Origin: Bacteroidota bacterium
GTDB lineage: Bacteria; Bacteroidota; Bacteroidia; CAILMK01; JAAYUY01
Assembly: GCA_016776505.1 (NCBI GenBank)
Contig: JADHTG010000008.1
Coordinates: forward strand, 1-64,000
Length of the DNA stretch: 64,000 bases
Direction of reading: 5' to 3'
A program made the position numbers and the translations under genes. Under the pieces are notes generated by a model. It ran no database searches and was not told where the DNA came from. It worked only from the letters and a program-made list of their open reading frames with translations. Below are positions 1 to 64,000 of this stretch, in pieces; the stretch's first letter is position 1, and every line of letters begins with the position of its first letter.

Positions 1-25
1 TTTGAGATTCCGGATATTCCTCGTT

Positions 26-88
26 CCTCGAAATTCCGGAATGACGTACGATGGAGCATATTTTCGTGCCTCGAAATTCCGGAATGAC
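26..88. repeat. Two direct copies of a 20-bp repeat
   Basis: The 20-mer cctcgaaattccggaatgac occurs at 26-45 and again, identical, at 69-88 (43-bp period). A degenerate copy (gattccggatattcctcg) precedes them at about 7-23. The core ttccggaa is palindromic. Nothing in 1-180 looks coding. The pattern resembles a dispersed intergenic repeat family at the edge of a longer array, but only this end is visible. Confidence 0.6.
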
Positions 89-180
89 TGACAAATGGGA
101 GAGATTCACCATTCCAATTGTTTCTCTTAGCTTGAAGCTACAAACAGCCTCTAATCAAGTCAGGAAAGATTGTGTAATAA

Positions 181-861
181 CTACTCATTTATCTTCACCC
201 ATTCATCATAATCCAGAATCTCCTCCAGCTCAAAGGTGATAAAAACATCCGGGTATTTCTGAATGGATTTGTAAAGGCCAATACCTTCAAGATGATAGCT
301 GGTACGCGTTAGTTTTCTTTTATTTGTCTTTCCGACAGGATTGTATTCTTTGACGATGATTTTATCCGTAAAAGTATAGGTGAGATGTTTTGCTTTTTGA
401 AATTCAAGGCTGTCTGTAATAGATGCAGAAGTTCGGATTCGCTTGAGTTTCTTTTCAGTGTTTTTAATGGTCCAAACGTAGTGAAGTTTATTCCCAATTT
501 TCCATGCGATGATGTCCGACTGCAAGATTTCAGACTTTTCATTATTGATTTTTTGTATTTGTTCCATTAATTCTACACCCTGACAGCTGATTTTAACTTT
601 CCATAACTGATCGGGTTGAAGATTTTCGTTATAGCTCTCCTGATAAACAAATGTGTCAGAATTTTCAATGCTTGCCCAATAGACCTGGTACAAATTACTC
701 ATGTAATAGAAGTTTTGATAGACTTTGTAGCAGTAGACTTTTTTTGATTTTATCAAGCTGTCAACAGGGTAGTAGACAGATTTATATCGATTGACTTCAG
801 CTTGAGAGAATGAATGAAATGAGCATAAAATGAAATATACCAGAATTACAAATGGTTTCAT
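181..861 (-). CDS. Hypothetical exported protein, 227 aa
   Basis: I do not recognise the family. The protein starts with a clear Sec signal peptide (MKPFVILVYFILCSFHSFSQ, cleavage near residue 20), followed by a charged, beta-rich periplasmic or secreted domain with many Tyr and Lys residues and no obvious catalytic motif. An upstream in-frame start would add 26 residues, but that extension would bury the signal peptide, and a TATCTTTG promoter element lies inside it. The ATG at 861 is therefore preferred. The gene lies 3' of the dcw terminator and appears to be transcribed separately. Its 3' end faces the 20-bp repeat region. Confidence 0.7.
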   Translation of the reverse strand: MKPFVILVYFILCSFHSFSQAEVNRYKSVYYPVDSLIKSKKVYCYKVYQNFYYMSNLYQVYWASIENSDTFVYQESYNENLQPDQLWKVKISCQGVELMEQIQKINNEKSEILQSDIIAWKIGNKLHYVWTIKNTEKKLKRIRTSASITDSLEFQKAKHLTYTFTDKIIVKEYNPVGKTNKRKLTRTSYHLEGIGLYKSIQKYPDVFITFELEEILDYDEWVKINE

Positions 862-866
862 GATAG

Positions 867-874
867 CAAAGATA
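867..874 (-). promoter_or_regulatory. Bacteroidota -7 element TATCTTTG, 5 nt before an ATG
   Basis: The minus strand reads TATCTTTG, an exact match to the Bacteroidota -7 consensus TAnnTTTG, separated by only five bases from the ATG of the exported protein. Transcription would begin at or next to the start codon, giving a leaderless mRNA. No TTG is visible at the expected -33 distance, so the call rests on the -7 element alone. Confidence 0.5.
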
Positions 875-937
875 ATACATGTGGTTTTGGTATTATATGC
901 ATTATTATCATCAACCGCATCACAGATGCACTTGAAC

Positions 938-965
938 AAAAAAAAGGTAACCCTTCAGGGCTACC
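938..965 (-). terminator. Rho-independent terminator after ftsZ
   Basis: On the minus strand GGTAGCCC pairs with GGGTTACC (one G-T pair) around a TGAA loop, followed by a run of eight T. It sits 34 bases beyond the ftsZ stop and closes the dcw transcript. Confidence 0.88.
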
Positions 966-998
966 CTTTCCAATAGATATGGCTTTTTCTATTTAATT

Positions 999-2330
999 CT
1001 AATCTACATTGTCGTTTAGAAATGAATTATCTTCACGAATTTCCGGTTTCTTTTCCTTTTCATCTTCTTCTAAAATAAAACGTGAGATTTCACTTTCGGA
1101 ACTATGGGGTGTATCCTTAAGCTTGACATTTCGTCTTACATAAGCAGGAGTTTTTTCATATTTTTCCAAAACACTGGGGTTGCGAATGCTGTAACTCATT
1201 TCTTTTAGTCGTTCTTCTTCTTCAGAATCTTTAATAAATGGCTCATTCGAAGATGGAAACAGGCTGAGTTGCTTATCCCTGTCCTCTGTATAAGTTTCAT
1301 CATCAAGAGGATAAACTACTTTTTCCTGTCCTTCCTCTTGATTTTCCTGTTCTTCAACAATTCGCTCTCCATCAAGCGAAGTGGCTATGATCGTAATGGA
1401 TAATGATTCTCCAGTACTTTCGTTGCAACAATGTCCGAATTTCATGTCGACATCACTACCCACCTCTTTCCTGATATAATTTGTAATTTTAGTAAGTTCA
1501 TCAATTTTTACTTCCTCCGTTCCATAGGTCATATTAAGTAAAATATGTTTGGCGCCTCTGATATCTTTATCTTTGAGCAGGGGAGAGTCAAGTGCCTGTT
1601 GAACGGCCTTTTCAGCCCTGTCTTCACCTTCGGCACTGCCGTTACCCATGATGGCAGTTCCTGAATCTTTCATGATGTTTTTCACATCTTCAAAATCTAC
1701 ATTCATTTCTCCTGGAACGGTAATAATTTCAGCAATTCCCCTTGCTGCAGTAGCCAGTACATTATCGGCATGTGAAAATGCTTTTCCAATTCCTAATCCA
1801 TTGAACATCTCAAGAAGACGATCATTGCGAATGGTAATAAGAGCATCCACATAATTCTTAATTAATTCTATGCCATTTTCAGCAATTACCTTACGTTTAG
1901 GTCCTTCAAACTCGAATGGATAGGTAATAATGCCTACTGTTAAAATGCCCATTTCATTAGCGTATTTTGCTATGATTGGAGCCGCGCCGGTTCCCGTTCC
2001 ACCACCCATACCAGCAGTAATAAACAGCATTTTCGTTTTATCGCCAATGGCGGTCTTTATTTTGTCCATATCTTCCGTAGCCGCTTTTTCTCCCACTTCA
2101 GGATTACCGCCAACACCGCGTCCTCCGGTAATTCCACTTCCGATTTGGATTTTGTTTTCGACCGGACTTTTTTCCAAAGCCTGGTTATCCGTATTGCAGA
2201 CGATAAATTCTACCCCCTGAATACCTTCATTGTACATGAAGTTGACGGCATTTCCGCCACCACCTCCAACTCCAATTACCTTAATAATTGATGATTCCTG
2301 TTTTGGAATTTCAAAATTTAACTTAGCCAT
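999..2330 (-). CDS. ftsZ: Cell division protein FtsZ
   Basis: Tubulin-like GTPase that polymerises into the Z-ring at mid-cell and recruits the divisome. The GTP-binding glycine loop GGGTGTG is at residues 109-115, preceded by the N-terminal VGGGGGNAVN turn at 21-30. The T7-loop region follows with NVDFEDVKNIM. The long acidic C-terminal linker carries PAYVRRNVKLKD, and the protein ends in NSFLNDNVD, the short tail that binds FtsA in this phylum. At 443 aa it is longer than the E. coli protein because of the linker, as is usual in Bacteroidota. It is the last gene of the dcw cluster, 18 bp after ftsA. Confidence 0.98.
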   Translation of the reverse strand: MAKLNFEIPKQESSIIKVIGVGGGGGNAVNFMYNEGIQGVEFIVCNTDNQALEKSPVENKIQIGSGITGGRGVGGNPEVGEKAATEDMDKIKTAIGDKTKMLFITAGMGGGTGTGAAPIIAKYANEMGILTVGIITYPFEFEGPKRKVIAENGIELIKNYVDALITIRNDRLLEMFNGLGIGKAFSHADNVLATAARGIAEIITVPGEMNVDFEDVKNIMKDSGTAIMGNGSAEGEDRAEKAVQQALDSPLLKDKDIRGAKHILLNMTYGTEEVKIDELTKITNYIRKEVGSDVDMKFGHCCNESTGESLSITIIATSLDGERIVEEQENQEEGQEKVVYPLDDETYTEDRDKQLSLFPSSNEPFIKDSEEEERLKEMSYSIRNPSVLEKYEKTPAYVRRNVKLKDTPHSSESEISRFILEEDEKEKKPEIREDNSFLNDNVD

Positions 2331-2348
2331 AATTCTATTTTTAATGTT

Positions 2349-3611
2349 TTATTGTTCTTTAAAATCATCCTGACCATCTTCAAGCCAACTTTTTAAAGCC
2401 TTGAACAGGTTAGTTTTCTTCGAATCTGCCACTTTTTCTTCATTCATCATATTAGAAGGATTTTGTGCACCATAAAGAACAAGGCCTATTCCAGTGGCAA
2501 ACAATGGATTTCGAACTTCGGAGATCAATCCTTTCGATAAATGTTCAGTAGGATATCCAATACGTGCATCGATTGCTGTAACATATTCTACCAATTGGGG
2601 GAGGTGTCTTAGTTGTGAACCTCCGCCTGTCAGCACAATTCCACCTTGTAATTTCTTCTCAAATCCTGAACTTTTGATTTCAAAATGAACATGCTCAAAT
2701 ATTTCCTCCATCCGGGCCTGGATAATATGTGCCAGGTTTTTAACAGAAATCTCTCGAGGTTCCCTACCTCTTAAGCCTGGAATTGAAATGATTTCATTGT
2801 CTCGTGCTTCATTTGAAAGTGCTGATCCAAATTTTACTTTCATCATTTCAGCCTGCTTTTTCATCACATTACAACCTTCCTTGATATCATTGGTGATTAT
2901 TTCTCCACCCAATGGAATAACTGCCGTATGCCGTATGATACCATCCTGGAATATGGCCAGGTCTGTAGTCCCTCCTCCAATATCAATCAGCGCTACTCCT
3001 GCTTCTTTTTCTTCCGAGCTAAGAACAGCTTCAGCAGAAGCAATGGGCTCAAGAACCAACCCGGACACATCCAGCTTTGCTTTATTTACACAACGATCGA
3101 TATTTTTTGTAGCCGTTACCTGACCTGTAATGATATGAAAATTACCCTCCAGGCGTACACCTGAAGTACCAATGGGATCTTTTATCCCCCTTTCGTTGTC
3201 AACAATATAATCCTGTGGTATGATGTGTATGATTACCTCTCCGGGATCGAGAACAACTTTATGCATATCCTGGATTAAGCGATCGAGATCATCCTGATTG
3301 ATCTCATCTTCCCCGTTATTCCGTGTTATTTGCCCCCGATGATGGAGACATTTAATGTGCTGACCGGCAATTCCCACCTGGACGATCTTAATATTCACAT
3401 CAGATTTTCGCGAAGCTTGCTCAACGGCTTGCATGATTGCATCAACAGTTCGATCAATATTTACTACAACTCCCCGAAGAACTGCATCCCGGGTTTCAGT
3501 AAGGCCAACTCCCATGATATTAATCTTATCAGCTTCAGCTCGTTCAGCAACAATGACTGCGATCTTTGTGGTCCCAATGTCTAAACCGACAATGATTTCT
3601 TTCTCTTTCAT
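2349..3611 (-). CDS. ftsA: Cell division protein FtsA
   Basis: Actin-like ATPase that tethers FtsZ filaments to the inner membrane and recruits later division proteins. The phosphate-1 loop LDIGTTK is at residues 10-16, the phosphate-2 motif DIGGGTTDLAIF near 210, and the adenosine motif LTGGGSQLR near 325. The C-terminal stretch NLFKALKSWLE has the amphipathic pattern of the membrane-targeting helix. Its 420 aa is normal length. The start lies 2 bases after the ftsQ stop, so translation of the two is probably coupled. Confidence 0.97.
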   Translation of the reverse strand: MKEKEIIVGLDIGTTKIAVIVAERAEADKINIMGVGLTETRDAVLRGVVVNIDRTVDAIMQAVEQASRKSDVNIKIVQVGIAGQHIKCLHHRGQITRNNGEDEINQDDLDRLIQDMHKVVLDPGEVIIHIIPQDYIVDNERGIKDPIGTSGVRLEGNFHIITGQVTATKNIDRCVNKAKLDVSGLVLEPIASAEAVLSSEEKEAGVALIDIGGGTTDLAIFQDGIIRHTAVIPLGGEIITNDIKEGCNVMKKQAEMMKVKFGSALSNEARDNEIISIPGLRGREPREISVKNLAHIIQARMEEIFEHVHFEIKSSGFEKKLQGGIVLTGGGSQLRHLPQLVEYVTAIDARIGYPTEHLSKGLISEVRNPLFATGIGLVLYGAQNPSNMMNEEKVADSKKTNLFKALKSWLEDGQDDFKEQ

Positions 3612-3613
3612 AT

Positions 3614-4393
3614 CTATTTTTTGTTTAATACAATTTGATTACTAAATCTTAAGTCTACTTTGTTATATTTATTCCAGCCTTCAAAAGGCAAAATTCTCTT
3701 ATAAAATATCTTCAGTTTTTTGAATTTCATTTCCATGTGATCGAGAGTACCAAATTCAATTGTAAAATCCTCTATTTTCGGTACCAGGACAACTTCCCCA
3801 TCATACTTAATATGAATTTGCCCGATCAGGGCATCCAAAAACTTATCCCGTTTAATAAAATCTGCCAGTTTAAATAACTGATGTTCGAAATTTGTGTTTC
3901 TTGAGGCTTTTTCAATGAATCCGGTAGCAATTAGAATCCGGACAGTGTGCTTTGATGAAAGAGGCATATGCACCCCATCTTTATCGATGTAATAGTTTTG
4001 CCCCGAAGATGACATAATTCGCAATACAGGTTTTCTGTGGAATACATCTATGTAAAGATTACCCGCCAGGTCAAAATAAACCTCTGCATTTTCAACAAAT
4101 TGATTCCGGATCAATCCGGTTTCAAGCTCTTTGGTATTTATTTCGCTCAGATTCAGGCCTTTTAAAGGTCTCCCACTGCTTGTCATTAAATTATTTGTTA
4201 TATCCTCCTGATCCAGAAATCTGTTGTCGTTTTCAGGATAAATTCGAATGCTTACTTCGTGGCACACTTGCTCCCTGGCAGACTTTTCAGCAAATGAAAC
4301 AAATACAAACAGAACCACAATAAACAGGGAGAAGACCAGGTAGATCTTTACTTGTTTAAATAATCCGGATAATATGATTCTGATTTTCTTCAT
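3614..4393 (-). CDS. ftsQ: Cell division protein FtsQ (POTRA domain)
   Basis: Bitopic inner-membrane divisome protein linking the cytoplasmic ring to septal wall synthesis through FtsB/FtsL-type partners. A short basic cytoplasmic N-terminus (MKKIRIILSGLFKQVK) precedes one membrane segment at about residues 17-35. A POTRA-type domain (about 45-125) and a beta-rich FtsQ domain follow in the periplasm. Sequence identity in this family is low. The call relies on topology, 259-aa length and position between murC and ftsA, where ftsQ lies in this phylum. murC ends one base upstream. Confidence 0.9.
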   Translation of the reverse strand: MKKIRIILSGLFKQVKIYLVFSLFIVVLFVFVSFAEKSAREQVCHEVSIRIYPENDNRFLDQEDITNNLMTSSGRPLKGLNLSEINTKELETGLIRNQFVENAEVYFDLAGNLYIDVFHRKPVLRIMSSSGQNYYIDKDGVHMPLSSKHTVRILIATGFIEKASRNTNFEHQLFKLADFIKRDKFLDALIGQIHIKYDGEVVLVPKIEDFTIEFGTLDHMEMKFKKLKIFYKRILPFEGWNKYNKVDLRFSNQIVLNKK

Positions 4394-4394
4394 C

Positions 4395-5777
4395 TTATCT
4401 TTTCAACAGTATTTGTTTTATAGGTTCTACCAATCGGTCAATATCACCAGCCCCTAAAGTGACAAAAATCTCATTTTCATCCTCACTTAAAAGTTGTAAT
4501 AATTGATCTTTTGAGGCGACACACTTAGAATCAGTGTTTATTATGGATAGAAGTAATTCTGAATTAATTCCGTCAATGGGTATTTCTCTTGCCGGGTAGA
4601 TATCAAGCAATATGATATGGTCGAGTTCAGACAATACCTTGGCAAAATCTTTTAACAGATCCCTTGTTCTGCTGTATAAGTGTGGTTGGAATACACCCGT
4701 TATAGGCTTTCCGGGAAACAGTTCCTGGAGGGTTTGAATAGTAAAAAGAAGCTCTCCGGGATGGTGAGCATAATCATCAACAAAAATGCAATCTGGCTTT
4801 TTAATAATGAATTCAAACCGTCTTTTGACACCTTTAAAGGATTCGAAAGCTGCTTTTATTTTTTCATTATCCTGGATGAACTCATTGACTACTGCATATG
4901 CAGCTATTGCATTGAGTATATTATGCCTTCCTGCAACCTGGAGTTTAATATCCTCTATAAAAGCTACCCGTGAAAGAATGTCAAATAAATAAATTCCTTC
5001 TGAAACCCGGATATTGATCCCATTAAAATCATAATTTCCACCCAAGCCATATGTATTGATATTTTTCAGTTTCCCGGGATTGATTTTAATTGCAGTATCT
5101 GATTTTATAAGTTTTCCATTTGGTTTGATCCCGTTCGAAAATTCCTGAAAGCCTTTTAGCAATTCAGAATAGTTGCCATAAATATCCAGATGGTCTGGAT
5201 CTATCGAAGTAATGATCGCGATGTTGGGTTTTAATGATAAGAATGATCGGTCGAATTCATCCGCTTCGACCACCATCAAATTACAAGCCGGATCTTCAGC
5301 TGAAAGGTAGTTGGTGTGATAATTTGAAGAAATTCCGCCTAAAAGAGCGTAACAGTCTATTTTACAAGATTTAAGCAAATGAGCGATCATCCAGGCAGTG
5401 GTTGTTTTGCCATGAGTTCCGGCCACAGCAATTGTAAATTTATTTTGACTGATCAAGCCCAGGATTTCAGCCCTTTTGCAAACTGTATATCCCTTTTCCT
5501 TAAAATAATTTAGTTCTTTATGTTCAGCTGGAATTGCAGGTGTAAACACTACAAGTCTGCTTTTTTGCTTTTCAAGAAATGTGGCAGGAATAAGATCGAC
5601 ATCATCAGAATAATGAATAGGTATTCCCTCTTTTTCCAGTGATTGAGTGATATCAGAGGGGGTTTTATCATATCCAGATACTACAAGTCCCAGATCAATG
5701 AAATACCTGGCCAGGGCACTCATCCCAATACCTCCTATTCCAATGAAATAAACCTGTTTGTACTGTTTTAAATTCAT
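4395..5777 (-). CDS. murC: UDP-N-acetylmuramate--L-alanine ligase MurC
   Basis: Adds L-Ala to UDP-MurNAc using ATP, the first amino-acid step of the cytoplasmic peptidoglycan stem peptide. An N-terminal Rossmann-like UDP-binding domain with GIGGIGMSALA (residues 13-23) is followed by the Mur ligase P-loop GTHGKTT at 120-126. The central domain has EADEFDRSFL and the C-terminal domain has VDDYAHHPGEL, both typical of MurC. It is full length at 460 aa. Its start overlaps the murG stop by 4 bases (ATGA), indicating translational coupling. Confidence 0.97.
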   Translation of the reverse strand: MNLKQYKQVYFIGIGGIGMSALARYFIDLGLVVSGYDKTPSDITQSLEKEGIPIHYSDDVDLIPATFLEKQKSRLVVFTPAIPAEHKELNYFKEKGYTVCKRAEILGLISQNKFTIAVAGTHGKTTTAWMIAHLLKSCKIDCYALLGGISSNYHTNYLSAEDPACNLMVVEADEFDRSFLSLKPNIAIITSIDPDHLDIYGNYSELLKGFQEFSNGIKPNGKLIKSDTAIKINPGKLKNINTYGLGGNYDFNGINIRVSEGIYLFDILSRVAFIEDIKLQVAGRHNILNAIAAYAVVNEFIQDNEKIKAAFESFKGVKRRFEFIIKKPDCIFVDDYAHHPGELLFTIQTLQELFPGKPITGVFQPHLYSRTRDLLKDFAKVLSELDHIILLDIYPAREIPIDGINSELLLSIINTDSKCVASKDQLLQLLSEDENEIFVTLGAGDIDRLVEPIKQILLKR

Positions 5778-6901
5778 CTCTTCTTCATCAATTTTTCTAT
5801 TTCATTCACTATTTCTGATGTTGAATCGGCTTTAGCAAAAGTTCCGATGTTTTTTCTTAATTCTGCCAATAGATTTTCGTTATTCATTGCACTTACTACG
5901 GTAGAAGATAATTTTTCAATAGCCACATCATCACTAAGTATCAAGGCAGCTTTTTTGTCAACCAGTGCCAAGGCATTTTTGGTCTGATGATCTTCGGCTA
6001 CATTGGGAGAAGGAACCAACAAACAGGCTTTTTCAAGAACTGCTAATTCCGAAATGCTTATTGCTCCTGCCCGGCTGACAACCATATCTGCAATTGCGTA
6101 TGCCTCTCCCATATTATTAATAAATGGACCAATCCAGCTGCCGGACCGGGATGCAAGCTGATCAGCTTTTTTGATCTCCTGGTAATAACTGCCTGTTTGC
6201 CAGATTAACTGTATTTGGTTATCCTTAAAGTTTTCAATGCCAAATAAGATGGACTGGTTAATGGTTTTTGCCCCTAAGCTACCACCTGTCACCAGGAGGG
6301 TTTTTTTGTTTTTATCCAATCCAAAATTCTCATAGTATTTGTCTTTGTTTTCCAGTGGCATTTTTATGTCTTTCCTGATGGGGTTTCCTGTAATTGAGAT
6401 CTTGGCTGCCGGGAAATATTTTTCCATCCCAGGATAAACGGTGCACACTTTATCAACATGGCGGGCAAGCAATTTATTGGAAATACCGGGAAAAAAATTC
6501 TGTTCCTGGATCAGAGTGGGGATGTTCCTTTTTGCTGCCATAAACAGTAACGGGAAGCTGGCATATCCTCCTGTTCCAACAGCCACATGAGGTCTGAATT
6601 TTCGCAGTATCCGCTTTGATTTGATAAGACTTTCAATCAATTTAAACGGTAGGCTGATGTTTTTCAAAAGATTTTTGCGCTGGAATCCACTAATCCATAA
6701 TCCCTTTATTTCAAATCCTGAAAGTGGGACTTTCTCCATTTCTATTTTTCCATTGGCTCCAACAAAAAGAAATTCAGCATCGGGGAATCTCTCTTTCAGC
6801 TGATTTGCAATGGCAATGGCCGGGAACAAATGACCACCGGTTCCACCTCCGCTAAGTATAAAACGGTAAGGAGAGGACGGTATGTTATTTTGAAGATTCA
6901 T
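5774..6901 (-). CDS. murG: UDP-GlcNAc:lipid I N-acetylglucosaminyltransferase MurG
   Basis: Membrane-associated GT-B transferase that adds GlcNAc to lipid I to make lipid II on the inner leaflet. The glycine-rich signature SGGGTGGHLFPAIA is near the N-terminus (residues 17-30). The C-terminal donor-binding part has VTGGSLGAKTINQ, SRAGAISISELA and the LVPSPNVAEDHQTKNA loop. The 375-aa length is normal. It overlaps ftsW and murC by 4 bases each, so all three are probably translated in step. Confidence 0.97.
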   Translation of the reverse strand: MNLQNNIPSSPYRFILSGGGTGGHLFPAIAIANQLKERFPDAEFLFVGANGKIEMEKVPLSGFEIKGLWISGFQRKNLLKNISLPFKLIESLIKSKRILRKFRPHVAVGTGGYASFPLLFMAAKRNIPTLIQEQNFFPGISNKLLARHVDKVCTVYPGMEKYFPAAKISITGNPIRKDIKMPLENKDKYYENFGLDKNKKTLLVTGGSLGAKTINQSILFGIENFKDNQIQLIWQTGSYYQEIKKADQLASRSGSWIGPFINNMGEAYAIADMVVSRAGAISISELAVLEKACLLVPSPNVAEDHQTKNALALVDKKAALILSDDVAIEKLSSTVVSAMNNENLLAELRKNIGTFAKADSTSEIVNEIEKLMKKR

Positions 6902-8049
6902 GCTATTTCCAATTGCAAATCATTTTTATTATTATCTTCAATATGCCTGCTTACACTTAATATAATTCCAAGAGAAACACTGGTAAATACAACCGAAGTT
7001 CCTCCCATACTAACCATGGGCAATGTGAGTCCTGTTACCGGGAGTAAATTACTGGCTACTCCCATATTGATAAATGCCTGGAGCACCAGGCTCATGCAGA
7101 GTCCAACTGACAGCAATGCCCCAAAGGCATTAGGTGAATTGATCACGATCCGGATAGTCCTGAACAGCAACCATAAATAGAGAAAAATGATGAATAAACC
7201 GCCTATAAATCCCCACTCTTCAATCAGAATGGAGTATATGAAATCAGAATATGGATTTGGCAAAAAACTTTTTTGAACACTGCTGCCCGGACCTTTGCCA
7301 ATGATCTCTCCACGTGCAATTGCTATTTTGGATTGTATTGCCTGGTATGAATCTCCACTTTTATTGAAGTAGCTTTCCATTCTTGCTTCCCATGTACTTA
7401 TTCGCCCCGGACTACCCAGCTTGATGGCCAGAAAAACAGAAAGACTTCCAATTATTAATATGGTGGCAATAAAAAGTGAAATATGTTTAAAACTCACACG
7501 ACCTATAAACAACATTAAAATACTTGATACGAATAATAATGCTGCTGTCGACAAATCAGATGGTGCAATGAAAGCACAAATACCAATAATAGCTGCAGCC
7601 ATTGGAAGAAATCCTTTTTTAAAGTCTTTTATAACAGCCTGTTTTTTTGAAAGCATTCTGGCTAAATACATGATAAGGGCTAGTTTGGCAAGATCGGATG
7701 TTTGGAATGTAAGATTCGTTCCGGGAACCATCAACCAGCGTTTTGCTTCATTAATGTCAGGGCCAAAGATATAGGTGACAAGAAGCAGGGGAAATGAAAT
7801 GTACAGTAATATCTGGGCAATACGTGAAAAGTAGATATAGTTGACCAGATGTGTCCCATACATGAACAGAAGACCAATGATTATAAAGCCAATCTGACGA
7901 AACAGGTAATATTCCATATTTCCGGCTCGCTTGCTGTAACCCAAAGAAGCACTTGAACTATACACCATAATAGCAGAAATCACCGTCAGCATTAATACCA
8001 CTAACCAGATGTGAATATCTCCTTTAATTCGTGTTAAGATCCAATTCAT
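6898..8049 (-). CDS. ftsW: Septal peptidoglycan glycosyltransferase FtsW (SEDS family)
   Basis: Polytopic SEDS protein that polymerises lipid II at the septum together with its transpeptidase partner FtsI. About ten hydrophobic membrane segments are visible across 383 residues. The family signature region IARGEIIGKGPGSSVQKSF and the following LPNPYSDFIYSILIEEWG are well preserved, as is the late GLTLPMVSMGGTSVV segment. Two SEDS proteins, FtsW and RodA, exist in most rods. The dcw location favours FtsW. It starts 32 bp after murD. Confidence 0.95.
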   Translation of the reverse strand: MNWILTRIKGDIHIWLVVLMLTVISAIMVYSSSASLGYSKRAGNMEYYLFRQIGFIIIGLLFMYGTHLVNYIYFSRIAQILLYISFPLLLVTYIFGPDINEAKRWLMVPGTNLTFQTSDLAKLALIMYLARMLSKKQAVIKDFKKGFLPMAAAIIGICAFIAPSDLSTAALLFVSSILMLFIGRVSFKHISLFIATILIIGSLSVFLAIKLGSPGRISTWEARMESYFNKSGDSYQAIQSKIAIARGEIIGKGPGSSVQKSFLPNPYSDFIYSILIEEWGFIGGLFIIFLYLWLLFRTIRIVINSPNAFGALLSVGLCMSLVLQAFINMGVASNLLPVTGLTLPMVSMGGTSVVFTSVSLGIILSVSRHIEDNNKNDLQLEIA

Positions 8050-8081
8050 TTTTACTCCTTAGTCATGTTTAAAAAGAAAAA

Positions 8082-9434
8082 TTACAAGTTTTTCACAGCG
8101 TTTTTAAATTGATCACCGCGGTCTTCATAGTTTTTAAATAAGTCGAAGCTTGCACAGCCCGGTGAAAGCAAAATAACCTCTCCGGGTATCGCCATTCGAA
8201 ATCCTATTTCAACCGCATCACTCATGGAGGTTGTTTCAAAAATCATCTCTATCTCATCGCTAAATGCTTCAAGAATTTTCTTATTATCTACTCCCAGGCA
8301 GATAATTCCTCTGACTTTTTCTTTTACCAATGGTATTATTTCGTCATAGTTATTGCCTTTGTCAATTCCTCCGACTATCCAGATCACTTTTTTATTCATG
8401 CTTTCCAAAGCATACCACACTGCATTTAGGTTTGTTGCTTTAGAATCGTTGACAAACTCCTTCCCCTGAATTTTAGCAATAAACTCAAGTCGATGTTCAA
8501 TGTTCTGAAAAGTAGACAGGCTGCTTCTCAGGACATCATCTTTTAATTCTAATGCGCAAGCTGCCGTGGAAGCTGCCATTGAATTGTAACGATTGTGTTT
8601 TCCTACTAGGGATAAAATATTCATATCTATATCTACTTTTAATTGTTCGTTGATTTTGATTTTTATCAATTCGTTTTCCAGCCATGCTCCCAAATTCAGT
8701 TTTTGTTCCTGAGTAAACGGAAGTCGCTGACCTTTTGACTTCAGGTGGCCAATATATTTCATGGTGATCTCATCGTCCTGATCATAGATAAAGTAGTCTT
8801 CTTTGGTTTGATTCCATGCAATTCTCATTTTGGAAAGTGCATATTCCTCCAGGTGATAATGGTATCGGTCCAGGTGATCTGGTGTGATGTTGAGCAGAAT
8901 AGCGATGTGGCTTTTGAATTCAATGATGTAATCAAGCTGAAAACTGCTTAATTCCAGCACGATATAATCAAAAGATTCTTCAGCCACCCTTCGGGCAAAG
9001 CTAACTCCCACATTTCCACCATAAGTGACATTTAAACCTGCATTTTTTAGAATATGATGTGTGAGGAGTGTAGTGGTCGTTTTACCGTTGCTGCCGGTAA
9101 TACTGATTATTTTCGCCTGTGTAAAATAGCTGGCAAACTCAATTTCAGATATTACAGGAATATTTTTCTTTGAGATGGCTTGCATCACTTCGCTACTTTC
9201 TTTAATGCCCGGGCTTTTAATAATCAGATCGGCATCCAGTATTTGGGTCATGTTATGGTTTGATTCCTCAAAATCGATATGTCTTTCAATCAGTTCATCT
9301 TTGAATAATTTTTTCAATTCACCATTATCAGAAACGAAGACGTTAAAGCCCTTTTGAGCAGCGAGGATTGCTGCACCTGTACCACTTTCTCCAGCGCCTA
9401 AAACAACGATATGTTTAATGTTGCCTAAATCCAT
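8082..9434 (-). CDS. murD: UDP-N-acetylmuramoyl-L-alanine--D-glutamate ligase MurD
   Basis: Adds D-Glu to UDP-MurNAc-L-Ala. From the chosen start the N-terminal Rossmann motif VLGAGESGTGAA falls at residues 11-22 and the Mur ligase P-loop GSNGKTTT at about 114-121. The C-terminal domain carries FVNDSKATNLNA. A longer frame opens 19 codons upstream inside mraY, but the ATG at 9434 shares one base with the mraY stop (TAATG), typical termination-reinitiation spacing, and gives a normal 450-aa protein. Confidence 0.96.
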   Translation of the reverse strand: MDLGNIKHIVVLGAGESGTGAAILAAQKGFNVFVSDNGELKKLFKDELIERHIDFEESNHNMTQILDADLIIKSPGIKESSEVMQAISKKNIPVISEIEFASYFTQAKIISITGSNGKTTTTLLTHHILKNAGLNVTYGGNVGVSFARRVAEESFDYIVLELSSFQLDYIIEFKSHIAILLNITPDHLDRYHYHLEEYALSKMRIAWNQTKEDYFIYDQDDEITMKYIGHLKSKGQRLPFTQEQKLNLGAWLENELIKIKINEQLKVDIDMNILSLVGKHNRYNSMAASTAACALELKDDVLRSSLSTFQNIEHRLEFIAKIQGKEFVNDSKATNLNAVWYALESMNKKVIWIVGGIDKGNNYDEIIPLVKEKVRGIICLGVDNKKILEAFSDEIEMIFETTSMSDAVEIGFRMAIPGEVILLSPGCASFDLFKNYEDRGDQFKNAVKNL

Positions 9435-10696
9435 TATCTGAGTTTTAGCGTAATGAAGGTTAAAATGGCCAGGGAAATACCAACTATCCAAAATCTTGCG
9501 ACTATCTTGGGTTCGGTGTATCCTTTCTTTTGATAATGGTGGTGAATGGGAGCCATCAGAAATACGCGCCTTCCTTTACCATATCGAATGCGTGTGTATT
9601 TGAACCAGTATCGTTGTATCAATACCGAGATTGTTTCGATAAAATATACTCCGCATAGAATGGGAATTAATAATTCCTTGCGAACAATAATGGCAAGAAT
9701 AGCAACCAGTCCTCCTATGGATAAGCTCCCTGTATCACCCATAAATACCTGTGCTGGATAGGCGTTATACCACAGAAATCCAATACAGGCTCCTATCATA
9801 GCCCCGGAAAAAATCGCTATCTCACCCAGATTTGGTATATACATAATGTTCAGGTATTCAGAGAAAATGGTGTTCCCTGAAACGTAGGCGAAAATGGCAA
9901 GAGTAAGCACAATAAAAACTGAAACTCCTGCATTCAGCCCATCTAATCCATCTGTTAAATTGGCCCCGTTGGAAACAGCCATAATGATAAATATGATGAT
10001 GGGGATATAGATCAACCAGGCCCAGTCAAGATAGTTGGGACCGATAAACTTCAGGAATTTAGAATAATCTAGTTCATTGTTTTTTATAAAAGGAATAGTT
10101 GTTTTGGTGGATTTGTATTCTGCCTGGTAGGTATTGCTTGCTTCATTGTATTTAATGATAGCATGGCTGGCCTCTAATTCCTGTTTCTGGGCCATGTATT
10201 GTTTTTCAGTAAGAGTTTCACGCATCACCACATCCTGGTGGAAATAAAGAGTAAGTCCGACAATGACTCCCAGAGAAGCCTGGCCGAGCAGTTTATACCG
10301 GCCTGCCAAACCGGCTTTATTTTTCTTAAAAACCTTTATATAGTCATCTATGAAGCCGATCAAGCCTAGCCAGATAGTTGAAATGATAATCAGAATGATA
10401 TAGATATTAGTCAGATCTGCGAAAAGAAGGGTAGGAATCAAAATGCTTAACAAGATAATAATACCACCCATGGTAGGCGTCCTGCTTTTATCGTATTTGT
10501 CTTCCAGTCCCAATTCACGATTATCATCACTTATCTGTTTTGACTGCAAATAGAGAATGATGCGTTTCCCAAAAAATGCTGCAATGATGAGAGAAAATAA
10601 AACGCCCATAGCAGTTCGGAACGTATAGTATTGAAATACACCTGCTCCAATCAGATCAAATTTTTGGTCGAGATATGTAAATAGGTGGTACAGCAT
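9434..10696 (-). CDS. mraY: Phospho-MurNAc-pentapeptide transferase MraY
   Basis: Integral membrane enzyme that transfers phospho-MurNAc-pentapeptide from UDP to undecaprenyl phosphate, making lipid I. Conserved elements include [30 protein letters not shown] with its Asp pair, [27 protein letters not shown], and the late [11 protein letters not shown] histidine cluster. At 420 aa it is about 60 residues longer than the E. coli enzyme. A hydrophilic insertion around residues 160-215 (from [13 protein letters not shown] to about [10 protein letters not shown]) accounts for this. I believe the insertion is common in Bacteroidota. Confidence 0.97.
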
Positions 10697-10699
10697 TGC

Positions 10700-12157
10700 T
10701 TACATTTCTTTTAGATATTTTAACAAAACCTCTTTATCGTTAAAATGGCTTTTAACACCTTTGACATCCTGGTATGTTTCATGGCCTTTGCCAGCAATTA
10801 AAAGAATATCATTCGGTTTCGACATCAGGCAGGCTGTTTTAATGGCATTTTCGCGATCTGAAATGCTGATACATTTAGCTGCCAGATCTTCAGGCACCCC
10901 TTTTTCAATATCTTTAATGATATCCATAGGCTCTTCATAGCGGGGATTATCGGAAGTGATAAAAACAAGGTCAGATTTTGTGCTGGCAATTCGTCCCATT
11001 TCCGGTCTTTTATTTTTATCCCTGTTTCCTCCACATCCAAATACCGTGATTAATCGTTCATTTTTTTTCTTTATTTCTACAATGGTATCAATTACATTCT
11101 CCAGGGCATCTGGTGTGTGGGCATAATCGACTATTGCCTTATATGAAGGATGCTTATAAATGAATTCGAATCGGCCGTCAACAGATTGTGGTTGGCTAAG
11201 GACTTTTAAAATGGATTCGTCTTCAAGTCCGAGTACCTGTGCCGTTGCATAAACAGCGGTTAAGTTATACGCATTGAAGAGACCAACACTATTGCTATAA
11301 AATTCTTTATTGTCAAGTTGCAGATGCAATCCATTCATATCATTTTCAATGATTTTTGTCTTTACATCAGCTTGATTTTTAATTCCATAGAATATTGCTT
11401 TTGCCGCTGTATTTTGAATCATAACAGCTCCGTTTTTATCATCTTTATTTACCACAGCAAATGCATCCTTCATGAGTGCATCAAAAAATTGTTTTTTGGT
11501 TTTGATATAGTGATCAAATGTTAGATGATAATCTAAATGGTCGTGTGTTATATTAGTGAAAACAGCTACATTAAACTGTAATCCTTCAATTCGGAATTGA
11601 TCAATGGCATGTGAACTGACTTCCATAAAACAATAATCACAACCCTTTTCTGCCATTTTTTTGAACAGTTTATTAAGCTGTAAAGAATCAGGAGTTGTAT
11701 GAGTAGCTGAAATCTCATCTTCATCGATCATGATGCGAATAGTAGATATTAATCCACAGCAGTAACCTAATTCTTTGAACAGATTGAAAAGCAGACTGAC
11801 AACGGTTGTTTTTCCATTTGTTCCAGTAACACCTACCAGTTTTATTGCCTGAGTGGGATTTCCATAATATTCAGCTGCCATCAGTGAAAGTGATTTCGCT
11901 GATTGTTTCGTTTTAATATAGCAAACCTGCTTCGCCAGTTTTTCAGGTATTTCTTCCAAGACAATTGCCAGGGCGCCTTGTTCAATCGCTTGATCAATAA
12001 AATGGTGTCCATCTGATTGAGAGCCTTTTATAGCCACAAAAACATCTCCTGAACGGATGTTTCTGGAATCAAACTGAATTTCATTAATAGCTGTCTGGAC
12101 ATTTCCTGAAATCACTTCGAAATCCGTTTTTTTCAATATGTCATGCAGTATTTTCAA
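10700..12157 (-). CDS. murE: UDP-MurNAc-tripeptide ligase MurE (meso-DAP type)
   Basis: Adds the third residue of the stem peptide. The P-loop GTNGKTT is at residues 112-118. The DNPR motif near 403-406 (context ITSDNPRYEEP) is the signature of enzymes selecting meso-diaminopimelate over lysine, so this organism should have DAP-type peptidoglycan. VDYAHTPDALENV is also conserved. The start is TTG directly after the ftsI stop codon with no spacer, and the next gene mraY begins 3 bp after its stop. It is full length at 485 aa. Confidence 0.97.
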   Translation of the reverse strand: MKILHDILKKTDFEVISGNVQTAINEIQFDSRNIRSGDVFVAIKGSQSDGHHFIDQAIEQGALAIVLEEIPEKLAKQVCYIKTKQSAKSLSLMAAEYYGNPTQAIKLVGVTGTNGKTTVVSLLFNLFKELGYCCGLISTIRIMIDEDEISATHTTPDSLQLNKLFKKMAEKGCDYCFMEVSSHAIDQFRIEGLQFNVAVFTNITHDHLDYHLTFDHYIKTKKQFFDALMKDAFAVVNKDDKNGAVMIQNTAAKAIFYGIKNQADVKTKIIENDMNGLHLQLDNKEFYSNSVGLFNAYNLTAVYATAQVLGLEDESILKVLSQPQSVDGRFEFIYKHPSYKAIVDYAHTPDALENVIDTIVEIKKKNERLITVFGCGGNRDKNKRPEMGRIASTKSDLVFITSDNPRYEEPMDIIKDIEKGVPEDLAAKCISISDRENAIKTACLMSKPNDILLIAGKGHETYQDVKGVKSHFNDKEVLLKYLKEM

Positions 12158-14263
12158 TTAACTTAACTTAAGTCGAATAACAGTATTTGCATCAATCCGG
12201 CTACCCGGTTCTAAGGATTGGGTTTTAATTTTTCCAACACCCCGGGCATGGACCTTGAGCCCCAGGTTTTCCAGGATATAGATCGCATCTGAGAGTACCA
12301 TCCCTCTCACATCAGGCACTATATCCTCTTTAATATTCTTCGTATACAATTGAATTTGATTGTTTTCTGGCCTGACATATACCCACTCTGATCCGGATGA
12401 ATTCATTTTCATTTCAAGTCCGAGATAAGAACTGATATTTATTAAGTCTGTTTTTTTTCCAAACCTGACAATGGGAAGTAGGTGGTATCTATCATCGGCT
12501 TTAACATCCTTTGTTAAATAGTTTTTATTTCCTTTTGCATGTATTTTATCTGCAATTTCTTTAAAAACCGGTGCTGCTACACTTGATCCATAAATATGGC
12601 CCATGCTCGGATCAGTTATCACCACAATGCAGGAATATGTTGGGTTATCAGCAGGAAAATAACCTGCAAATGATGCCTGATACTTCTTGTCCTTGCTATA
12701 GCTTCCTTGAAGTGCAACCAGGGCAGTGCCGGTTTTTCCCGCAATTTTGTATTGCTTGCTTTTTATGTTTTTTGCAGTACCGGACAAGACCACTCCTCCC
12801 AATAATATTTTAAGCTGTTCACATGTTTTTTTAGAGCAGATTTGTTTATTAATCACTTCGGTTTCATAATGTTTAACCACCTGATCGATATGCCTTACTT
12901 CCTCTGCGAAAAGCGGTTTAATCATTTTTCCCTTGTTAGCAATGGCATTGTATACAGTTAACATCTGTAGGGGAGTCATTAACAATTCGTATCCAACTGA
13001 CATCCAGGGCAGGGTGATCCCTGACCACTCATCATGACCAGGGCTTTTGAACATGGGTTTGCCCTCTCCGGCAATCCCAATCCCCAGTGGTTGATCGATT
13101 GACATTTTTTGAATCTCCTGGATAAATGCCTTTGGATTTTTATTGAAATTATCAAAAACAAGTTTTGAAAAAGCCACATTTGAGGATAGCTCAAACGCCT
13201 CTTTGAATGAAATCTGGCCATAGCCTGTGGGATGGTTATCCCGCATAACCCGATCGTAAAACTCATAACTTCCATCCCGGGTATCAATGATATCGGTGAG
13301 TTTAACCAGTCCTTTGTCCAGGAGGATCATCGCAGTGATCAGCTTGAAAGTGGAGCCTGGTTCAGTGCTGGCTCCTACGGCATAGTTGTAAGTTTCTCCG
13401 TAAGCACCATTGGCATTTCTTTTCAAATTGGCAATGGCTTTTATATGACCGGTTTCTACCTCCATTACCACTGCGCAACCGTTTTTCGCCTCATGCGTAA
13501 TAAGCGCTTTCAATAATGCTTCCTCAGTAAAATCCTGGATATTGACGTCAATGGTTGAAATAATATCTTTCCCATCTTCAGGTTCCACTTCATTATCGTA
13601 ATTGATGGGAATCCACTGGCCCCCGGATATCTTTTGCATCAATCTCTGGCCGTCCTTTCCCGCCAGGTATTCGTCAAAAGCGCCTTCAAGTCCAACTCCC
13701 TGGACATTCGGTACCTTATATCCGATTGTTCTTTCAGCCAGCAATTGAAATGGATGTATCCTTATGCTATGTTGCTCAACAATTAATCCTCCTTTGTATT
13801 TACCCATACGAAGGAATGGAAATCCTTTTACGGCTTTCAGGTAATTGTGGTTGACATTCCTTTTCAGGAGATAATATCGTTCTTTCCTGTTTTTAGCACG
13901 TGAAATACGATATTTATACTCTTTGGCTGAAGCATCTTTGAAGAGCTGTGACATTTTAAAACAAAAACTATCAATGTATTGAGCATAATATTCTTCATCA
14001 AGCCAGGCCTGAGTCTTGAAGTCAATTCTTAATTCATAAATGGGAATGGATGTTACCAACAGTTTGTTATCAGAAGAGTAGATATTTCCCCTGATAGGCT
14101 CAATGGATCGAAAGGAGGTTGTCAGGCTATCGGATATGGATCGCCAGTATTTCCCTTCCTTAAATTGAATTTTTCCAATTTGTGTACTTATGGCCATGCC
14201 AATCAGAATGAAAAACACAAATGAGAGGTAAACTCGAATTAATATGTCGCGTTTAGTATTCAC
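12158..14263 (-). CDS. ftsI: Septal transpeptidase FtsI/PBP3 with C-terminal PASTA domain
   Basis: Class B penicillin-binding protein that cross-links septal peptidoglycan as FtsW partner. One N-terminal membrane anchor (about residues 10-28) is followed by the PBP dimerisation domain and the transpeptidase domain. The latter shows EPGSTFK (nucleophile Ser and Lys, near 300), SSN near 359 and KTGTA near 508. The last 55 residues (from VPDVRGMVLSDAIYILENLG) form one PASTA domain. The start codon is GTG and lies 11 bp inside the ftsL-like gene. At 701 aa it matches the PASTA-bearing FtsI proteins of this phylum rather than the shorter enterobacterial form. Confidence 0.95.
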   Translation of the reverse strand: MNTKRDILIRVYLSFVFFILIGMAISTQIGKIQFKEGKYWRSISDSLTTSFRSIEPIRGNIYSSDNKLLVTSIPIYELRIDFKTQAWLDEEYYAQYIDSFCFKMSQLFKDASAKEYKYRISRAKNRKERYYLLKRNVNHNYLKAVKGFPFLRMGKYKGGLIVEQHSIRIHPFQLLAERTIGYKVPNVQGVGLEGAFDEYLAGKDGQRLMQKISGGQWIPINYDNEVEPEDGKDIISTIDVNIQDFTEEALLKALITHEAKNGCAVVMEVETGHIKAIANLKRNANGAYGETYNYAVGASTEPGSTFKLITAMILLDKGLVKLTDIIDTRDGSYEFYDRVMRDNHPTGYGQISFKEAFELSSNVAFSKLVFDNFNKNPKAFIQEIQKMSIDQPLGIGIAGEGKPMFKSPGHDEWSGITLPWMSVGYELLMTPLQMLTVYNAIANKGKMIKPLFAEEVRHIDQVVKHYETEVINKQICSKKTCEQLKILLGGVVLSGTAKNIKSKQYKIAGKTGTALVALQGSYSKDKKYQASFAGYFPADNPTYSCIVVITDPSMGHIYGSSVAAPVFKEIADKIHAKGNKNYLTKDVKADDRYHLLPIVRFGKKTDLINISSYLGLEMKMNSSGSEWVYVRPENNQIQLYTKNIKEDIVPDVRGMVLSDAIYILENLGLKVHARGVGKIKTQSLEPGSRIDANTVIRLKLS

Positions 14264-14597
14264 CTTTTTCGACTATTATCTTTTTGGGTGGTTCTTTGAC
14301 TTCCTCCAATCCAATTTTTTCCACGATCTTCGCCACTTCTGATTCTTTTGTTTTATTGACAAGCTCGGCCTTGGTTGTTAATGATTCGGCTCTTAATTCC
14401 TTCAGCTCATTTCTAAGCCTGTTTTCTTCCAGGTATGACTTTTCAGAATAGTATTTATTGCCAATGTAAAGAATGATAAGCAGTGAAATGAAAAGAACAA
14501 AGGGCAGGAAATTTGGAATTCTTTCCTTGGTAATGCTAAAATCAAAATCAAATAATCTGCTTAATTTATTGCCTGAATTTATTTTCCTGTTTACCAT
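14253..14597 (-). CDS. FtsL-like bitopic division protein
   Basis: Small 114-aa protein with a basic, Lys/Arg-rich cytoplasmic N-terminus, one membrane segment (FLPFVLFISLLIILYIG, about residues 31-47) and a charged coiled-coil periplasmic part (KSYLEENRLRNELKELRAES). That topology and its position between rsmH and ftsI are those of FtsL, which joins FtsQ and FtsB to activate FtsWI. Sequence similarity to enterobacterial FtsL is negligible, so the name rests on synteny and topology. Its end overlaps ftsI by 11 bp and its start follows rsmH after 1 bp. Confidence 0.8.
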   Translation of the reverse strand: MVNRKINSGNKLSRLFDFDFSITKERIPNFLPFVLFISLLIILYIGNKYYSEKSYLEENRLRNELKELRAESLTTKAELVNKTKESEVAKIVEKIGLEEVKEPPKKIIVEKGEY

Positions 14598-14598
14598 A

Positions 14599-15510
14599 TT
14601 ATATTTTTTCAGCTATTCTGAGTTTTGCACTTCTTGCCCGTTTATTATGCTGAAGCTCTGATCCGGAGGGCAGTACAGGCTTCCTGTGGATTAATTTCAA
14701 TGTAGAATTAAAGTTCCCGTAGAGGTCTTTTTCCATTTTTCCGTCCACATTCCCACTTTTCATAAAGTTTTTAACAAGGCGATCCTCCAGGGAGTGATAA
14801 GTGATTATTACTAACCTGCCTCCTGTTATCAGTACATCTTCTGACTGCTTTAAAAATCGATTCAGTGATTCCAGCTCATTATTAACCCTTATTCTCAGTG
14901 CCTGGAATACCATGCCAGCATATTTTGGGAGATGATCATTCCTGTGTGTGCATTTTTCAATAATTGCATACAGTTGGGAAGTGGTCTGGATGGGCTTTGT
15001 TTTCCTGGATTCCACTATTGTCCTGGCCAGTGTTTTGGCATTTTTAACTTCTCCAAACATGCCAAAATATTTGTGTAAATCTTCTTCTGTGGATTCATTG
15101 AGTAGATGAAATGCTGAATTTTCCGAATCCTGATCCATTCTCATATCCAGCTTGGCATCCCAGCGGTAAGAGAAGCCCCTGTCTGCCGTGTCAAATTGAT
15201 GAGAAGAAACGCCCAAATCGGCAAGAATTCCATTTACGGACAACACATTCAGGTACTTCAGAAAATTTTTCAAATAAGAAAAATCATGATGCACTAATGT
15301 AAATCTTTCATCTACTATGGAATTGCTGACAGAGTCTTTGTCTTTATCAAACGCAATCAGTTTTCCTTTGCTAAGATATTTAAGGATTTCCCTGGAATGG
15401 CCTCCTCCTCCAAAAGTGACATCGACATAAATTCCTGTTGGATCAATATTTAATCCATCAATGCTTTCTTTTAAAAGCACAGGTTCATGATAAGTACTAG
15501 TCTCCGTCAT
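14599..15510 (-). CDS. rsmH: 16S rRNA (cytosine1402-N4)-methyltransferase RsmH
   Basis: SAM-dependent methyltransferase modifying C1402 of 16S rRNA in the P site, formerly MraW. The opening YHEPVLLKESIDGL and the SAM-binding motif YVDVTFGGGGHSREIL (about residues 28-43) are characteristic. ILADLGVSSHQFD and RGFSYRWDAKLDMRMD follow, with VITYHSLEDRLVK late in the protein. Normal length at 303 aa. The start lies 14 bp inside mraZ, in the conserved mraZ-rsmH order. Confidence 0.97.
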   Translation of the reverse strand: MTETSTYHEPVLLKESIDGLNIDPTGIYVDVTFGGGGHSREILKYLSKGKLIAFDKDKDSVSNSIVDERFTLVHHDFSYLKNFLKYLNVLSVNGILADLGVSSHQFDTADRGFSYRWDAKLDMRMDQDSENSAFHLLNESTEEDLHKYFGMFGEVKNAKTLARTIVESRKTKPIQTTSQLYAIIEKCTHRNDHLPKYAGMVFQALRIRVNNELESLNRFLKQSEDVLITGGRLVIITYHSLEDRLVKNFMKSGNVDGKMEKDLYGNFNSTLKLIHRKPVLPSGSELQHNKRARSAKLRIAEKI

Positions 15511-15961
15511 GTTCTTTCTTATTGCCCATTACATTTTCTGCAAGCAGGGAGAAATCTTCCGGCTCAGTACTTAATAAGCCATCATAGGCAGTTTTGGCCC
15601 AGATTTCAATCATGTTTGTATGGCAAAACAGAACTATTTCTCTATCAATTTTTGACCATTCTATCAATGTTTTTGGAAGTAAAATCCTGGAAGAACTGTC
15701 AAGTGTAAGCTCATTTGCACCCCGATAAAAGAATCGCCTGAATTCACGAACCTTTCTGTCGTAGTTATTTAGCTTATTGATTTCTTCGGTGATGATCTCC
15801 CATTCATTAGCGGGGTACAAAACAAGATGATGTTCAAATCCCCTGTTAATCACAAACTTATTTTTTGCATCCTCAGGTACTTGCCTCAGTAAATCCACCG
15901 GGAGTTTGATCCTTCCCTTTGCATCTATTTTGCACTCATATTCTCCAATGAAGCCGGACAT
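15497..15961 (-). CDS. mraZ: Transcriptional regulator MraZ
   Basis: DNA-binding regulator of the dcw cluster, built of two SpoVT/AbrB-like half-domains that assemble into a ring. Both halves show the DxxxR motif: IDAKGRIKLP near residue 16-25 and LDSSSRILLP near 90. The first ATG (15961) gives MSGFIGEYECKID, the usual N-terminus, so an upstream TTG two codons earlier is not needed. The gene opens the cluster. Its promoter region carries three repeats of its own binding site, so autorepression is likely. Confidence 0.95.
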   Translation of the reverse strand: MSGFIGEYECKIDAKGRIKLPVDLLRQVPEDAKNKFVINRGFEHHLVLYPANEWEIITEEINKLNNYDRKVREFRRFFYRGANELTLDSSSRILLPKTLIEWSKIDREIVLFCHTNMIEIWAKTAYDGLLSTEPEDFSLLAENVMGNKKEHDGD

Positions 15962-16002
15962 TGACAATTTCTTTTGATTTGATTAAAATTGAGAATGATT
16001 CT

Positions 16003-16027
16003 CCCACATTTTACCACTTTCTCCCAC
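16003..16027 (-). promoter_or_regulatory. MraZ operator: three GTGG(G/T) boxes at 10-bp spacing
   Basis: On the minus strand GTGGG, GTGGT and GTGGG occur at 16023-16027, 16013-16017 and 16003-16007, each followed by an AT-rich 5-base spacer. Known MraZ operators are TGGG-type direct repeats separated by 5-nt spacers. The array starts on the last base of the -7 promoter element and covers the predicted transcription start, a position suited to repression. Confidence 0.85.
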
Positions 16028-16057
16028 AAAGATAAACTGATTTACTTGAAATCAAAA
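16027..16057 (-). promoter_or_regulatory. dcw cluster promoter (TTTTG-N18-TATCTTTG)
   Basis: The minus strand shows TATCTTTG (complement of 16027-16034), a perfect Bacteroidota -7 box, with TTTTG 18 bases upstream (16053-16057) as the -33 element. Transcription should start about 60 bp before the mraZ ATG, inside the MraZ boxes. Confidence 0.75.
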
Positions 16058-16392
16058 TTTTGTGGAAAAGTTTTTATGTGCGTATAGATTGCTGTAAACC
16101 AGTTAGTCAGGTTAGATCAATACAAGTGAGGGATTTTAATAGGATAATTCTATTAGTCTTATAAGTTAAAGATATTCAGAAAATTAGTAATAAATCGTAT
16201 AGAGAAGCATGGTTTTCGCTAATTGCTTTGATTCTTATATGATATGAAATTTCCACTTATCAATCAAAGGATAAAAAATATGCGAAGGAATTAAACCAGG
16301 TCAATTATTTGGATTCCAATGAAGTAATTAGCAGATTGATTTTGTGCCAAATCAGGAGACTTATTCACAATAAATCTGTACGAATCAGTTTT
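16058..16392. other. Non-coding gap between lptF/G end and dcw promoter
   Basis: About 335 bp of AT-rich sequence. I see no convincing gene, RNA or strong hairpin terminator for the tgt-lptF/G transcript, so read-through into the dcw cluster is possible. Confidence 0.5.
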
Positions 16393-17481
16393 TTATTTTG
16401 GGGCCTTCAACAAAAGAATAAGTCCCAGAACAGCGTACAAAATGTTTGGGATCCAACAAGCCAACACAGGATTGAGATTTCCATTAATGGCAAAAATGGT
16501 AGAGAATTGCATAAATAATATATAGGAAAAGGCTATTAATATTCCGATCCCCAGATGCAGCCCCAATCCGCCACGAATCCGTCTTGAAGAAATAGAATAG
16601 GCTATAAGCACCAAAATGAATGTGGCAGCTGGCATGGATGTACGTTTTGATTTCTCTACAATATAAAATGTAACCAGATCCTCACCTCTGAGCCTTTCAG
16701 CCCTGATAAAATGAGACAATTCCCTGTTATTCATGGATTGGATATTTTCAGTTTTCATCCCAAAGTTTCTGGGGTGCATAGGCAAAGTTAAATTCAAGGT
16801 TTCTCCTTTCACCAATGTTTCTTTAAGGCCTTCTAGCTTTCGAATGGTATAGTTAGTCAATTGCCATTCTTCAGTCGATTCTATCCATTGGATTTTTAAA
16901 GCGGCGATCTTGAATTTAAGCCTGGTAGTATCAAATTTTTCAAGAGTAAACCGGCTCCCAGAATTCTCTGTTCTGTTGTAGTTTCTGATATAGATGAAAA
17001 CATCAGGTGCTATTTGCTTGTGCAAATAGGTGTTCCTTCTCATCACCGGATCGTTGATATATTTGGATTCAAATTCTATTAATTTGTCGTTTCCGGTTGG
17101 AATGACCCAGCCGGTCAGGTACCAGGAGAAAAGAGCCAGTATAACGGATACGATGAAATAGGGTTTTAATAAGCGATAAAAATTTACACCTGCTGACAGC
17201 ATGGCTACGATTTCGGTATTATATGCCATCCTTGAAGTAAAGTAAACAGCTGAAATGAATATAAAAAGAGGGCTGAACAAATTCATAAAATAAGGTATGA
17301 AGTTCAGGTAATAGTCAAAAAGGATCTCATTTAAAGGAGCACCTCTGTTAAGGAAATCATCAATTTTTTCAGAAAAGTCGAATACAACAGAAATGAGAAT
17401 AAACAAAGCCAGGATAAAAACAAATGTGGACAGGAAATTCCTGATGATGTATCTATCAATTATGCTTAATAATTTACTCAT
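16393..17481 (-). CDS. LptF/LptG family LPS-export permease (YjgP/YjgQ)
   Basis: Inner-membrane subunit of the Lpt ABC transporter that extracts lipopolysaccharide and passes it to the periplasmic bridge. The N-terminus (LLSIIDRYIIRNFLSTFVF) and the three-helix bundle around FSPLFIFISAVYFTSRMAYNTEI are typical. A periplasmic beta-jellyroll-like domain (about 125-265) follows, then three C-terminal membrane helices (about 270-360). The family has two members, LptF and LptG, which cannot be told apart here. It follows tgt by 9 bp and is probably co-transcribed with it. Confidence 0.9.
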   Translation of the reverse strand: MSKLLSIIDRYIIRNFLSTFVFILALFILISVVFDFSEKIDDFLNRGAPLNEILFDYYLNFIPYFMNLFSPLFIFISAVYFTSRMAYNTEIVAMLSAGVNFYRLLKPYFIVSVILALFSWYLTGWVIPTGNDKLIEFESKYINDPVMRRNTYLHKQIAPDVFIYIRNYNRTENSGSRFTLEKFDTTRLKFKIAALKIQWIESTEEWQLTNYTIRKLEGLKETLVKGETLNLTLPMHPRNFGMKTENIQSMNNRELSHFIRAERLRGEDLVTFYIVEKSKRTSMPAATFILVLIAYSISSRRIRGGLGLHLGIGILIAFSYILFMQFSTIFAINGNLNPVLACWIPNILYAVLGLILLLKAPK

Positions 17482-17490
17482 AACTAAAGC

Positions 17491-18627
17491 TTACAGTCTT
17501 TGATTCAATTTTTCAGCCATTTCTTTTTTCCAATGACTAAAATCCCCGAATTGTATATGCTTCCTGGCTTCTCGAACCAGCCATAAATAAAAAGCCAGGT
17601 TGTTCACAGAAGCAATTTGAGCTGCCAAAAGCTCCTTGGATATTAGTAAATGCCTTAAATAAGCTCTTGAATAGTATTCATCCACAAAACTTATGGGATC
17701 TTCATTTATAGGATCCGTACTATTTTTCCATTTTTCATTTTTAATATTGATGATTCCTTCTTTAGTATATAGAATACCATGTCTTGCATTTCGGGTCGGC
17801 ATGACACAATCAAACATATCCACACCCCTTGCAATGGATTCCAGAATATTTAGCGGACTGCCAACTCCCATCAGGTAACGTGGCTTATTAAGGGGCAACA
17901 AATCGCAAACCAGTTCGGTCATTTCATACATGAGCTCTTCGGGTTCTCCCACTGAAAGACCACCAATTGCATTTCCTTCTGCATTTTGTTCAGCTATGAA
18001 AGAGGCTGATTCTTTTCTTAAATCTGCAAAGGTGCTGCCCTGGACAATTAGAAATAAACTTTGAGGATAATCGTATTTATGTGTAGATGAATTGAATTGC
18101 TTGATGCACCTGCTCATCCACCTGTGTGTCAATTCCATGGATTTTTTAGCCAGGTCGTGATCAATTGGAAAAGCTGTGCATTCATCAAATGCCATGACGA
18201 TATCGGCACCAATAGTACGTTGAATATCAATGGCCGATTCAGGAGTAATGAAATGTTTTGAGCCATCAATGTGTGAGCTGAATTTGACTCCTTCTTCGGT
18301 AATTTTTCTGGTTTGAGCGAGTGAAAAAACCTGGTAACCACCACTATCGCTTAATAAGAACCTCTTCCAGTTCATAAATTTATGCAATCCTCCCGCTTCT
18401 TCCAATATTGACAGTCCGGGTCGCAAATAAAGATGATATGCATTTCCAAGGATAATCGGGGCATTGATGTCTTTTTCCAACTCTCTTTGATGTATCCCTT
18501 TAACAGATCCAAGAGTTCCTACTGGCATAAAAACAGGAGTTTGGATTTCACCCCGCTTTGTTTTTATGGTTGCGCATCTTGCTTTGGATTCCGAATCCGT
18601 TGATTCTATGTTAAAAGAAATACTCAA
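17491..18627 (-). CDS. tgt: tRNA-guanine (queuine) transglycosylase Tgt
   Basis: Exchanges G34 of GUN-anticodon tRNAs for the queuosine precursor preQ1. Catalytic-site segments are present: LLSDSGGYQVFSL with the first Asp, AFDECTAFP, GGLSVGEPEELMYE, YLMGVGSP, and GVDMFDCVMPTRNARHG with the nucleophile Asp. The usual zinc site CxCxxC before YSRAYxRHL is absent. The stretch reads INEDPISFVDEYYSRAYLRH with no Cys, although the final His remains. The start is TTG because no earlier ATG exists and the next Met is inside the FMPVGT core motif. Confidence 0.95.
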   Translation of the reverse strand: MSISFNIESTDSESKARCATIKTKRGEIQTPVFMPVGTLGSVKGIHQRELEKDINAPIILGNAYHLYLRPGLSILEEAGGLHKFMNWKRFLLSDSGGYQVFSLAQTRKITEEGVKFSSHIDGSKHFITPESAIDIQRTIGADIVMAFDECTAFPIDHDLAKKSMELTHRWMSRCIKQFNSSTHKYDYPQSLFLIVQGSTFADLRKESASFIAEQNAEGNAIGGLSVGEPEELMYEMTELVCDLLPLNKPRYLMGVGSPLNILESIARGVDMFDCVMPTRNARHGILYTKEGIINIKNEKWKNSTDPINEDPISFVDEYYSRAYLRHLLISKELLAAQIASVNNLAFYLWLVREARKHIQFGDFSHWKKEMAEKLNQRL

Positions 18628-18922
18628 AATACCTGATAAGTTGTTTAATGCTAATTTGCAATTTATTATATATAGCTTATGAAAAAGGGATAGGGTAAAT
18701 CCAATTTTTCATAATACCTTATATCCTATGCCTCAATACTTTATTGTTGTTCCAGAAATGTCCAACATGATCCCGTTTTCAGTATAAATCAAGTAATAAC
18801 AGCATGTTTTAATAAACACAAAGGTTAAAAAATTGTTTATTAAATCTTTTCGATAAAGCATAAATCTTTTTAAAATTCGTAGTCAGCTCCGTAGCGATTT
18901 TCACGACTTGAATTTACTATTT

Positions 18923-20041
18923 ATGTTAGTTGAACTCTTACAAAACGAATTCCTCATACTTCTTATTTTTGCTTTATTTTTCCAGTTTTTATTCTTTTTT
19001 GCTTTATTTTCAAGACTGGCCTTTTACAAAAGAAGTGTTCATTCTGATCAGGTAGAGCAAGGTGTTTCAGTCATAATCTGTGCAAAAAATGAAGAAGAAA
19101 ACCTGCGGGAATATATAAATTCATTCCTGGGGCAGGATTATCCCGAGTTTGAAATTATTGTTGTGGATGATCAATCAGAAGACGGTACTTATGATTTTCT
19201 GAAGGAAAAAGCCAAACAAAATGATAAACTAAAGGTAGTTACAGTAGGAGAGCACATCAAAGATCATATTGGGAAAAAACTGGCACTTACCCTGGGTATT
19301 CGGAAAGCTAAATATGAAATTATATTGCTGTCAGATGCGGACTGTAAGCCTGATTCATTCGAGTGGATTAGCAAAATAGTAAGCCATTATTCGAATGACA
19401 TTGAGATCGTATTGGGATTTTCACCCTACCAATGGAAGAATTCCCTGCTAAATATCCTGATTCAATTTGATGCATTTTTCACGGCCATTCAATATTTCTC
19501 ATTTAGCCTGGCAGGCATGACCTATATGGGAGTTGGAAGGAATCTTTCTTATAGAAAGGAGCTTTTTTACAAAAGAGGATTTGCATCTCATTTACATGTT
19601 CCCTATGGAGATGATGACCTGTTTGTGAATGAAAACGCAAAACAATTCAATGTGGCCATTGAAATTGATAAAAAAGCATTTGTTTACACACAGGCACATA
19701 CAAAGTTCAACAAATGGTTTAAACAAAAGAAAAGGCATTTAAAGGGGGGGATTGAATATAAAAGGACGCATCGGTTTTGGTTAAGTGCATTGTGGCTTTC
19801 CTATTTTGCTTTTTTTGCTCTATTGGCTGCTTCACTGATCATAAATCCTTCTTCCTATGTAAGCTGGACAATATTTGTTGTAAGAACTTTATCAGCCATG
19901 CTCATATATTCTTTTGTAGCTTTTAAGTTGAAACAAAAAAAGCTGATTTGGTTCATGCCGCTACTTGAAATTATATATATTCTGATTATTTTGCCCTTAT
20001 TTGGTTTCATTGCAAGCTTTTCAAATAAAAAATATTGGTAG
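18923..20041 (+). CDS. Membrane family 2 glycosyltransferase
   Basis: GT-A type glycosyltransferase anchored in the inner membrane. An N-terminal membrane segment (LILLIFALFFQFLFFFALF) precedes the nucleotide-sugar domain: VSVIICAKNEEENLREYINS, VDDQSEDGT, LSDADCKPD (DxD-type) and YGDDDLFVNENA. The KWFKQKKRHLKGG stretch sits where a QxxRW-type motif lies in processive enzymes. Two or three C-terminal membrane helices follow. The substrate is unknown. A TTG five codons upstream is possible, but the ATG at 18923 is preferred. The gene overlaps rsmG by 7 bp. Confidence 0.85.
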   Translation: MLVELLQNEFLILLIFALFFQFLFFFALFSRLAFYKRSVHSDQVEQGVSVIICAKNEEENLREYINSFLGQDYPEFEIIVVDDQSEDGTYDFLKEKAKQNDKLKVVTVGEHIKDHIGKKLALTLGIRKAKYEIILLSDADCKPDSFEWISKIVSHYSNDIEIVLGFSPYQWKNSLLNILIQFDAFFTAIQYFSFSLAGMTYMGVGRNLSYRKELFYKRGFASHLHVPYGDDDLFVNENAKQFNVAIEIDKKAFVYTQAHTKFNKWFKQKKRHLKGGIEYKRTHRFWLSALWLSYFAFFALLAASLIINPSSYVSWTIFVVRTLSAMLIYSFVAFKLKQKKLIWFMPLLEIIYILIILPLFGFIASFSNKKYW

Positions 20042-20664
20042 ATCAGGCGAAAACAATAAAGGCTTATTTCCCTGAGCTGGATCAGGCGAAAGTAAACAAG
20101 CTTCTTCAGTTAGAGGATCTTTATCGTTTTTGGAATGATAAAATTAATGTGATTTCACGAAAAGATATTAATAATTTGTTTTTACACCATATTCTTCATT
20201 CTTTGACTTTATTGAAATATGACCGCTTTACTGAAAAATCTACTATCATCGACATAGGCACAGGAGGAGGATTCCCGGGAATTCCTTTAGCTGTAGCATA
20301 TCCTAATTGTAGGTTTAGCCTGGTTGATTCAAGGAATAAAAAAATAAAGGTCGTTACAGAAATTTCAGAAGAGTTGGAATTAAATAATATTGAAGCGATG
20401 CATTCGAGGGCTGAGGATTTAAAATTGAAGTTTGATTATGCCCTGGGCAGGGCAGTAAGTAATTTAAGATCCTTTACTAAACTGGCAAGCAGGAATTTAA
20501 ATCCCACTGGCATTATTTATTATTGGACCGGCAGGGAGATAGGAGATTTCGTGGAAAACAAACAAACGCAGCTATTCATTATCAGTGAATCTTTTCATGA
20601 GCCCTATTTCAAAAATAAGGTAATTGTCAAGCAAATGCCTAACATTGGCTTTAAATCTGCATAA
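20035..20664 (+). CDS. rsmG: 16S rRNA (guanine527-N7)-methyltransferase RsmG
   Basis: SAM-dependent methyltransferase acting on G527 of 16S rRNA, formerly GidB. The motif IIDIGTGGGFPGIPLAVAYP (about residues 78-97) is the family SAM-binding signature, followed by LVDSRNKKIKVV and ALGRAVSNLRSF. Length (209 aa) is normal. The start codon is TTG, seven bases before the end of the glycosyltransferase gene. No downstream Met occurs before the conserved core, so the TTG start is well supported. Confidence 0.95.
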   Translation: MVDQAKTIKAYFPELDQAKVNKLLQLEDLYRFWNDKINVISRKDINNLFLHHILHSLTLLKYDRFTEKSTIIDIGTGGGFPGIPLAVAYPNCRFSLVDSRNKKIKVVTEISEELELNNIEAMHSRAEDLKLKFDYALGRAVSNLRSFTKLASRNLNPTGIIYYWTGREIGDFVENKQTQLFIISESFHEPYFKNKVIVKQMPNIGFKSA

Positions 20665-20670
20665 CTACAA

Positions 20671-20698
20671 TTGCAGATTAATTAATTTACTATCTTTG
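20671..20698 (+). promoter_or_regulatory. Promoter of tRNA-fMet (TTG-N17-TATCTTTG)
   Basis: TATCTTTG at 20691-20698 is a perfect -7 element, with TTG at 20671-20673. Transcription would begin about 35 bp upstream of the mature tRNA 5' end. Confidence 0.7.
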
Positions 20699-20739
20699 CC
20701 TACTCAAAAAAAGAATAATTAGTTCTTAAAAATAGATAT

Positions 20740-20812
<73 letters not shown>

Positions 20813-20822
20813 CGAAGTTAGA

Positions 20823-20852
20823 AGCCTCTGATTTTCAGGGGCTTTTTTTTTT
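20823..20852 (+). terminator. Terminator directly after tRNA-fMet
   Basis: AGCCTCTGA pairs with TCAGGGGCT (one G-T) around a TTT loop, followed by ten T. Analogous hairpins follow each tRNA-3'-end copy downstream. Confidence 0.88.
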
Positions 20853-20882
20853 GATGATTTTACAGAAATTTATTAATGTCCT

Positions 20883-20926
20883 TATATTGTGAGACTTGAT
20901 AGGTTCGATTCCTGTTAAATTGTTTT
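20883..20926 (+). repeat. 44-bp T-arm-like repeat, copy A
   Basis: This 44-bp stretch matches 23265-23308 at 36 of 44 positions. It contains GGTTCGATTCCTGT, close to the tRNA T arm GGTTCAAGTCCTGT. It lies 70 bp after the tRNA and overlaps the end of the DUF1016 remnant. In the second block its twin lies just beyond the stop codon of the intact DUF1016 gene, so it marks the same cassette edge. Confidence 0.75.
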
Positions 20927-21146
20927 CTGATCTTTTGATAAAAACTCAAGAATGTAATTGTCTTTAAATGCATTTGTTGCTTGATGATGGATTTCTCTCA
21001 GCACTACTGAGGTTTTTGTGTTGATTATTTTAGATCTTTTGAATAATCCATTATTTATCTGCCTCTCTAATTCATATGAACCATACCTTTCTTTAATAGA
21101 AAGTTTAAGATAAAAATCTCTTTCAAGTTCTGCTTTTGTTTTTCTA
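20915..21146 (-). pseudogene. Truncated DUF1016 (YhcG-type) remnant
   Basis: About 75 residues resemble the end of the N-terminal DUF1016 domain: RDFYLKLSIKERYGSYELER, then QINNGLFKR, and near the end FKDNYILEFL. The rest of the N-domain and the whole C-terminal PDDEXK nuclease domain are missing. The frame opens inside the 3' end of the ATPase gene (upstream to 21211), but homology begins only at the ATPase stop. I therefore read it as a gene fragment left behind the ATPase rather than an expressed protein. Block 2 carries a full-length relative. Confidence 0.65.
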
Positions 21147-22301
21147 ATATAATAAGTCTTTCCATGAGACAACTTTACCCAAATTCCTTTCATGATTTTC
21201 ATTTCCAGCATAAACCAGTTGCTTAATTAATTTGTAGCTTTTTGCGTGTTTCTCAAAATAGGAAAGTCCTTTAAAATGCCGTGGCATAATTGTCTGATTG
21301 GCTTTTATTTCAGTAATGTAAAGATCGTTTTCTTTGAAATACAGAAGATCAACTTCGTTGCCATGTGAGTCTCTCCAAAACCATAAATCGTTTATTTCAT
21401 CAAGATGATGCATCCTTTTAAAATATTCAGCAATAATTAAATTCTCAAAAAGGTTTCCTTTAATGCAATGTGTATAAAGATCTTCAGTCTGTTTGATCTT
21501 TAAAAGGAAGCATAGCAAACCTGTATCATAAAAATATAGTTTTGGAGTTTTTACAACTCTTTTACTGGAGTTTTCATGATAGGGTTGAAGACTAAAAACA
21601 ATATAACTACTTTCAAGTGCTGATAACCAAGATTTTGCTGTTGGTTGAGTAATTCCAACCTCCCTTGCAATATCATTTAAATTCAATAGCTGTCCAGCAC
21701 GAGTTGCTACGATTCCAAGAAATTTTTTAAAAGAATTCTGATCTCTTATACCAATTATTTGACTTACATCTCTTTGAATATAAGTCTGTATATAATTTGA
21801 ATAATATGTTTGATGTTTTATCTTTCTATCAAATATTGCTGGATAAAATCCGGTAATTAGGTTCTCCAAATAATCATTATTTAATATTCCCCCTTTCTTC
21901 ATTTCCATTAGGTCAAAAGGAAATAATTTGAATATTGCTACTCTTCCTGCAAGACTCTGGGTAATCTCCTGCATTAAATGGAAATTCTGCGAACCTGATA
22001 GAATATACTGTCCCATTTCATTTGACTCATCCACCTTTGTTTGAATATATGAAAATAGATGGGGTACCCTTTGAGCTTCATCGATAATAACTTTTGAAGC
22101 ATACCTTAATAAAAATCCGTTAGGATCACTGTCAGCAAATGCCCTGTTATCAGGATTCTCAAGACTTACATAATCATATTCACTAAAAATATCTTTTAAT
22201 AATGTTGTTTTTCCCGATTGTCTGGGCCCGGTTAATGCAATTACCGGGTACTTTGTTATCATTGTTAATAAAGAGTGGGCAATGTTGCGTTCAATTATCA
22301 T
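21144..22301 (-). CDS. AAA family ATPase with DUF4143 domain
   Basis: Stand-alone accessory ATPase, 385 aa. The AAA_14 domain has Walker A GPRQSGKTTLL (residues 25-35), Walker B KVIIDEAQRVP (about 70-80) and a sensor-like YILSGSQNF. A winged-helix-like part (LNDIAREVGITQPTAKSWLS) and the C-terminal DUF4143 domain follow, with NEVDLLYF and TEIKAN reminiscent of a PD-(D/E)XK fold. The biological role of this widespread family is not established; many copies sit in mobile or accessory regions. The gene is intact. It is bounded by tRNA-end repeats on both sides. Confidence 0.9.
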   Translation of the reverse strand: MIIERNIAHSLLTMITKYPVIALTGPRQSGKTTLLKDIFSEYDYVSLENPDNRAFADSDPNGFLLRYASKVIIDEAQRVPHLFSYIQTKVDESNEMGQYILSGSQNFHLMQEITQSLAGRVAIFKLFPFDLMEMKKGGILNNDYLENLITGFYPAIFDRKIKHQTYYSNYIQTYIQRDVSQIIGIRDQNSFKKFLGIVATRAGQLLNLNDIAREVGITQPTAKSWLSALESSYIVFSLQPYHENSSKRVVKTPKLYFYDTGLLCFLLKIKQTEDLYTHCIKGNLFENLIIAEYFKRMHHLDEINDLWFWRDSHGNEVDLLYFKENDLYITEIKANQTIMPRHFKGLSYFEKHAKSYKLIKQLVYAGNENHERNLGKVVSWKDLLY

Positions 22302-22305
22302 AGTA

Positions 22306-22313
22306 CAAATATA
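22306..22313 (-). promoter_or_regulatory. -7 element TATATTTG next to the ATPase start
   Basis: The minus strand reads TATATTTG four bases before the ATG of the ATPase gene, matching TAnnTTTG. Transcription would start at the ATG, giving a leaderless message. No clear -33 element is visible. Confidence 0.45.
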
Positions 22314-22556
22314 TGCTATATTTTGAATTTACACGCTTCTAAATTTCAAATTACACAACATGTATATTTATATTACACAGTTTTTGTTTCGAATTTGCAC
22401 ATATTGGAATGCAAGTTTTACATGATCAATAATTAATCCGACATCTATCATGATATAGTTCGATATGTCCTTTCCCTGATACTCATCTACAAACATGCGC
22501 GTAAAAGGGCATGTTTTACAAAGAATACGAATTAAGTATATTACAAAACATTAGCC

Positions 22557-22775
22557 TTATTTAACAACAATTTTATTGTTAATGTAATATTTTTCAGAAG
22601 TTATTTTACCAGATGTATTATATTGTCTGAACCTTCCATTTATTAAGTTATTTGAATATTGCACCTCTTTATAAAGTTGACCATTAGGAAACCATTCTCT
22701 GCTTGTACCAGAAAGTTTGCCATTTATTCTTACTTGGATGAAAGAGCAACTACCGAGTTTTTCTCGGTGTTTCAA
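22557..22775 (-). pseudogene. YwqK/MORN-type repeat fragment
   Basis: 72 residues with MORN-2-like repeats (NGKLSGTSREWFPNGQLYKE, then NLINGRFRQYNTSGKI), as in the YwqK family. There is no signal peptide and only about two repeats, against many in full family members. The 5' half abuts an unrelated RhuM-like fragment on the opposite strand. It is most likely the 3' scrap of a larger gene, although a short expressed protein cannot be excluded. Confidence 0.55.
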
Positions 22776-22893
22776 AAGGAAGGAAAACGAGATGTGCGAA
22801 GAAATATCAAGTTTTATAACCTTGATGCGATCATTTCTGTAGGATACAGAGTTAATTCAAAAAGAGGCACACAGGCAGCCTTCCGGTTCTATA
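22750..22893 (+). pseudogene. RhuM-family fragment
   Basis: The frame contains FQKEGKRDVRRNIKFYNLD followed by AIISVGYRVNSKRGTQ, the signature stretch of RhuM/virulence-type proteins often linked to mobile elements. The FRIWAT continuation expected next is replaced by AAFRFYKRPIW and a stop. Both ends are missing, and the upstream part of the frame reads antisense to the YwqK fragment. This is a degenerate remnant of about 45 codons. Confidence 0.65.
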
Positions 22894-22951
22894 AAAGACC
22901 TATTTGGTAGAGGGGATACAATTTAAAGAAAGAAACCCAATTACAGTCTAG

Positions 22952-23054
22952 CTTTCGGAAAAATGTGCCTGCCTGACCGGCAAAGGCAGGCCCGCCTGTC
23001 CGCCCGTTCCGGTACGGACGGGAATGTCATAGTCGGGCAGGCTTTTCCGAAGGC
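22952..23054. repeat. GC-rich interrupted palindrome (REP/MITE-like)
   Basis: A GC-rich island in AT-rich surroundings. The outer arms GCCTGCCTGAC and GTCGGGCAGGC pair at 10 of 11 positions, flanked by CTTTCGGAAAA and TTTTCCGAAG. An inner hairpin GCCTGCC/GGCAGGC and a CCCGT/ACGGG arm lie inside. No coding frame. It looks like a mobile intergenic palindromic element. Confidence 0.6.
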
Positions 23055-23163
23055 ACAGTCCGAAGTTAGAGACCAGTCACAATCTTATTTATGTTGTCAA
23101 AAACAATTGAGTGACTCAATATCAGCTTAATATCATTATTAAAATGCAAGTACGGATTTTTAG

Positions 23164-23195
23164 AAAAGTTCGATATTTGTCCCGTCCCCGCTACT
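23164..23195 (+). repeat. tRNA-fMet 3'-end repeat, copy B
   Basis: A 32-bp stretch identical to 24490-24521 except for one base. It ends in GTCCCGTCCCCGCTAC, which matches the tRNA-fMet 3' end (GTCCTGTCCCCGCTAC) at 15 of 16 positions, and it opens with a T-loop-like GTTCGA. It marks the junction between the two accessory blocks, as an attachment-site duplicate would. Confidence 0.8.
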
Positions 23196-23200
23196 ATTTC

Positions 23201-23234
23201 AAAAGCCACTGAATTTCAGTGGCTTTTGTTTTTT
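23201..23234 (+). terminator. Terminator after tRNA-end copy B
   Basis: AAAAGCCACTGA pairs perfectly with TCAGTGGCTTTT, followed by a T-rich tract (TTTTGTTTTTT). The hairpin sits 6 bp after the tRNA-like GCTAC, about the same position as the terminator of the real tRNA. Confidence 0.82.
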
Positions 23235-23264
23235 GCCTAAATTCTTAAAAACCCTTAACTTCTT

Positions 23265-23308
23265 GATATTGTATGGCTTGATTGGTTCGAGTCCTGTTCT
23301 ATTGTTTT
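23265..23308 (+). repeat. 44-bp T-arm-like repeat, copy B
   Basis: Partner of the repeat at 20883-20926 (36 of 44 identical). It contains GGTTCGAGTCCTGT, only one base different from the T arm of tRNA-fMet. It ends 14 bp before the stop of the DUF1016 nuclease gene. Confidence 0.75.
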
Positions 23309-23322
23309 TGTATTTGAGTGTT

Positions 23323-24381
23323 TTACTTTAACAGTTTCTTTAAATCTTCAGTTTCTGGCATAACCTTTCGGTATGTCTCTGGTAATTCACTTGCAGTTTT
23401 AAATGTAGCTACGCCCATTGGTTTTTTAATATTCCCTAAAGCATATTCAACAACAGTATTGCTTTTCTCCTTACATAGAATTATTCCAATAGTCTGGTTT
23501 TCGTGAGGCAACTTCATTTGATCATCCAAAACATTTAGGTAGAAATTTAGTTGTCCAGCATATTCAGGTTTGAATTTTCCTCGTTTCAGCTCAATCGCTA
23601 CTAACGCTTGAATTTGTCGATTGTAAAAAAGCAGGTCAACAAAGAACTCATCACCATCAACAATTAACCTGTGCTGATTGCCAATAAATGTAAACCCTGT
23701 TCCTAAACTCATTAAGAAATTCTTGATGTTTAAAACGATTTCATTTTCTAAGATTCTTTCATCTTCACTTTCTTCTACATTGATAAAATCCAATAGATAT
23801 TCGTCCTTAAACTGAGTTAATGCATGATCTACAGCTGGCAAGGTATCTGTGAAGTTTGAGGATAATTTTCCTTGTTGGTGGTATAAATCAGATTTCAGAT
23901 GATATTCAAGAACTCTTGAAGACCAGGCATTTTTGCTTGTCTCATTAATATAGAATTTCCTTTCATCAAGTGATTTTGTTTTTGAAACAATGAGGTAATG
24001 ATGAGTAAAGCCAATGTTCCAGAATTCCTTGTGAATTTGGTTCGGCAGTGCTGAACCAATTTGCTTATTGTCATTTTGGTTTGGCAGTGCTGAACCTATC
24101 TGATCTTGATAAGCTTCAAAGAAAATTCGCATCTTCTTTAAATTCTGAGAAGAAAAACCTCTTAGTCCAGGCATTTCTTTTTGAAGGTCATCTGAAATAT
24201 TTTCAAGAATCTTGTCACCCCAATTCGCCTCAATAACTTTTTTGGAAATAATACTTCCAATGAAATGGTATAAACCAAGCAAGTGTTGATTAACTAATTT
24301 TGCAGCTTGGTATCTACTTTCAACTATTGATTGCTTCAATAACTGAATTGTGCTTTTATAATCAACTGGATATTGATTCAT
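23323..24381 (-). CDS. DUF1016 (YhcG-family) PDDEXK nuclease
   Basis: 352-aa protein with an N-terminal DUF1016_N domain (about residues 10-205) and a C-terminal PD-(D/E)XK nuclease fold. The candidate active site is FFVDLLFYNRQ (Asp) followed by ALVAIELKRGKF (ExK) and a late AGQLNFYLN. Substrate and cellular role are not established for the family. Residues about 95-120 hold an in-frame duplication, QIGSALPNQNDNK/QIGSALPNQIHKE. The gene is complete. It is the only gene in a 1.3-kb block bounded by tRNA-end repeats B and C, and a truncated relative sits in the neighbouring block. Confidence 0.9.
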   Translation of the reverse strand: MNQYPVDYKSTIQLLKQSIVESRYQAAKLVNQHLLGLYHFIGSIISKKVIEANWGDKILENISDDLQKEMPGLRGFSSQNLKKMRIFFEAYQDQIGSALPNQNDNKQIGSALPNQIHKEFWNIGFTHHYLIVSKTKSLDERKFYINETSKNAWSSRVLEYHLKSDLYHQQGKLSSNFTDTLPAVDHALTQFKDEYLLDFINVEESEDERILENEIVLNIKNFLMSLGTGFTFIGNQHRLIVDGDEFFVDLLFYNRQIQALVAIELKRGKFKPEYAGQLNFYLNVLDDQMKLPHENQTIGIILCKEKSNTVVEYALGNIKKPMGVATFKTASELPETYRKVMPETEDLKKLLK

Positions 24382-24406
24382 TATATTTCCTCTTTATACT
24401 TGTAAA

Positions 24407-24414
24407 CAAAAATA
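24407..24414 (-). promoter_or_regulatory. -7 element TATTTTTG of the DUF1016 gene
   Basis: The minus strand reads TATTTTTG, a match to TAnnTTTG, 25 bp before the ATG. A -33 TTG is not evident. Confidence 0.45.
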
Positions 24415-24489
24415 GAACTTAATAAACCTATGAAACAGAAATTCTTTTAAATTTCGAATGTTCAAGAATCAACATGATATCCTGAATGA

Positions 24490-24521
24490 AAAAGTTCGAT
24501 ATTTGTCCCGTCCCTGCTACT
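24490..24521 (+). repeat. tRNA-fMet 3'-end repeat, copy C
   Basis: Differs from copy B by a single base (CCCTGCTAC instead of CCCCGCTAC). It closes the accessory region. Beyond it lies another terminator, which may be the original one of the tRNA gene. Confidence 0.8.
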
Positions 24522-24524
24522 TAG

Positions 24525-24556
24525 GGCGACAAGCGTTTCAGCTTGTCGCCTTTTTT
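24525..24556 (+). terminator. Terminator after tRNA-end copy C
   Basis: GGCGACAAGC pairs perfectly with GCTTGTCGCC around a six-base loop, followed by six T. It is the third hairpin placed just after a tRNA-end sequence. Confidence 0.9.
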
Positions 24557-24854
24557 ATTTTTAGCCCCAGGTAAAACATTTTAACCCCAAAATCCCTTTT
24601 TATAAATAATTATATGCCAGAATATCAGGAAGTTGTGAATCCGGGGAGCTAAAACAAGTTTGAAATGTAACTGCTCATTATGCGTATTCAATACAAAATA
24701 GCACAAAAGGTGTAGTTATCGCAGCTTGCTGGAAAGTCAGGACAAACTGACCACCCAAGGACAATTTAAATTACTCATTTTGAACATCCTGGCATGGTCA
24801 AATAATTTCGGCTATATCTGGTAAATATCTTCGGTTTTCAAATACGTGCTAGAT
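24557..24854. other. Non-coding gap, possible insertion-sequence scar
   Basis: No gene is seen. Around 24740-24770 the bases gtcaggacaaactgacca recall the repeated terminal segments of IS21-type elements in this phylum, but only one partial unit is present and no transposase remains. Confidence 0.3.
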
Positions 24855-25490
24855 TTAAAAAGCAAAAATGGTGTAATCGATAAACATATTTCCAGTAGTA
24901 TCCGGAACGTCTTCCCTGTCTCTTTTCCCATATGGATAATGCTGGCTTCTTATAAAGGATGTCAGTAAAAGTCCGGCCTGGTCGTCTCTTTCCTGTTTGA
25001 ATACTTTAATTAATGAATCAGCTACCATAGATGTTAATGTAGTGACTGCAGCGGTAACAGGGTTTGACAAAGTAGCAAGACTTCCGATTGATGTAACCAT
25101 TGAGCCGATGTTTTTATCTGTCAGTATATCTCCCATCAATGCAGCATTGTCTCTTTGTTTTTTGTCTATATCAATAGCAAGAAGCAACCAGTTAAAATTG
25201 TCAGGTATTGTTTCAGAAACATACAGATTGTATCCACAGTCCCCGAAGTAAATGATCTGGTTATCCTTAATCTTTTGTATTTCAGGCATTATCCTGGAGC
25301 TGACCACTTTTGTAACAGCTTGTTTTATGAGTTCTTTTTTCTGCTTATCATCATTTGTTTTAAAGAAATCAGCAAGCATTGGGAAATCAGCATCTCCTAA
25401 TGTAACGAAACTCATTAATTGTATTTCGGCTTTGCCCAGTAATTCTCTATTATTTAGAATCCTAACTTTGTTCAATCTTAAATAAAACAT
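24855..25490 (-). CDS. Hypothetical protein, 211 aa
   Basis: Family not recognised. It has no signal peptide. The N-terminus (FYLRLNKVRILNNRELLG) looks like a beta strand-rich, C2-like opening, and a YFGDCGYNLYVSE strand region follows. A low-polarity stretch (IGSMVTSIGSLATLSNPVTA, then AVTTLTSMVADSL) could be an amphipathic or pore-forming helix. The C-terminus ends in YPYGKRDREDVPDTTGNM. It stands alone between the tRNA-linked accessory blocks and the nuclease operon. The reading frame is clean and codon use resembles the neighbours, so I take it as a real gene without assigning a function. Confidence 0.7.
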   Translation of the reverse strand: MFYLRLNKVRILNNRELLGKAEIQLMSFVTLGDADFPMLADFFKTNDDKQKKELIKQAVTKVVSSRIMPEIQKIKDNQIIYFGDCGYNLYVSETIPDNFNWLLLAIDIDKKQRDNAALMGDILTDKNIGSMVTSIGSLATLSNPVTAAVTTLTSMVADSLIKVFKQERDDQAGLLLTSFIRSQHYPYGKRDREDVPDTTGNMFIDYTIFAF

Positions 25491-25555
25491 ACTTTAGTAT
25501 TTATTGTTTGTAAAATTAGTTGAACTGATATTTTCTTCTTCAGATCATTCAGATA

Positions 25556-26056
25556 TTATCTTTTTTTCCAAAGCCCCAGTTCATTTTTTCTTGCCTGCCG
25601 CTGAAATTTCACAAATAAATTTGCATATTTGACATTTGGAGGAATAGTTAATGCCACTGCATATCCTTGTTTCACCAGCTCAGTATTCACAAATGTGCCA
25701 TCTTTGAGATACACATAAGCAAGAGTTCTACCATACTTATCCTCTCTTTCGATATCAAATTCCAATCTGACCATTTCAGCAGTTAAAAACCGGTTCAGAA
25801 ATTCTTTTGCTTCATGACCATAATGTCCTATTTCTTTATGACCTGTTTTTCTTGATTCAGGTGCATCTATACCGATGAGTCTAACTTTGAGACCTTTTGA
25901 ACTGCCATCATCCAACCAAAAAGTATCCCCGTCAACGACTCTTTTGACACGGTAAAACTCATTATTTTTTTCTTTTTCCCTGTGCGCAGAACAGGAATCC
26001 AGAATGGTTCCTGCAAGAATGAAAAATACAAGAATATAATAATATTTCAATTTCAT
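25556..26056 (-). CDS. Thermonuclease-like (SNase) lipoprotein
   Basis: 166-aa staphylococcal-nuclease-fold enzyme expected to cleave DNA or RNA with calcium. A lipoprotein signal (ILDSC, Cys22) places it in the envelope. The core has VKRVVDGDTFWLDDG, VRLIGIDAPES with the first catalytic Arg, and FDIEREDKYGRTLAYVYL with the Glu and second Arg region, so the active site appears complete. It is the last gene of a three-gene set and shares one base with the upstream helix-hairpin-helix gene. Confidence 0.9.
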   Translation of the reverse strand: MKLKYYYILVFFILAGTILDSCSAHREKEKNNEFYRVKRVVDGDTFWLDDGSSKGLKVRLIGIDAPESRKTGHKEIGHYGHEAKEFLNRFLTAEMVRLEFDIEREDKYGRTLAYVYLKDGTFVNTELVKQGYAVALTIPPNVKYANLFVKFQRQARKNELGLWKKR

Positions 26057-26628
26057 TAATCAACCTGGGTCAATTTGCCATTGATTAGTTTGCCTTGAAA
26101 ATCTTTCAGTTTTTGCCACTGACCATTCAATGCAAATTCTGCCTGTTCGGGCCATGTTTCAGTTTCATGGATATGGTACTTTTCGCCTCCTTCAGTCAGC
26201 AAAATATCTTTAATGGTGTCAGCTTTTGTTTTATTCAAATCCGACCATACATGAATGCCCTTTTTCTGTAGAATTTTTGATATTTTAGGGCCAATGCCTT
26301 TAATAATCTGAAGGTCATCCTGCCTGATTTTTCTCCCCAAAATATTGCTGGCAAGTGAAGCATCAAAAACCGGATTAACTATCTGTTTTTCAGCAGTTTT
26401 TACTTCCTTAGATGCTGATGAAGTGATTGCTTGTTGTTTCGCTAAGCTTGTTTTCAATTCTGCCAATTGCAGTTTAAGCGCATTAATCTGTTCTTTATTA
26501 GCCTCACATTCAGTGCACTGATGTTTTCTGGATCTGGACAAAAAATAGCCAATTAAAAAACCTAAAATAGCAGCAACAAGCAATACAATTAGAATAAATA
26601 ATAAATCAGTGGTAAATCTTTCAGCCAT
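26056..26628 (-). CDS. Membrane-anchored helix-hairpin-helix protein
   Basis: 190 aa: one N-terminal membrane helix (LLFILIVLLVAAILGFLIGYFL), a CxxC pair (CTECEANK) and a coiled coil (about 45-75). The C-terminal part (about 105-190) contains IIKGIGPKISKILQKKGIHV, a helix-hairpin-helix motif of the kind found in DNA-binding and flap-endonuclease-like proteins. Basic residues after the membrane helix (SRSRKH) suggest the C-terminal domain faces the cytoplasm. No nuclease catalytic residues are evident. The gene sits between the OmpA-like and SNase genes with spacings of 6 and -1 bp. Confidence 0.8.
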   Translation of the reverse strand: MAERFTTDLLFILIVLLVAAILGFLIGYFLSRSRKHQCTECEANKEQINALKLQLAELKTSLAKQQAITSSASKEVKTAEKQIVNPVFDASLASNILGRKIRQDDLQIIKGIGPKISKILQKKGIHVWSDLNKTKADTIKDILLTEGGEKYHIHETETWPEQAEFALNGQWQKLKDFQGKLINGKLTQVD

Positions 26629-26634
26629 AATATT

Positions 26635-27219
26635 TTATTTTAAGATTGATATTTCTACTCTTCTGTTTTCAGATCTTCCCTCTTCGCTTTCATTGGAAGC
26701 AATGGGTTCGAGCTCTCCTTTAGCTTCTATCATAATCCTGTTTTCCTCAATTCCTGCAATAACTAAATAATCTTTTACATTATTCGCCCTCAACAAACTG
26801 TATTTCATGTTAATCTCTTCAGATCCTTTACTATCAGCATGACCACATATTTTTATTTTTGCTTCTGAATAGGCATTTAAATACGCTTTAAGTTCATCAA
26901 AATAGGCCATAGCATCGTCATCAATTGGAACAGTTCCGGATTCAAATTCGGCATGAAATGTATATAAACCAGGCTCACTTACTTCTACTTCCTGATTAGC
27001 AGGAATTTGTTCAGTTGACTCCTGAACGGATTCCATTATCTCTTCATCCCCTTCTACAGCTATTTCTATTGGATCCTTTTTATTGTCTTCCTGATCATCT
27101 TTGTTTGCTGCCTGGATTGAGTTGCCACAATCACAGCGGATTTTACAAACATAATAATAGGATGAACCACTAATCCAGATCAATAAGCAAATCAATAAAA
27201 CTATAATGTTTCTATACAT
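26635..27219 (-). CDS. OmpA-family peptidoglycan-binding protein
   Basis: 194 aa with an N-terminal signal or membrane anchor (IIVLLICLLIWISGSSYYY), an acidic linker (about 35-85) and a C-terminal OmpA-like domain. The peptidoglycan-binding elements are present: ICGHADSKGSEEINMKYS with the Asp, and LRANNVKDYL with the Arg that contact diaminopimelate. GRSENRRVEISI closes the domain. It is the first gene of the operon with the helix-hairpin-helix and SNase genes, so the set is probably envelope-associated. Confidence 0.88.
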   Translation of the reverse strand: MYRNIIVLLICLLIWISGSSYYYVCKIRCDCGNSIQAANKDDQEDNKKDPIEIAVEGDEEIMESVQESTEQIPANQEVEVSEPGLYTFHAEFESGTVPIDDDAMAYFDELKAYLNAYSEAKIKICGHADSKGSEEINMKYSLLRANNVKDYLVIAGIEENRIMIEAKGELEPIASNESEEGRSENRRVEISILK

Positions 27220-27521
27220 GTCGTAGATAGTTAATTCTCAGATTTTTAATTAAAACGTATGCAATATAACAAAATAAAGGAAAATAGCAAAAAAGCATAT
27301 TTCAATTCAAATAGCAGCCAACATCAATTAGGCCATTTGGATAAAAATGAATAGGCGAATTATTAATTAATTATTCAGTCATTAATTTATATTATTTCTC
27401 TTTCTTTAATACCTGGAATACGAAAATGGAGTATTCTTTAATGAACCAAAAACTCCATGCTGATGCATAATGATTTTTTGTTGTAAATTGGTCTGTAAGT
27501 CCCTAAGAATTAATTGATTGA
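27220..27521. other. Divergent intergenic region
   Basis: AT-rich space between divergently transcribed genes. A weak TTATTTTG near 27270 on the minus strand could be a -7 element for the OmpA operon, but it is one base off consensus. No RNA gene or strong hairpin is seen. Confidence 0.4.
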
Positions 27522-27551
27522 TTGTTTTTTAAAAATAATTTTATAACTTTC
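27522..27551 (+). promoter_or_regulatory. Promoter of small lipoprotein (TTG-N19-TAACTTTC)
   Basis: TTG at 27522-27524 and TAACTTTC at 27544-27551 are 19 bases apart. The -7 element deviates from TAnnTTTG only at its last base. The ATG follows 19 bp later. Confidence 0.5.
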
Positions 27552-27570
27552 GTTTTCAAAATCTACAAAA

Positions 27571-27948
27571 ATGATGAAAAGAATCTCACTTCTGGCTCTT
27601 CTTCTATTCCTGTTGCATGCATGTGATATACTCAATTTTGAAGATCCTTTAGCTATAGATGGCGTATGGATTTGGACTGAGGCACTGGATGAGGACGGGG
27701 ATGACTTGCTGAAAGATAATGACTACCAGACTTGTGCATTCTTTAAAGATGGCACCTATGAATATACGATTGACTCCACTATATTATTTGGGATTTATGA
27801 GGTAGATGAAGGAAATACATTATTGCGGTTGGATCACTCCAATGTATGGGATATTGTCAATTTCTCTGATTCGTCTTTTGTGTTGCTAAACCTGAATGGC
27901 AGTGGTCATAAATGGGAATTAAAGAAAATTGGACTCACCAGTCATTAA
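27571..27948 (+). CDS. Small hypothetical lipoprotein, 125 aa
   Basis: Lipoprotein signal peptide ending LLHAC with the modified Cys at residue 18, followed by a short beta-rich domain. Pairs such as GVWIWTEALDEDGDD, CAFFKDGTYEYTID and KWELKKIG recall the small lipocalin-like lipoproteins common in Bacteroidota, but no precise family is recognised. Its 3' end overlaps that of the convergent FecR-like gene by 14 bp. Confidence 0.75.
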   Translation: MMKRISLLALLLFLLHACDILNFEDPLAIDGVWIWTEALDEDGDDLLKDNDYQTCAFFKDGTYEYTIDSTILFGIYEVDEGNTLLRLDHSNVWDIVNFSDSSFVLLNLNGSGHKWELKKIGLTSH

Positions 27949-28795
27949 ACATATTCGAATTCGGGAAATTGTCAAGGATTACTTTTTTAATCTTAAGGGC
28001 TTCATCAAATAATCGGTTCATACGAAAAAATCCATACATCAAGAGCAGCTTTGTTTCAGAATCCTCACGGAAGTTTTTATCGTCAAAACGTTCATTAATT
28101 ATTTTCAATTTGTTTTCGTAATCATGAATTTGCTGATCTGAGGCAATTGTGATCACATTCAGCAAATCATCTTTTAAGGGGTACTGGTTTAGAGATACCA
28201 TCCATAAATAGGTCTCTCCTTTTTTTAGGACAGTCTGGTCCAGGTCAAACATTAGTTGAGAATCCATCACCTGACTTTCATACAGTCTCTTCCCGGCTGT
28301 CGAATAGATAAATAACCAACATTTTTTGAATTCTGGATTTTTCCATTCAAAATGAAGCTGCTGGCTCATAATTATACAGGAATCTTCAGGTCTTAATATA
28401 CTCATTTCATCACCCCGACTAACTGCACCTGTATATACTTTTTCTCCGTGATGTTGCATAAACTCTTCCACCACATAGCTAAAATACTTTTGAGTGAGAT
28501 TGTCCTGATCAATGTTTTCGAACAGCCGTTCTATTTTTTTTGTCGAGTAAATTCCAACTTGCTCAATGACCAGAGGTTTATTTTCGTTATCAAGTAAAAC
28601 AACAGTACTTTTTTCTTCCAGGATTATTTCATCCCCACTATAAATTAAATGATCCTTCACAAGAGAAATGTTTTTCGAATTTTGATGCAGAAGGACATCC
28701 CCTTTTACATAAAATACTTTGAATAAATATTGATCTGCGCGGGCATTGCAACAGAATATAGCAAGGAGTATTAGGTATAAAAATTTGGATCTCAT
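27935..28795 (-). CDS. Exported FecR-like protein with tail repeats
   Basis: 286 aa from the ATG at 28795; a TTG five codons earlier would overlap the previous gene. The signal peptide is MRSKFLYLILLAIFCCNARA. Residues about 25-90 (VKGDVLLHQNSKN, then LIYSGDEIILEEKSTVVLLD) resemble the FecR beta-domain, and a C-terminal helical stretch (about 225-285) could be TPR-like. No catalytic residues are seen. It follows the CHASE2 gene within 1 bp. FecR-type and CHASE2 domains often occur together in one protein or operon, which suggests the two proteins sense or transmit a signal in the periplasm jointly. Confidence 0.7.
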   Translation of the reverse strand: MRSKFLYLILLAIFCCNARADQYLFKVFYVKGDVLLHQNSKNISLVKDHLIYSGDEIILEEKSTVVLLDNENKPLVIEQVGIYSTKKIERLFENIDQDNLTQKYFSYVVEEFMQHHGEKVYTGAVSRGDEMSILRPEDSCIIMSQQLHFEWKNPEFKKCWLFIYSTAGKRLYESQVMDSQLMFDLDQTVLKKGETYLWMVSLNQYPLKDDLLNVITIASDQQIHDYENKLKIINERFDDKNFREDSETKLLLMYGFFRMNRLFDEALKIKKVILDNFPNSNMFNDW

Positions 28796-28796
28796 G

Positions 28797-29999
28797 CTAA
28801 TGATATTCAATGATATAGCTTTTGTAATTAAATTTACGGGCGATAAATTTTATGAAACCATCGTAGAAGTATAAAAGGTCAACTGATAATAAAATACTCA
28901 CTACGGTAATTTTAGAGTCAAATTCAACATGCAGATATCGATAGATAATAAAAACAAGCCAAACAATCAATACGGTTGACAGAAGTTGTGCAATTTTGGC
29001 AATTGGGTGAAACCATTTATGATTTTCAACATAATAATACATAAATAAAACAACATGCAGCAAGCAAATAATAAATGCCACCAGCCAGTTAATCCATCTT
29101 GCTGATTCATTTACATAGCTTTCGTCCAATATCATGGATATAATATTGGCATGTATGACAACCCCTTTCATGTCTGGATTTGTCCGCCCGCTGAAAACTG
29201 GATTGACAGGTGTAAAATAGATGTCTTCCAGGTCATTGATGAGCCCAATGTGTTCATTCAAATATCCCAGGATGACAATTTTGCCTGTGAGTATGTTTAG
29301 ATCTGCAGTAGAATTCAGAATATCAGGATGATCCAGGTGCATGAATGTTCCTAAATTACCTTTATAATTGATAATTTCTTTGGTCTTGTTCCTGTCCTTG
29401 AGTTTTTGAAAGGCGGATTTATCGTAAAGCCCGACGATCTCTGCAGCGAATGATGGTACGATGTGCCCCTGACCTTCATTACTAAAACTTTCAAAATGCC
29501 TGATCGTAGTTCCTTTATCTGCAATTAGTGTGACTGTACCATAATTTACATTGCCAAGAAATGCATTGGGGGTTTGGATTTCTGCTGGATGGTGATCATC
29601 GGCATGCTTATTTTTAGATTGGACTAATCCAGCGGCTAAAACGATGTTTTTTGAATTGGAAACTGCTTCCTTCAGAGCCAAATCTCCCCGGGGATCTTTT
29701 AAATCAGTAAAGAGTGCATCAACAGCAATTACAGCCGGATCTTCATTCTCTATTTTATTTATTAATTCAGCAATTCCTGAGCGGTCAAGTTGTCCTATAT
29801 TGACGATGACGATATTTGTATCAGTTGCATTCTGATGAAATCGTGAATAAACTAAATCCGTAAATTTAAAATCATTGAAAGCACGATAAAAGGGGTCGAA
29901 AATGTGGAGATTTATGGTGATCTGAATCAGAATAGCCAGGCTGGCAAAAATAAACAGATTAGCACCAAAACTTTCTCTCAATAGTAACTTTTTTTTCAT
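28797..29999 (-). CDS. CHASE2-domain membrane protein
   Basis: 400 aa. An N-terminal membrane helix (about 14-32) leads into a periplasmic CHASE2 sensor domain (about 40-290) with TNIVIVNIGQLDRSGIAELI, PAVIAVDALFTDLKD, GKIVILGY and MKGVVIHANIISMIL. Three C-terminal membrane helices follow (about 303-385). Unlike typical CHASE2 proteins it ends after the last helix with a short basic tail and has no cyclase, kinase or EAL/GGDEF output domain. Its output probably runs through a partner, and the adjoining FecR-like protein is the obvious candidate. Confidence 0.85.
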   Translation of the reverse strand: MKKKLLLRESFGANLFIFASLAILIQITINLHIFDPFYRAFNDFKFTDLVYSRFHQNATDTNIVIVNIGQLDRSGIAELINKIENEDPAVIAVDALFTDLKDPRGDLALKEAVSNSKNIVLAAGLVQSKNKHADDHHPAEIQTPNAFLGNVNYGTVTLIADKGTTIRHFESFSNEGQGHIVPSFAAEIVGLYDKSAFQKLKDRNKTKEIINYKGNLGTFMHLDHPDILNSTADLNILTGKIVILGYLNEHIGLINDLEDIYFTPVNPVFSGRTNPDMKGVVIHANIISMILDESYVNESARWINWLVAFIICLLHVVLFMYYYVENHKWFHPIAKIAQLLSTVLIVWLVFIIYRYLHVEFDSKITVVSILLSVDLLYFYDGFIKFIARKFNYKSYIIEYH

Positions 30000-30289
30000 G
30001 AAATGGTTCTGAAAAATTTAATACCTAAAAGACGGCAATAGTAAAGCATTATTTGAATTATAAAGTTAATCAAGAAATCAGTTAATTAGAATTTTTAAAC
30101 GAATATAGTAATATTGATTTCCTGGCAGAATCGCCTGAACTGCATGCTATGCGACCTCAGTCCTTAACAAAGCGGTTTTGAAGTAAAAGCATTTGCACCT
30201 TAAAGATTCACTACAAGGAATAGAGCATTTAGGCCTTTAAATCAATAAAATGAAAAACAGCTGGTTGTCAAAAAAGCTTATTCATATTA

Positions 30290-33200
30290 TTAGTATGGAA
30301 GAAGTACTTTTACAACCCGCTCTACAAATACCTTATCATTCACATATAATCGAATGAAATAAACACCGGCTGGCAAAGGATTTTGTCCACCAAAATAATA
30401 CAGGTAACGGCCAGCTCTCATACTGGCTTCTGCCAGAGTTTCTACCTTTTTTCCAGCCACATCATACACTACCAGCTTTATCTTTGCTCCGGTATTTAAG
30501 TCAAAACTGATTTGCGTTAAAGTGGTGAATGGATTTGGGTAAACTTCAAGTCTGAATTTATGAGCTTGTAATTCTTTTTCGCTGAGCACATTTGAAATGC
30601 TTATCGTATCAATCGTGCTAATCTTACATCCATTTGAATTCATAACAATCAATTCTACAAAATAATCATTATTTGATCCATATTTGTGCGTAGGACTATA
30701 TTCGGACGATGAGTCTCCATCGCCAAAATACCAGCTGTAAAAATGGCCCATGCTATCTGCAACCGGTTTAAATGTTGCCCTTCCATTTGTTCCAAAAGTG
30801 GTGGTAAATCCAGGTTCCGGCAGTTCAAATACCTGGCTTTGAACTGAAGCGGAATCTGAACAGGATTCACTGCTTCCAACGATCAGAGTTATATTGTATG
30901 CACCAGCCGTATCATATAAATGCACTGGGTTTTGAGCATAGGAGCTGTCACCATCACCGAAATACCATCTCCAGGTTCCAAGAGTTGCTGGTGAATCCAC
31001 TACTGAATAATCATAGAATCTGCTGCTGTCTCCAAGGCATGCATCATACACAGTGAAATGAACAAAAGGATTTGCTTTTACATACACATTTTTATAAACT
31101 GAATCCATACATTGGGATGAAGAAACTGCTTTCAATTTAACAGCATAATGTCCTGTGTTCAGGTAAATATGATCTGGATCTTCCTGGTTTGAGAAATTAA
31201 CAGATGAAGTATCAGTGTCTGATACAAACGCCCAATAATAGAATAATGTACCTGTATCAATCACCGAGAGGTTGGTAAATTCAAATAAATTATTATTCAG
31301 GCACTGAATGGAATCGTTTACCATGAAGTCAGCCAGGGGAGAAGCTAAAGTATGAATATTTTTGCTGACTGTATCAAGACAGGCCTTGTTTGAAGCAGAC
31401 ACGAGGGTGACAACAAAGGTGCTGTCAAGAAGGTAAACATGAGAAGGACTGTCAATAATGGACTGGTTTCCATCTCCGAATAACCACAAATAAGTGAGTG
31501 TCCCTGCAGATATGGTGGAATTATTATAGAATTCAAAATAATTGGTATTCTGGCATTGGATGGAGTCATTCATGCTAAAGTCAGAAACCGGACTTGGGTG
31601 AATGAGTATTTGTTTTTCGAGAGAATCCCTGCATCCCAGGCTGGATGTTGATACCAACTTTATAGTATAGCTATCTGCAACGAGATATGAATGGCTGGCT
31701 GATGTCAAGTTGGAAGTATTGGAATCTCCAAAATCCCAATGATGGCTCATAATGCCTGTTGAAATAAAACTATTATTTGAATAAACGAAATAATTTAAAC
31801 TAAAACACTGTGTATCTTTATTGATGACAAAATCTGAAACTGGAGAGGGGTGCACAATCAAATCCAAAAAGCTGGTATCCTGGCATCCCAAACTGGAGTA
31901 TGCTATTAAAGAAACAGCAAAAGTATCTGCAGAGCCATAAGTAACAGATGGATTGGCAGAAGTGGATGTATCACCATTTCCAAAATCCCAATAGTAATTC
32001 AATGTGCCTTGAGTAATGGAGGACTGATTGGTGAATGTAAAGGAATTGCTAGCCAAACAGGCTGCAGTATCACTTACACTGAATGAAGAAACTGGATCTG
32101 CCAGTATATTGACTTGTTTTAAAGCCGTATCCAGACATCCTAATCCCGATTCAGCAATGAGACTGACTTGATAAATTCCCTCCAGTAAATAAGTGTGCGA
32201 TGGATTTTGCTGGCTGCTGTTATCCAGGTCGCCAAAATCCCAGTGATAGGAAATGGTGCCGGATGAGATAGTGGACGAATCGCTGAATAAGTAGAGATTA
32301 TTTCTTAAACATTGATCGGGCTTGTTGATGCCAAAAGCTGCAAGCGGGTTTGGATGAATATATAAGTTGAGTGATGTGCTGTCCGTACAGCCTTTGTCTG
32401 AGTACACATGCAGGAAGACAGTGAAGCTATCATCTGATTGATAGCTGTAAGTTGGGTTCATAGCGGTGGATGTATCTCCATTGCCGAATTCCCAGAGATA
32501 AGTGAGACTTCCGCTGTTAATCGTGGAATTGTTAGTGAATATGTAGGCATTTGAATTCAGGCACTGAACGCTGTCGTTTACGCTGAAAGTGGCACCAGGC
32601 ATGGTGTATACGTTTATATTCCTTATGAAAGAATCTGTACATCCCAGGCTGGAAGTGACAAGCAATTTAACTGCATAGGTCCCTTCAGCAGAATACGATT
32701 TAGTCGGATTTTCCAGAGTGGAAGTAGAATTATCTCCAAAATCCCAGTCAAAAGACATATTTCCCGAGTTGATCGTTGAACTATTGTAGAAAGTAAATTG
32801 ATTGTTTTGCAGGCATAAAGCAGTGTCACTGACTGTGAAACCGGCAAAGGGCATGGGATTGGTTATTACGTTTTTATTTGTTGAATCTTTACATCCAAAA
32901 GCGGAAGTTACTAAAAGCTTTACATTGAATGTATCTGAACTGGAATAGCTGTGTGTAGGATTTTGTGTGCTTGATGTATCATTATCTCCAAAATCCCACA
33001 TAAAGCTTAAGGTACCTGATGTGATTGTGGAACTATCTGAAAAAATAAAACTATTGCCTGAAAGACATTGCATACCGGACTGTATTCCAAAACCAGCAAC
33101 AGGCATAGGCCTTAGATAGACATTCTGATTAGCTGAATCAATACAGCCTTCTCCTGATGTCATGTGCAATTTCACCGGGTAATTGCCCTCTGAGATATAA

Positions 33201-36200
33201 GAAGTAGCAGGATTTGTCAGGCTAGAAGATGAATCATTTCCAAAGGTCCAATAGGAATTAATACTTCCTGAACTGATGGTGGACGTATTTGTAAAACTGA
33301 ATGAATTGTCATACAGGCACTGATCGGTATCATTCACCGTAAAAGAAACATTGGGCACAGGAAATACATACATATTGGCAGATATGGAATCAAGACAGTT
33401 TTTATCCGATGTGACTACTAATTTAACTGTAAAAGTATCATCCGTTGCATAGGATTTAACGGGCGAAGAAGCAGTCGAAGTATCATTGTCACCGAATGTC
33501 CATATATTGCTGAAGCTTCCACTTCCTATACTACTGCTATTTGTAAAAGTGAATTCGTTTGTATTCAAACATTGAGAACTGTCGTTCACACTGAAAGCGG
33601 CTGAAGGTGATGCAAACACAATCAGTTGTTGTAAAACGGAATCCTGGCAGCCCTGGTCGGAGGTTGACAGTAATTTCATGCTATAGCTGCCATAGCTATT
33701 AAATGAAAAGACCGGGGAATTCAGTGTAGAAGTATCTCCATTGCTTGCAGTCCATAAATAACTTGACGATCCCGAAGAAAGCGTGCTCGTATTATTCATG
33801 GTGAAACTATTAGTCGACAGGCACTGGTCCGTATCATTCACAGTGAAAGCAGACACGGGCATCGGATTCACATGAATGGTTTGTTGAACTGAATCAGCGC
33901 AACCATAATTTGATGTGGCAGTTAGCTTTATGATGTAATCACCGGCAGCTGCATAACTATGTGTAACTGTATCCTGTGTTGATGTGTTGGAGTCACCCAA
34001 TGACCAGCTAATGCTGAAATTATCGGCAGAAATAGTCGTTTTATCGATTAAGATAAAAGAGTTGTTATTTAAACATTGGGAAGTATCGTTAATAGTAAAT
34101 CCAGAAACGGGTACTGAATGCACAACTACGTCTACTGAATCAGTAGCAGAACATCCAAAACTATCTGTTACAGTGATGTTATAGCGGGTATTTACTGCAG
34201 GTTGTGCCATTGGATTACTGACCGTATCATAATTCAAACTTGAACCATTTGTCCACTGGTAATAATAAGGTGAAGAAGTTCCTCCTGCAGTTGGAGAACC
34301 CCCAATCAGTAAGCTACTACCAAGACAAATATCAGAATTACTACCTGCGTCAACTGTTGGGAATCCCCTGATTATAAAATAATCAGAAGAACTAAACAAG
34401 GAGTTGGTTTCAGCATTAAATGCGGCAATCTGGTAATAGGTATTTCCGCTGAGGCTGTCAGGGATGCTCCAGTTATAACTTAAATTGGTGATGGCTAATC
34501 CGTCTGCAATCATATGGTAAGTCTGGCCACTGTCTGCCGTATACCTCAGGTTGATGTAATTGATGTCCTTTTCTTTCCATGTAATGTTCAGGCTGGATGC
34601 CAGGCATTGAGAAGAATTGCTGTCTGGCTTGTTAAAGAATCTTTCAGGCATGATGGTGATCTGGGCATCTGCTGTATTCTTGGCGGCCTCTTTATTTCCA
34701 ACATGGTCTTTAGCCCGGGTATAGAACTTATAGGTAACACCATAGCTGCCTGTAAATATTTCAGAAGTATCCTCAATGTCTTTTTTGTAAAGAGTAAATG
34801 ATTGGTTATTGGCTGCAACATACAGGTCATAAGTGGCAATTCCTGATCCGCTGCTATCATCTGTTCCCGACCAGCTAACAACAAAACTGGAGGAATCCAG
34901 TGTGGGCGGTAGTGAATCGACTGCACTGCTTGGAGCAATGGCATCAATAATATTATACCATTCATTGGTGTATATCGCGGAATTTACATCAAAAACAATT
35001 TTTGCCTTTGCTTTAATACTGTCTCCGCTTGTGTTGTTGCTTTGAGGTTTAACAATGAAACTCGCATAGCCTTCACCTCGATGAGTAACGGTATCATTTA
35101 TTAAAAGAAAACCTTTATTTGGATCAATTGGCGCCAGGCCGGAATTCGGATCAATGGATTCAAAGATCCAGAATGCTTCATTTTGTGTTGCATCAATTCC
35201 AGCGATCACATCCACATACACATCAAGTGAATCCTTGACATCTACCCTTGTAGTATAAAATGTTTTTCCGGATGGTATCTGGATGTCGAAGTCTCCGAAT
35301 CCGAATTCTGCCAGTCTGAATGAATACATATTCAAATGGGGATCGAACGGACAGGTGACGGTGACCGTTTGAGCAGGAGCGCTTGCAAAATCAGGGTCAT
35401 TTTCGAAACGGATGATGTAGGGAACAATGTCTGTATTTGAAATCAATTTCCTTTCTCCATAACCTGATGGTCCTGTGATATCATTTGGATCTCGTGAACA
35501 TAAAATACTGATGAACCACACAAAAGTGGTTGCCTCAGCACTGCAACCATTTGAATCAGTAACTGTAACTGTATAAAAGCCGGATCCACTAACAATAAGC
35601 GTTTGATTGGGCCAGCTATAGTTGTAAGGTGGTGTTCCACCCGAGGCTGATGCTGTTAATGTAACAGAGGGTTGGCCATCCTGTATACAGAATGGGATGA
35701 TAGCCGGACCACCGGCGATGCTGATCTGGATTTCTGCCGGTTCATTGATAAATGTATCGGCCATTCCTGAACAATTATTCTTATCTGTTACATAAGCTTC
35801 ATAATTTCCATGGCTCAATCCACTGGCAGTCTGACCTGTTTGACCAGATGGTGACCAAAAATAGGTATAAGGTGCCTGACCACTATAGGCAGTAACAGTG
35901 GCATTTCCATCACTTCCTCCATGACAGCTAACATCTTTTTTGGCTGTCATGCCCACACGGATGGTGTCCAGTTCAAAATAATGGATTTTATCTGGCTGAG
36001 AAGCTGTGGCAGGAAGCCAGCTTCCATTGCTTTGACGCTTGGGAATGGAGGCAGCAGGAAAATTACTGGTATTTTGAAATCCATGAACCGGGCTGTTACA
36101 AATGTCTTTTCCCGAGATATATAGTGTGCTTTTAGATTGTTTGGCATGAGCTAACTGAGCTGCAGAAATAGTGAATTCAAAAATTTCCTTTGCAGCGTCA

Positions 36201-37873
36201 AGTGGTGTGGTATTCACTTTATTATAATTTAAGTTTGGAATATTAAGAACAGCCTGACTCATTGCTTCTTTGAAAATAATATTAATCTTAATTGGCTGAT
36301 TACAAGCTGGTTTTGTGGAAATTGTATTTGGGGAAAAAACCAATTGAGCTGTCGTTCCATTCCAGGTCCAGTCAGCTTCATAGAATTTCGTGGACCCTGT
36401 ATACATGGTGATTTTGTCGACATATGGTTTGAAATTATCTAGCTTAATTGTTTTATATGTGGCTGCTGGTGTATGTGTAAAATCAGTCAGTTTTATTCCA
36501 ACACGATATTCACCGTCTGGAAACTTTGCTTCCTCAATATTCCTTGATTTATCATAATTTACTTTGTATCCATTTGCTGTTGTAACTGAAGTTCGGGCAT
36601 TTGTTGCCCAGCATTGATTGGTGTCAAAGTCAGCCTTGGTTCCACTTGTTCCCTTTGTATTGGTGATAACCCAATTAAACCATTGTTTAAACACATAGTT
36701 TTTAGGAGTTATCGCGGGTTGACTCTGATGACTTGAATCGGGATCAATTAACGCATCGATGATTTCCTTATCATGTGTCCAGAAATTCTTTAAATTGTTG
36801 TTAATATTATCGTAAAGAACATAGGGAGCTGCATTGGTTTTAACAGCATCTACCCAAGTATTGCCTGTTTTCCTTTGGATAAAATAGGAAACACTTTTTG
36901 GAATTTGGTATAAGCCATTTGTACTCATTTGGTCAACTGCTTCACAAACGATATCAATGTCAGTATAAGCGATATCATTATTAGCAAAGTATTTCCATGA
37001 TTTTTTAGCTTGTCTGAATACAAAATCCTTGGCGTTGGAATTTGTATTTTTCACTACAGGAGCATTATTTCCTGGATCTCTGTCTGCATTATTTGTGAAT
37101 GAAGTAAAAGGATTAAGAGTAGAAGTGAGGAAGTTAGCTCCAGACCAATAATGCCAGTGTGTATGACGTGTCAGTACATTCCATGAAGAATTATCAATCA
37201 ATCCTATCTGTTCTCCTGCCTTTACACTATATCCTGCCTGAACTGTTGCAGGAACACTTTTCAGGTGTCCATAGGAAATGAAGCTTTCAACTCCGTTGAT
37301 CATGATGGCAATGTCAATTTCTCGGTTTGACGTGCCAGCTGTGATGCTTCTCACACGTCCTCCATGTGATGAAACTACTTTTTCTGAAGATGTTGCTTTA
37401 TCCCCATTGATATCTACCCCTTCATGCAAGTAAGTATTTCCACCGGCATGTATCGGTTGATTGAAGTTATGCATTAAATTTTTACTGGGTGCTGTTCCTG
37501 CTGTATTCAGGACAGGCCAAACAATTTTATACTTTGCACCTCTTTCGGCAGAGGCAGCAGACCATGTCCCAGCAACTTTTACTCTTACCTGATAATTATA
37601 AGTATCTGTTGAATTGAATGTGCCTGTAATAAATTTACTGGTTACAACACCAATACTATCCCATCCCGACCATGTACCACTATTCACTCGAGCACGTGTG
37701 GCATATGCTTGTGCACTACCTACAGCTGTCCATACCAATTTCATTCGATTGCCTCCATAGTCAGGAACAACTTGTTTTAATGTAGGTTGAGCAAGTGCAC
37801 CAAACCACTGAAAAAATCCGCAAGTCATCAGAAATATCAGAGGTATATATTTTGTTTTCCTACTATTTATCAT
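30290..37873 (-). CDS. Giant T9SS surface protein: M23 peptidase plus PKD repeats
   Basis: 2527 aa. A signal peptide (cleavage near 29) is followed by a fibronectin-like stretch. An M23 (LytM-type) metallopeptidase domain has its metal and catalytic residues in place: HEGVD (H150, D154), YGHLK (H203) and HWH (H239, H241). SprB-like repeats (SCHGGSDGNATV near 650) come next, then a module opening SRDPNDITGPSGYGE, an Fn3-like domain, 14 PKD domains (about 1255-2430), and a type IX sorting domain (VYPNPFTTLTQISFDL to the end). It should be exported and attached to the cell surface or secreted. It is the third gene of a surface operon, 19 bp after the propeller gene. Confidence 0.92.
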   Translation of the reverse strand: MINSRKTKYIPLIFLMTCGFFQWFGALAQPTLKQVVPDYGGNRMKLVWTAVGSAQAYATRARVNSGTWSGWDSIGVVTSKFITGTFNSTDTYNYQVRVKVAGTWSAASAERGAKYKIVWPVLNTAGTAPSKNLMHNFNQPIHAGGNTYLHEGVDINGDKATSSEKVVSSHGGRVRSITAGTSNREIDIAIMINGVESFISYGHLKSVPATVQAGYSVKAGEQIGLIDNSSWNVLTRHTHWHYWSGANFLTSTLNPFTSFTNNADRDPGNNAPVVKNTNSNAKDFVFRQAKKSWKYFANNDIAYTDIDIVCEAVDQMSTNGLYQIPKSVSYFIQRKTGNTWVDAVKTNAAPYVLYDNINNNLKNFWTHDKEIIDALIDPDSSHQSQPAITPKNYVFKQWFNWVITNTKGTSGTKADFDTNQCWATNARTSVTTANGYKVNYDKSRNIEEAKFPDGEYRVGIKLTDFTHTPAATYKTIKLDNFKPYVDKITMYTGSTKFYEADWTWNGTTAQLVFSPNTISTKPACNQPIKINIIFKEAMSQAVLNIPNLNYNKVNTTPLDAAKEIFEFTISAAQLAHAKQSKSTLYISGKDICNSPVHGFQNTSNFPAASIPKRQSNGSWLPATASQPDKIHYFELDTIRVGMTAKKDVSCHGGSDGNATVTAYSGQAPYTYFWSPSGQTGQTASGLSHGNYEAYVTDKNNCSGMADTFINEPAEIQISIAGGPAIIPFCIQDGQPSVTLTASASGGTPPYNYSWPNQTLIVSGSGFYTVTVTDSNGCSAEATTFVWFISILCSRDPNDITGPSGYGERKLISNTDIVPYIIRFENDPDFASAPAQTVTVTCPFDPHLNMYSFRLAEFGFGDFDIQIPSGKTFYTTRVDVKDSLDVYVDVIAGIDATQNEAFWIFESIDPNSGLAPIDPNKGFLLINDTVTHRGEGYASFIVKPQSNNTSGDSIKAKAKIVFDVNSAIYTNEWYNIIDAIAPSSAVDSLPPTLDSSSFVVSWSGTDDSSGSGIATYDLYVAANNQSFTLYKKDIEDTSEIFTGSYGVTYKFYTRAKDHVGNKEAAKNTADAQITIMPERFFNKPDSNSSQCLASSLNITWKEKDINYINLRYTADSGQTYHMIADGLAITNLSYNWSIPDSLSGNTYYQIAAFNAETNSLFSSSDYFIIRGFPTVDAGSNSDICLGSSLLIGGSPTAGGTSSPYYYQWTNGSSLNYDTVSNPMAQPAVNTRYNITVTDSFGCSATDSVDVVVHSVPVSGFTINDTSQCLNNNSFILIDKTTISADNFSISWSLGDSNTSTQDTVTHSYAAAGDYIIKLTATSNYGCADSVQQTIHVNPMPVSAFTVNDTDQCLSTNSFTMNNTSTLSSGSSSYLWTASNGDTSTLNSPVFSFNSYGSYSMKLLSTSDQGCQDSVLQQLIVFASPSAAFSVNDSSQCLNTNEFTFTNSSSIGSGSFSNIWTFGDNDTSTASSPVKSYATDDTFTVKLVVTSDKNCLDSISANMYVFPVPNVSFTVNDTDQCLYDNSFSFTNTSTISSGSINSYWTFGNDSSSSLTNPATSYISEGNYPVKLHMTSGEGCIDSANQNVYLRPMPVAGFGIQSGMQCLSGNSFIFSDSSTITSGTLSFMWDFGDNDTSSTQNPTHSYSSSDTFNVKLLVTSAFGCKDSTNKNVITNPMPFAGFTVSDTALCLQNNQFTFYNSSTINSGNMSFDWDFGDNSTSTLENPTKSYSAEGTYAVKLLVTSSLGCTDSFIRNINVYTMPGATFSVNDSVQCLNSNAYIFTNNSTINSGSLTYLWEFGNGDTSTAMNPTYSYQSDDSFTVFLHVYSDKGCTDSTSLNLYIHPNPLAAFGINKPDQCLRNNLYLFSDSSTISSGTISYHWDFGDLDNSSQQNPSHTYLLEGIYQVSLIAESGLGCLDTALKQVNILADPVSSFSVSDTAACLASNSFTFTNQSSITQGTLNYYWDFGNGDTSTSANPSVTYGSADTFAVSLIAYSSLGCQDTSFLDLIVHPSPVSDFVINKDTQCFSLNYFVYSNNSFISTGIMSHHWDFGDSNTSNLTSASHSYLVADSYTIKLVSTSSLGCRDSLEKQILIHPSPVSDFSMNDSIQCQNTNYFEFYNNSTISAGTLTYLWLFGDGNQSIIDSPSHVYLLDSTFVVTLVSASNKACLDTVSKNIHTLASPLADFMVNDSIQCLNNNLFEFTNLSVIDTGTLFYYWAFVSDTDTSSVNFSNQEDPDHIYLNTGHYAVKLKAVSSSQCMDSVYKNVYVKANPFVHFTVYDACLGDSSRFYDYSVVDSPATLGTWRWYFGDGDSSYAQNPVHLYDTAGAYNITLIVGSSESCSDSASVQSQVFELPEPGFTTTFGTNGRATFKPVADSMGHFYSWYFGDGDSSSEYSPTHKYGSNNDYFVELIVMNSNGCKISTIDTISISNVLSEKELQAHKFRLEVYPNPFTTLTQISFDLNTGAKIKLVVYDVAGKKVETLAEASMRAGRYLYYFGGQNPLPAGVYFIRLYVNDKVFVERVVKVLLPY
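30595..34105 (-). repeat. 14 tandem PKD-domain repeats (about 250 bp each)
   Basis: Twelve regular units open with patterns such as PVSxFTVNDTxQCLNxNSF and share WDFGDxxTSxxxNPxHSY. Two divergent units follow (PFVHFTVYDAC and PEPGFTTTFGTNG). One Cys pair per unit recurs in the regular copies. At the DNA level the copies are diverged, so this is an old expansion. Confidence 0.88.
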
Positions 37874-37892
37874 AGTATGTAAATTTATTTTT

Positions 37893-38939
37893 TTATAAAG
37901 TATTCAATTTCAGTTCAATATTCTTATCCCTTAAAATTATTCTGATCAAATTATTTCCCAGGGATTTAATTATTCTATAGTTTTCCCAATAAAGATTACC
38001 GCTAATAAAAGTTTCCGCCAGTTTAGTTCTGCTTGGAATATCATAAGCCTGAACGAGACCACTATCGTTAGAAATAGCAGTTATCAGGTAAACCAGCTTC
38101 GCATCATTATCAACAGTTAAAGGGTATTTTCCAATGGGAGTACCAATGAAGGTTAATTTGTTAGTGAATTTTTTATCGCCTGCTTTGTCATAGAAAAGTA
38201 TGTCGTTACCTGATGCAACTAACAGATGATCATTTTTAAACTGAAGTCCGCTAATGGAGTTTAAGTTTTTATGTTCTCTTTGAAGCTTGCCTGAAGAATT
38301 ATAGATATAAAGTGAAGAAAATGAAGCATCAGCATTTACCAGGTTTAATGCAATTGCTTTTCCATTCCCCGAAATTGAAATAGATGAAGGAATTAAGGAG
38401 GGAAGTGATTTAGTCCATTTCATGCTTCCGCTTTCATCAATTTTTTTCAATTGATATTGTTCTGCATCTGAATAGCTTGTATTAGATGCCAGATAAAAAC
38501 TACCATCATTACTAATTGCATAACAATAAGGATGATGGCCAATTGAGTTGATTGTAGAAAGCAATGTTCCACTCAGGTTATAAATACGAAGATTGACATC
38601 AAATGGTTTGTGGGCATCTATCTGATCTCCAATAAGATAGATTCGCTCTGCTTCCTGGTTTATTATGATATCTGAAAGTGCTTCTTCAAATTCCAATAGT
38701 TTATTATTGAAGAATACTTTTATTTTTCCTGCTTCATTTAGCGAATAGCTTACAGTATACGAGCCTTCAAGTAAACCATTATGATCAACAAGCATGTAAT
38801 CATTTGTTGTTTTATTATTAGTAGTTTCTCCACGTTTTTGAAACTCCATTAAATCATTCTGACCCGCTAAAAAACCTGGAATAAGTATGGTTAATAGCAG
38901 GATTAAAACTGTTTTATTTTTCATAATCTGAGAATTCAT
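37893..38939 (-). CDS. Exported beta-propeller-like protein, 348 aa
   Basis: Signal peptide (LILLLTILIPGFLAGQ), followed by repeated four-strand-like units: GHHPYCYAISNDGSFYLASN, PSSISISGNGKAIAL, SGLQFKNDHLLVASGNDILF and KLVYLITAISNDSG. These resemble WD40/YVTN-type propeller blades. No catalytic motif and no T9SS sorting domain are present. The gene lies between the two giant surface genes with gaps of 22 and 19 bp. It is therefore probably a co-expressed accessory factor for their assembly, although this is inference from position only. Confidence 0.7.
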   Translation of the reverse strand: MNSQIMKNKTVLILLLTILIPGFLAGQNDLMEFQKRGETTNNKTTNDYMLVDHNGLLEGSYTVSYSLNEAGKIKVFFNNKLLEFEEALSDIIINQEAERIYLIGDQIDAHKPFDVNLRIYNLSGTLLSTINSIGHHPYCYAISNDGSFYLASNTSYSDAEQYQLKKIDESGSMKWTKSLPSLIPSSISISGNGKAIALNLVNADASFSSLYIYNSSGKLQREHKNLNSISGLQFKNDHLLVASGNDILFYDKAGDKKFTNKLTFIGTPIGKYPLTVDNDAKLVYLITAISNDSGLVQAYDIPSRTKLAETFISGNLYWENYRIIKSLGNNLIRIILRDKNIELKLNTL

Positions 38940-38961
38940 ATCATTCTAAATTTTCAACATT

Positions 38962-41900
38962 TTAATAACTTGGCATCATAATCGAATAACCAAGTCCTTT
39001 ACTGGATCGGGTGTAAATAATGACCGAACCACTGGCACCGGGTCGCAGCACATCCTGGGGACCGTTTAATTCCCTCAGTTCAACATCCAGTTCCGTATAC
39101 CCATTTGCCAGTCCCAGGGCACTCAAACCAATGGGTGCTTCAGCTAAACTGATCACTTTCAGTACTGGTGTGGGCAGGTCTATATTTCCATTGTTTAAAA
39201 AATCTATACGCATGGTCAGTATAGAATTTGGCCGGCTGTTAGCTGGTTTCACTACATTCACCTGGAGGTCTGCCGGGAGTCCGGTATTGACTTTGAATCC
39301 ATTATAAAGTGAAGTGGTATCGCTGGTTGTTTTTTCAGCAATCACTGTGTAGTAGCCGGAATCAGCCTCTGATAAATTGAAAGTTGCAAAAACCCTGGTC
39401 GGATCCACGTAAATCACCGTATCTGCCACAATGGTGCTACTTCCTTTATTCAGCTTTACTGTCATGCTGCTGTCGAATTTGGAACCATTGACCAGCAAGG
39501 TCACATTTCCGGTATTACCGCCCTGGCTGGCTACCACAGATCGGATCTCAAAATGCAGGATTTCAGCATACAGGCTTATTTGTTGGTATGCCCCGGCAGA
39601 GGTATTTCCATAGATCAATATATAATAGGTGCTGTCATACAAAGAAGGTACGATGATCTCCTGGTTTCCTTTAAATGCTTCTGAATAGGAGTAATCGTAG
39701 ACAATGCGTGTCGGGATTTCCATATAGCGCAGGTATAATTCATTGGCCCCATTCACGGAATCTCCTTTCAGGGTCAGCAACATGGTTTCACCTAATAAGG
39801 TATCTATGCTCTCAATCTTGTAATACAGGTCTTCATTGTCATTCAATGTATCATAAGTCAGCACGTAAAAGGGTAGATTTAATACAGTTACCTGCATGCT
39901 GTCTGCTGAAATTTTCTGGTTGTTGGTATCATTTGCTTCATTGATATAATCAAGTATATCAGTTCGGACGATAATATGATAATAGCCTATGGCCAATCCG
40001 GAAGCAAAATCATTCATATTTTGGGTATATTCACTGTTGGGTGCCAGGTTCAGACTGTATTGTTTCGTACCAAATAATTTATCATTCACATCCCATTCCG
40101 TATCATTTGATATATAAACAGCATCCCGTACATAACCTGTGGCAGGATTTACACCAATATTTTTCACCTTCCATTGAACAGTAATTGATTCTCCAGCAAT
40201 AACAGTGGAAGGGAAGCTAAGGTCAGAAACGATAAGATCGGAGGGAGGAGCATCGCTTATAAAAATTTGTCCGGAGCTGGTGTTGTTGTTTTCTCCATTG
40301 TGCTCATATTCATTGTTGTCGGCATCGGTTTTCATCATGACAATCTTATTTCCACTACTGTTTCCTGGTAGGAACAGCTGCATGGAATGACTGTAACTTT
40401 CGTTTACAGCCATGTTCCCTGACTTGGTATAAGTACCAAGATAAACATCCGAGTTGTCGATTGTAAGATCAGTGGACAGGTAGAATTTTTCCCGAACTGA
40501 GCCAAAAGTTGTTGGGCCTACTCCTGTATTCTTTACCGTCCAGTTTACTGTAATGGGTTGTCCTGCAGTTCCGGTAGTTGGGGCAGAAAAGGCTGTGATT
40601 GTGAGGTCTGCTGACAGTGTCAGTGCAATGTAAATTGACTGCATCACATTGTTCGCGTTGACTCTCGATCGGTAATTGTTGGCAAAATTATCATCATTGT
40701 TGGCATCATTCTCATCGGTTACAACCAATAAATAAAATGTACCGGAGATCCCATTAGGCAAAGTAATTGTTTTGGAATTGGAATAGGATACTCCTGTCTG
40801 TAAAGCAGATGTGCGGTTTTCACTGTATATTTTTGTATCCGTGGATTTGCTCCAGACAGAATCGGTGGACAGGTAGATGGCATCCATGTAGGACCCGGCA
40901 AGGGTTTTTGCCTGCCCGATATTCTTTATGGTATAGCTCACATTTATTTGCTTACCTGAAGAAGATGAATCTGGTGAGCTGACCGACATGACTTTCAGAT
41001 CAACCGGAGGATACCCATTTATGTAAAAAGAACCTCTTGACACATTGTTGTAGTTGTCAATATGCTCATAGATCTTATCTTCTTTATCTGTGAACACATA
41101 GATGTAATATGTAGCTGCCGACAGACTGGTTGCTAATCCCAAAGTCGTAGTAATGTTATAAGTTCCATTTGGAGCAAGGGAAGTAGCATGGATCACGTTT
41201 TTCAAATAGGTCGCAGTACTCAGATTGAATACGGAATCCTTTGAGAGGTACACATAATCTTTCCATGATGACCCATTGGCATCAGAAGTACCGGTATTTT
41301 TAACAGTAAAGTTTAATAAAGCTGTTCCCCCGGCAGTTCCGGAATCCGGTAACGAAATGCTTGTGACTTCAAGGTCTGGCCAGGGTGAAAGTTTTATATA
41401 AATCGATGTATCTGATTTTCGCAGGTTGTTATTTTCAGCATTTTCTTTAATCTGTCCATTTCCATCTGTGCGTATATATATATAATGAGTACCTGAAATA
41501 CCATCAGGCAAAGTGACAGTTTTTGAAGATGCTGTAGCAGTCCAGGCATTTACATTGCCGGATTTAGATAGTGTTCCAAGCAAAGTGACTGAATCTGCGT
41601 GATAGACATTATAGCTGGATAGATAAATCTTATCGCTCCAGCTTTGACTGATCAAATTCCCGGGTCCCAGATTTCTATCCTTCCATAGTACGAGCATTGG
41701 TTTTCCTGAACTTCCTGTATCCGGATTACTAATAGATACTGGTCTTAAGTCAGGAAGTTTGATATATACTGGATCTGCTGTAGAAACATTATTGTTTTCA
41801 TAGTTGAATTCAAAAACATCATTTCTATAGTCTGTTTGAACAAAGAAATAGTATTGCCCGGAAAATGTTTTGGGTATGGTAACTGTTTTGTACAAAGTAT

Positions 41901-44900
41901 CAGTTGAACCCGGATCGAGAACAGAATTATGATAGTTTGTCCCCAGAGAAGTGGCTGTTGAACTGTTAAAAGTGCTGGTAGAACTGATGAAGATCCTGTC
42001 ATACCAACTATGATCCGGAGAATTTCCACCCTGATTTTTGATGGCAAAACCAAGACTGATAGTTTGATTTGAATGGACCGAGTCGGGGCCCATTACACTG
42101 CTGACAACCAGGTCAGGTGGAGGGGTCAGTTTTACCGAAACAGAATCACTTCGCTTGACATTGTTGTTTTCAAGTGCATGTTCATACTCATGATTATATA
42201 TGTCTGTTTGCACATAGAAATAATATCGCCCATAAATGGCATCAGGAATATTTACTGACTGGCTTGTTGTATATGAACTATCAATATACAGAGCCCCGCT
42301 ATGGTACTTTCGTCCCAGGTATACTGCTGATGCATTTAATGTTGTATCAGTTGACATATACAAGGCATCATACCAGCTATTGGTTGTCGTGTTTCCGCTT
42401 CCATCATTCTTTACAGTCCACATGATATTCATGGATGTGCCTGAAAATACATTGTTTGGTGTAACAATGGATGAAACAATCAGGTCGGGAGGAGGAGTTA
42501 ACTGAACAGTCATAGCTGATGAATTTACTCCTGTATTGTTGTTCTCATCTGATTCCAGCAAATAGTTGTATTTATCCGTGAGTACAAAAACATAATAGGA
42601 ACCTGATATACCTTGCGGAAGATTAATGGATTGGGTCTGGGAATAACTTTGTCCTACACCCAATGAACTGAAATTACTAAATCCGCCCACATATTGGTCG
42701 ACAGAAGCATCAAATAAATTATCATCTGATAGGTACAATAAATCATACCAGCTGGCTGATTGTGTGGATCCACTTCCATTGTTTTTTATTTGCCAGTTTA
42801 CATTGATTGATGTGCCTGAAAATGAAGTGGAGGGTAAGGTGACACTGTTAACAATCAGGTCAGGCAAGCTTCTTAATGTGAATTTCTGAATGGGTCCTCC
42901 GGCTGAGCAATAGGCATTTTTGGCGTGAATTCTCCATTTGTAGGTCACTCCATAGTTCAGGCTGCCAGTAAACAGGTAGGATATTTGAGTAAGATTAGCT
43001 GCTTTGGGAGTAATGGGTTGTGTTAAACTGTCAGCCCAGATATACAAATCATAATTGGTTGCGCCACTGGCAACTGACCATGAAAATGAAATGGGCAATG
43101 ACAAATTGGTGGCCAGGTCTGCCGGAACCATGTTAGATACAAGGGATGGAGCCTGGTAGTTGTTTAAAGTGACATGTAGGGTGTCATTTGTATTCAGGGA
43201 ATCAGCTGAAAGGGATGAATAAATAGTGATATTGAAAGCTCCGTAAGCAGACAAGTCAGCAGTGGTGTTGAATGTGTAATCGTAACTGTTTCCACGGGCA
43301 ATCACCACACTGCCAATATTTTCTGTTACTGCAGATCCTCCATTTATGATATAGGAAACATTAAATCCAGTTTGTGAAAGTCCTCCAAAATTTTGAATTC
43401 TTACTTTTATCGGGGTGGATGAGCTTAGACCACAGGCTGAAACAGGTGAGACCAGGTCGGACACTCCTACATCATTTGAAACGTATGTAAATTCATCAGC
43501 GCCAATATCCGGTTTTGTGGAACTCCTGTATTCCCCGTCAATATCTATGGTAATACCGCTAATAGGCATAGCTGAACTGTCGAGTTGAACCTGGGAAGTG
43601 TGCAAATCAGTAACGGAATAAAAGAGCGGATCCAGGGATTTGGAATGCTGATCGAAGCCTGAATTACTGGTCCATGCTGATAAGCTGCTCCTATTGCCAT
43701 TCCAATAAGCCATATTGCTGCCGCTGCTGTGAATATCATTGTAATCACAGGCACTTAAAGAACCTGTATTGTATACGTATATGGCATAACCTCCGCCTGA
43801 ATTTTCAAATACATTGTTATACACATTTATGCTGGATCCGTAATAGGCATGCAAAGCCTTCCCGTTTGTCACGTGTGAACCAGTGATATGGATGCTGTTG
43901 AAATGAATATCCAGGTAATCCACATAGTAATAATAAATACCCACCGATGTAGAAACTCCACCAACATGAATGAAGTTGTTGGCAATAAGAGCCCTGTTTG
44001 AGCTTGTTCCATCACTGCTATTCAGGTAAATGGCTGTTCCTCCGTTAGCCAGATCAAATTGGTTGGCAGTGATCGCATAGGAATTTTGACAACTGGTCAG
44101 GTAACAGCCAATGGCATAAATATTCCCATCATTTAGGGTAATCTGATTTCCCCGGATGACAGGATCAGAAAGGTAGTTTAACTGCATGGCACAGTAATAC
44201 TGCCCCTGAAAAATATTGTTTTCAACAAGCAGTTCTACAGAGTTGTTCCCATTGAATAAAAGACCATAATATCCATTCCTGATTATGTTTTGACTGAGAG
44301 TCAGGTAGTTCTGATTCGAATTGTCTGCGTAAATGACACTGTGGTTGGTTGTGCTTGATGAGGTGTTATAGCCTTCCAGAATACAATTTTCAAATGAGCA
44401 GTAATTAGCAGCCCCATTTAAATAGACTGCAATACCATAATATGAATGGGTATTTTGTATCGACAGTTGTTCGAAGCCCACATAATCCGCACCATTCAGA
44501 TGTACCACATAATTATTTGAGGAAGTTCCATTGTAGGTTATTTTAACAAGCAAACTATCTTCTGATTCCGATCTGAAAAGGATGGTATTGGAAGCTGAAC
44601 TCCCGTTTACCTCCCTGATGCGGAATTGTTCCGTATACACTCCATCCCTTACATCAAATACAACAGCTCCAACAATTCCTCCAAGATTCAGGTTGGTCAC
44701 AGCTTCAGTAAAACTGGCAAAATCAGGACTTGTTCCTCCAATGGTATAGGTGCCGGCAAGCGCAGCATAGATTTTGTAAACGATACTGCTGTCATTGTCA
44801 TGCAAGGAGTCAGCCTGATTATTGGGATTAATGGAGAATGCTTTGATCGTGTAATTTGTATTGATATTGAAAAGATAGTTCCCAATGGTGACCGTATCTA

Positions 44901-47900
44901 TCCTGCCAGGCAATAAGTTTCCAGTCCAGTTATAAGGAGTCTGGCTGTTTCCGGCAACTGACCATTTGATTGTGGCAGACTGGAGTGTGTCGTAACCGAA
45001 GTTTTTAAGAAGTACCCGGACCTGTTGTGTATCTGAAGCAAAAGGAGCTTCCGGACTGACAATATCTGTAATACCCGCATCTGCAGCATAGGGTATTTCG
45101 AATTCATCTGCTCCAATATCGGGTTTGGTCGGATGACGGCTTTCTCCATCAATATCCGTATTGATACCACTAATGGCCATACCCGATTCATTCAGGTTAA
45201 TTTCCCGGACATGAAGATCCGAAGGTGTTAGATACAAAGGATCAACTGAGAGGGAATGTGCATCCTGTGAAGTTGCAGATTTCCAGGCAGACAGATTGCT
45301 TTGATTTGCATTCCAGTAGGCTAGTGGGATTCCGGATGAATAGATGTTGTTATAGTCAGATGCAGTAAATCCTGAACCGCTTCCGTAAATGGCATATTTG
45401 CCTGCATTATTGACTATATTATTGTTTCTCAGTTGAATGGAGCTTGAACTTTGCATGTACATTCCGTAATTGCTGCTGCCACTTCCACTGATATTGATAT
45501 TATTGAATAAAATATCCCAATAACTGCTGTAATAGAGATAAATTCCATAACTATTGCTGGCGCTTCCACAATGAATAAAATTGTTTGAAATTTCAGAACG
45601 GTCTGATGTAGGAGTGCTGTAGGCGTAAATTCCATAACCTCCAGGCTGGCTGATTTTATTCTTCTGGAATTTTACCTTGTAGCAGCTATACAGGTATGCC
45701 CCATAATAATTACTGTATAAAGAAGAAGATGTCAATTGATTGGAAATAAATTGGGGAGCATCCTGGTAAGTCAGGTACATGCCCATATAATATTGATTTC
45801 GGATGGTATTTCCGATGAGCTTTGTTCCTGATTCGTAATTGGAGGAGGATCCTGTCATGTAAAATCCATAACTCCCGTATTGGATAAGATTATTCGTGAA
45901 TACATTAGAAACATCCCGGCCGGAAGAGCTGTAAATGATTGCATTGTAATTTGTGGTGGAGTTTGAGATAACCCCATGAAACACACAATTTTCAAAATGA
46001 TTGTAATCTGCCCCATTAATTAAGGATAGTATTCTCATATAATTTGATGCTGCTGTTGTGAGAGTAATCTTTCTGAAGCTAATATAATCAGCGCCATCTA
46101 ATTCCAATACCTGTGTGTAAGTTCCACTGTTATATGTTAAGATGACTTTTGAACTATCACCGGACTCAGACTGGAAAATAACAGGTCGTGATGCTGATGC
46201 ACCCGGGTATTGTTTTATTTTTAGCTGTTGAATATAGGTTCCATTTCTAACGTTGAAAATAACCGTGTCAACGACTCCACCCACATTGAGCAAACTCACT
46301 GCATGGGCAAAAGAGGAGAAATTCGGATAACCTCCTCCAATGGTATAAGTTCCTCCCAATCCGGCATATAGATTCTGAACCTCTGAACTATCATTATTAT
46401 TTAATGAGTCAGCCACTCCATTTGGATTGGTGGTGAACGAAACAATATCGTAAGCAATTCCGAGCAGGAATTTGTATTTCCCCAGGCTTACCGTGTCATT
46501 TTCTGCAGTGGGTAATCCACCTGTCCAGGAATAAGGTGTTTGTGTCACTCCATTCACTTTCCAGTTGATGGTAACAGATTTCAAACTGTCAGATCCAAAA
46601 TTACTAAGCACCACTTTTACCATTTGAGAATCTGCAGCAAAAGGTATTTTCGGGGCAATGATATCAGCTACACCTGCATCATCAGTCTGGGGAGGATCAA
46701 ATTCATCCGCTCCGATATCCGGGTTAACCACATCGCGTGTTTCTCCATCAATATCAGTCGTGATACCGCTAATGGGAATGGCCTTTTTGTTCAATGTGAC
46801 CTCTTCTACATGCAAGTCCGTGGATGAAATGAACAAAGGATCGATTGAAATGGAATGGGCATCCAGGGAGGTAGCTGCTTTTAAGGCTGTTAAATTTGAA
46901 TAGCTTGCATTCCAGTATCCGAGAGTTGCCCCAGATGAATACAAATCATTATAATCACAACTGCTAATCGTGTTGGTACCGCTATAAACTGTAAAACTAT
47001 AACCTCCTCCAGTATTTGCAAATATATTGTTCTTGATATTGTGTAAATTTCCATAATACAAATAGAAAGGACTACTGTTCGAGTAAGTATTACTCATATT
47101 TACAGAATTGTAATAGATATTGGCATAGTCGCAATAATAGAGATATAAACCTGTAGAAGTTGAGTTGTATGTTCCATCAACAGAGATAAAATTGTTTGAA
47201 ATCAATAAAGGACTTGAAGAATTACCGTAGCAATATTGAAGGTAAACACTATATGATGGATTGGGGGAATGGATTATATTATTGCTGATTTCACAACCAT
47301 TATAAGTATATATGCTATGAATTGCATATTTAGAATTGTTTCCGTTACGTAAAGTAATTGTATTTCCGCTTATTACAGGATATTCATGATAGTAAGAGTA
47401 AAGAGCAAAATAGGATTGATTATCGAAAAAGTTATTCAATAACTTGAAGCCTGCTTGTCTATAAGATGTATTAGTTCCATATGAATATATCCCAAAACTT
47501 CCGTACTTAAAATGATTTTGATTGAATATGAGATTATCATCATTGTTTGTGTTGTCGGATATTAAACGATAATTTGACGATGTGGATGAAGTATTTATTC
47601 CTTCTATAACATTGGATGCAAATCTAAGGTTATCACAATCATTATTTATAGAAATCACATAGCCATAACCAGTTGTGGAAGTATTTTTCAAAGTCATATC
47701 CCTGAAAGTTACCCCGTCAGCACCATTAAAATAGACCACATAATTGCCAGATGAAGTCCCGGGGTATTGTAGTGTAACGTCTGTACTGTCACCACTTTCT
47801 GACCTGAATACAACAGTATTTGCTGTTGTTGAACCAATTATTGGATTGAGTACAAATTGTTCTGTATAGCTTGCTGACCTGACATCAAACCAGGCAGAAT

Positions 47901-50900
47901 CGATTACACCACCCCGGCTAAGGGCCAAAGCAGCTGCCGTAAAGCTGGAGTAATCGGGACTGCTCCCACCCAATGTATACAATCCGGAAAGAGCAGGATA
48001 CAGGTTTCCAACGCTGAAAGTATCGTTCGAAGTATTTCCATCAGCCAGGTTGTTGGGCTGGCTGGTCCAGCTTGTAATAGCATATAAGGTGTCTTTTTTG
48101 AATAAATAATTTCCAATAACAACATAGGTTGTATCTCCTGATAATAAACTTCCACTCCACGAAAATGGAGTTTGAGTAATATTATTTACTGTCCATTTAA
48201 TACTTGCGGATTTTAGTGTGTCAACTCCATAATTTCTGAGTCTGACTACAATTTGCTGTGTATCGGCAAGGAATGGAATAGCCGGATTTAAAATGGCCAA
48301 TATACCTGCATCATTTGATGGTGGACTGAATTCATCGGCACCCATATCCGGTGTAGAACTATGGCGTGATTCCCCGTCAATATCTATTGAAACTTCTGAA
48401 AGAGCTTGACCGGCATTGTTTAAGTAAAACTCCTTCACATGAAGGTCGGTTGAGGTATAATAAAGTGGATCGACTGATAGGGAATTGTCTCCAAAAGGAC
48501 TTGCTGATCTCCAGGCTGCTAAATCTGAACGATTGCCGTTATAATAACATAGATAAGTTCCTGTGGTGTATAAATCATTGTAGTTGCACGAAGAGAATGT
48601 ATATGTACTGCCCATAAATATGGAATATCCACCTCCGGCATTGCAAATGATATTATTTATCATGTTGCAATTTCCGCCATAAGCGTTGTAAACTCCATAA
48701 CTGCTTGTGTATGTATTTGTAATATTAATATTGTTATGATATATATCCTGGTAAGTAGAGCCGTAAAAATAAATACCATAACAACCTGATGTTCCTCCTA
48801 TCTGGATGAAGTTATTGGCAAATAATCCCCTGTAGGAAGCTGTTCCATTGGAGTAGTAGTCCCTAAATCCAAAACCTCCGTTTTGAATGTATATCTGATT
48901 GCTTTCTATTTTTTTTGCATTATGACAGTAGTATGTATAAATACCATAATAACCAGTGTAGGTGCGATTGGTTTGAATCAGGTTTGATTTGATCTGGATG
49001 GCATCCTGATAAAGAGTATAAATACCCATGTAATATTGGTTACTAAACACATTGTTTTCAATAATTGTCCCATTTTCAAGGCTACTTGAATTTATTCCAT
49101 ACATGTAAATTCCAAATGCTCCATTGCTGAACAGATTATTTCTGAAAACATTATTATTATCAAGAGAACCATTTGAATAAACAAGAGCATGATATGAGGA
49201 AGTGGTGTTGGAAGCAGTGCCTGTAAATATATTGCCTTCAAATAAAATATTTTCAGCACCATTATGTATATAAACAGCTCTCCCGTAGGAATTGTTTAAA
49301 GCTTTGATTTCGATTTGTTTGAATGTTATATAATCTGCACCATTCAAATAAATAATCCAGTTGTTGCTGTAAGCTGAATTGTAACTAAGAGTTACCTTAG
49401 TGCTATCGGCACTGGCCGATCTAAAGGTAATCGTATGGGTTGCCGAGGCTCCGGTGATCTGGTTAATGGTAATTTGTTCATTGTAGGTACTGTCTCTTGC
49501 AATAAATATTACCGCTCCGGCCACTCCATTGGCATTCAGTGAATCCACGGCCTCTCCAAAATCATAGAATGAATCTGTCGGATAAGCTCCAATTGTATAA
49601 GTGCCACTTAGCGGATTTCCTGCTGTAACTGTTTGCAATAATGTGTCATTCGATTTGTTTCCATCAATGGATGCATTCGGATTTTTGGTCCATGCCTTAA
49701 TCGTACTGTTGCCCCAGGGGAAATTATAATTGCCCAGCACCACATGCTGTGCTGTATCACCTGTTACCAACATTCCTGTCCAACTCACCGGACTTTGATT
49801 TACACCATTTACCTGCCAGTCAATCGTAACACTCAACAGCGTATCGGTGGCAAAGTTTTTTAAAGTGACTTGAACAGCCTGGCTTCCATATTTAAAAGGA
49901 ACAGTAGGTGAATTCAGTGCTATTATTCCTGCATCATCATCAGGAGGAGTGAATTCATCAGCGCCTATATCCGGTTTTGTACTGTTGCGGGATTCTCCAT
50001 CGAAATCATCTGTAACTTGCGAAACTGGTGCAGCTGCTTCATCCAGATTTAAACTAAAAGTGTGCAGATCGGTCGCATTAAAGTATTCAGGATCCTCGGA
50101 AATACTGTTTGTATCTGACCCGATATTGGATTTCCATGCACCCAGATCTGTGATATATATATTATAGTAAGAATAAAAACCCAGGTAGGTACCGTTAGAA
50201 TAAAGATTGTTAAAATCACTGTAAAAAGTTTGATTGCTTGTTGAATAATAGGTCCAGTATGCATAGCCTCCTGCCTGGTTGGAGAAACTGTTATTTTTAA
50301 TATTCGCGTAGTAATTGCGGTAATTGTAGAAAGCATAAGTATTGCTGTTATTACCTGTGATATTAATACTGTTATGATAAATATGGGAATAGTTCGCATA
50401 ATAGCACATAAGACCATAGGTCGTGTTGCTGGGATTTGAACTGATAAAATTATTGGCAATGATGGTGGGTGAACTTGATATATCCCCGTTATACACATAA
50501 ATTCCCCTGCCACCTATAAAGTTGGAAATATTGTTTTTCAGTATATGCAGATCATAATCACAATAGTAAGCATAGATTCCATAGAAGTTGCTATAGGAAG
50601 GATTGGCAGTAATAATGTTCTCTTCTATGCTTAAGTATTGTTCATAAACAGCATAAATTCCCATATAGTATGGATTTTCAAACCAGTTTTTCCTGATCAG
50701 GTTGTGGTTTTCATAATTGGTCGATGTGGGGCTGTAGAGGTAAATTCCAAATGAGCCATTTTTAAAATGGTTTTGGACAATTTCATTGTAGTTATCGGCA
50801 AAGGAATTATTCGAATAAACCAGGGCCATGTAATCGGATGTAAAGTTGCCGGATAATCCTTCCAGTACATTGTTGTAAAACTTGTTGTAATTAGCCTTGT

Positions 50901-53900
50901 TTGTTAATTCCACGATGCGGCCATAAGAACTACTTGTATTCTTCAGGGTTATGTTTTTGAAGGTCACATAATCTGCTCCATTAAGCTGAACCAGGTAATT
51001 TGTTGTGGAAGCAGGTGCATAACTCAGGATCACATCAGTGCTGTCTCCGCTAGCTGACATGAATGTTATAGTGTTTGTTGAAGATGCTCCCAGTATTTCA
51101 TTGATGCTGATTTGCTCATAATAGGTTCCGGATGTTACTTGAAAGACTATCGGTCCACAAATTCCAAAGGTATGCAAACTGTCAACAGCACTCTGGAATG
51201 AGGGAAAATCTGCTCCACTTCCTCCAATAGTAAATGTATCGCAGAGATGGGTAGCATAAACCGTCGTTTCGAAGGTGTCATTATCAAGATAGCCGTCAGT
51301 GGTGGAATTTGGATTTTTGGACCAGGCTCTAAGTGTAATATTTCCAGGACTGAAATTGTGGCTGCCTAAACTGATATTTTGTGCAGTGTCTCCTGCTACC
51401 AGGGAACCAGACCAACTAATACCACTTTGACCAACACCGTTTATACTCCAGTCGATCCCGGCACTGAAAAGGGTGTCTGTTCCATGATTTTTAAGGGTTA
51501 CTTTGACTGTATTTGACCCGGAGTGGAAAATATTTCCCGGTGCATCGAAAGCAATAATTCCTGCATCATTGGCTGGAGGAATAAATTCATCAGCCCCAAT
51601 ATCCGGGCTGGTGGCATCACGACTCTCCCCATCAATGTCAGTTGTCACTTCAGAACGTGGTGTCGCTTTTCCGTTCAGGTTCAGGTTCCGCATATGCAGG
51701 TCGGAATTGGATGTAAATTGTGGATCTATAGATAAAGAGTTTGAATCAAAGCCGCTGTAACTGGTCCATGCATTCAGGTCAGAACGGTTACCATTGTAAT
51801 ATGCCAGGTAAGATCCGCTTGTATAGAGATCATTGTAATTGCAATTACTCAGACCTCCATAGGTATAGATAGTGTAACCTCCAGCTTGATTGCAGAAAAT
51901 ATTATTTAAAACAGAAGTGTTTCCAGAATAGTTGTAATCATAATAAAACAAATATCCATTTGGGTCAGTACCAGTCAGATTAACACTGTTGTAAAACACA
52001 TTTACGTAGTCCCCGTAAAGATATATCCCATAACTATAATTGTTAGCACAATTTAATCGAACAAAATTATTGGCAATCAATCCTCGTTTACTTGCCTGAC
52101 ATTGTGCATAATACACATAGATCCCATAATCACCAGTTACTGTTGGTGCATCAATTTTATTCCCACTAAGCTGGAAGTCATCCTGAACGTAATAAAGTTC
52201 GATTCCATAAAAAGAAGAATAGGTGGAATTTGTAGTAATGGTATTGTTTTCAATGATGACCCCATTTTGATAATAGACATACATCCCTATATAATAGGGA
52301 TTCGTGAATGTATTGCTTCTGAATTTATTTCCCTTTGCATAGTTATTATCTCCCCAATAAATCCCATAACTGCCGTTCATCAAATGATTATTGTATATGT
52401 CATTGTATTCATTCGTATTGCTGGAACTGGAGTATATCAATGCCCGATAGGAAGAAGAGCTGGAATAGACGGGATTTTCAATGTAGTTATTGTATATTTT
52501 ATTATAATTGGCACTATTTGCAAATTCAATGACACGGCCATAATAATAATAAGTACTCTTTAAAGTCATATTTTGAAGGGTCACATAGTCAGCACCATCC
52601 AGTTTAACCACATAATTATAGGAAGAAGAGCTGGGGTAATAGTATAAAATTACATCCGTACTATCTCCACTGGCTGATTGGAAAGTAATGGTGTTTGTTG
52701 CTGAGGCCCCATTAATCTCATGAATAACCAATTGCTCATTGTAGGAACCGCTTGAAACCAGGAAAACAACAGGACCACAAATTCCATAATATTCCAGGGA
52801 ATCGATAGCACTTGTAAATGTTGGAAAATCAGCTCCAACACCACCAATTGTGAATGTGTCGCAGAGGTTGGATGCATAAACTGTAGTTTCCAGGGTGTCA
52901 TTGGAATTGAACCCATCTGTAGCTGAATTTGGATTTTTGGTCCATGCTTTAATTGTGTGTTGTCCAATTCCAAATGTTTTTGTTCCTAAAAGAATATTAT
53001 GAACAGTATCTGACGCAGGCAATGTGCCTGTCCAGTTATAAGTGCTTTGAGCCACTCCATTAAGTTTCCAGTCAATGGAAACGGAAGTAATAGTATCGAC
53101 ACCAAAATTCTTGATTCCTACTTCAACTGTTTGAGATCCACTATGGAAGGTAGTCTGTGGAGAATCGAGGACAAAAACACCCGCATCTACACTGGGCTGG
53201 TCAAATTCATCAGCACCAATATCCGGATTCAAGGTATCCCGTATATCTCCATCAATGTCGGTTGTCACTTCGCTTAGTGGCTTGGCAACTCCATTCAGCA
53301 AGGAATTATAGGTGTGTAAGTTCTTATAAGACCAAAAATAGGGATTTGTAGATAGCGAATTAGTATCTCTTCCAGTAGAAGTCTGCCAGGATGATAAATC
53401 ATTTGAATTGGAATTATAATAACCCAGGTTTGATCCGGTAGAATACAGATCATTGTAATTGGAATTGCTTGGAAGATTGTAACCAAAATAAGTTGAATAA
53501 CCTCCCGCTTGATTACTAAAGATATTATTTAAAAAATTAATTCCCGAATAATAGCCATAATAATAAAGAGCACGGCTACTGCTTCCGGAACCTGTTATGT
53601 TCACGCTATTGTGATATGTATTGATATTTTCAGGATAATAAAGATAGATTCCATAGGTGGAGCTGGTCGTGTTCAGTGAGACGAAATTATTTGCTATCAA
53701 ACCAGGAGTACTTGATTGAGAGTAGCTACGGTACATATAGATACCCACTCCACTTGAAAGATTTGAATCATATACCTGGTTCCCTGTAATAATGATAGAG
53801 TAATCGCAATAATGAGTGTAAATGCCATAAAAGTAGCTTAATGTGGAGTTTGTTGAAACAATGTTATTGGTTATTTTTATATAATCAGAATATAAAACCC

Positions 53901-56900
53901 TCAATCCCATATAGTATTGATCGGTAAAAACATTGCCATGGATTAATCCATAATAATTGTAATAGAAATACATCCCATAACTACCATTTTTAAAATGGTT
54001 GTTTGAAAGTTCATTGTAATAATAGCCATAACTCGAGTTAGCATAAATCAGTGCATAATTTGTAGAGGTATTTGTGGTGTTTATCCCCTGAATAATATTG
54101 TTGTTGAATGTATTATAACTTGCTCCATTTGTATAATACAGCACATAGCCATAGTAGGTCCCTGTATTCTTAATGGTCATTTTACTAAAGTTCACATACT
54201 GTGCACCATTCAACTGAATGACATAATTATTGGAAGAGCCCGGGGCATACTGAAGAGTCACCAGTGAGCTGTCTGCGTTTTGAGATGTAAATGTAATGGT
54301 GTTTGTTGCCGAGGCTCCGCTTATCTGCCCAATTGATATCTGCTCTGTATAGGTTCCGTTTTTAACCAAAAATACTACAGGACCACATATTCCATAGGTG
54401 TTTAAGGAATCAATTGCACTATTGAAAGATGGAAAATCAGCTCCCGAACTACCAATAGTGAATGTATCACACAGGTTAGTAACTTTCAATGTTGTTGAAA
54501 AAGTATCATTGGCATTATTTCCATCGGTTCCTGAATTTGGATTTTTTGTCCATGCTTTAAATGCATGAGTTCCCTGTACAAAACTAAACGTACCAATCTG
54601 AATATTAAAAGCTGTATCAGATGGTAACAGAGTACCTGACCAACTATACGAGCTTTGTGAGACTCCATTAATCTTCCAGTCTATACCAGCAGTAAATAAC
54701 GTATCTAATCCATAATTGACAATACTGACTTTTACAGGTTTATTTCCAGGAGAAAAAGGACTAACTGGCTCATCTATGGAAAACACGCCTGCATCAATGG
54801 ATGGAGGTGTAAACTCATCGGCTCCAATATCTGGTTTGGTGGTGCTTCGTGTTTCACCATCATAATCAGTGGTGACCTGAGCTACTGCCAGTCCGGCATC
54901 ATTCAGCACGCTATTAAAAGTATGAAGGTCGGTTGAAGAAATAAATGCAGGGGGTACAGATACTGAGTTAGTGTCCCTGCTAATGGCTGATTGCCAATTG
55001 GTCAAATTTGCATAATTATTGTTAAAATAACCTACATAATTTCCTGTTGTATATAAATCATTGTAATCACTATTTTCAGGTGGATTAGAATAGTTTACCG
55101 CATAACCTCCGGCCTCATTACTGAAGATATTGTTTAAAATATTAATTCCAGAATAATATCCATAATAATATATAGCCCGGCTACTGCTTCCACTCCCATA
55201 AATATTCACACTGTTATGATAAGCACTAAGGTATTGAGGATAATAAAGATATATTCCTGTTGCGGTTCCTGTTACATGCCAGGAAATGAAATTATTAGCA
55301 AGCAATCCAACTGCAGATGAATTTCCGTAAGCTCTATTCATATAAATGCCGTAACCACTGCTTACGTTGTAATCTGAAATATAGTTATTGGTAACTTGTA
55401 CTCCATTATGGCAGTAATAACAATAAATACCATAATAACTGCTATATATACTATTCGTGCTTATGGTATTTCCATGGATTATAGGAGCATTATGCCTTGA
55501 CAAGTGCATTCCCCTGTAATATTGATCCTGGAGTACATTGTTAATAATTTGCAATCCGCTGGAAAAGTCATTATTATCAAGGTAAAATGCATAACTACCA
55601 TATTTGAGTAAATTGTTCTGAAAAGTATTGTTGAAGTAGATATAATTATACATTGAATAAACCAGGGCAAAATATGAGGATGTATTGTTAAGCTGTGCAC
55701 CTTCAATCACGCAATTTTCAATGGTGATATTCGAAGAATTTAATGTGAGATAAATTACTCTCCCATAATTTGTGCTGGAATTCTTCAGTGTAACATTCTT
55801 GAATGTGATATAATTTCCTCCACCAAACTGTGCAACATAGTTTGTTGAAGATCCAGATGGACTATAAGTAAGAATAACAGATGTGCTGTCTCCGCTTGCC
55901 GACTGGAAAGTAATGGTGTTCGTAGCCGATGCATTAGGAATTGCCTGAATATTGAGCTGCTCATTATATGTTCCTGAACTTATCAAAAAGACAACAGGAC
56001 CACAAATGCCATATAGAGTTATTGAATCAATGGCATCCTTTATCGTTGAGAAATCTGCACCACTTCCACCAATCGTGAAAGTATCACAATAATTTGTCGC
56101 ATACACAGTTTTAAGGAGAGTGTCGTTGCTGTTATCTGCATCTGTATTTGAATTCGGATACTTTGTCCATGCTTTGATGGTATGTTTTCCTTTACTGAAT
56201 GTATAATTTCCCAGGGAAATATTGGAAGCCGTGTCTGCTGAAGGAAGGGAACCTGTCCAGCTATAGGGAGTCTGACTCACACCATTTACCTGCCAGAGGA
56301 TACTGTCACTTTTTAAGGTGTCATTGCCATAATTAATCATTCCTACTTTAACAGCGACTGTTCCATATTGGAATCCTGTAGAAGGATTATCAAGGCTGTA
56401 AATCCCTGCATCATTAGCAGCCGGAGTAAATTCGTCTGCTCCAATATCCGGATTTGTAGCGTTTCTTGTTTCTCCATCAATATCGACTGAAGTAGGAATT
56501 GGTAGTGCCTTGCCATTCAGGAAAACATTCCCGATATGTAAATCCGTATTGGAAGTAAAACCTGGAAGAATACTAAGCGAATGGGCATCACGTGATGTAG
56601 TGGCTTGCCAGGAAGCTATGCCTGAGAAATTATAATTGTGATAACATAAGTTTGCTCCTGAGGTGTATAGGTCATTGTAATCGCAGACAGTTGGCAGGTC
56701 AGTAACCATATACATTGAATATCCTCCAGCTGCATTACTGAAAATATTATTCCTTGCCCTCACTGTTCCTGTAGTTCCATCATAATATAATGCAGCACTA
56801 TTGCTGCCAGACCCTGTTATATTTACGCTATTATAGTTTAAAAACAAGAAGGAACAATAAGAAACATATATTCCGCGTGAACTGCTATATGTATTGTATG

Positions 56901-58590
56901 AAACAAAATTATTTGCAACAACTGCAATGCGTCCACTTGATCCATTGATGTTATTCAGAAAAATTCCATAACCACCATAATTATTAGAATCGACTATTAT
57001 GTTTGCATTAATGCGCAGATAATTATTCAAACTATAGCATCGGATACCGTAAAAATAGGTGTAGGATGTATTTGTCCAGATCAGGTTATTGTTAATTTTC
57101 AAAGAGTCGATGTAGCGAGAATATATACCGTTGTAATATTGATTTTCAAAGAAATTGTTTGCAATTAGTCCTCCCTGATCATAATCATTTATGTATCCCA
57201 TCCAATAAATACCATATGAACCGTTTGAGAAATAGTTTTGGATAAATGAATTATAGGATTGAGCTAAACTCGCGGAATTAATATAAACCAACCTGTAATT
57301 TGCTGACGTTGATGTGGTGACAGCTGCCAGTATCCTGTTATTTGAAAACGTATTGCTGGTAGAAGCATTTGTCAGGTAAATTACTGTTGTATAAGATGAT
57401 CCGGTTGACTGAAGTGTCATATTCCGGAATGTGACATGATTTGCCCCGTTCAATTGAACAGTATAATTGTCAGATGAGGATGTGGGGCCATACGTTAAGA
57501 CAACACTGCTACTGTCTCCTGTTTTTGATTCAAACGTAATGGTATTGCTGCTTGAAGTTCCATAAATAGCAGGTATAGTTATTTGTTCTGAAAAGGTTCC
57601 GGTGTCCACTTTGAAAACTACTGCACCACTGATACCACAATTTATTAGTTTGCTCACAGCAGCATTAAAACTGGAAAAAGAATCAGAAGCTGATTTTCCA
57701 ATAGTATATGTGCCACTGAGAGGATGACACGCATAGAGTGCAATCTCCATGGTATCATTCAAATTATTGCTGTCGGCTTTGGAGTTGGGGTATTTGGTCC
57801 AGGTTTTAATCAGGTTTACACCAGTTGTAAAATTGTATGATCCAATAGAGACCTGCTGCGATGTATCGAGAAAAGGAAGATTACCACTCCAGCTATACCC
57901 GGTTTGGGAACTTCCATTCACTTTCCAGTCGATACCAGCTGTTTTAAGAGTATCAGAACCTGAATTGAATATCCTGACTTTCACATTGCGGGAACCAGGA
58001 ATCAAAGGAAATGAAGGGGAATCAATAGCAAACATAGCAGCATCATTTGCTAGCGGGGGCAACACAAAAATGGTGTAATCTTCAGTTTCTCCCCATGAAA
58101 AGGTGCCGCAATCAGAAGGAAAGCCTCCTTCCCTCATGACAATACGTAATCTCAAACTATCGTAGTAATCGACATTTACTGAAGAAACCAGAAACCGGAG
58201 TGAAACAGTAGCCGTTTGCGTGGTCTGCCCTATATTTCCAATAAACTCATTGGTATCCTGAAAATCTCCATCATCGTTGTAGTCTATCCAGGCACTGGCA
58301 GACTTAAAATAATTTCCTCCACAACTACCAAGTGTTACATATAATGTATAAAATGAAGCAGCACGAAGTGTGGTTGAAATAGTTGTAAAATCAGAATATG
58401 TTGCACATATTCCGGATGTTCCTTTACTGATGGTGTTCAATGCAACACTGTCGATCTCTGAATCCCCACTGTTCGTTGCGCCTGACGTACAATAAGTTTG
58501 CGCCCTTAACGAAAATGGAAAAATTCCTGCAATTAATAGTAAAAAAATAAAAATAAACGATAAGTAACGAGATATCTTTTGTGATTTCAT
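38962..58590 (-). CDS. Giant beta-helix/CARDB surface protein, about 6542 aa
   Basis: One uninterrupted 19.6-kb frame. From the ATG at 58590 there is a signal peptide (FIFIFLLLIAGIFPFSLRA), then a GEVED domain (about 30-175, SAWIDYNDDGDFQDTNEF and WGETEDYTIFV). Nine modules follow to about 5038, each pairing a CARDB-like domain with a Tyr/Asn/Ser-rich right-handed beta-helix and closing with PDIGADEF. A linking Ig/Fn3-like part (5040-5240), eight CARDB domains (about 5242-6242) and an IPT-like end come last. The protein stops at GLGYSIMMPSY with no T9SS sorting domain. It is probably an exposed adhesin or sheath-like fibre. It is the first gene of the surface operon. Confidence 0.9.
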   Translation of the reverse strand: MKSQKISRYLSFIFIFLLLIAGIFPFSLRAQTYCTSGATNSGDSEIDSVALNTISKGTSGICATYSDFTTISTTLRAASFYTLYVTLGSCGGNYFKSASAWIDYNDDGDFQDTNEFIGNIGQTTQTATVSLRFLVSSVNVDYYDSLRLRIVMREGGFPSDCGTFSWGETEDYTIFVLPPLANDAAMFAIDSPSFPLIPGSRNVKVRIFNSGSDTLKTAGIDWKVNGSSQTGYSWSGNLPFLDTSQQVSIGSYNFTTGVNLIKTWTKYPNSKADSNNLNDTMEIALYACHPLSGTYTIGKSASDSFSSFNAAVSKLINCGISGAVVFKVDTGTFSEQITIPAIYGTSSSNTITFESKTGDSSSVVLTYGPTSSSDNYTVQLNGANHVTFRNMTLQSTGSSYTTVIYLTNASTSNTFSNNRILAAVTTSTSANYRLVYINSASLAQSYNSFIQNYFSNGSYGIYWMGYINDYDQGGLIANNFFENQYYNGIYSRYIDSLKINNNLIWTNTSYTYFYGIRCYSLNNYLRINANIIVDSNNYGGYGIFLNNINGSSGRIAVVANNFVSYNTYSSSRGIYVSYCSFLFLNYNSVNITGSGSNSAALYYDGTTGTVRARNNIFSNAAGGYSMYMVTDLPTVCDYNDLYTSGANLCYHNYNFSGIASWQATTSRDAHSLSILPGFTSNTDLHIGNVFLNGKALPIPTSVDIDGETRNATNPDIGADEFTPAANDAGIYSLDNPSTGFQYGTVAVKVGMINYGNDTLKSDSILWQVNGVSQTPYSWTGSLPSADTASNISLGNYTFSKGKHTIKAWTKYPNSNTDADNSNDTLLKTVYATNYCDTFTIGGSGADFSTIKDAIDSITLYGICGPVVFLISSGTYNEQLNIQAIPNASATNTITFQSASGDSTSVILTYSPSGSSTNYVAQFGGGNYITFKNVTLKNSSTNYGRVIYLTLNSSNITIENCVIEGAQLNNTSSYFALVYSMYNYIYFNNTFQNNLLKYGSYAFYLDNNDFSSGLQIINNVLQDQYYRGMHLSRHNAPIIHGNTISTNSIYSSYYGIYCYYCHNGVQVTNNYISDYNVSSGYGIYMNRAYGNSSAVGLLANNFISWHVTGTATGIYLYYPQYLSAYHNSVNIYGSGSSSRAIYYYGYYSGINILNNIFSNEAGGYAVNYSNPPENSDYNDLYTTGNYVGYFNNNYANLTNWQSAISRDTNSVSVPPAFISSTDLHTFNSVLNDAGLAVAQVTTDYDGETRSTTKPDIGADEFTPPSIDAGVFSIDEPVSPFSPGNKPVKVSIVNYGLDTLFTAGIDWKINGVSQSSYSWSGTLLPSDTAFNIQIGTFSFVQGTHAFKAWTKNPNSGTDGNNANDTFSTTLKVTNLCDTFTIGSSGADFPSFNSAIDSLNTYGICGPVVFLVKNGTYTEQISIGQISGASATNTITFTSQNADSSLVTLQYAPGSSNNYVIQLNGAQYVNFSKMTIKNTGTYYGYVLYYTNGASYNTFNNNIIQGINTTNTSTNYALIYANSSYGYYYNELSNNHFKNGSYGMYFYYNYYGLIHGNVFTDQYYMGLRVLYSDYIKITNNIVSTNSTLSYFYGIYTHYCDYSIIITGNQVYDSNLSSGVGIYMYRSYSQSSTPGLIANNFVSLNTTSSTYGIYLYYPENINTYHNSVNITGSGSSSRALYYYGYYSGINFLNNIFSNQAGGYSTYFGYNLPSNSNYNDLYSTGSNLGYYNSNSNDLSSWQTSTGRDTNSLSTNPYFWSYKNLHTYNSLLNGVAKPLSEVTTDIDGDIRDTLNPDIGADEFDQPSVDAGVFVLDSPQTTFHSGSQTVEVGIKNFGVDTITSVSIDWKLNGVAQSTYNWTGTLPASDTVHNILLGTKTFGIGQHTIKAWTKNPNSATDGFNSNDTLETTVYASNLCDTFTIGGVGADFPTFTSAIDSLEYYGICGPVVFLVSSGSYNEQLVIHEINGASATNTITFQSASGDSTDVILYYYPSSSSYNYVVKLDGADYVTLQNMTLKSTYYYYGRVIEFANSANYNKIYNNYIENPVYSSSSSYRALIYSSSSNTNEYNDIYNNHLMNGSYGIYWGDNNYAKGNKFRSNTFTNPYYIGMYVYYQNGVIIENNTITTNSTYSSFYGIELYYVQDDFQLSGNKIDAPTVTGDYGIYVYYAQCQASKRGLIANNFVRLNCANNYSYGIYLYGDYVNVFYNSVNLTGTDPNGYLFYYDYNYSGNTSVLNNIFCNQAGGYTIYTYGGLSNCNYNDLYTSGSYLAYYNGNRSDLNAWTSYSGFDSNSLSIDPQFTSNSDLHMRNLNLNGKATPRSEVTTDIDGESRDATSPDIGADEFIPPANDAGIIAFDAPGNIFHSGSNTVKVTLKNHGTDTLFSAGIDWSINGVGQSGISWSGSLVAGDTAQNISLGSHNFSPGNITLRAWSKNPNSTTDGYLDNDTFETTVYATHLCDTFTIGGSGADFPSFQSAVDSLHTFGICGPIVFQVTSGTYYEQISINEILGASSTNTITFMSASGDSTDVILSYAPASTTNYLVQLNGADYVTFKNITLKNTSSSYGRIVELTNKANYNKFYNNVLEGLSGNFTSDYMALVYSNNSFADNYNEIVQNHFKNGSFGIYLYSPTSTNYENHNLIRKNWFENPYYMGIYAVYEQYLSIEENIITANPSYSNFYGIYAYYCDYDLHILKNNISNFIGGRGIYVYNGDISSSPTIIANNFISSNPSNTTYGLMCYYANYSHIYHNSINITGNNSNTYAFYNYRNYYANIKNNSFSNQAGGYAYWTYYSTSNQTFYSDFNNLYSNGTYLGFYSYYNIYITDLGAWKSNIGSDTNSISEDPEYFNATDLHTFSLNLDEAAAPVSQVTDDFDGESRNSTKPDIGADEFTPPDDDAGIIALNSPTVPFKYGSQAVQVTLKNFATDTLLSVTIDWQVNGVNQSPVSWTGMLVTGDTAQHVVLGNYNFPWGNSTIKAWTKNPNASIDGNKSNDTLLQTVTAGNPLSGTYTIGAYPTDSFYDFGEAVDSLNANGVAGAVIFIARDSTYNEQITINQITGASATHTITFRSASADSTKVTLSYNSAYSNNWIIYLNGADYITFKQIEIKALNNSYGRAVYIHNGAENILFEGNIFTGTASNTTSSYHALVYSNGSLDNNNVFRNNLFSNGAFGIYMYGINSSSLENGTIIENNVFSNQYYMGIYTLYQDAIQIKSNLIQTNRTYTGYYGIYTYYCHNAKKIESNQIYIQNGGFGFRDYYSNGTASYRGLFANNFIQIGGTSGCYGIYFYGSTYQDIYHNNINITNTYTSSYGVYNAYGGNCNMINNIICNAGGGYSIFMGSTYTFSSCNYNDLYTTGTYLCYYNGNRSDLAAWRSASPFGDNSLSVDPLYYTSTDLHVKEFYLNNAGQALSEVSIDIDGESRHSSTPDMGADEFSPPSNDAGILAILNPAIPFLADTQQIVVRLRNYGVDTLKSASIKWTVNNITQTPFSWSGSLLSGDTTYVVIGNYLFKKDTLYAITSWTSQPNNLADGNTSNDTFSVGNLYPALSGLYTLGGSSPDYSSFTAAALALSRGGVIDSAWFDVRSASYTEQFVLNPIIGSTTANTVVFRSESGDSTDVTLQYPGTSSGNYVVYFNGADGVTFRDMTLKNTSTTGYGYVISINNDCDNLRFASNVIEGINTSSTSSNYRLISDNTNNDDNLIFNQNHFKYGSFGIYSYGTNTSYRQAGFKLLNNFFDNQSYFALYSYYHEYPVISGNTITLRNGNNSKYAIHSIYTYNGCEISNNIIHSPNPSYSVYLQYCYGNSSSPLLISNNFISVDGTYNSTSTGLYLYYCDYANIYYNSVNMSNTYSNSSPFYLYYGNLHNIKNNIFANTGGGYSFTVYSGTNTISSCDYNDLYSSGATLGYWNASYSNLTALKAATSLDAHSISIDPLFISSTDLHVEEVTLNKKAIPISGITTDIDGETRDVVNPDIGADEFDPPQTDDAGVADIIAPKIPFAADSQMVKVVLSNFGSDSLKSVTINWKVNGVTQTPYSWTGGLPTAENDTVSLGKYKFLLGIAYDIVSFTTNPNGVADSLNNNDSSEVQNLYAGLGGTYTIGGGYPNFSSFAHAVSLLNVGGVVDTVIFNVRNGTYIQQLKIKQYPGASASRPVIFQSESGDSSKVILTYNSGTYTQVLELDGADYISFRKITLTTAASNYMRILSLINGADYNHFENCVFHGVISNSTTNYNAIIYSSSGRDVSNVFTNNLIQYGSYGFYMTGSSSNYESGTKLIGNTIRNQYYMGMYLTYQDAPQFISNQLTSSSLYSNYYGAYLYSCYKVKFQKNKISQPGGYGIYAYSTPTSDRSEISNNFIHCGSASNSYGIYLYYSSYWDILFNNINISGSGSSNYGMYMQSSSSIQLRNNNIVNNAGKYAIYGSGSGFTASDYNNIYSSGIPLAYWNANQSNLSAWKSATSQDAHSLSVDPLYLTPSDLHVREINLNESGMAISGINTDIDGESRHPTKPDIGADEFEIPYAADAGITDIVSPEAPFASDTQQVRVLLKNFGYDTLQSATIKWSVAGNSQTPYNWTGNLLPGRIDTVTIGNYLFNINTNYTIKAFSINPNNQADSLHDNDSSIVYKIYAALAGTYTIGGTSPDFASFTEAVTNLNLGGIVGAVVFDVRDGVYTEQFRIREVNGSSASNTILFRSESEDSLLVKITYNGTSSNNYVVHLNGADYVGFEQLSIQNTHSYYGIAVYLNGAANYCSFENCILEGYNTSSSTTNHSVIYADNSNQNYLTLSQNIIRNGYYGLLFNGNNSVELLVENNIFQGQYYCAMQLNYLSDPVIRGNQITLNDGNIYAIGCYLTSCQNSYAITANQFDLANGGTAIYLNSSDGTSSNRALIANNFIHVGGVSTSVGIYYYYVDYLDIHFNSIHITGSHVTNGKALHAYYGSSINVYNNVFENSGGGYAIYVYNTGSLSACDYNDIHSSGSNMAYWNGNRSSLSAWTSNSGFDQHSKSLDPLFYSVTDLHTSQVQLDSSAMPISGITIDIDGEYRSSTKPDIGADEFTYVSNDVGVSDLVSPVSACGLSSSTPIKVRIQNFGGLSQTGFNVSYIINGGSAVTENIGSVVIARGNSYDYTFNTTADLSAYGAFNITIYSSLSADSLNTNDTLHVTLNNYQAPSLVSNMVPADLATNLSLPISFSWSVASGATNYDLYIWADSLTQPITPKAANLTQISYLFTGSLNYGVTYKWRIHAKNAYCSAGGPIQKFTLRSLPDLIVNSVTLPSTSFSGTSINVNWQIKNNGSGSTQSASWYDLLYLSDDNLFDASVDQYVGGFSNFSSLGVGQSYSQTQSINLPQGISGSYYVFVLTDKYNYLLESDENNNTGVNSSAMTVQLTPPPDLIVSSIVTPNNVFSGTSMNIMWTVKNDGSGNTTTNSWYDALYMSTDTTLNASAVYLGRKYHSGALYIDSSYTTSQSVNIPDAIYGRYYFYVQTDIYNHEYEHALENNNVKRSDSVSVKLTPPPDLVVSSVMGPDSVHSNQTISLGFAIKNQGGNSPDHSWYDRIFISSTSTFNSSTATSLGTNYHNSVLDPGSTDTLYKTVTIPKTFSGQYYFFVQTDYRNDVFEFNYENNNVSTADPVYIKLPDLRPVSISNPDTGSSGKPMLVLWKDRNLGPGNLISQSWSDKIYLSSYNVYHADSVTLLGTLSKSGNVNAWTATASSKTVTLPDGISGTHYIYIRTDGNGQIKENAENNNLRKSDTSIYIKLSPWPDLEVTSISLPDSGTAGGTALLNFTVKNTGTSDANGSSWKDYVYLSKDSVFNLSTATYLKNVIHATSLAPNGTYNITTTLGLATSLSAATYYIYVFTDKEDKIYEHIDNYNNVSRGSFYINGYPPVDLKVMSVSSPDSSSSGKQINVSYTIKNIGQAKTLAGSYMDAIYLSTDSVWSKSTDTKIYSENRTSALQTGVSYSNSKTITLPNGISGTFYLLVVTDENDANNDDNFANNYRSRVNANNVMQSIYIALTLSADLTITAFSAPTTGTAGQPITVNWTVKNTGVGPTTFGSVREKFYLSTDLTIDNSDVYLGTYTKSGNMAVNESYSHSMQLFLPGNSSGNKIVMMKTDADNNEYEHNGENNNTSSGQIFISDAPPSDLIVSDLSFPSTVIAGESITVQWKVKNIGVNPATGYVRDAVYISNDTEWDVNDKLFGTKQYSLNLAPNSEYTQNMNDFASGLAIGYYHIIVRTDILDYINEANDTNNQKISADSMQVTVLNLPFYVLTYDTLNDNEDLYYKIESIDTLLGETMLLTLKGDSVNGANELYLRYMEIPTRIVYDYSYSEAFKGNQEIIVPSLYDSTYYILIYGNTSAGAYQQISLYAEILHFEIRSVVASQGGNTGNVTLLVNGSKFDSSMTVKLNKGSSTIVADTVIYVDPTRVFATFNLSEADSGYYTVIAEKTTSDTTSLYNGFKVNTGLPADLQVNVVKPANSRPNSILTMRIDFLNNGNIDLPTPVLKVISLAEAPIGLSALGLANGYTELDVELRELNGPQDVLRPGASGSVIIYTRSSKGLGYSIMMPSY
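39870..42870 (-). repeat. Eight tandem CARDB domains (about 375 bp each)
   Basis: Each unit opens with a variant of PPDLIVSSVxxPxxxxSGxxI and includes WxVKNxGxG, SWYDxIYLSxD, and HxYExNxxNN near its end, the last recalling a calcium-binding Asp/Asn-rich loop. CARDB domains are cell-adhesion related Ig-like folds. Confidence 0.85.
43485..58060 (-). repeat. Nine long tandem modules of about 1.6 kb
   Basis: The module end motif PDIGADEF (once PDMGADEF) recurs with starts near 43490, 45100, 46699, 48328, 49951, 51583, 53203, 54811 and 56429, a spacing of 1599-1632 bases. Within each module the order is NDAGI-type CARDB-like domain, TIGG-type opening, beta-helix with ANNFIS and HNSVNITGSG, then SDYNDLYSTG and VTTDIDGE. 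Modules 2-5 share CDTFTIGGSGADFPSF and ICGPVVF; modules 7-9 share a different opening. Confidence 0.9.
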
Positions 58591-59073
58591 ACCCAATTTA
58601 TTTTGTATGGAGAATTTGCATAAAAAAATAAGGGAATAATTGAATGGATAGTCCAGACGTGTATAATCAGAAATATTAAATGATACATCTTCATAATTAC
58701 TACATCAAACAATAGACATTAAAAAAGAAAGGCAGAATCCGGATTAATTTCTGTAGGATCCATTAATCCGATGCAATCAAATTACGAATTGACGAAATTT
58801 AAAAAACCCTTCCCATAAAATATACTATTCTTTCCACTTTGGCCGCTGAATTGAAACTGCTTGCATTATTCTTTAAATAACCTTAGAGCAAGTTTGCTTT
58901 CATATTCAGCCTGTTATAAACAGCGACAGGAAAATTCTCAATTAATAAAATTAACTAATCGGGTTAAACTTTCCCAATGCTAAATTTATTATGATAAAAA
59001 TTGATCTGTCAATTTAGTACTCCATATTTATTTATTGTACAGCTTATTAATGTCCGATAAAAGGATGAAATGA
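58591..59073. other. Upstream region of the giant surface operon
   Basis: About 480 bp of AT-rich sequence that must hold the promoter of the 28-kb operon. I find no clean TAnnTTTG element on the minus strand and no RNA gene. The leader could therefore use an alternative sigma factor or a diverged promoter. Confidence 0.4.
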
Positions 59074-59748
59074 TCAGGATTTTAATTTGCCAATAGCATC
59101 GCTTAATTCCTGGTGACTTTTCTTGATCTTAGATTCAAGCGAATACCTGAACAGGTCTATATCCCTGGAAAGCTCTCTTTTAATTGCCTTCCTTATTTCT
59201 TCGGTTTCCGCATGAATTTTAACATCCGATTCCTCAATGCCTTCTTCAATATTATCATCCAGATCATGCAATCTGCGATTTATTCGCGTATTTAAAATGA
59301 TAAAAGCGATCACTAATAATATCAACAGAACAGCGAGCCCCAGAACGCCTAAACTTATGAGCCTGTTTGAACTCTTCATTTCACTTTGTAGCTGAGCAAT
59401 ATCCGCCTTGGTATCTCGCCTGAATTCCGAAATAGAAAAACTGGTCAAAGTGAGAGAATCTGATGTTAAACGGATTTTGATATTGTATTCCTGCAGAATT
59501 TTAATAATGGTGTCAATATTGTTTTTTAACACATACAATGAATCATTTCGTTTCCTCATATTGTTGTTAAGTACTGCTGTAGTAGATTCAACTGCAGTTA
59601 ATTTTTCATCAATTTCCGTCATTTTTTCATTGAATACACTTTTAAGTAGATAAGGTGGTGGCGTTCGTGTTGTTTTTTTCTTCGTTGTTTGGGCAATGCT
59701 TCCCCCTAATATCAAAATTAAACTAATTGTAAAGATTATGTGTTTCAT
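59074..59748 (-). CDS. Coiled-coil membrane protein, 224 aa
   Basis: Signal peptide (MKHIIFTISLILILGGSIAQ), a periplasmic coiled-coil region (about 35-125), one membrane helix (SLGVLGLAVLLILLVIAFII, about 133-152) and a highly charged cytoplasmic coiled coil. Family not recognised. The layout resembles small structural or signalling membrane proteins. The ATG is chosen over a TTG two codons earlier because it starts the signal peptide. Confidence 0.7.
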   Translation of the reverse strand: MKHIIFTISLILILGGSIAQTTKKKTTRTPPPYLLKSVFNEKMTEIDEKLTAVESTTAVLNNNMRKRNDSLYVLKNNIDTIIKILQEYNIKIRLTSDSLTLTSFSISEFRRDTKADIAQLQSEMKSSNRLISLGVLGLAVLLILLVIAFIILNTRINRRLHDLDDNIEEGIEESDVKIHAETEEIRKAIKRELSRDIDLFRYSLESKIKKSHQELSDAIGKLKS

Positions 59749-59790
59749 AGGCAATACTTTATATAATTAATAAAAATAATCGATACAATA

Positions 59791-59820
59791 CAAAACTAGG
59801 GGCGCCGGATATTCAGCAAA
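59791..59820 (-). promoter_or_regulatory. Promoter of the coiled-coil gene (TTTG-N18-TAGTTTTG)
   Basis: On the minus strand TTTG (59817-59820) and TAGTTTTG (59791-59798) are 18 bases apart. Both match Bacteroidota consensus elements. The ATG lies about 43 bp further on. Confidence 0.7.
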
Positions 59821-59936
59821 TTGTTTGGATAATTCGCTTGAATGAATAATTGATAATTATTCATTTTATTTGAAGTCAACAGCAATGAAATATAGGAAAT
59901 TAATTTGAAATGGAGATGGATTAATAATAAATAATT

Positions 59937-59973
59937 AAAAAAACCCGCCAATCAGATTCAATAGACTGGCGGG
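59937..59973 (-). terminator. Terminator after the DoxX gene
   Basis: CCCGCCAGTC pairs with GATTGGCGGG (one mismatch) around a ten-base loop, followed by seven T on the minus strand. Confidence 0.85.
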
Positions 59974-60036
59974 AAAAAAGGAGCAAGCATTAAGTGGTAA
60001 ACGGTCTCCATGTAAAGACAATCAAATCGATTTGCC

Positions 60037-60498
60037 TTATCCGATTTTATGATCCATTATTTTTCTGTTGGACATCTTTGTAATCAGATGATCGATGCTG
60101 AGTGTTCCTCCTCCATATATGATAAGTGTTGAAAGCATGATGATGTAATAAATTGGAATCTCGGAACCATTGTTAGCAGCTTCAAATCCATTGCCCCAAT
60201 GCACAGTAGTGATGGCAACAAGCATAGTGACCAAAAGGGGGACTGATATAAATCGTACTCCCAGTCCTAAAATTAACAGTCCCACCCCTAAGGTCTCTGC
60301 TGCTGTTGCCAAATAGGCATTGATTTTTGGAAATATATAATTCATGCTCCCGAACCATTGCGCGATGGCATTTATATCTTTTAATTTCATCATGGCTGGC
60401 TTATAGAAGCCAATAGCAAGTATGATCCGCATGGCTAATAAAGGTAAATCCTGCAGTTTATCCAGCTTTTTAATCATGTTTTGAAATATTGTTTTCAC
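60037..60498 (-). CDS. DoxX family membrane protein
   Basis: 153 aa with four hydrophobic helices, as in the DoxX/HvfX family: LLAMRIILAIGFYKPAMMKL, AAETLGVGLLILGLGVRF, PLLVTMLVAITTVHWGNG and IPIYYIIMLSTLIIYGGG. DoxX-like proteins are linked to respiratory or redox stress functions in some bacteria, but the reaction is not settled. The start is GTG; an ATG seven codons later is possible. It is a single-gene unit with its own terminator. Confidence 0.85.
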   Translation of the reverse strand: MKTIFQNMIKKLDKLQDLPLLAMRIILAIGFYKPAMMKLKDINAIAQWFGSMNYIFPKINAYLATAAETLGVGLLILGLGVRFISVPLLVTMLVAITTVHWGNGFEAANNGSEIPIYYIIMLSTLIIYGGGTLSIDHLITKMSNRKIMDHKIG

Positions 60499-60691
60499 GC
60501 GATTGCTTTATCATAATTTTGACTATTAGACGATACTGAGGATAAAACCTTACAATTTGAGTAAAGACTTAAAGCTTTCGCTATGATGAAGTGATTAATA
60601 TTCACCCTGTGTTTTGCATGAGTATTTGTGAAACTTACTGGCAACTATTTTGAGAACTATTCATTAATTATTATAATTCCGTAGCCGTCTG

Positions 60692-60699
60692 TAAATTTG
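60692..60699 (+). promoter_or_regulatory. -7 element TAAATTTG of the glycosyltransferase gene
   Basis: An exact TAnnTTTG match 27 bp before the ATG. No TTG stands at the -33 distance. Confidence 0.45.
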
Positions 60700-60726
60700 T
60701 TCTAAAAACAATGAAATTAATATTTC

Positions 60727-61977
60727 ATGCGCAGACTTAAAGTCCTTATTTCTTCCTCTTATTTCATTTGGTATATAATCCTGCTTTCGACTGTGATTCG
60801 AGTTATCTGGATGTTTTATTTCAATCCCGAAATTGTCAGTGATGCTCGCTGGTACATGGAGAAAGGATGCAACCTGGCCCATGGCCTTGGGTATGTCAAT
60901 GATGGTATCCCGACTGCGAATTACCCTATTGGTTATCCTGCATTTTTGGCACTGCTTTTCCTTGTAGGAGGATGTAAGTTATGGATCGCACGGCTCGCCA
61001 ATCTGGTACTTTATGCTTTGATCTTATGGTTTTTCTATCACCTGGTCTTGGACCTGACAAAAAACAATCGCCGGGCTGCAATATCCTGTTTATTACTGGC
61101 TGTTTATCCCAATCATATGGTTTATGTAAACTTAGCCTTCAATGAGACTTTTTTCTTGTTTCTTTTTGTTTCAGCACTTTATTACCTGATCAGGTCCCTG
61201 AATGGCAGGGAGTCGTTTTTATGGATTTCAGCCCTCTTATGGACATGTGCTTTCATGACACGGCCGGCAGTTTTATTCATTCCCTTTATTGTCCTATTTA
61301 TATTATTCAGGTCAAATGGATTTAAAAAGGTATTCAAATCATGGTCGGTAATAGGGCTTGTTCTTATTCTGTTAGTGAGTCCCTGGACCATCAGGAATTA
61401 CCTTGTTTTTGGGAAATTTGTACCGGTATCCACCAATGGCGGTTTTGCTCTTTTAATCGGCAATAATCCACATGCGGAAGGACGTTTTTATCTCCATGAA
61501 GACTTTTTCAGGGATGTAGAGAAGAACTCAAACGAAGCAGGTTACAGCAAAATAGCAGGGAAAATGGCACTGGATTACATGAGTTCGAATCCTGTGCAGG
61601 TCATACAAAGGATACCTGTCAAATTCTTTTATTTATTCTGGCCTGGAATGGATGGAATCAGCTGGAATATGAATGGAGAGTCTGCAGGAAAACAAGTGTT
61701 TTTAAGTCGATTCAGATTTTTGGCAAACGGATATTTTGTGCTGCTGATGTGTGCTTTCCTGCTTGCTATTTTTATGAAAATAATAAATAGTAAATGGCAG
61801 CTCATTGATACACTAATTCTGGCCATGATAGGGTATTATGTATTGATCACTCTCGTATTTTTTGGAGAATCAAGATATCATTTTCACCTGATACCCTTTT
61901 TTCATGTGTCCGTGGCTAGTCTTTTTCTGAAAGGGAAAGAACGCTTTCCCCCTGGAAAACGGATATTTACTTCCTGA
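60727..61977 (+). CDS. GT39/ArnT-like membrane glycosyltransferase
   Basis: 416-aa GT-C fold enzyme with about ten membrane helices, using polyprenyl-phosphate sugars on the periplasmic side. The first loop has an acidic pattern (NPEIVSDARWYMEKGCNLAHG) followed by NYPIGYPAFLALLFL, the layout of the PMT_2 domain. FNETFFLFLFVSALYY and MTRPAVLFIPFI follow. The acceptor cannot be inferred. It is monocistronic, and its 3' end overlaps the convergent DUF2147 gene by 11 bp. Confidence 0.85.
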   Translation: MRRLKVLISSSYFIWYIILLSTVIRVIWMFYFNPEIVSDARWYMEKGCNLAHGLGYVNDGIPTANYPIGYPAFLALLFLVGGCKLWIARLANLVLYALILWFFYHLVLDLTKNNRRAAISCLLLAVYPNHMVYVNLAFNETFFLFLFVSALYYLIRSLNGRESFLWISALLWTCAFMTRPAVLFIPFIVLFILFRSNGFKKVFKSWSVIGLVLILLVSPWTIRNYLVFGKFVPVSTNGGFALLIGNNPHAEGRFYLHEDFFRDVEKNSNEAGYSKIAGKMALDYMSSNPVQVIQRIPVKFFYLFWPGMDGISWNMNGESAGKQVFLSRFRFLANGYFVLLMCAFLLAIFMKIINSKWQLIDTLILAMIGYYVLITLVFFGESRYHFHLIPFFHVSVASLFLKGKERFPPGKRIFTS

Positions 61978-62419
61978 CCCAGGCTGTTGTTCTTCCCAGC
62001 AGGGAGATCCCCACATAGCCTCGGATATCCAGATTGTTATCAGATTTTAAGGTCATGATGCAATTATATGTTTTGCCATTATCAGGATCGTAAATAGTTC
62101 CGCCTTTGTAAGAACCATCTCCTCTATAATCAAACTTTTTTAAAATCAGAAGTCCAATAATAGGTTCACTTCTTTTTGAGGGATCCGGATTTTCATCGTC
62201 TACTTTTGGGGTTCCGTCTTCTTCATTGGGAGTCTTTAACCAGGTAATTTTTCCGTAATAATTGCCATTTTTGGCTCTGAAAATCTTTACCGTACTTTTA
62301 TTATCTTCAGTATACCATTCGCCTTTTATTTTATCAGCTTCTGACGTACTTTGGGCATGTCCAATTACATAAATAAAGGATAATGCCAATAGGAGAATCA
62401 CACTTTTACTTTTAAGCAT
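61967..62419 (-). CDS. DUF2147 exported protein
   Basis: 150 aa with a signal peptide (VILLLALSFIYVIGHAQ) and a small beta-barrel domain: IKGEWYTEDNKSTVKIF, NGNYYGKITWLKTP, PIIGLLILKKF, GGTIYDPDNGKTYNCIMTL and the closing GYVGISLLGRTTAWVRK. These are the hallmarks of DUF2147, a periplasmic family of unknown biochemical role. Length is typical. Confidence 0.92.
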   Translation of the reverse strand: MLKSKSVILLLALSFIYVIGHAQSTSEADKIKGEWYTEDNKSTVKIFRAKNGNYYGKITWLKTPNEEDGTPKVDDENPDPSKRSEPIIGLLILKKFDYRGDGSYKGGTIYDPDNGKTYNCIMTLKSDNNLDIRGYVGISLLGRTTAWVRK

Positions 62420-62533
62420 CTACTTATTTTTTAAAGGATAAAGGATTATTATTCGTATTCAATTATACGGAAAATTAATTAGATATTTATTGTTATTTAG
62501 GTAAGGGGAGAAGAACAGGATGCATTTTAACAC

Positions 62534-64000
62534 TTACTGGAGTTTGTGTTTATCGATGCTATTCAATAAGTCATCCGATTTAAATGGTTTGGTAATGAAA
62601 TCGTTCATCCCAATTTGAAAGCATTTATTCCGATCTGTTTGAACAGCTTTTGCTGTGACGGCAATAATACCTACTTTGTGATTTGAATTGTGATTCATTT
62701 CATGTTCTCGAATTCGTATGGTAGCTTCTAAACCATCCATTTTAGGCATGTCAATATCCATCAAAATCACGTCATAATTATTTTTCATGAATAAATCAAC
62801 TGCTTCAATTCCATTTTCAGCGATATCATAGCTAAAACCAGCACGTTGAATAACAATACTTATTAGTCTTTGATTAATGGGATCATCTTCTGCAATGAGT
62901 ACGTTTAATGCTTTGCTTAAATTTTTTGGATGCTTTTTGGCAATCTTAACGGGAGCCTTAACTTCCACTTCTTCTTCTGCATATCCAAATTCTGCCTCAA
63001 ACCAGAATGTAGATCCTTTTCCTAAATTGCTTTTAATTCCCACCTGGCCCTTCATCAGCGAAACCAGGTTTTTAACAATGGACAAACCTAATCCGGTACC
63101 TTCATTTTTTGATATCCTACCGCTTTTTGACTGGAAAAATGGTTTAAACAGACTATTCTGTTCTTCATCTGAAATACCTACACCGGTGTCGATGACACTG
63201 AATTTGAGTTTAATAAATTTTTCACTTTTTTCTGCAACTGCTACTTCTATGGTAACACTGCCTTTATGGGTGAATTTAAGCGCATTGTTTGTGAGGTTCA
63301 ATAAGATCTGAAGCAACCTGTTAGGATCCCCATTTATACGTGCGGGTACATTGTGAGCAATACTTGTAAACAATTCTATCCCTTTATCCTTTGCATTGAG
63401 TAATAGCATATTGGTTGTTTCATGAACCACATCTGTTAGTATGAAAGGACGGGAGTCAAGAATCAGCTTACCAGCTTCCACTTTTGAAAAATCAAGAATG
63501 TCGTTGATAATGGACAAAAGACTATTGGCAGATGTGAGTATAATGTTGAGATATTCCTGCTGCGCTGAATTTAAAGGGGTATCTTTCATCACTTCGGAAA
63601 TACCAATGATACCACTCATGGGAGTCCTGATTTCATGACTCATTGAAGCCAGAAACATGGATTTGGATTTTGTCGCATTTTCAGCCTCTTCCTTGGCTTT
63701 GATAAGATTCCTTTCCAGTTTTTTTCGTTCAGTCATATCCCGGGTGATAGATATAAAAGTATCATCATTTTTATGCACTATGCGGGATTCGAATATTTTT
63801 TCCTGTCCTTCAATATCCAGCTGAAATTCAATAACTTCAAGATTATTAGTTTTTTGAGCTTTTTTTATCGCGCTCATAAATTGTTTTGCTACTTCATCAG
63901 GAAATAACTCATCCAAAGTTTTATTATTCAAAGAAGTGTATTTTTTCCCAAACAGGCTCAAGTCAGTATCAGGATTATCCAGGAAAACACCCTCATTATT
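62534..64000 (-). CDS. Hybrid sensor histidine kinase, 5' end outside window
   Basis: The frame stays open to the right edge, so the N-terminus is missing. Domains in order are: the end of a PAS-type domain, a short coiled coil, HisKA with SMSHEIRTPMSGI (phospho-acceptor His), HATPase_c with NLTNNALKF (N box), DTGVGIS (G1) and GTGLGLSIV (G2), and a C-terminal receiver with IAEDDPINQ, LMDIDMPKMDG (phospho-acceptor Asp) and ITKPF. It autophosphorylates on His and passes phosphate to its own receiver. No partner regulator is visible here. Confidence 0.93.
   Translation of the reverse strand, partial: NNEGVFLDNPDTDLSLFGKKYTSLNNKTLDELFPDEVAKQFMSAIKKAQKTNNLEVIEFQLDIEGQEKIFESRIVHKNDDTFISITRDMTERKKLERNLIKAKEEAENATKSKSMFLASMSHEIRTPMSGIIGISEVMKDTPLNSAQQEYLNIILTSANSLLSIINDILDFSKVEAGKLILDSRPFILTDVVHETTNMLLLNAKDKGIELFTSIAHNVPARINGDPNRLLQILLNLTNNALKFTHKGSVTIEVAVAEKSEKFIKLKFSVIDTGVGISDEEQNSLFKPFFQSKSGRISKNEGTGLGLSIVKNLVSLMKGQVGIKSNLGKGSTFWFEAEFGYAEEEVEVKAPVKIAKKHPKNLSKALNVLIAEDDPINQRLISIVIQRAGFSYDIAENGIEAVDLFMKNNYDVILMDIDMPKMDGLEATIRIREHEMNHNSNHKVGIIAVTAKAVQTDRNKCFQIGMNDFITKPFKSDDLLNSIDKHKLQ

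Follow-up and report, generated by a model that had tools for sequence, protein, structure and literature searches.

Gene organization of the locus

The window, meaning the whole stretch of DNA analyzed (64,000 nucleotides of contig JADHTG010000008.1 from a Bacteroidota bacterium), contains a giant protein gene on the minus strand (38962..58590), whose frame runs from an ATG at 58590 to a stop at 38962 and encodes 6542 aa (~717 kDa) with no internal stops; an alternative TTG start at 58596 would give 6544 aa. The initial annotation had claimed a single 19.6-kb gene for a 6542-aa protein, without naming its strand, and one open frame of this extent was found. The product consists of an N-terminal Sec signal peptide (MKSQKISRYLSFIFIFLLLIAGIFPFSLRAQ, judged by eye from the sequence), a GEVED domain (aa 101–176, 58069..58296, minus strand; Pfam PF20009, 8e-13), nine modules, eight CARDB domains, and a conserved tail of ~300 aa, and it lacks a C-terminal sorting domain (CTD) of the type IX secretion system (T9SS). 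The proposed combination of GEVED, nine modules, and eight CARDB domains was seen in the Pfam scan and the module alignment. The frame had further been called one of the longest to be expected; it is real, but unexceptional in this group, for G001, a genome of the same family, encodes a protein of 9405 aa built with these modules. This protein (G001:C76:3880-32097, minus strand) shows 16 full or partial beta-helix module matches and its own T9SS tail, and ~15 kb separate it from the giant's ortholog on the same contig.

The CARDB array (aa 5246–6240, 39877..42861, minus strand), in the C-terminal part of the giant, matched Pfam PF07705 in eight stretches (1.4e-76) and scored 253.5 bits against a cut-off of 22.7; as the query in the first contig scan, the CARDB part gave no matches. 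The tail (aa 6241–6544, 38962..39876, minus strand) comprises PPC-like, IPT/TIG-like, and terminal Ig domains, and a fold search with it returned generic Ig-domain matches only. Outside Bacteroidota, tail-like CARDB/Ig regions with 26–34% identity were observed on plasmids of cyanobacteria, Rhizobium, and others.

Two genes follow on the same strand, with gaps of 22 bp between the giant and gene B and 19 bp between gene B and gene C. Gene B (37893..38939, minus strand) encodes 348 aa with a signal peptide and weak, below-cut-off similarity to DUF5711; a sequence search found no solved relative, and an ortholog occupies the same place in G001 (23% identity, 1e-33). Gene C (30290..37873, minus strand) encodes 2527 aa with a signal peptide, an M23 peptidase domain (37145..37429, minus strand) in which both HxxxD (aa 150–154) and HxH (aa 237–239) are present, SprB repeats, a DUF7619 region identified by Pfam (34922..35491, minus strand), 13 PKD domains, and a T9SS type A sorting domain identified by a type A tail match (30308..30544, minus strand). 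Gene C is the only protein with DUF7619 in this genome, so that the giant's adjacency to DUF7619 does not merely reflect a widespread domain. G001 contains counterparts of the giant, gene B, and gene C in the same order. Upstream of the giant lies a gene for 226 aa with a predicted coiled coil and membrane segment (59074..59754, minus strand), and a similar-looking coiled-coil gene precedes the G001 ortholog, as judged by eye from the two N-termini. Elsewhere in the window (12158-15967), MraZ-, MraW-, FtsL-, and penicillin-binding-protein-like frames, as read from the sequence, form an ordinary cell-division/cell-wall cluster.

Module architecture and predicted fibre length

Each of the nine modules closes in D[IM]GADEF, and they are spaced at 539, 536, 540, 544, 541, 543, 533, and 537 aa (1599–1632 bp), exactly the spacing given in the initial annotation. 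All lie on the minus strand. Module 1 (56428..58047), a CARDB-like Ig domain followed by a beta-helix and a DIDGExR...DIGADEF motif, was delimited by alignment and a structure model, as were modules 3 (53203..54810) and 4 (51583..53202); modules 2 (54811..56427), 5 (49951..51582), 6 (48328..49950), 7 (46699..48327), 8 (45100..46698), and 9 (43489..45099) were delimited by module alignment. Pairwise identity among them is 37–53% at the protein level and 48–60% at the DNA level, and Beta_helix/NosD Pfam matches were obtained in all three module-bearing pieces of the giant.

We modelled two consecutive modules with AlphaFold, using the window's own eight module pairs as input. The model (pLDDT 78.8) divides each module into an Ig domain of ~110 aa, a right-handed beta-helix of ~340 aa, and a low-confidence end of ~85 aa; with a pTM of 0.48, it does not predict how the domains are oriented. 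The Ig half, which does not reach the Pfam CARDB cut-off, matches the solved CARDB domain 3idu (PF1109) with a TM of 0.68 by target length, and the solved structures nearest to the beta-helix half are the polysaccharide-active enzymes GH87, GH28, and PL6; sequence identity in these fold matches is low (8–17%). In the prediction, each module thus pairs a CARDB-like Ig domain with a right-handed beta-helix, which is the build that the initial annotation had expected of each module. The repeated ligand sites that the initial annotation had also suggested are putative: the closest solved folds act on polysaccharides, but strong conservation in the body of the helix falls largely on Asn, Gly, Tyr, and Phe and on few charged residues. 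Conserved charged positions are concentrated in the Ig half and in the closing DIDGExR...DIGADEF motif; the latter is similar to the choice-of-anchor Q model, with a score below the cut-off. A role for the module as an active polysaccharide enzyme was considered and dropped, as no catalytic set was recognized.

The two-module model gives 11–14 nm per module, to which ~4 nm per Ig domain was added; by this rough estimate the whole giant would measure ~100–200 nm if fully extended. Of the surface fibre several hundred nanometres long that had been proposed, an extracellular modular fibre is retained as the best reading of the sequence, whereas the length was overestimated. This reading is based on the signal peptide, the GEVED domain, the repeated beta-helix and Ig domains, and the fact that the genome encodes SprA (2518.7 bits, cut-off 200), showing that the T9SS is present, and has 133 type A tail matches.

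The genome of the window is a 129-contig draft of 92.8% completeness, and the initial annotation had named assembly-induced miscounting of modules and a frameshift as possible flaws. The frame is uninterrupted, and a repeat search found no long near-identical DNA, the longest repeat families measuring 55–96 nt at 60–79% identity. Because the modules are diverged and the repeats short and imperfect, short-read miscounting or collapse of modules is unlikely, as is recent module duplication. The G001 ortholog has seven modules and the identical C-terminal end point. At least 10 other proteins of ~700–4000 aa in the window's genome also bear the module, which indicates that the lineage holds a large paralogous family of predicted beta-helix surface proteins.

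Sorting signals of the giant and its paralogs

T9SS cargo is defined and annotated by its own CTD. NCBIfam and Pfam scans of the giant found no type A CTD (TIGR04183/PF18962), and the NCBIfam scan found no type B CTD (TIGR04131). The same held for any sorting domain on 12 sister tails (NCBIfam, Pfam), and a CTD model built locally found none on 14 giants that end in the tail. Among module paralogs drawn from the window's genome and three related genomes, with tails judged from the C-terminal sequences, every protein whose C-terminus is complete has a T9SS-like tail there, the giant and its G001 ortholog being the exceptions. The missing sorting signal and the conserved partner operon had both escaped the initial annotation.

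In F. johnsoniae, a CTD-less protein served as the non-secreted negative control for the T9SS (PMC10994853). Since such a control is not secreted, the giant, if it is located outside the cell, would need help or another route.

Split and fused forms across Bacteroidota

Searching the class and the phylum with the tail as the query yielded 30 well-resolved loci. These are the best tail matches rather than a random sample, come mostly from draft genomes in a search covering about half of the GTDB species, and include several giants cut by the ends of the contig or of the region analyzed. For the pattern search, the tail alignment of 12 rows varied too much, and one of 4 rows was used successfully. 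Models of the CTD, DUF7619, and the tail were built locally from sequences in this analysis, with DUF7619 seeds chosen by the pattern DPN[DS]IxGP; Pfam's own DUF7619 model confirmed every partner and fused protein submitted.

Tail and DUF7619 occurred together in all 30 loci examined, either in cis or with DUF7619 no more than three genes downstream. The tail forms the C-terminal end of the protein in 14 loci, with its last residues conserved, and is internal in the 16 others. In all 14 tail-terminal loci, DUF7619 lies in the next one to three co-directional genes, and the CTD is found on the DUF7619 protein in 12 and in the following gene in one; the remaining locus runs off its contig. All 16 internal-tail proteins carry DUF7619 in cis, and 14 of them carry a CTD. 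Fused chains are ordered as tail, optional RHS, DUF7619, and CTD, and the split loci keep this order. In a maximum-likelihood tree of the tail, all 14 split forms lie on one side of one branch (100/99), so that a single change between fused and split forms would suffice; the tree is unrooted and gives that change no direction. Split and fused tail systems coexist within the genomes G012 and G307. We found no published description of the tail-DUF7619 cluster in a literature search confined to papers outside subscription access.

These distributions bear on the possibility that the tail is itself an unrecognized T9SS sorting signal, the giant being exported alone and its neighbours cooperating functionally. 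The last domain of the tail is an Ig-like sandwich, and T9SS CTDs are beta-sandwiches as well (PMC11285876); the extreme C-terminus of the tail is conserved in the 14 loci. However, an ordinary CTD follows the tail in 14 of the 16 proteins that have it internally, where the tail is therefore not a terminal signal, and it matches neither the type A nor the type B model. We therefore consider this explanation improbable, while giving it more weight than the other rivals. A periplasmic location or a non-T9SS route, with operon membership due to other reasons, would agree with the absence of a sorting signal; yet the module paralogs are T9SS-type proteins, the fused forms carry CTDs, and a rod of 100–200 nm is, on general knowledge, too long to fit radially in the periplasm, which makes this alternative still less probable.

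The domains found between tail and DUF7619 vary across loci and include M23, M4 thermolysin, RHS repeats, and a trypsin-like protease, the last called by sequence inspection. The tail is paired with an RHS-type protein in five sister loci, and family f84 has tail, RHS, and DUF7619 within one chain; a 9840-codon frame in G628 (G628:C27:10000-30552 and beyond) elsewhere in the phylum likewise joins the three, but its C-terminal end showed no T9SS tail. Such pairings and the f84 chains would suit an RHS-type polymorphic toxin delivery system with the giant as its delivery arm. The window's cluster, however, has an M23 peptidase and no RHS repeats, and neither a toxin cassette nor an immunity gene was seen in a non-systematic inspection; we regard a toxin system here as quite improbable.

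Artefact offers the least probable account, namely that the CTD was lost to a frameshift or a false stop, or that the modules are miscounted. The assembly is indeed a draft, but the same C-terminal end recurs in 14 independent loci, the partner proteins encoded next have their own signal peptides, and the divergence of the modules (37–53% identity) goes with a lack of long near-identical repeats. Loss of the giant's CTD through a frameshift or premature stop was rejected on the first two grounds.

Proposed two-part surface assembly

Gene fusion and conserved adjacency usually signal protein interaction. The fused forms together with the conserved adjacency lead us to infer an interaction between the tail and DUF7619, and the best reading of the comparative sequences is that a fused surface protein would have become an operon. 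We accordingly propose, with a probability of roughly 0.55, a split assembly at the cell surface in which the giant provides the fibre and gene C is its partner. Some loci speak against this reading, in that one or more genes lie between the giant and the DUF7619 protein (two genes in G011, gene B or RHS elsewhere) and docking may thus be indirect. The intergenic gaps in G276 exceed 370 bp, and the separate CTD gene in G307C119, 152 bp further on, is possibly unrelated.

In the proposed split assembly, the giant would be exported by Sec and its tail would then dock on the DUF7619 region of gene C, whose CTD would, by way of SprA/PorV, either carry the complex across the outer membrane or retain it there. 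The giant might cross the outer membrane together with gene C or take its own route and dock afterwards. The beta-helix/CARDB array would be an adhesive arm that probably binds polysaccharide. The effector would be gene C's M23 domain, which probably cleaves the peptidoglycan of adjacent cells; its place is taken in sister loci by an M4 protease, a trypsin-like protease, or RHS repeats. An isopeptide bond joining the giant to DUF7619 was rejected, since 29 of the 30 DUF7619 copies lack Lys after the DPN motif.

A more tentative step is that the type IX system would export the ~717-kDa CTD-less giant in trans, either carried by or assembled onto a partner that holds the only sorting signal; it is put forward jointly with, and on the same tentative footing as, the idea of a two-part T9SS cargo with interchangeable anchor-side effectors (peptidase, protease, RHS) and a modular adhesive arm opposite. 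Our literature search turned up no example of a subunit without a CTD being carried by a partner that has one. If a sorting signal can work in trans, many large proteins that lack a CTD but are encoded next to CTD genes would have been missed as surface proteins, and a two-part cargo of this natural kind would allow the limits that the SprA channel sets on size and folding to be tested. The fused and split forms found in nature further predict which domains should bind.

Comparison with known systems

The giant resembles T9SS type A cargo, such as the module paralogs described here, in its signal peptide, large modular build, modules, and a host that has SprA. Such cargo has its own C-terminal sorting domain, whereas the giant has none and the domain is found on gene C instead. 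The two halves of its modules share their folds with GH87/GH28/PL6 enzymes and the CARDB domain of PF1109 (3idu), but at 8–17% identity, and unlike in those enzymes no catalytic set has been demonstrated.

Fibrillar adhesins with isopeptide domains, for which DUF7619 has been listed as a predicted isopeptide domain (PMC12617251), have in common with this system a long Ig-domain stalk, DUF7619, and a T9SS tail. In contrast to those adhesins, 29 of the 30 DUF7619 copies here, in fused and split forms alike, lack Lys after DPN[DEQ]. This residue may be the isopeptide Lys of the published survey, and the DUF7619 copies of the tail system may represent a subfamily without the isopeptide bond.

Type B CTD adhesins (TIGR04131), including SprB, are held by PorP/SprF partners (PMC9143113) and, as proposed for the giant, are giant T9SS-linked surface proteins held by a second protein. 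The giant differs in that it has no type B CTD and that its candidate partner is a secreted CTD protein rather than a PorP-like outer-membrane barrel; genes B and C gave no Pfam match to a PorP/SprF-like barrel. The TANFOR polymorphic toxins of Bacteroidetes are proposed T9SS substrates near CTD proteins with SprB/PKD domains, and their toxin parts are sometimes divided over adjacent genes (PMC7073777). NCBIfam and Pfam scans of the giant found no TANFOR domain, and unlike in TANFOR toxins the genes here are tied by fused and split forms and by DUF7619, with no toxin cassette seen. Type B adhesins and TANFOR toxins are the nearest published ideas, although neither is the arrangement found here.
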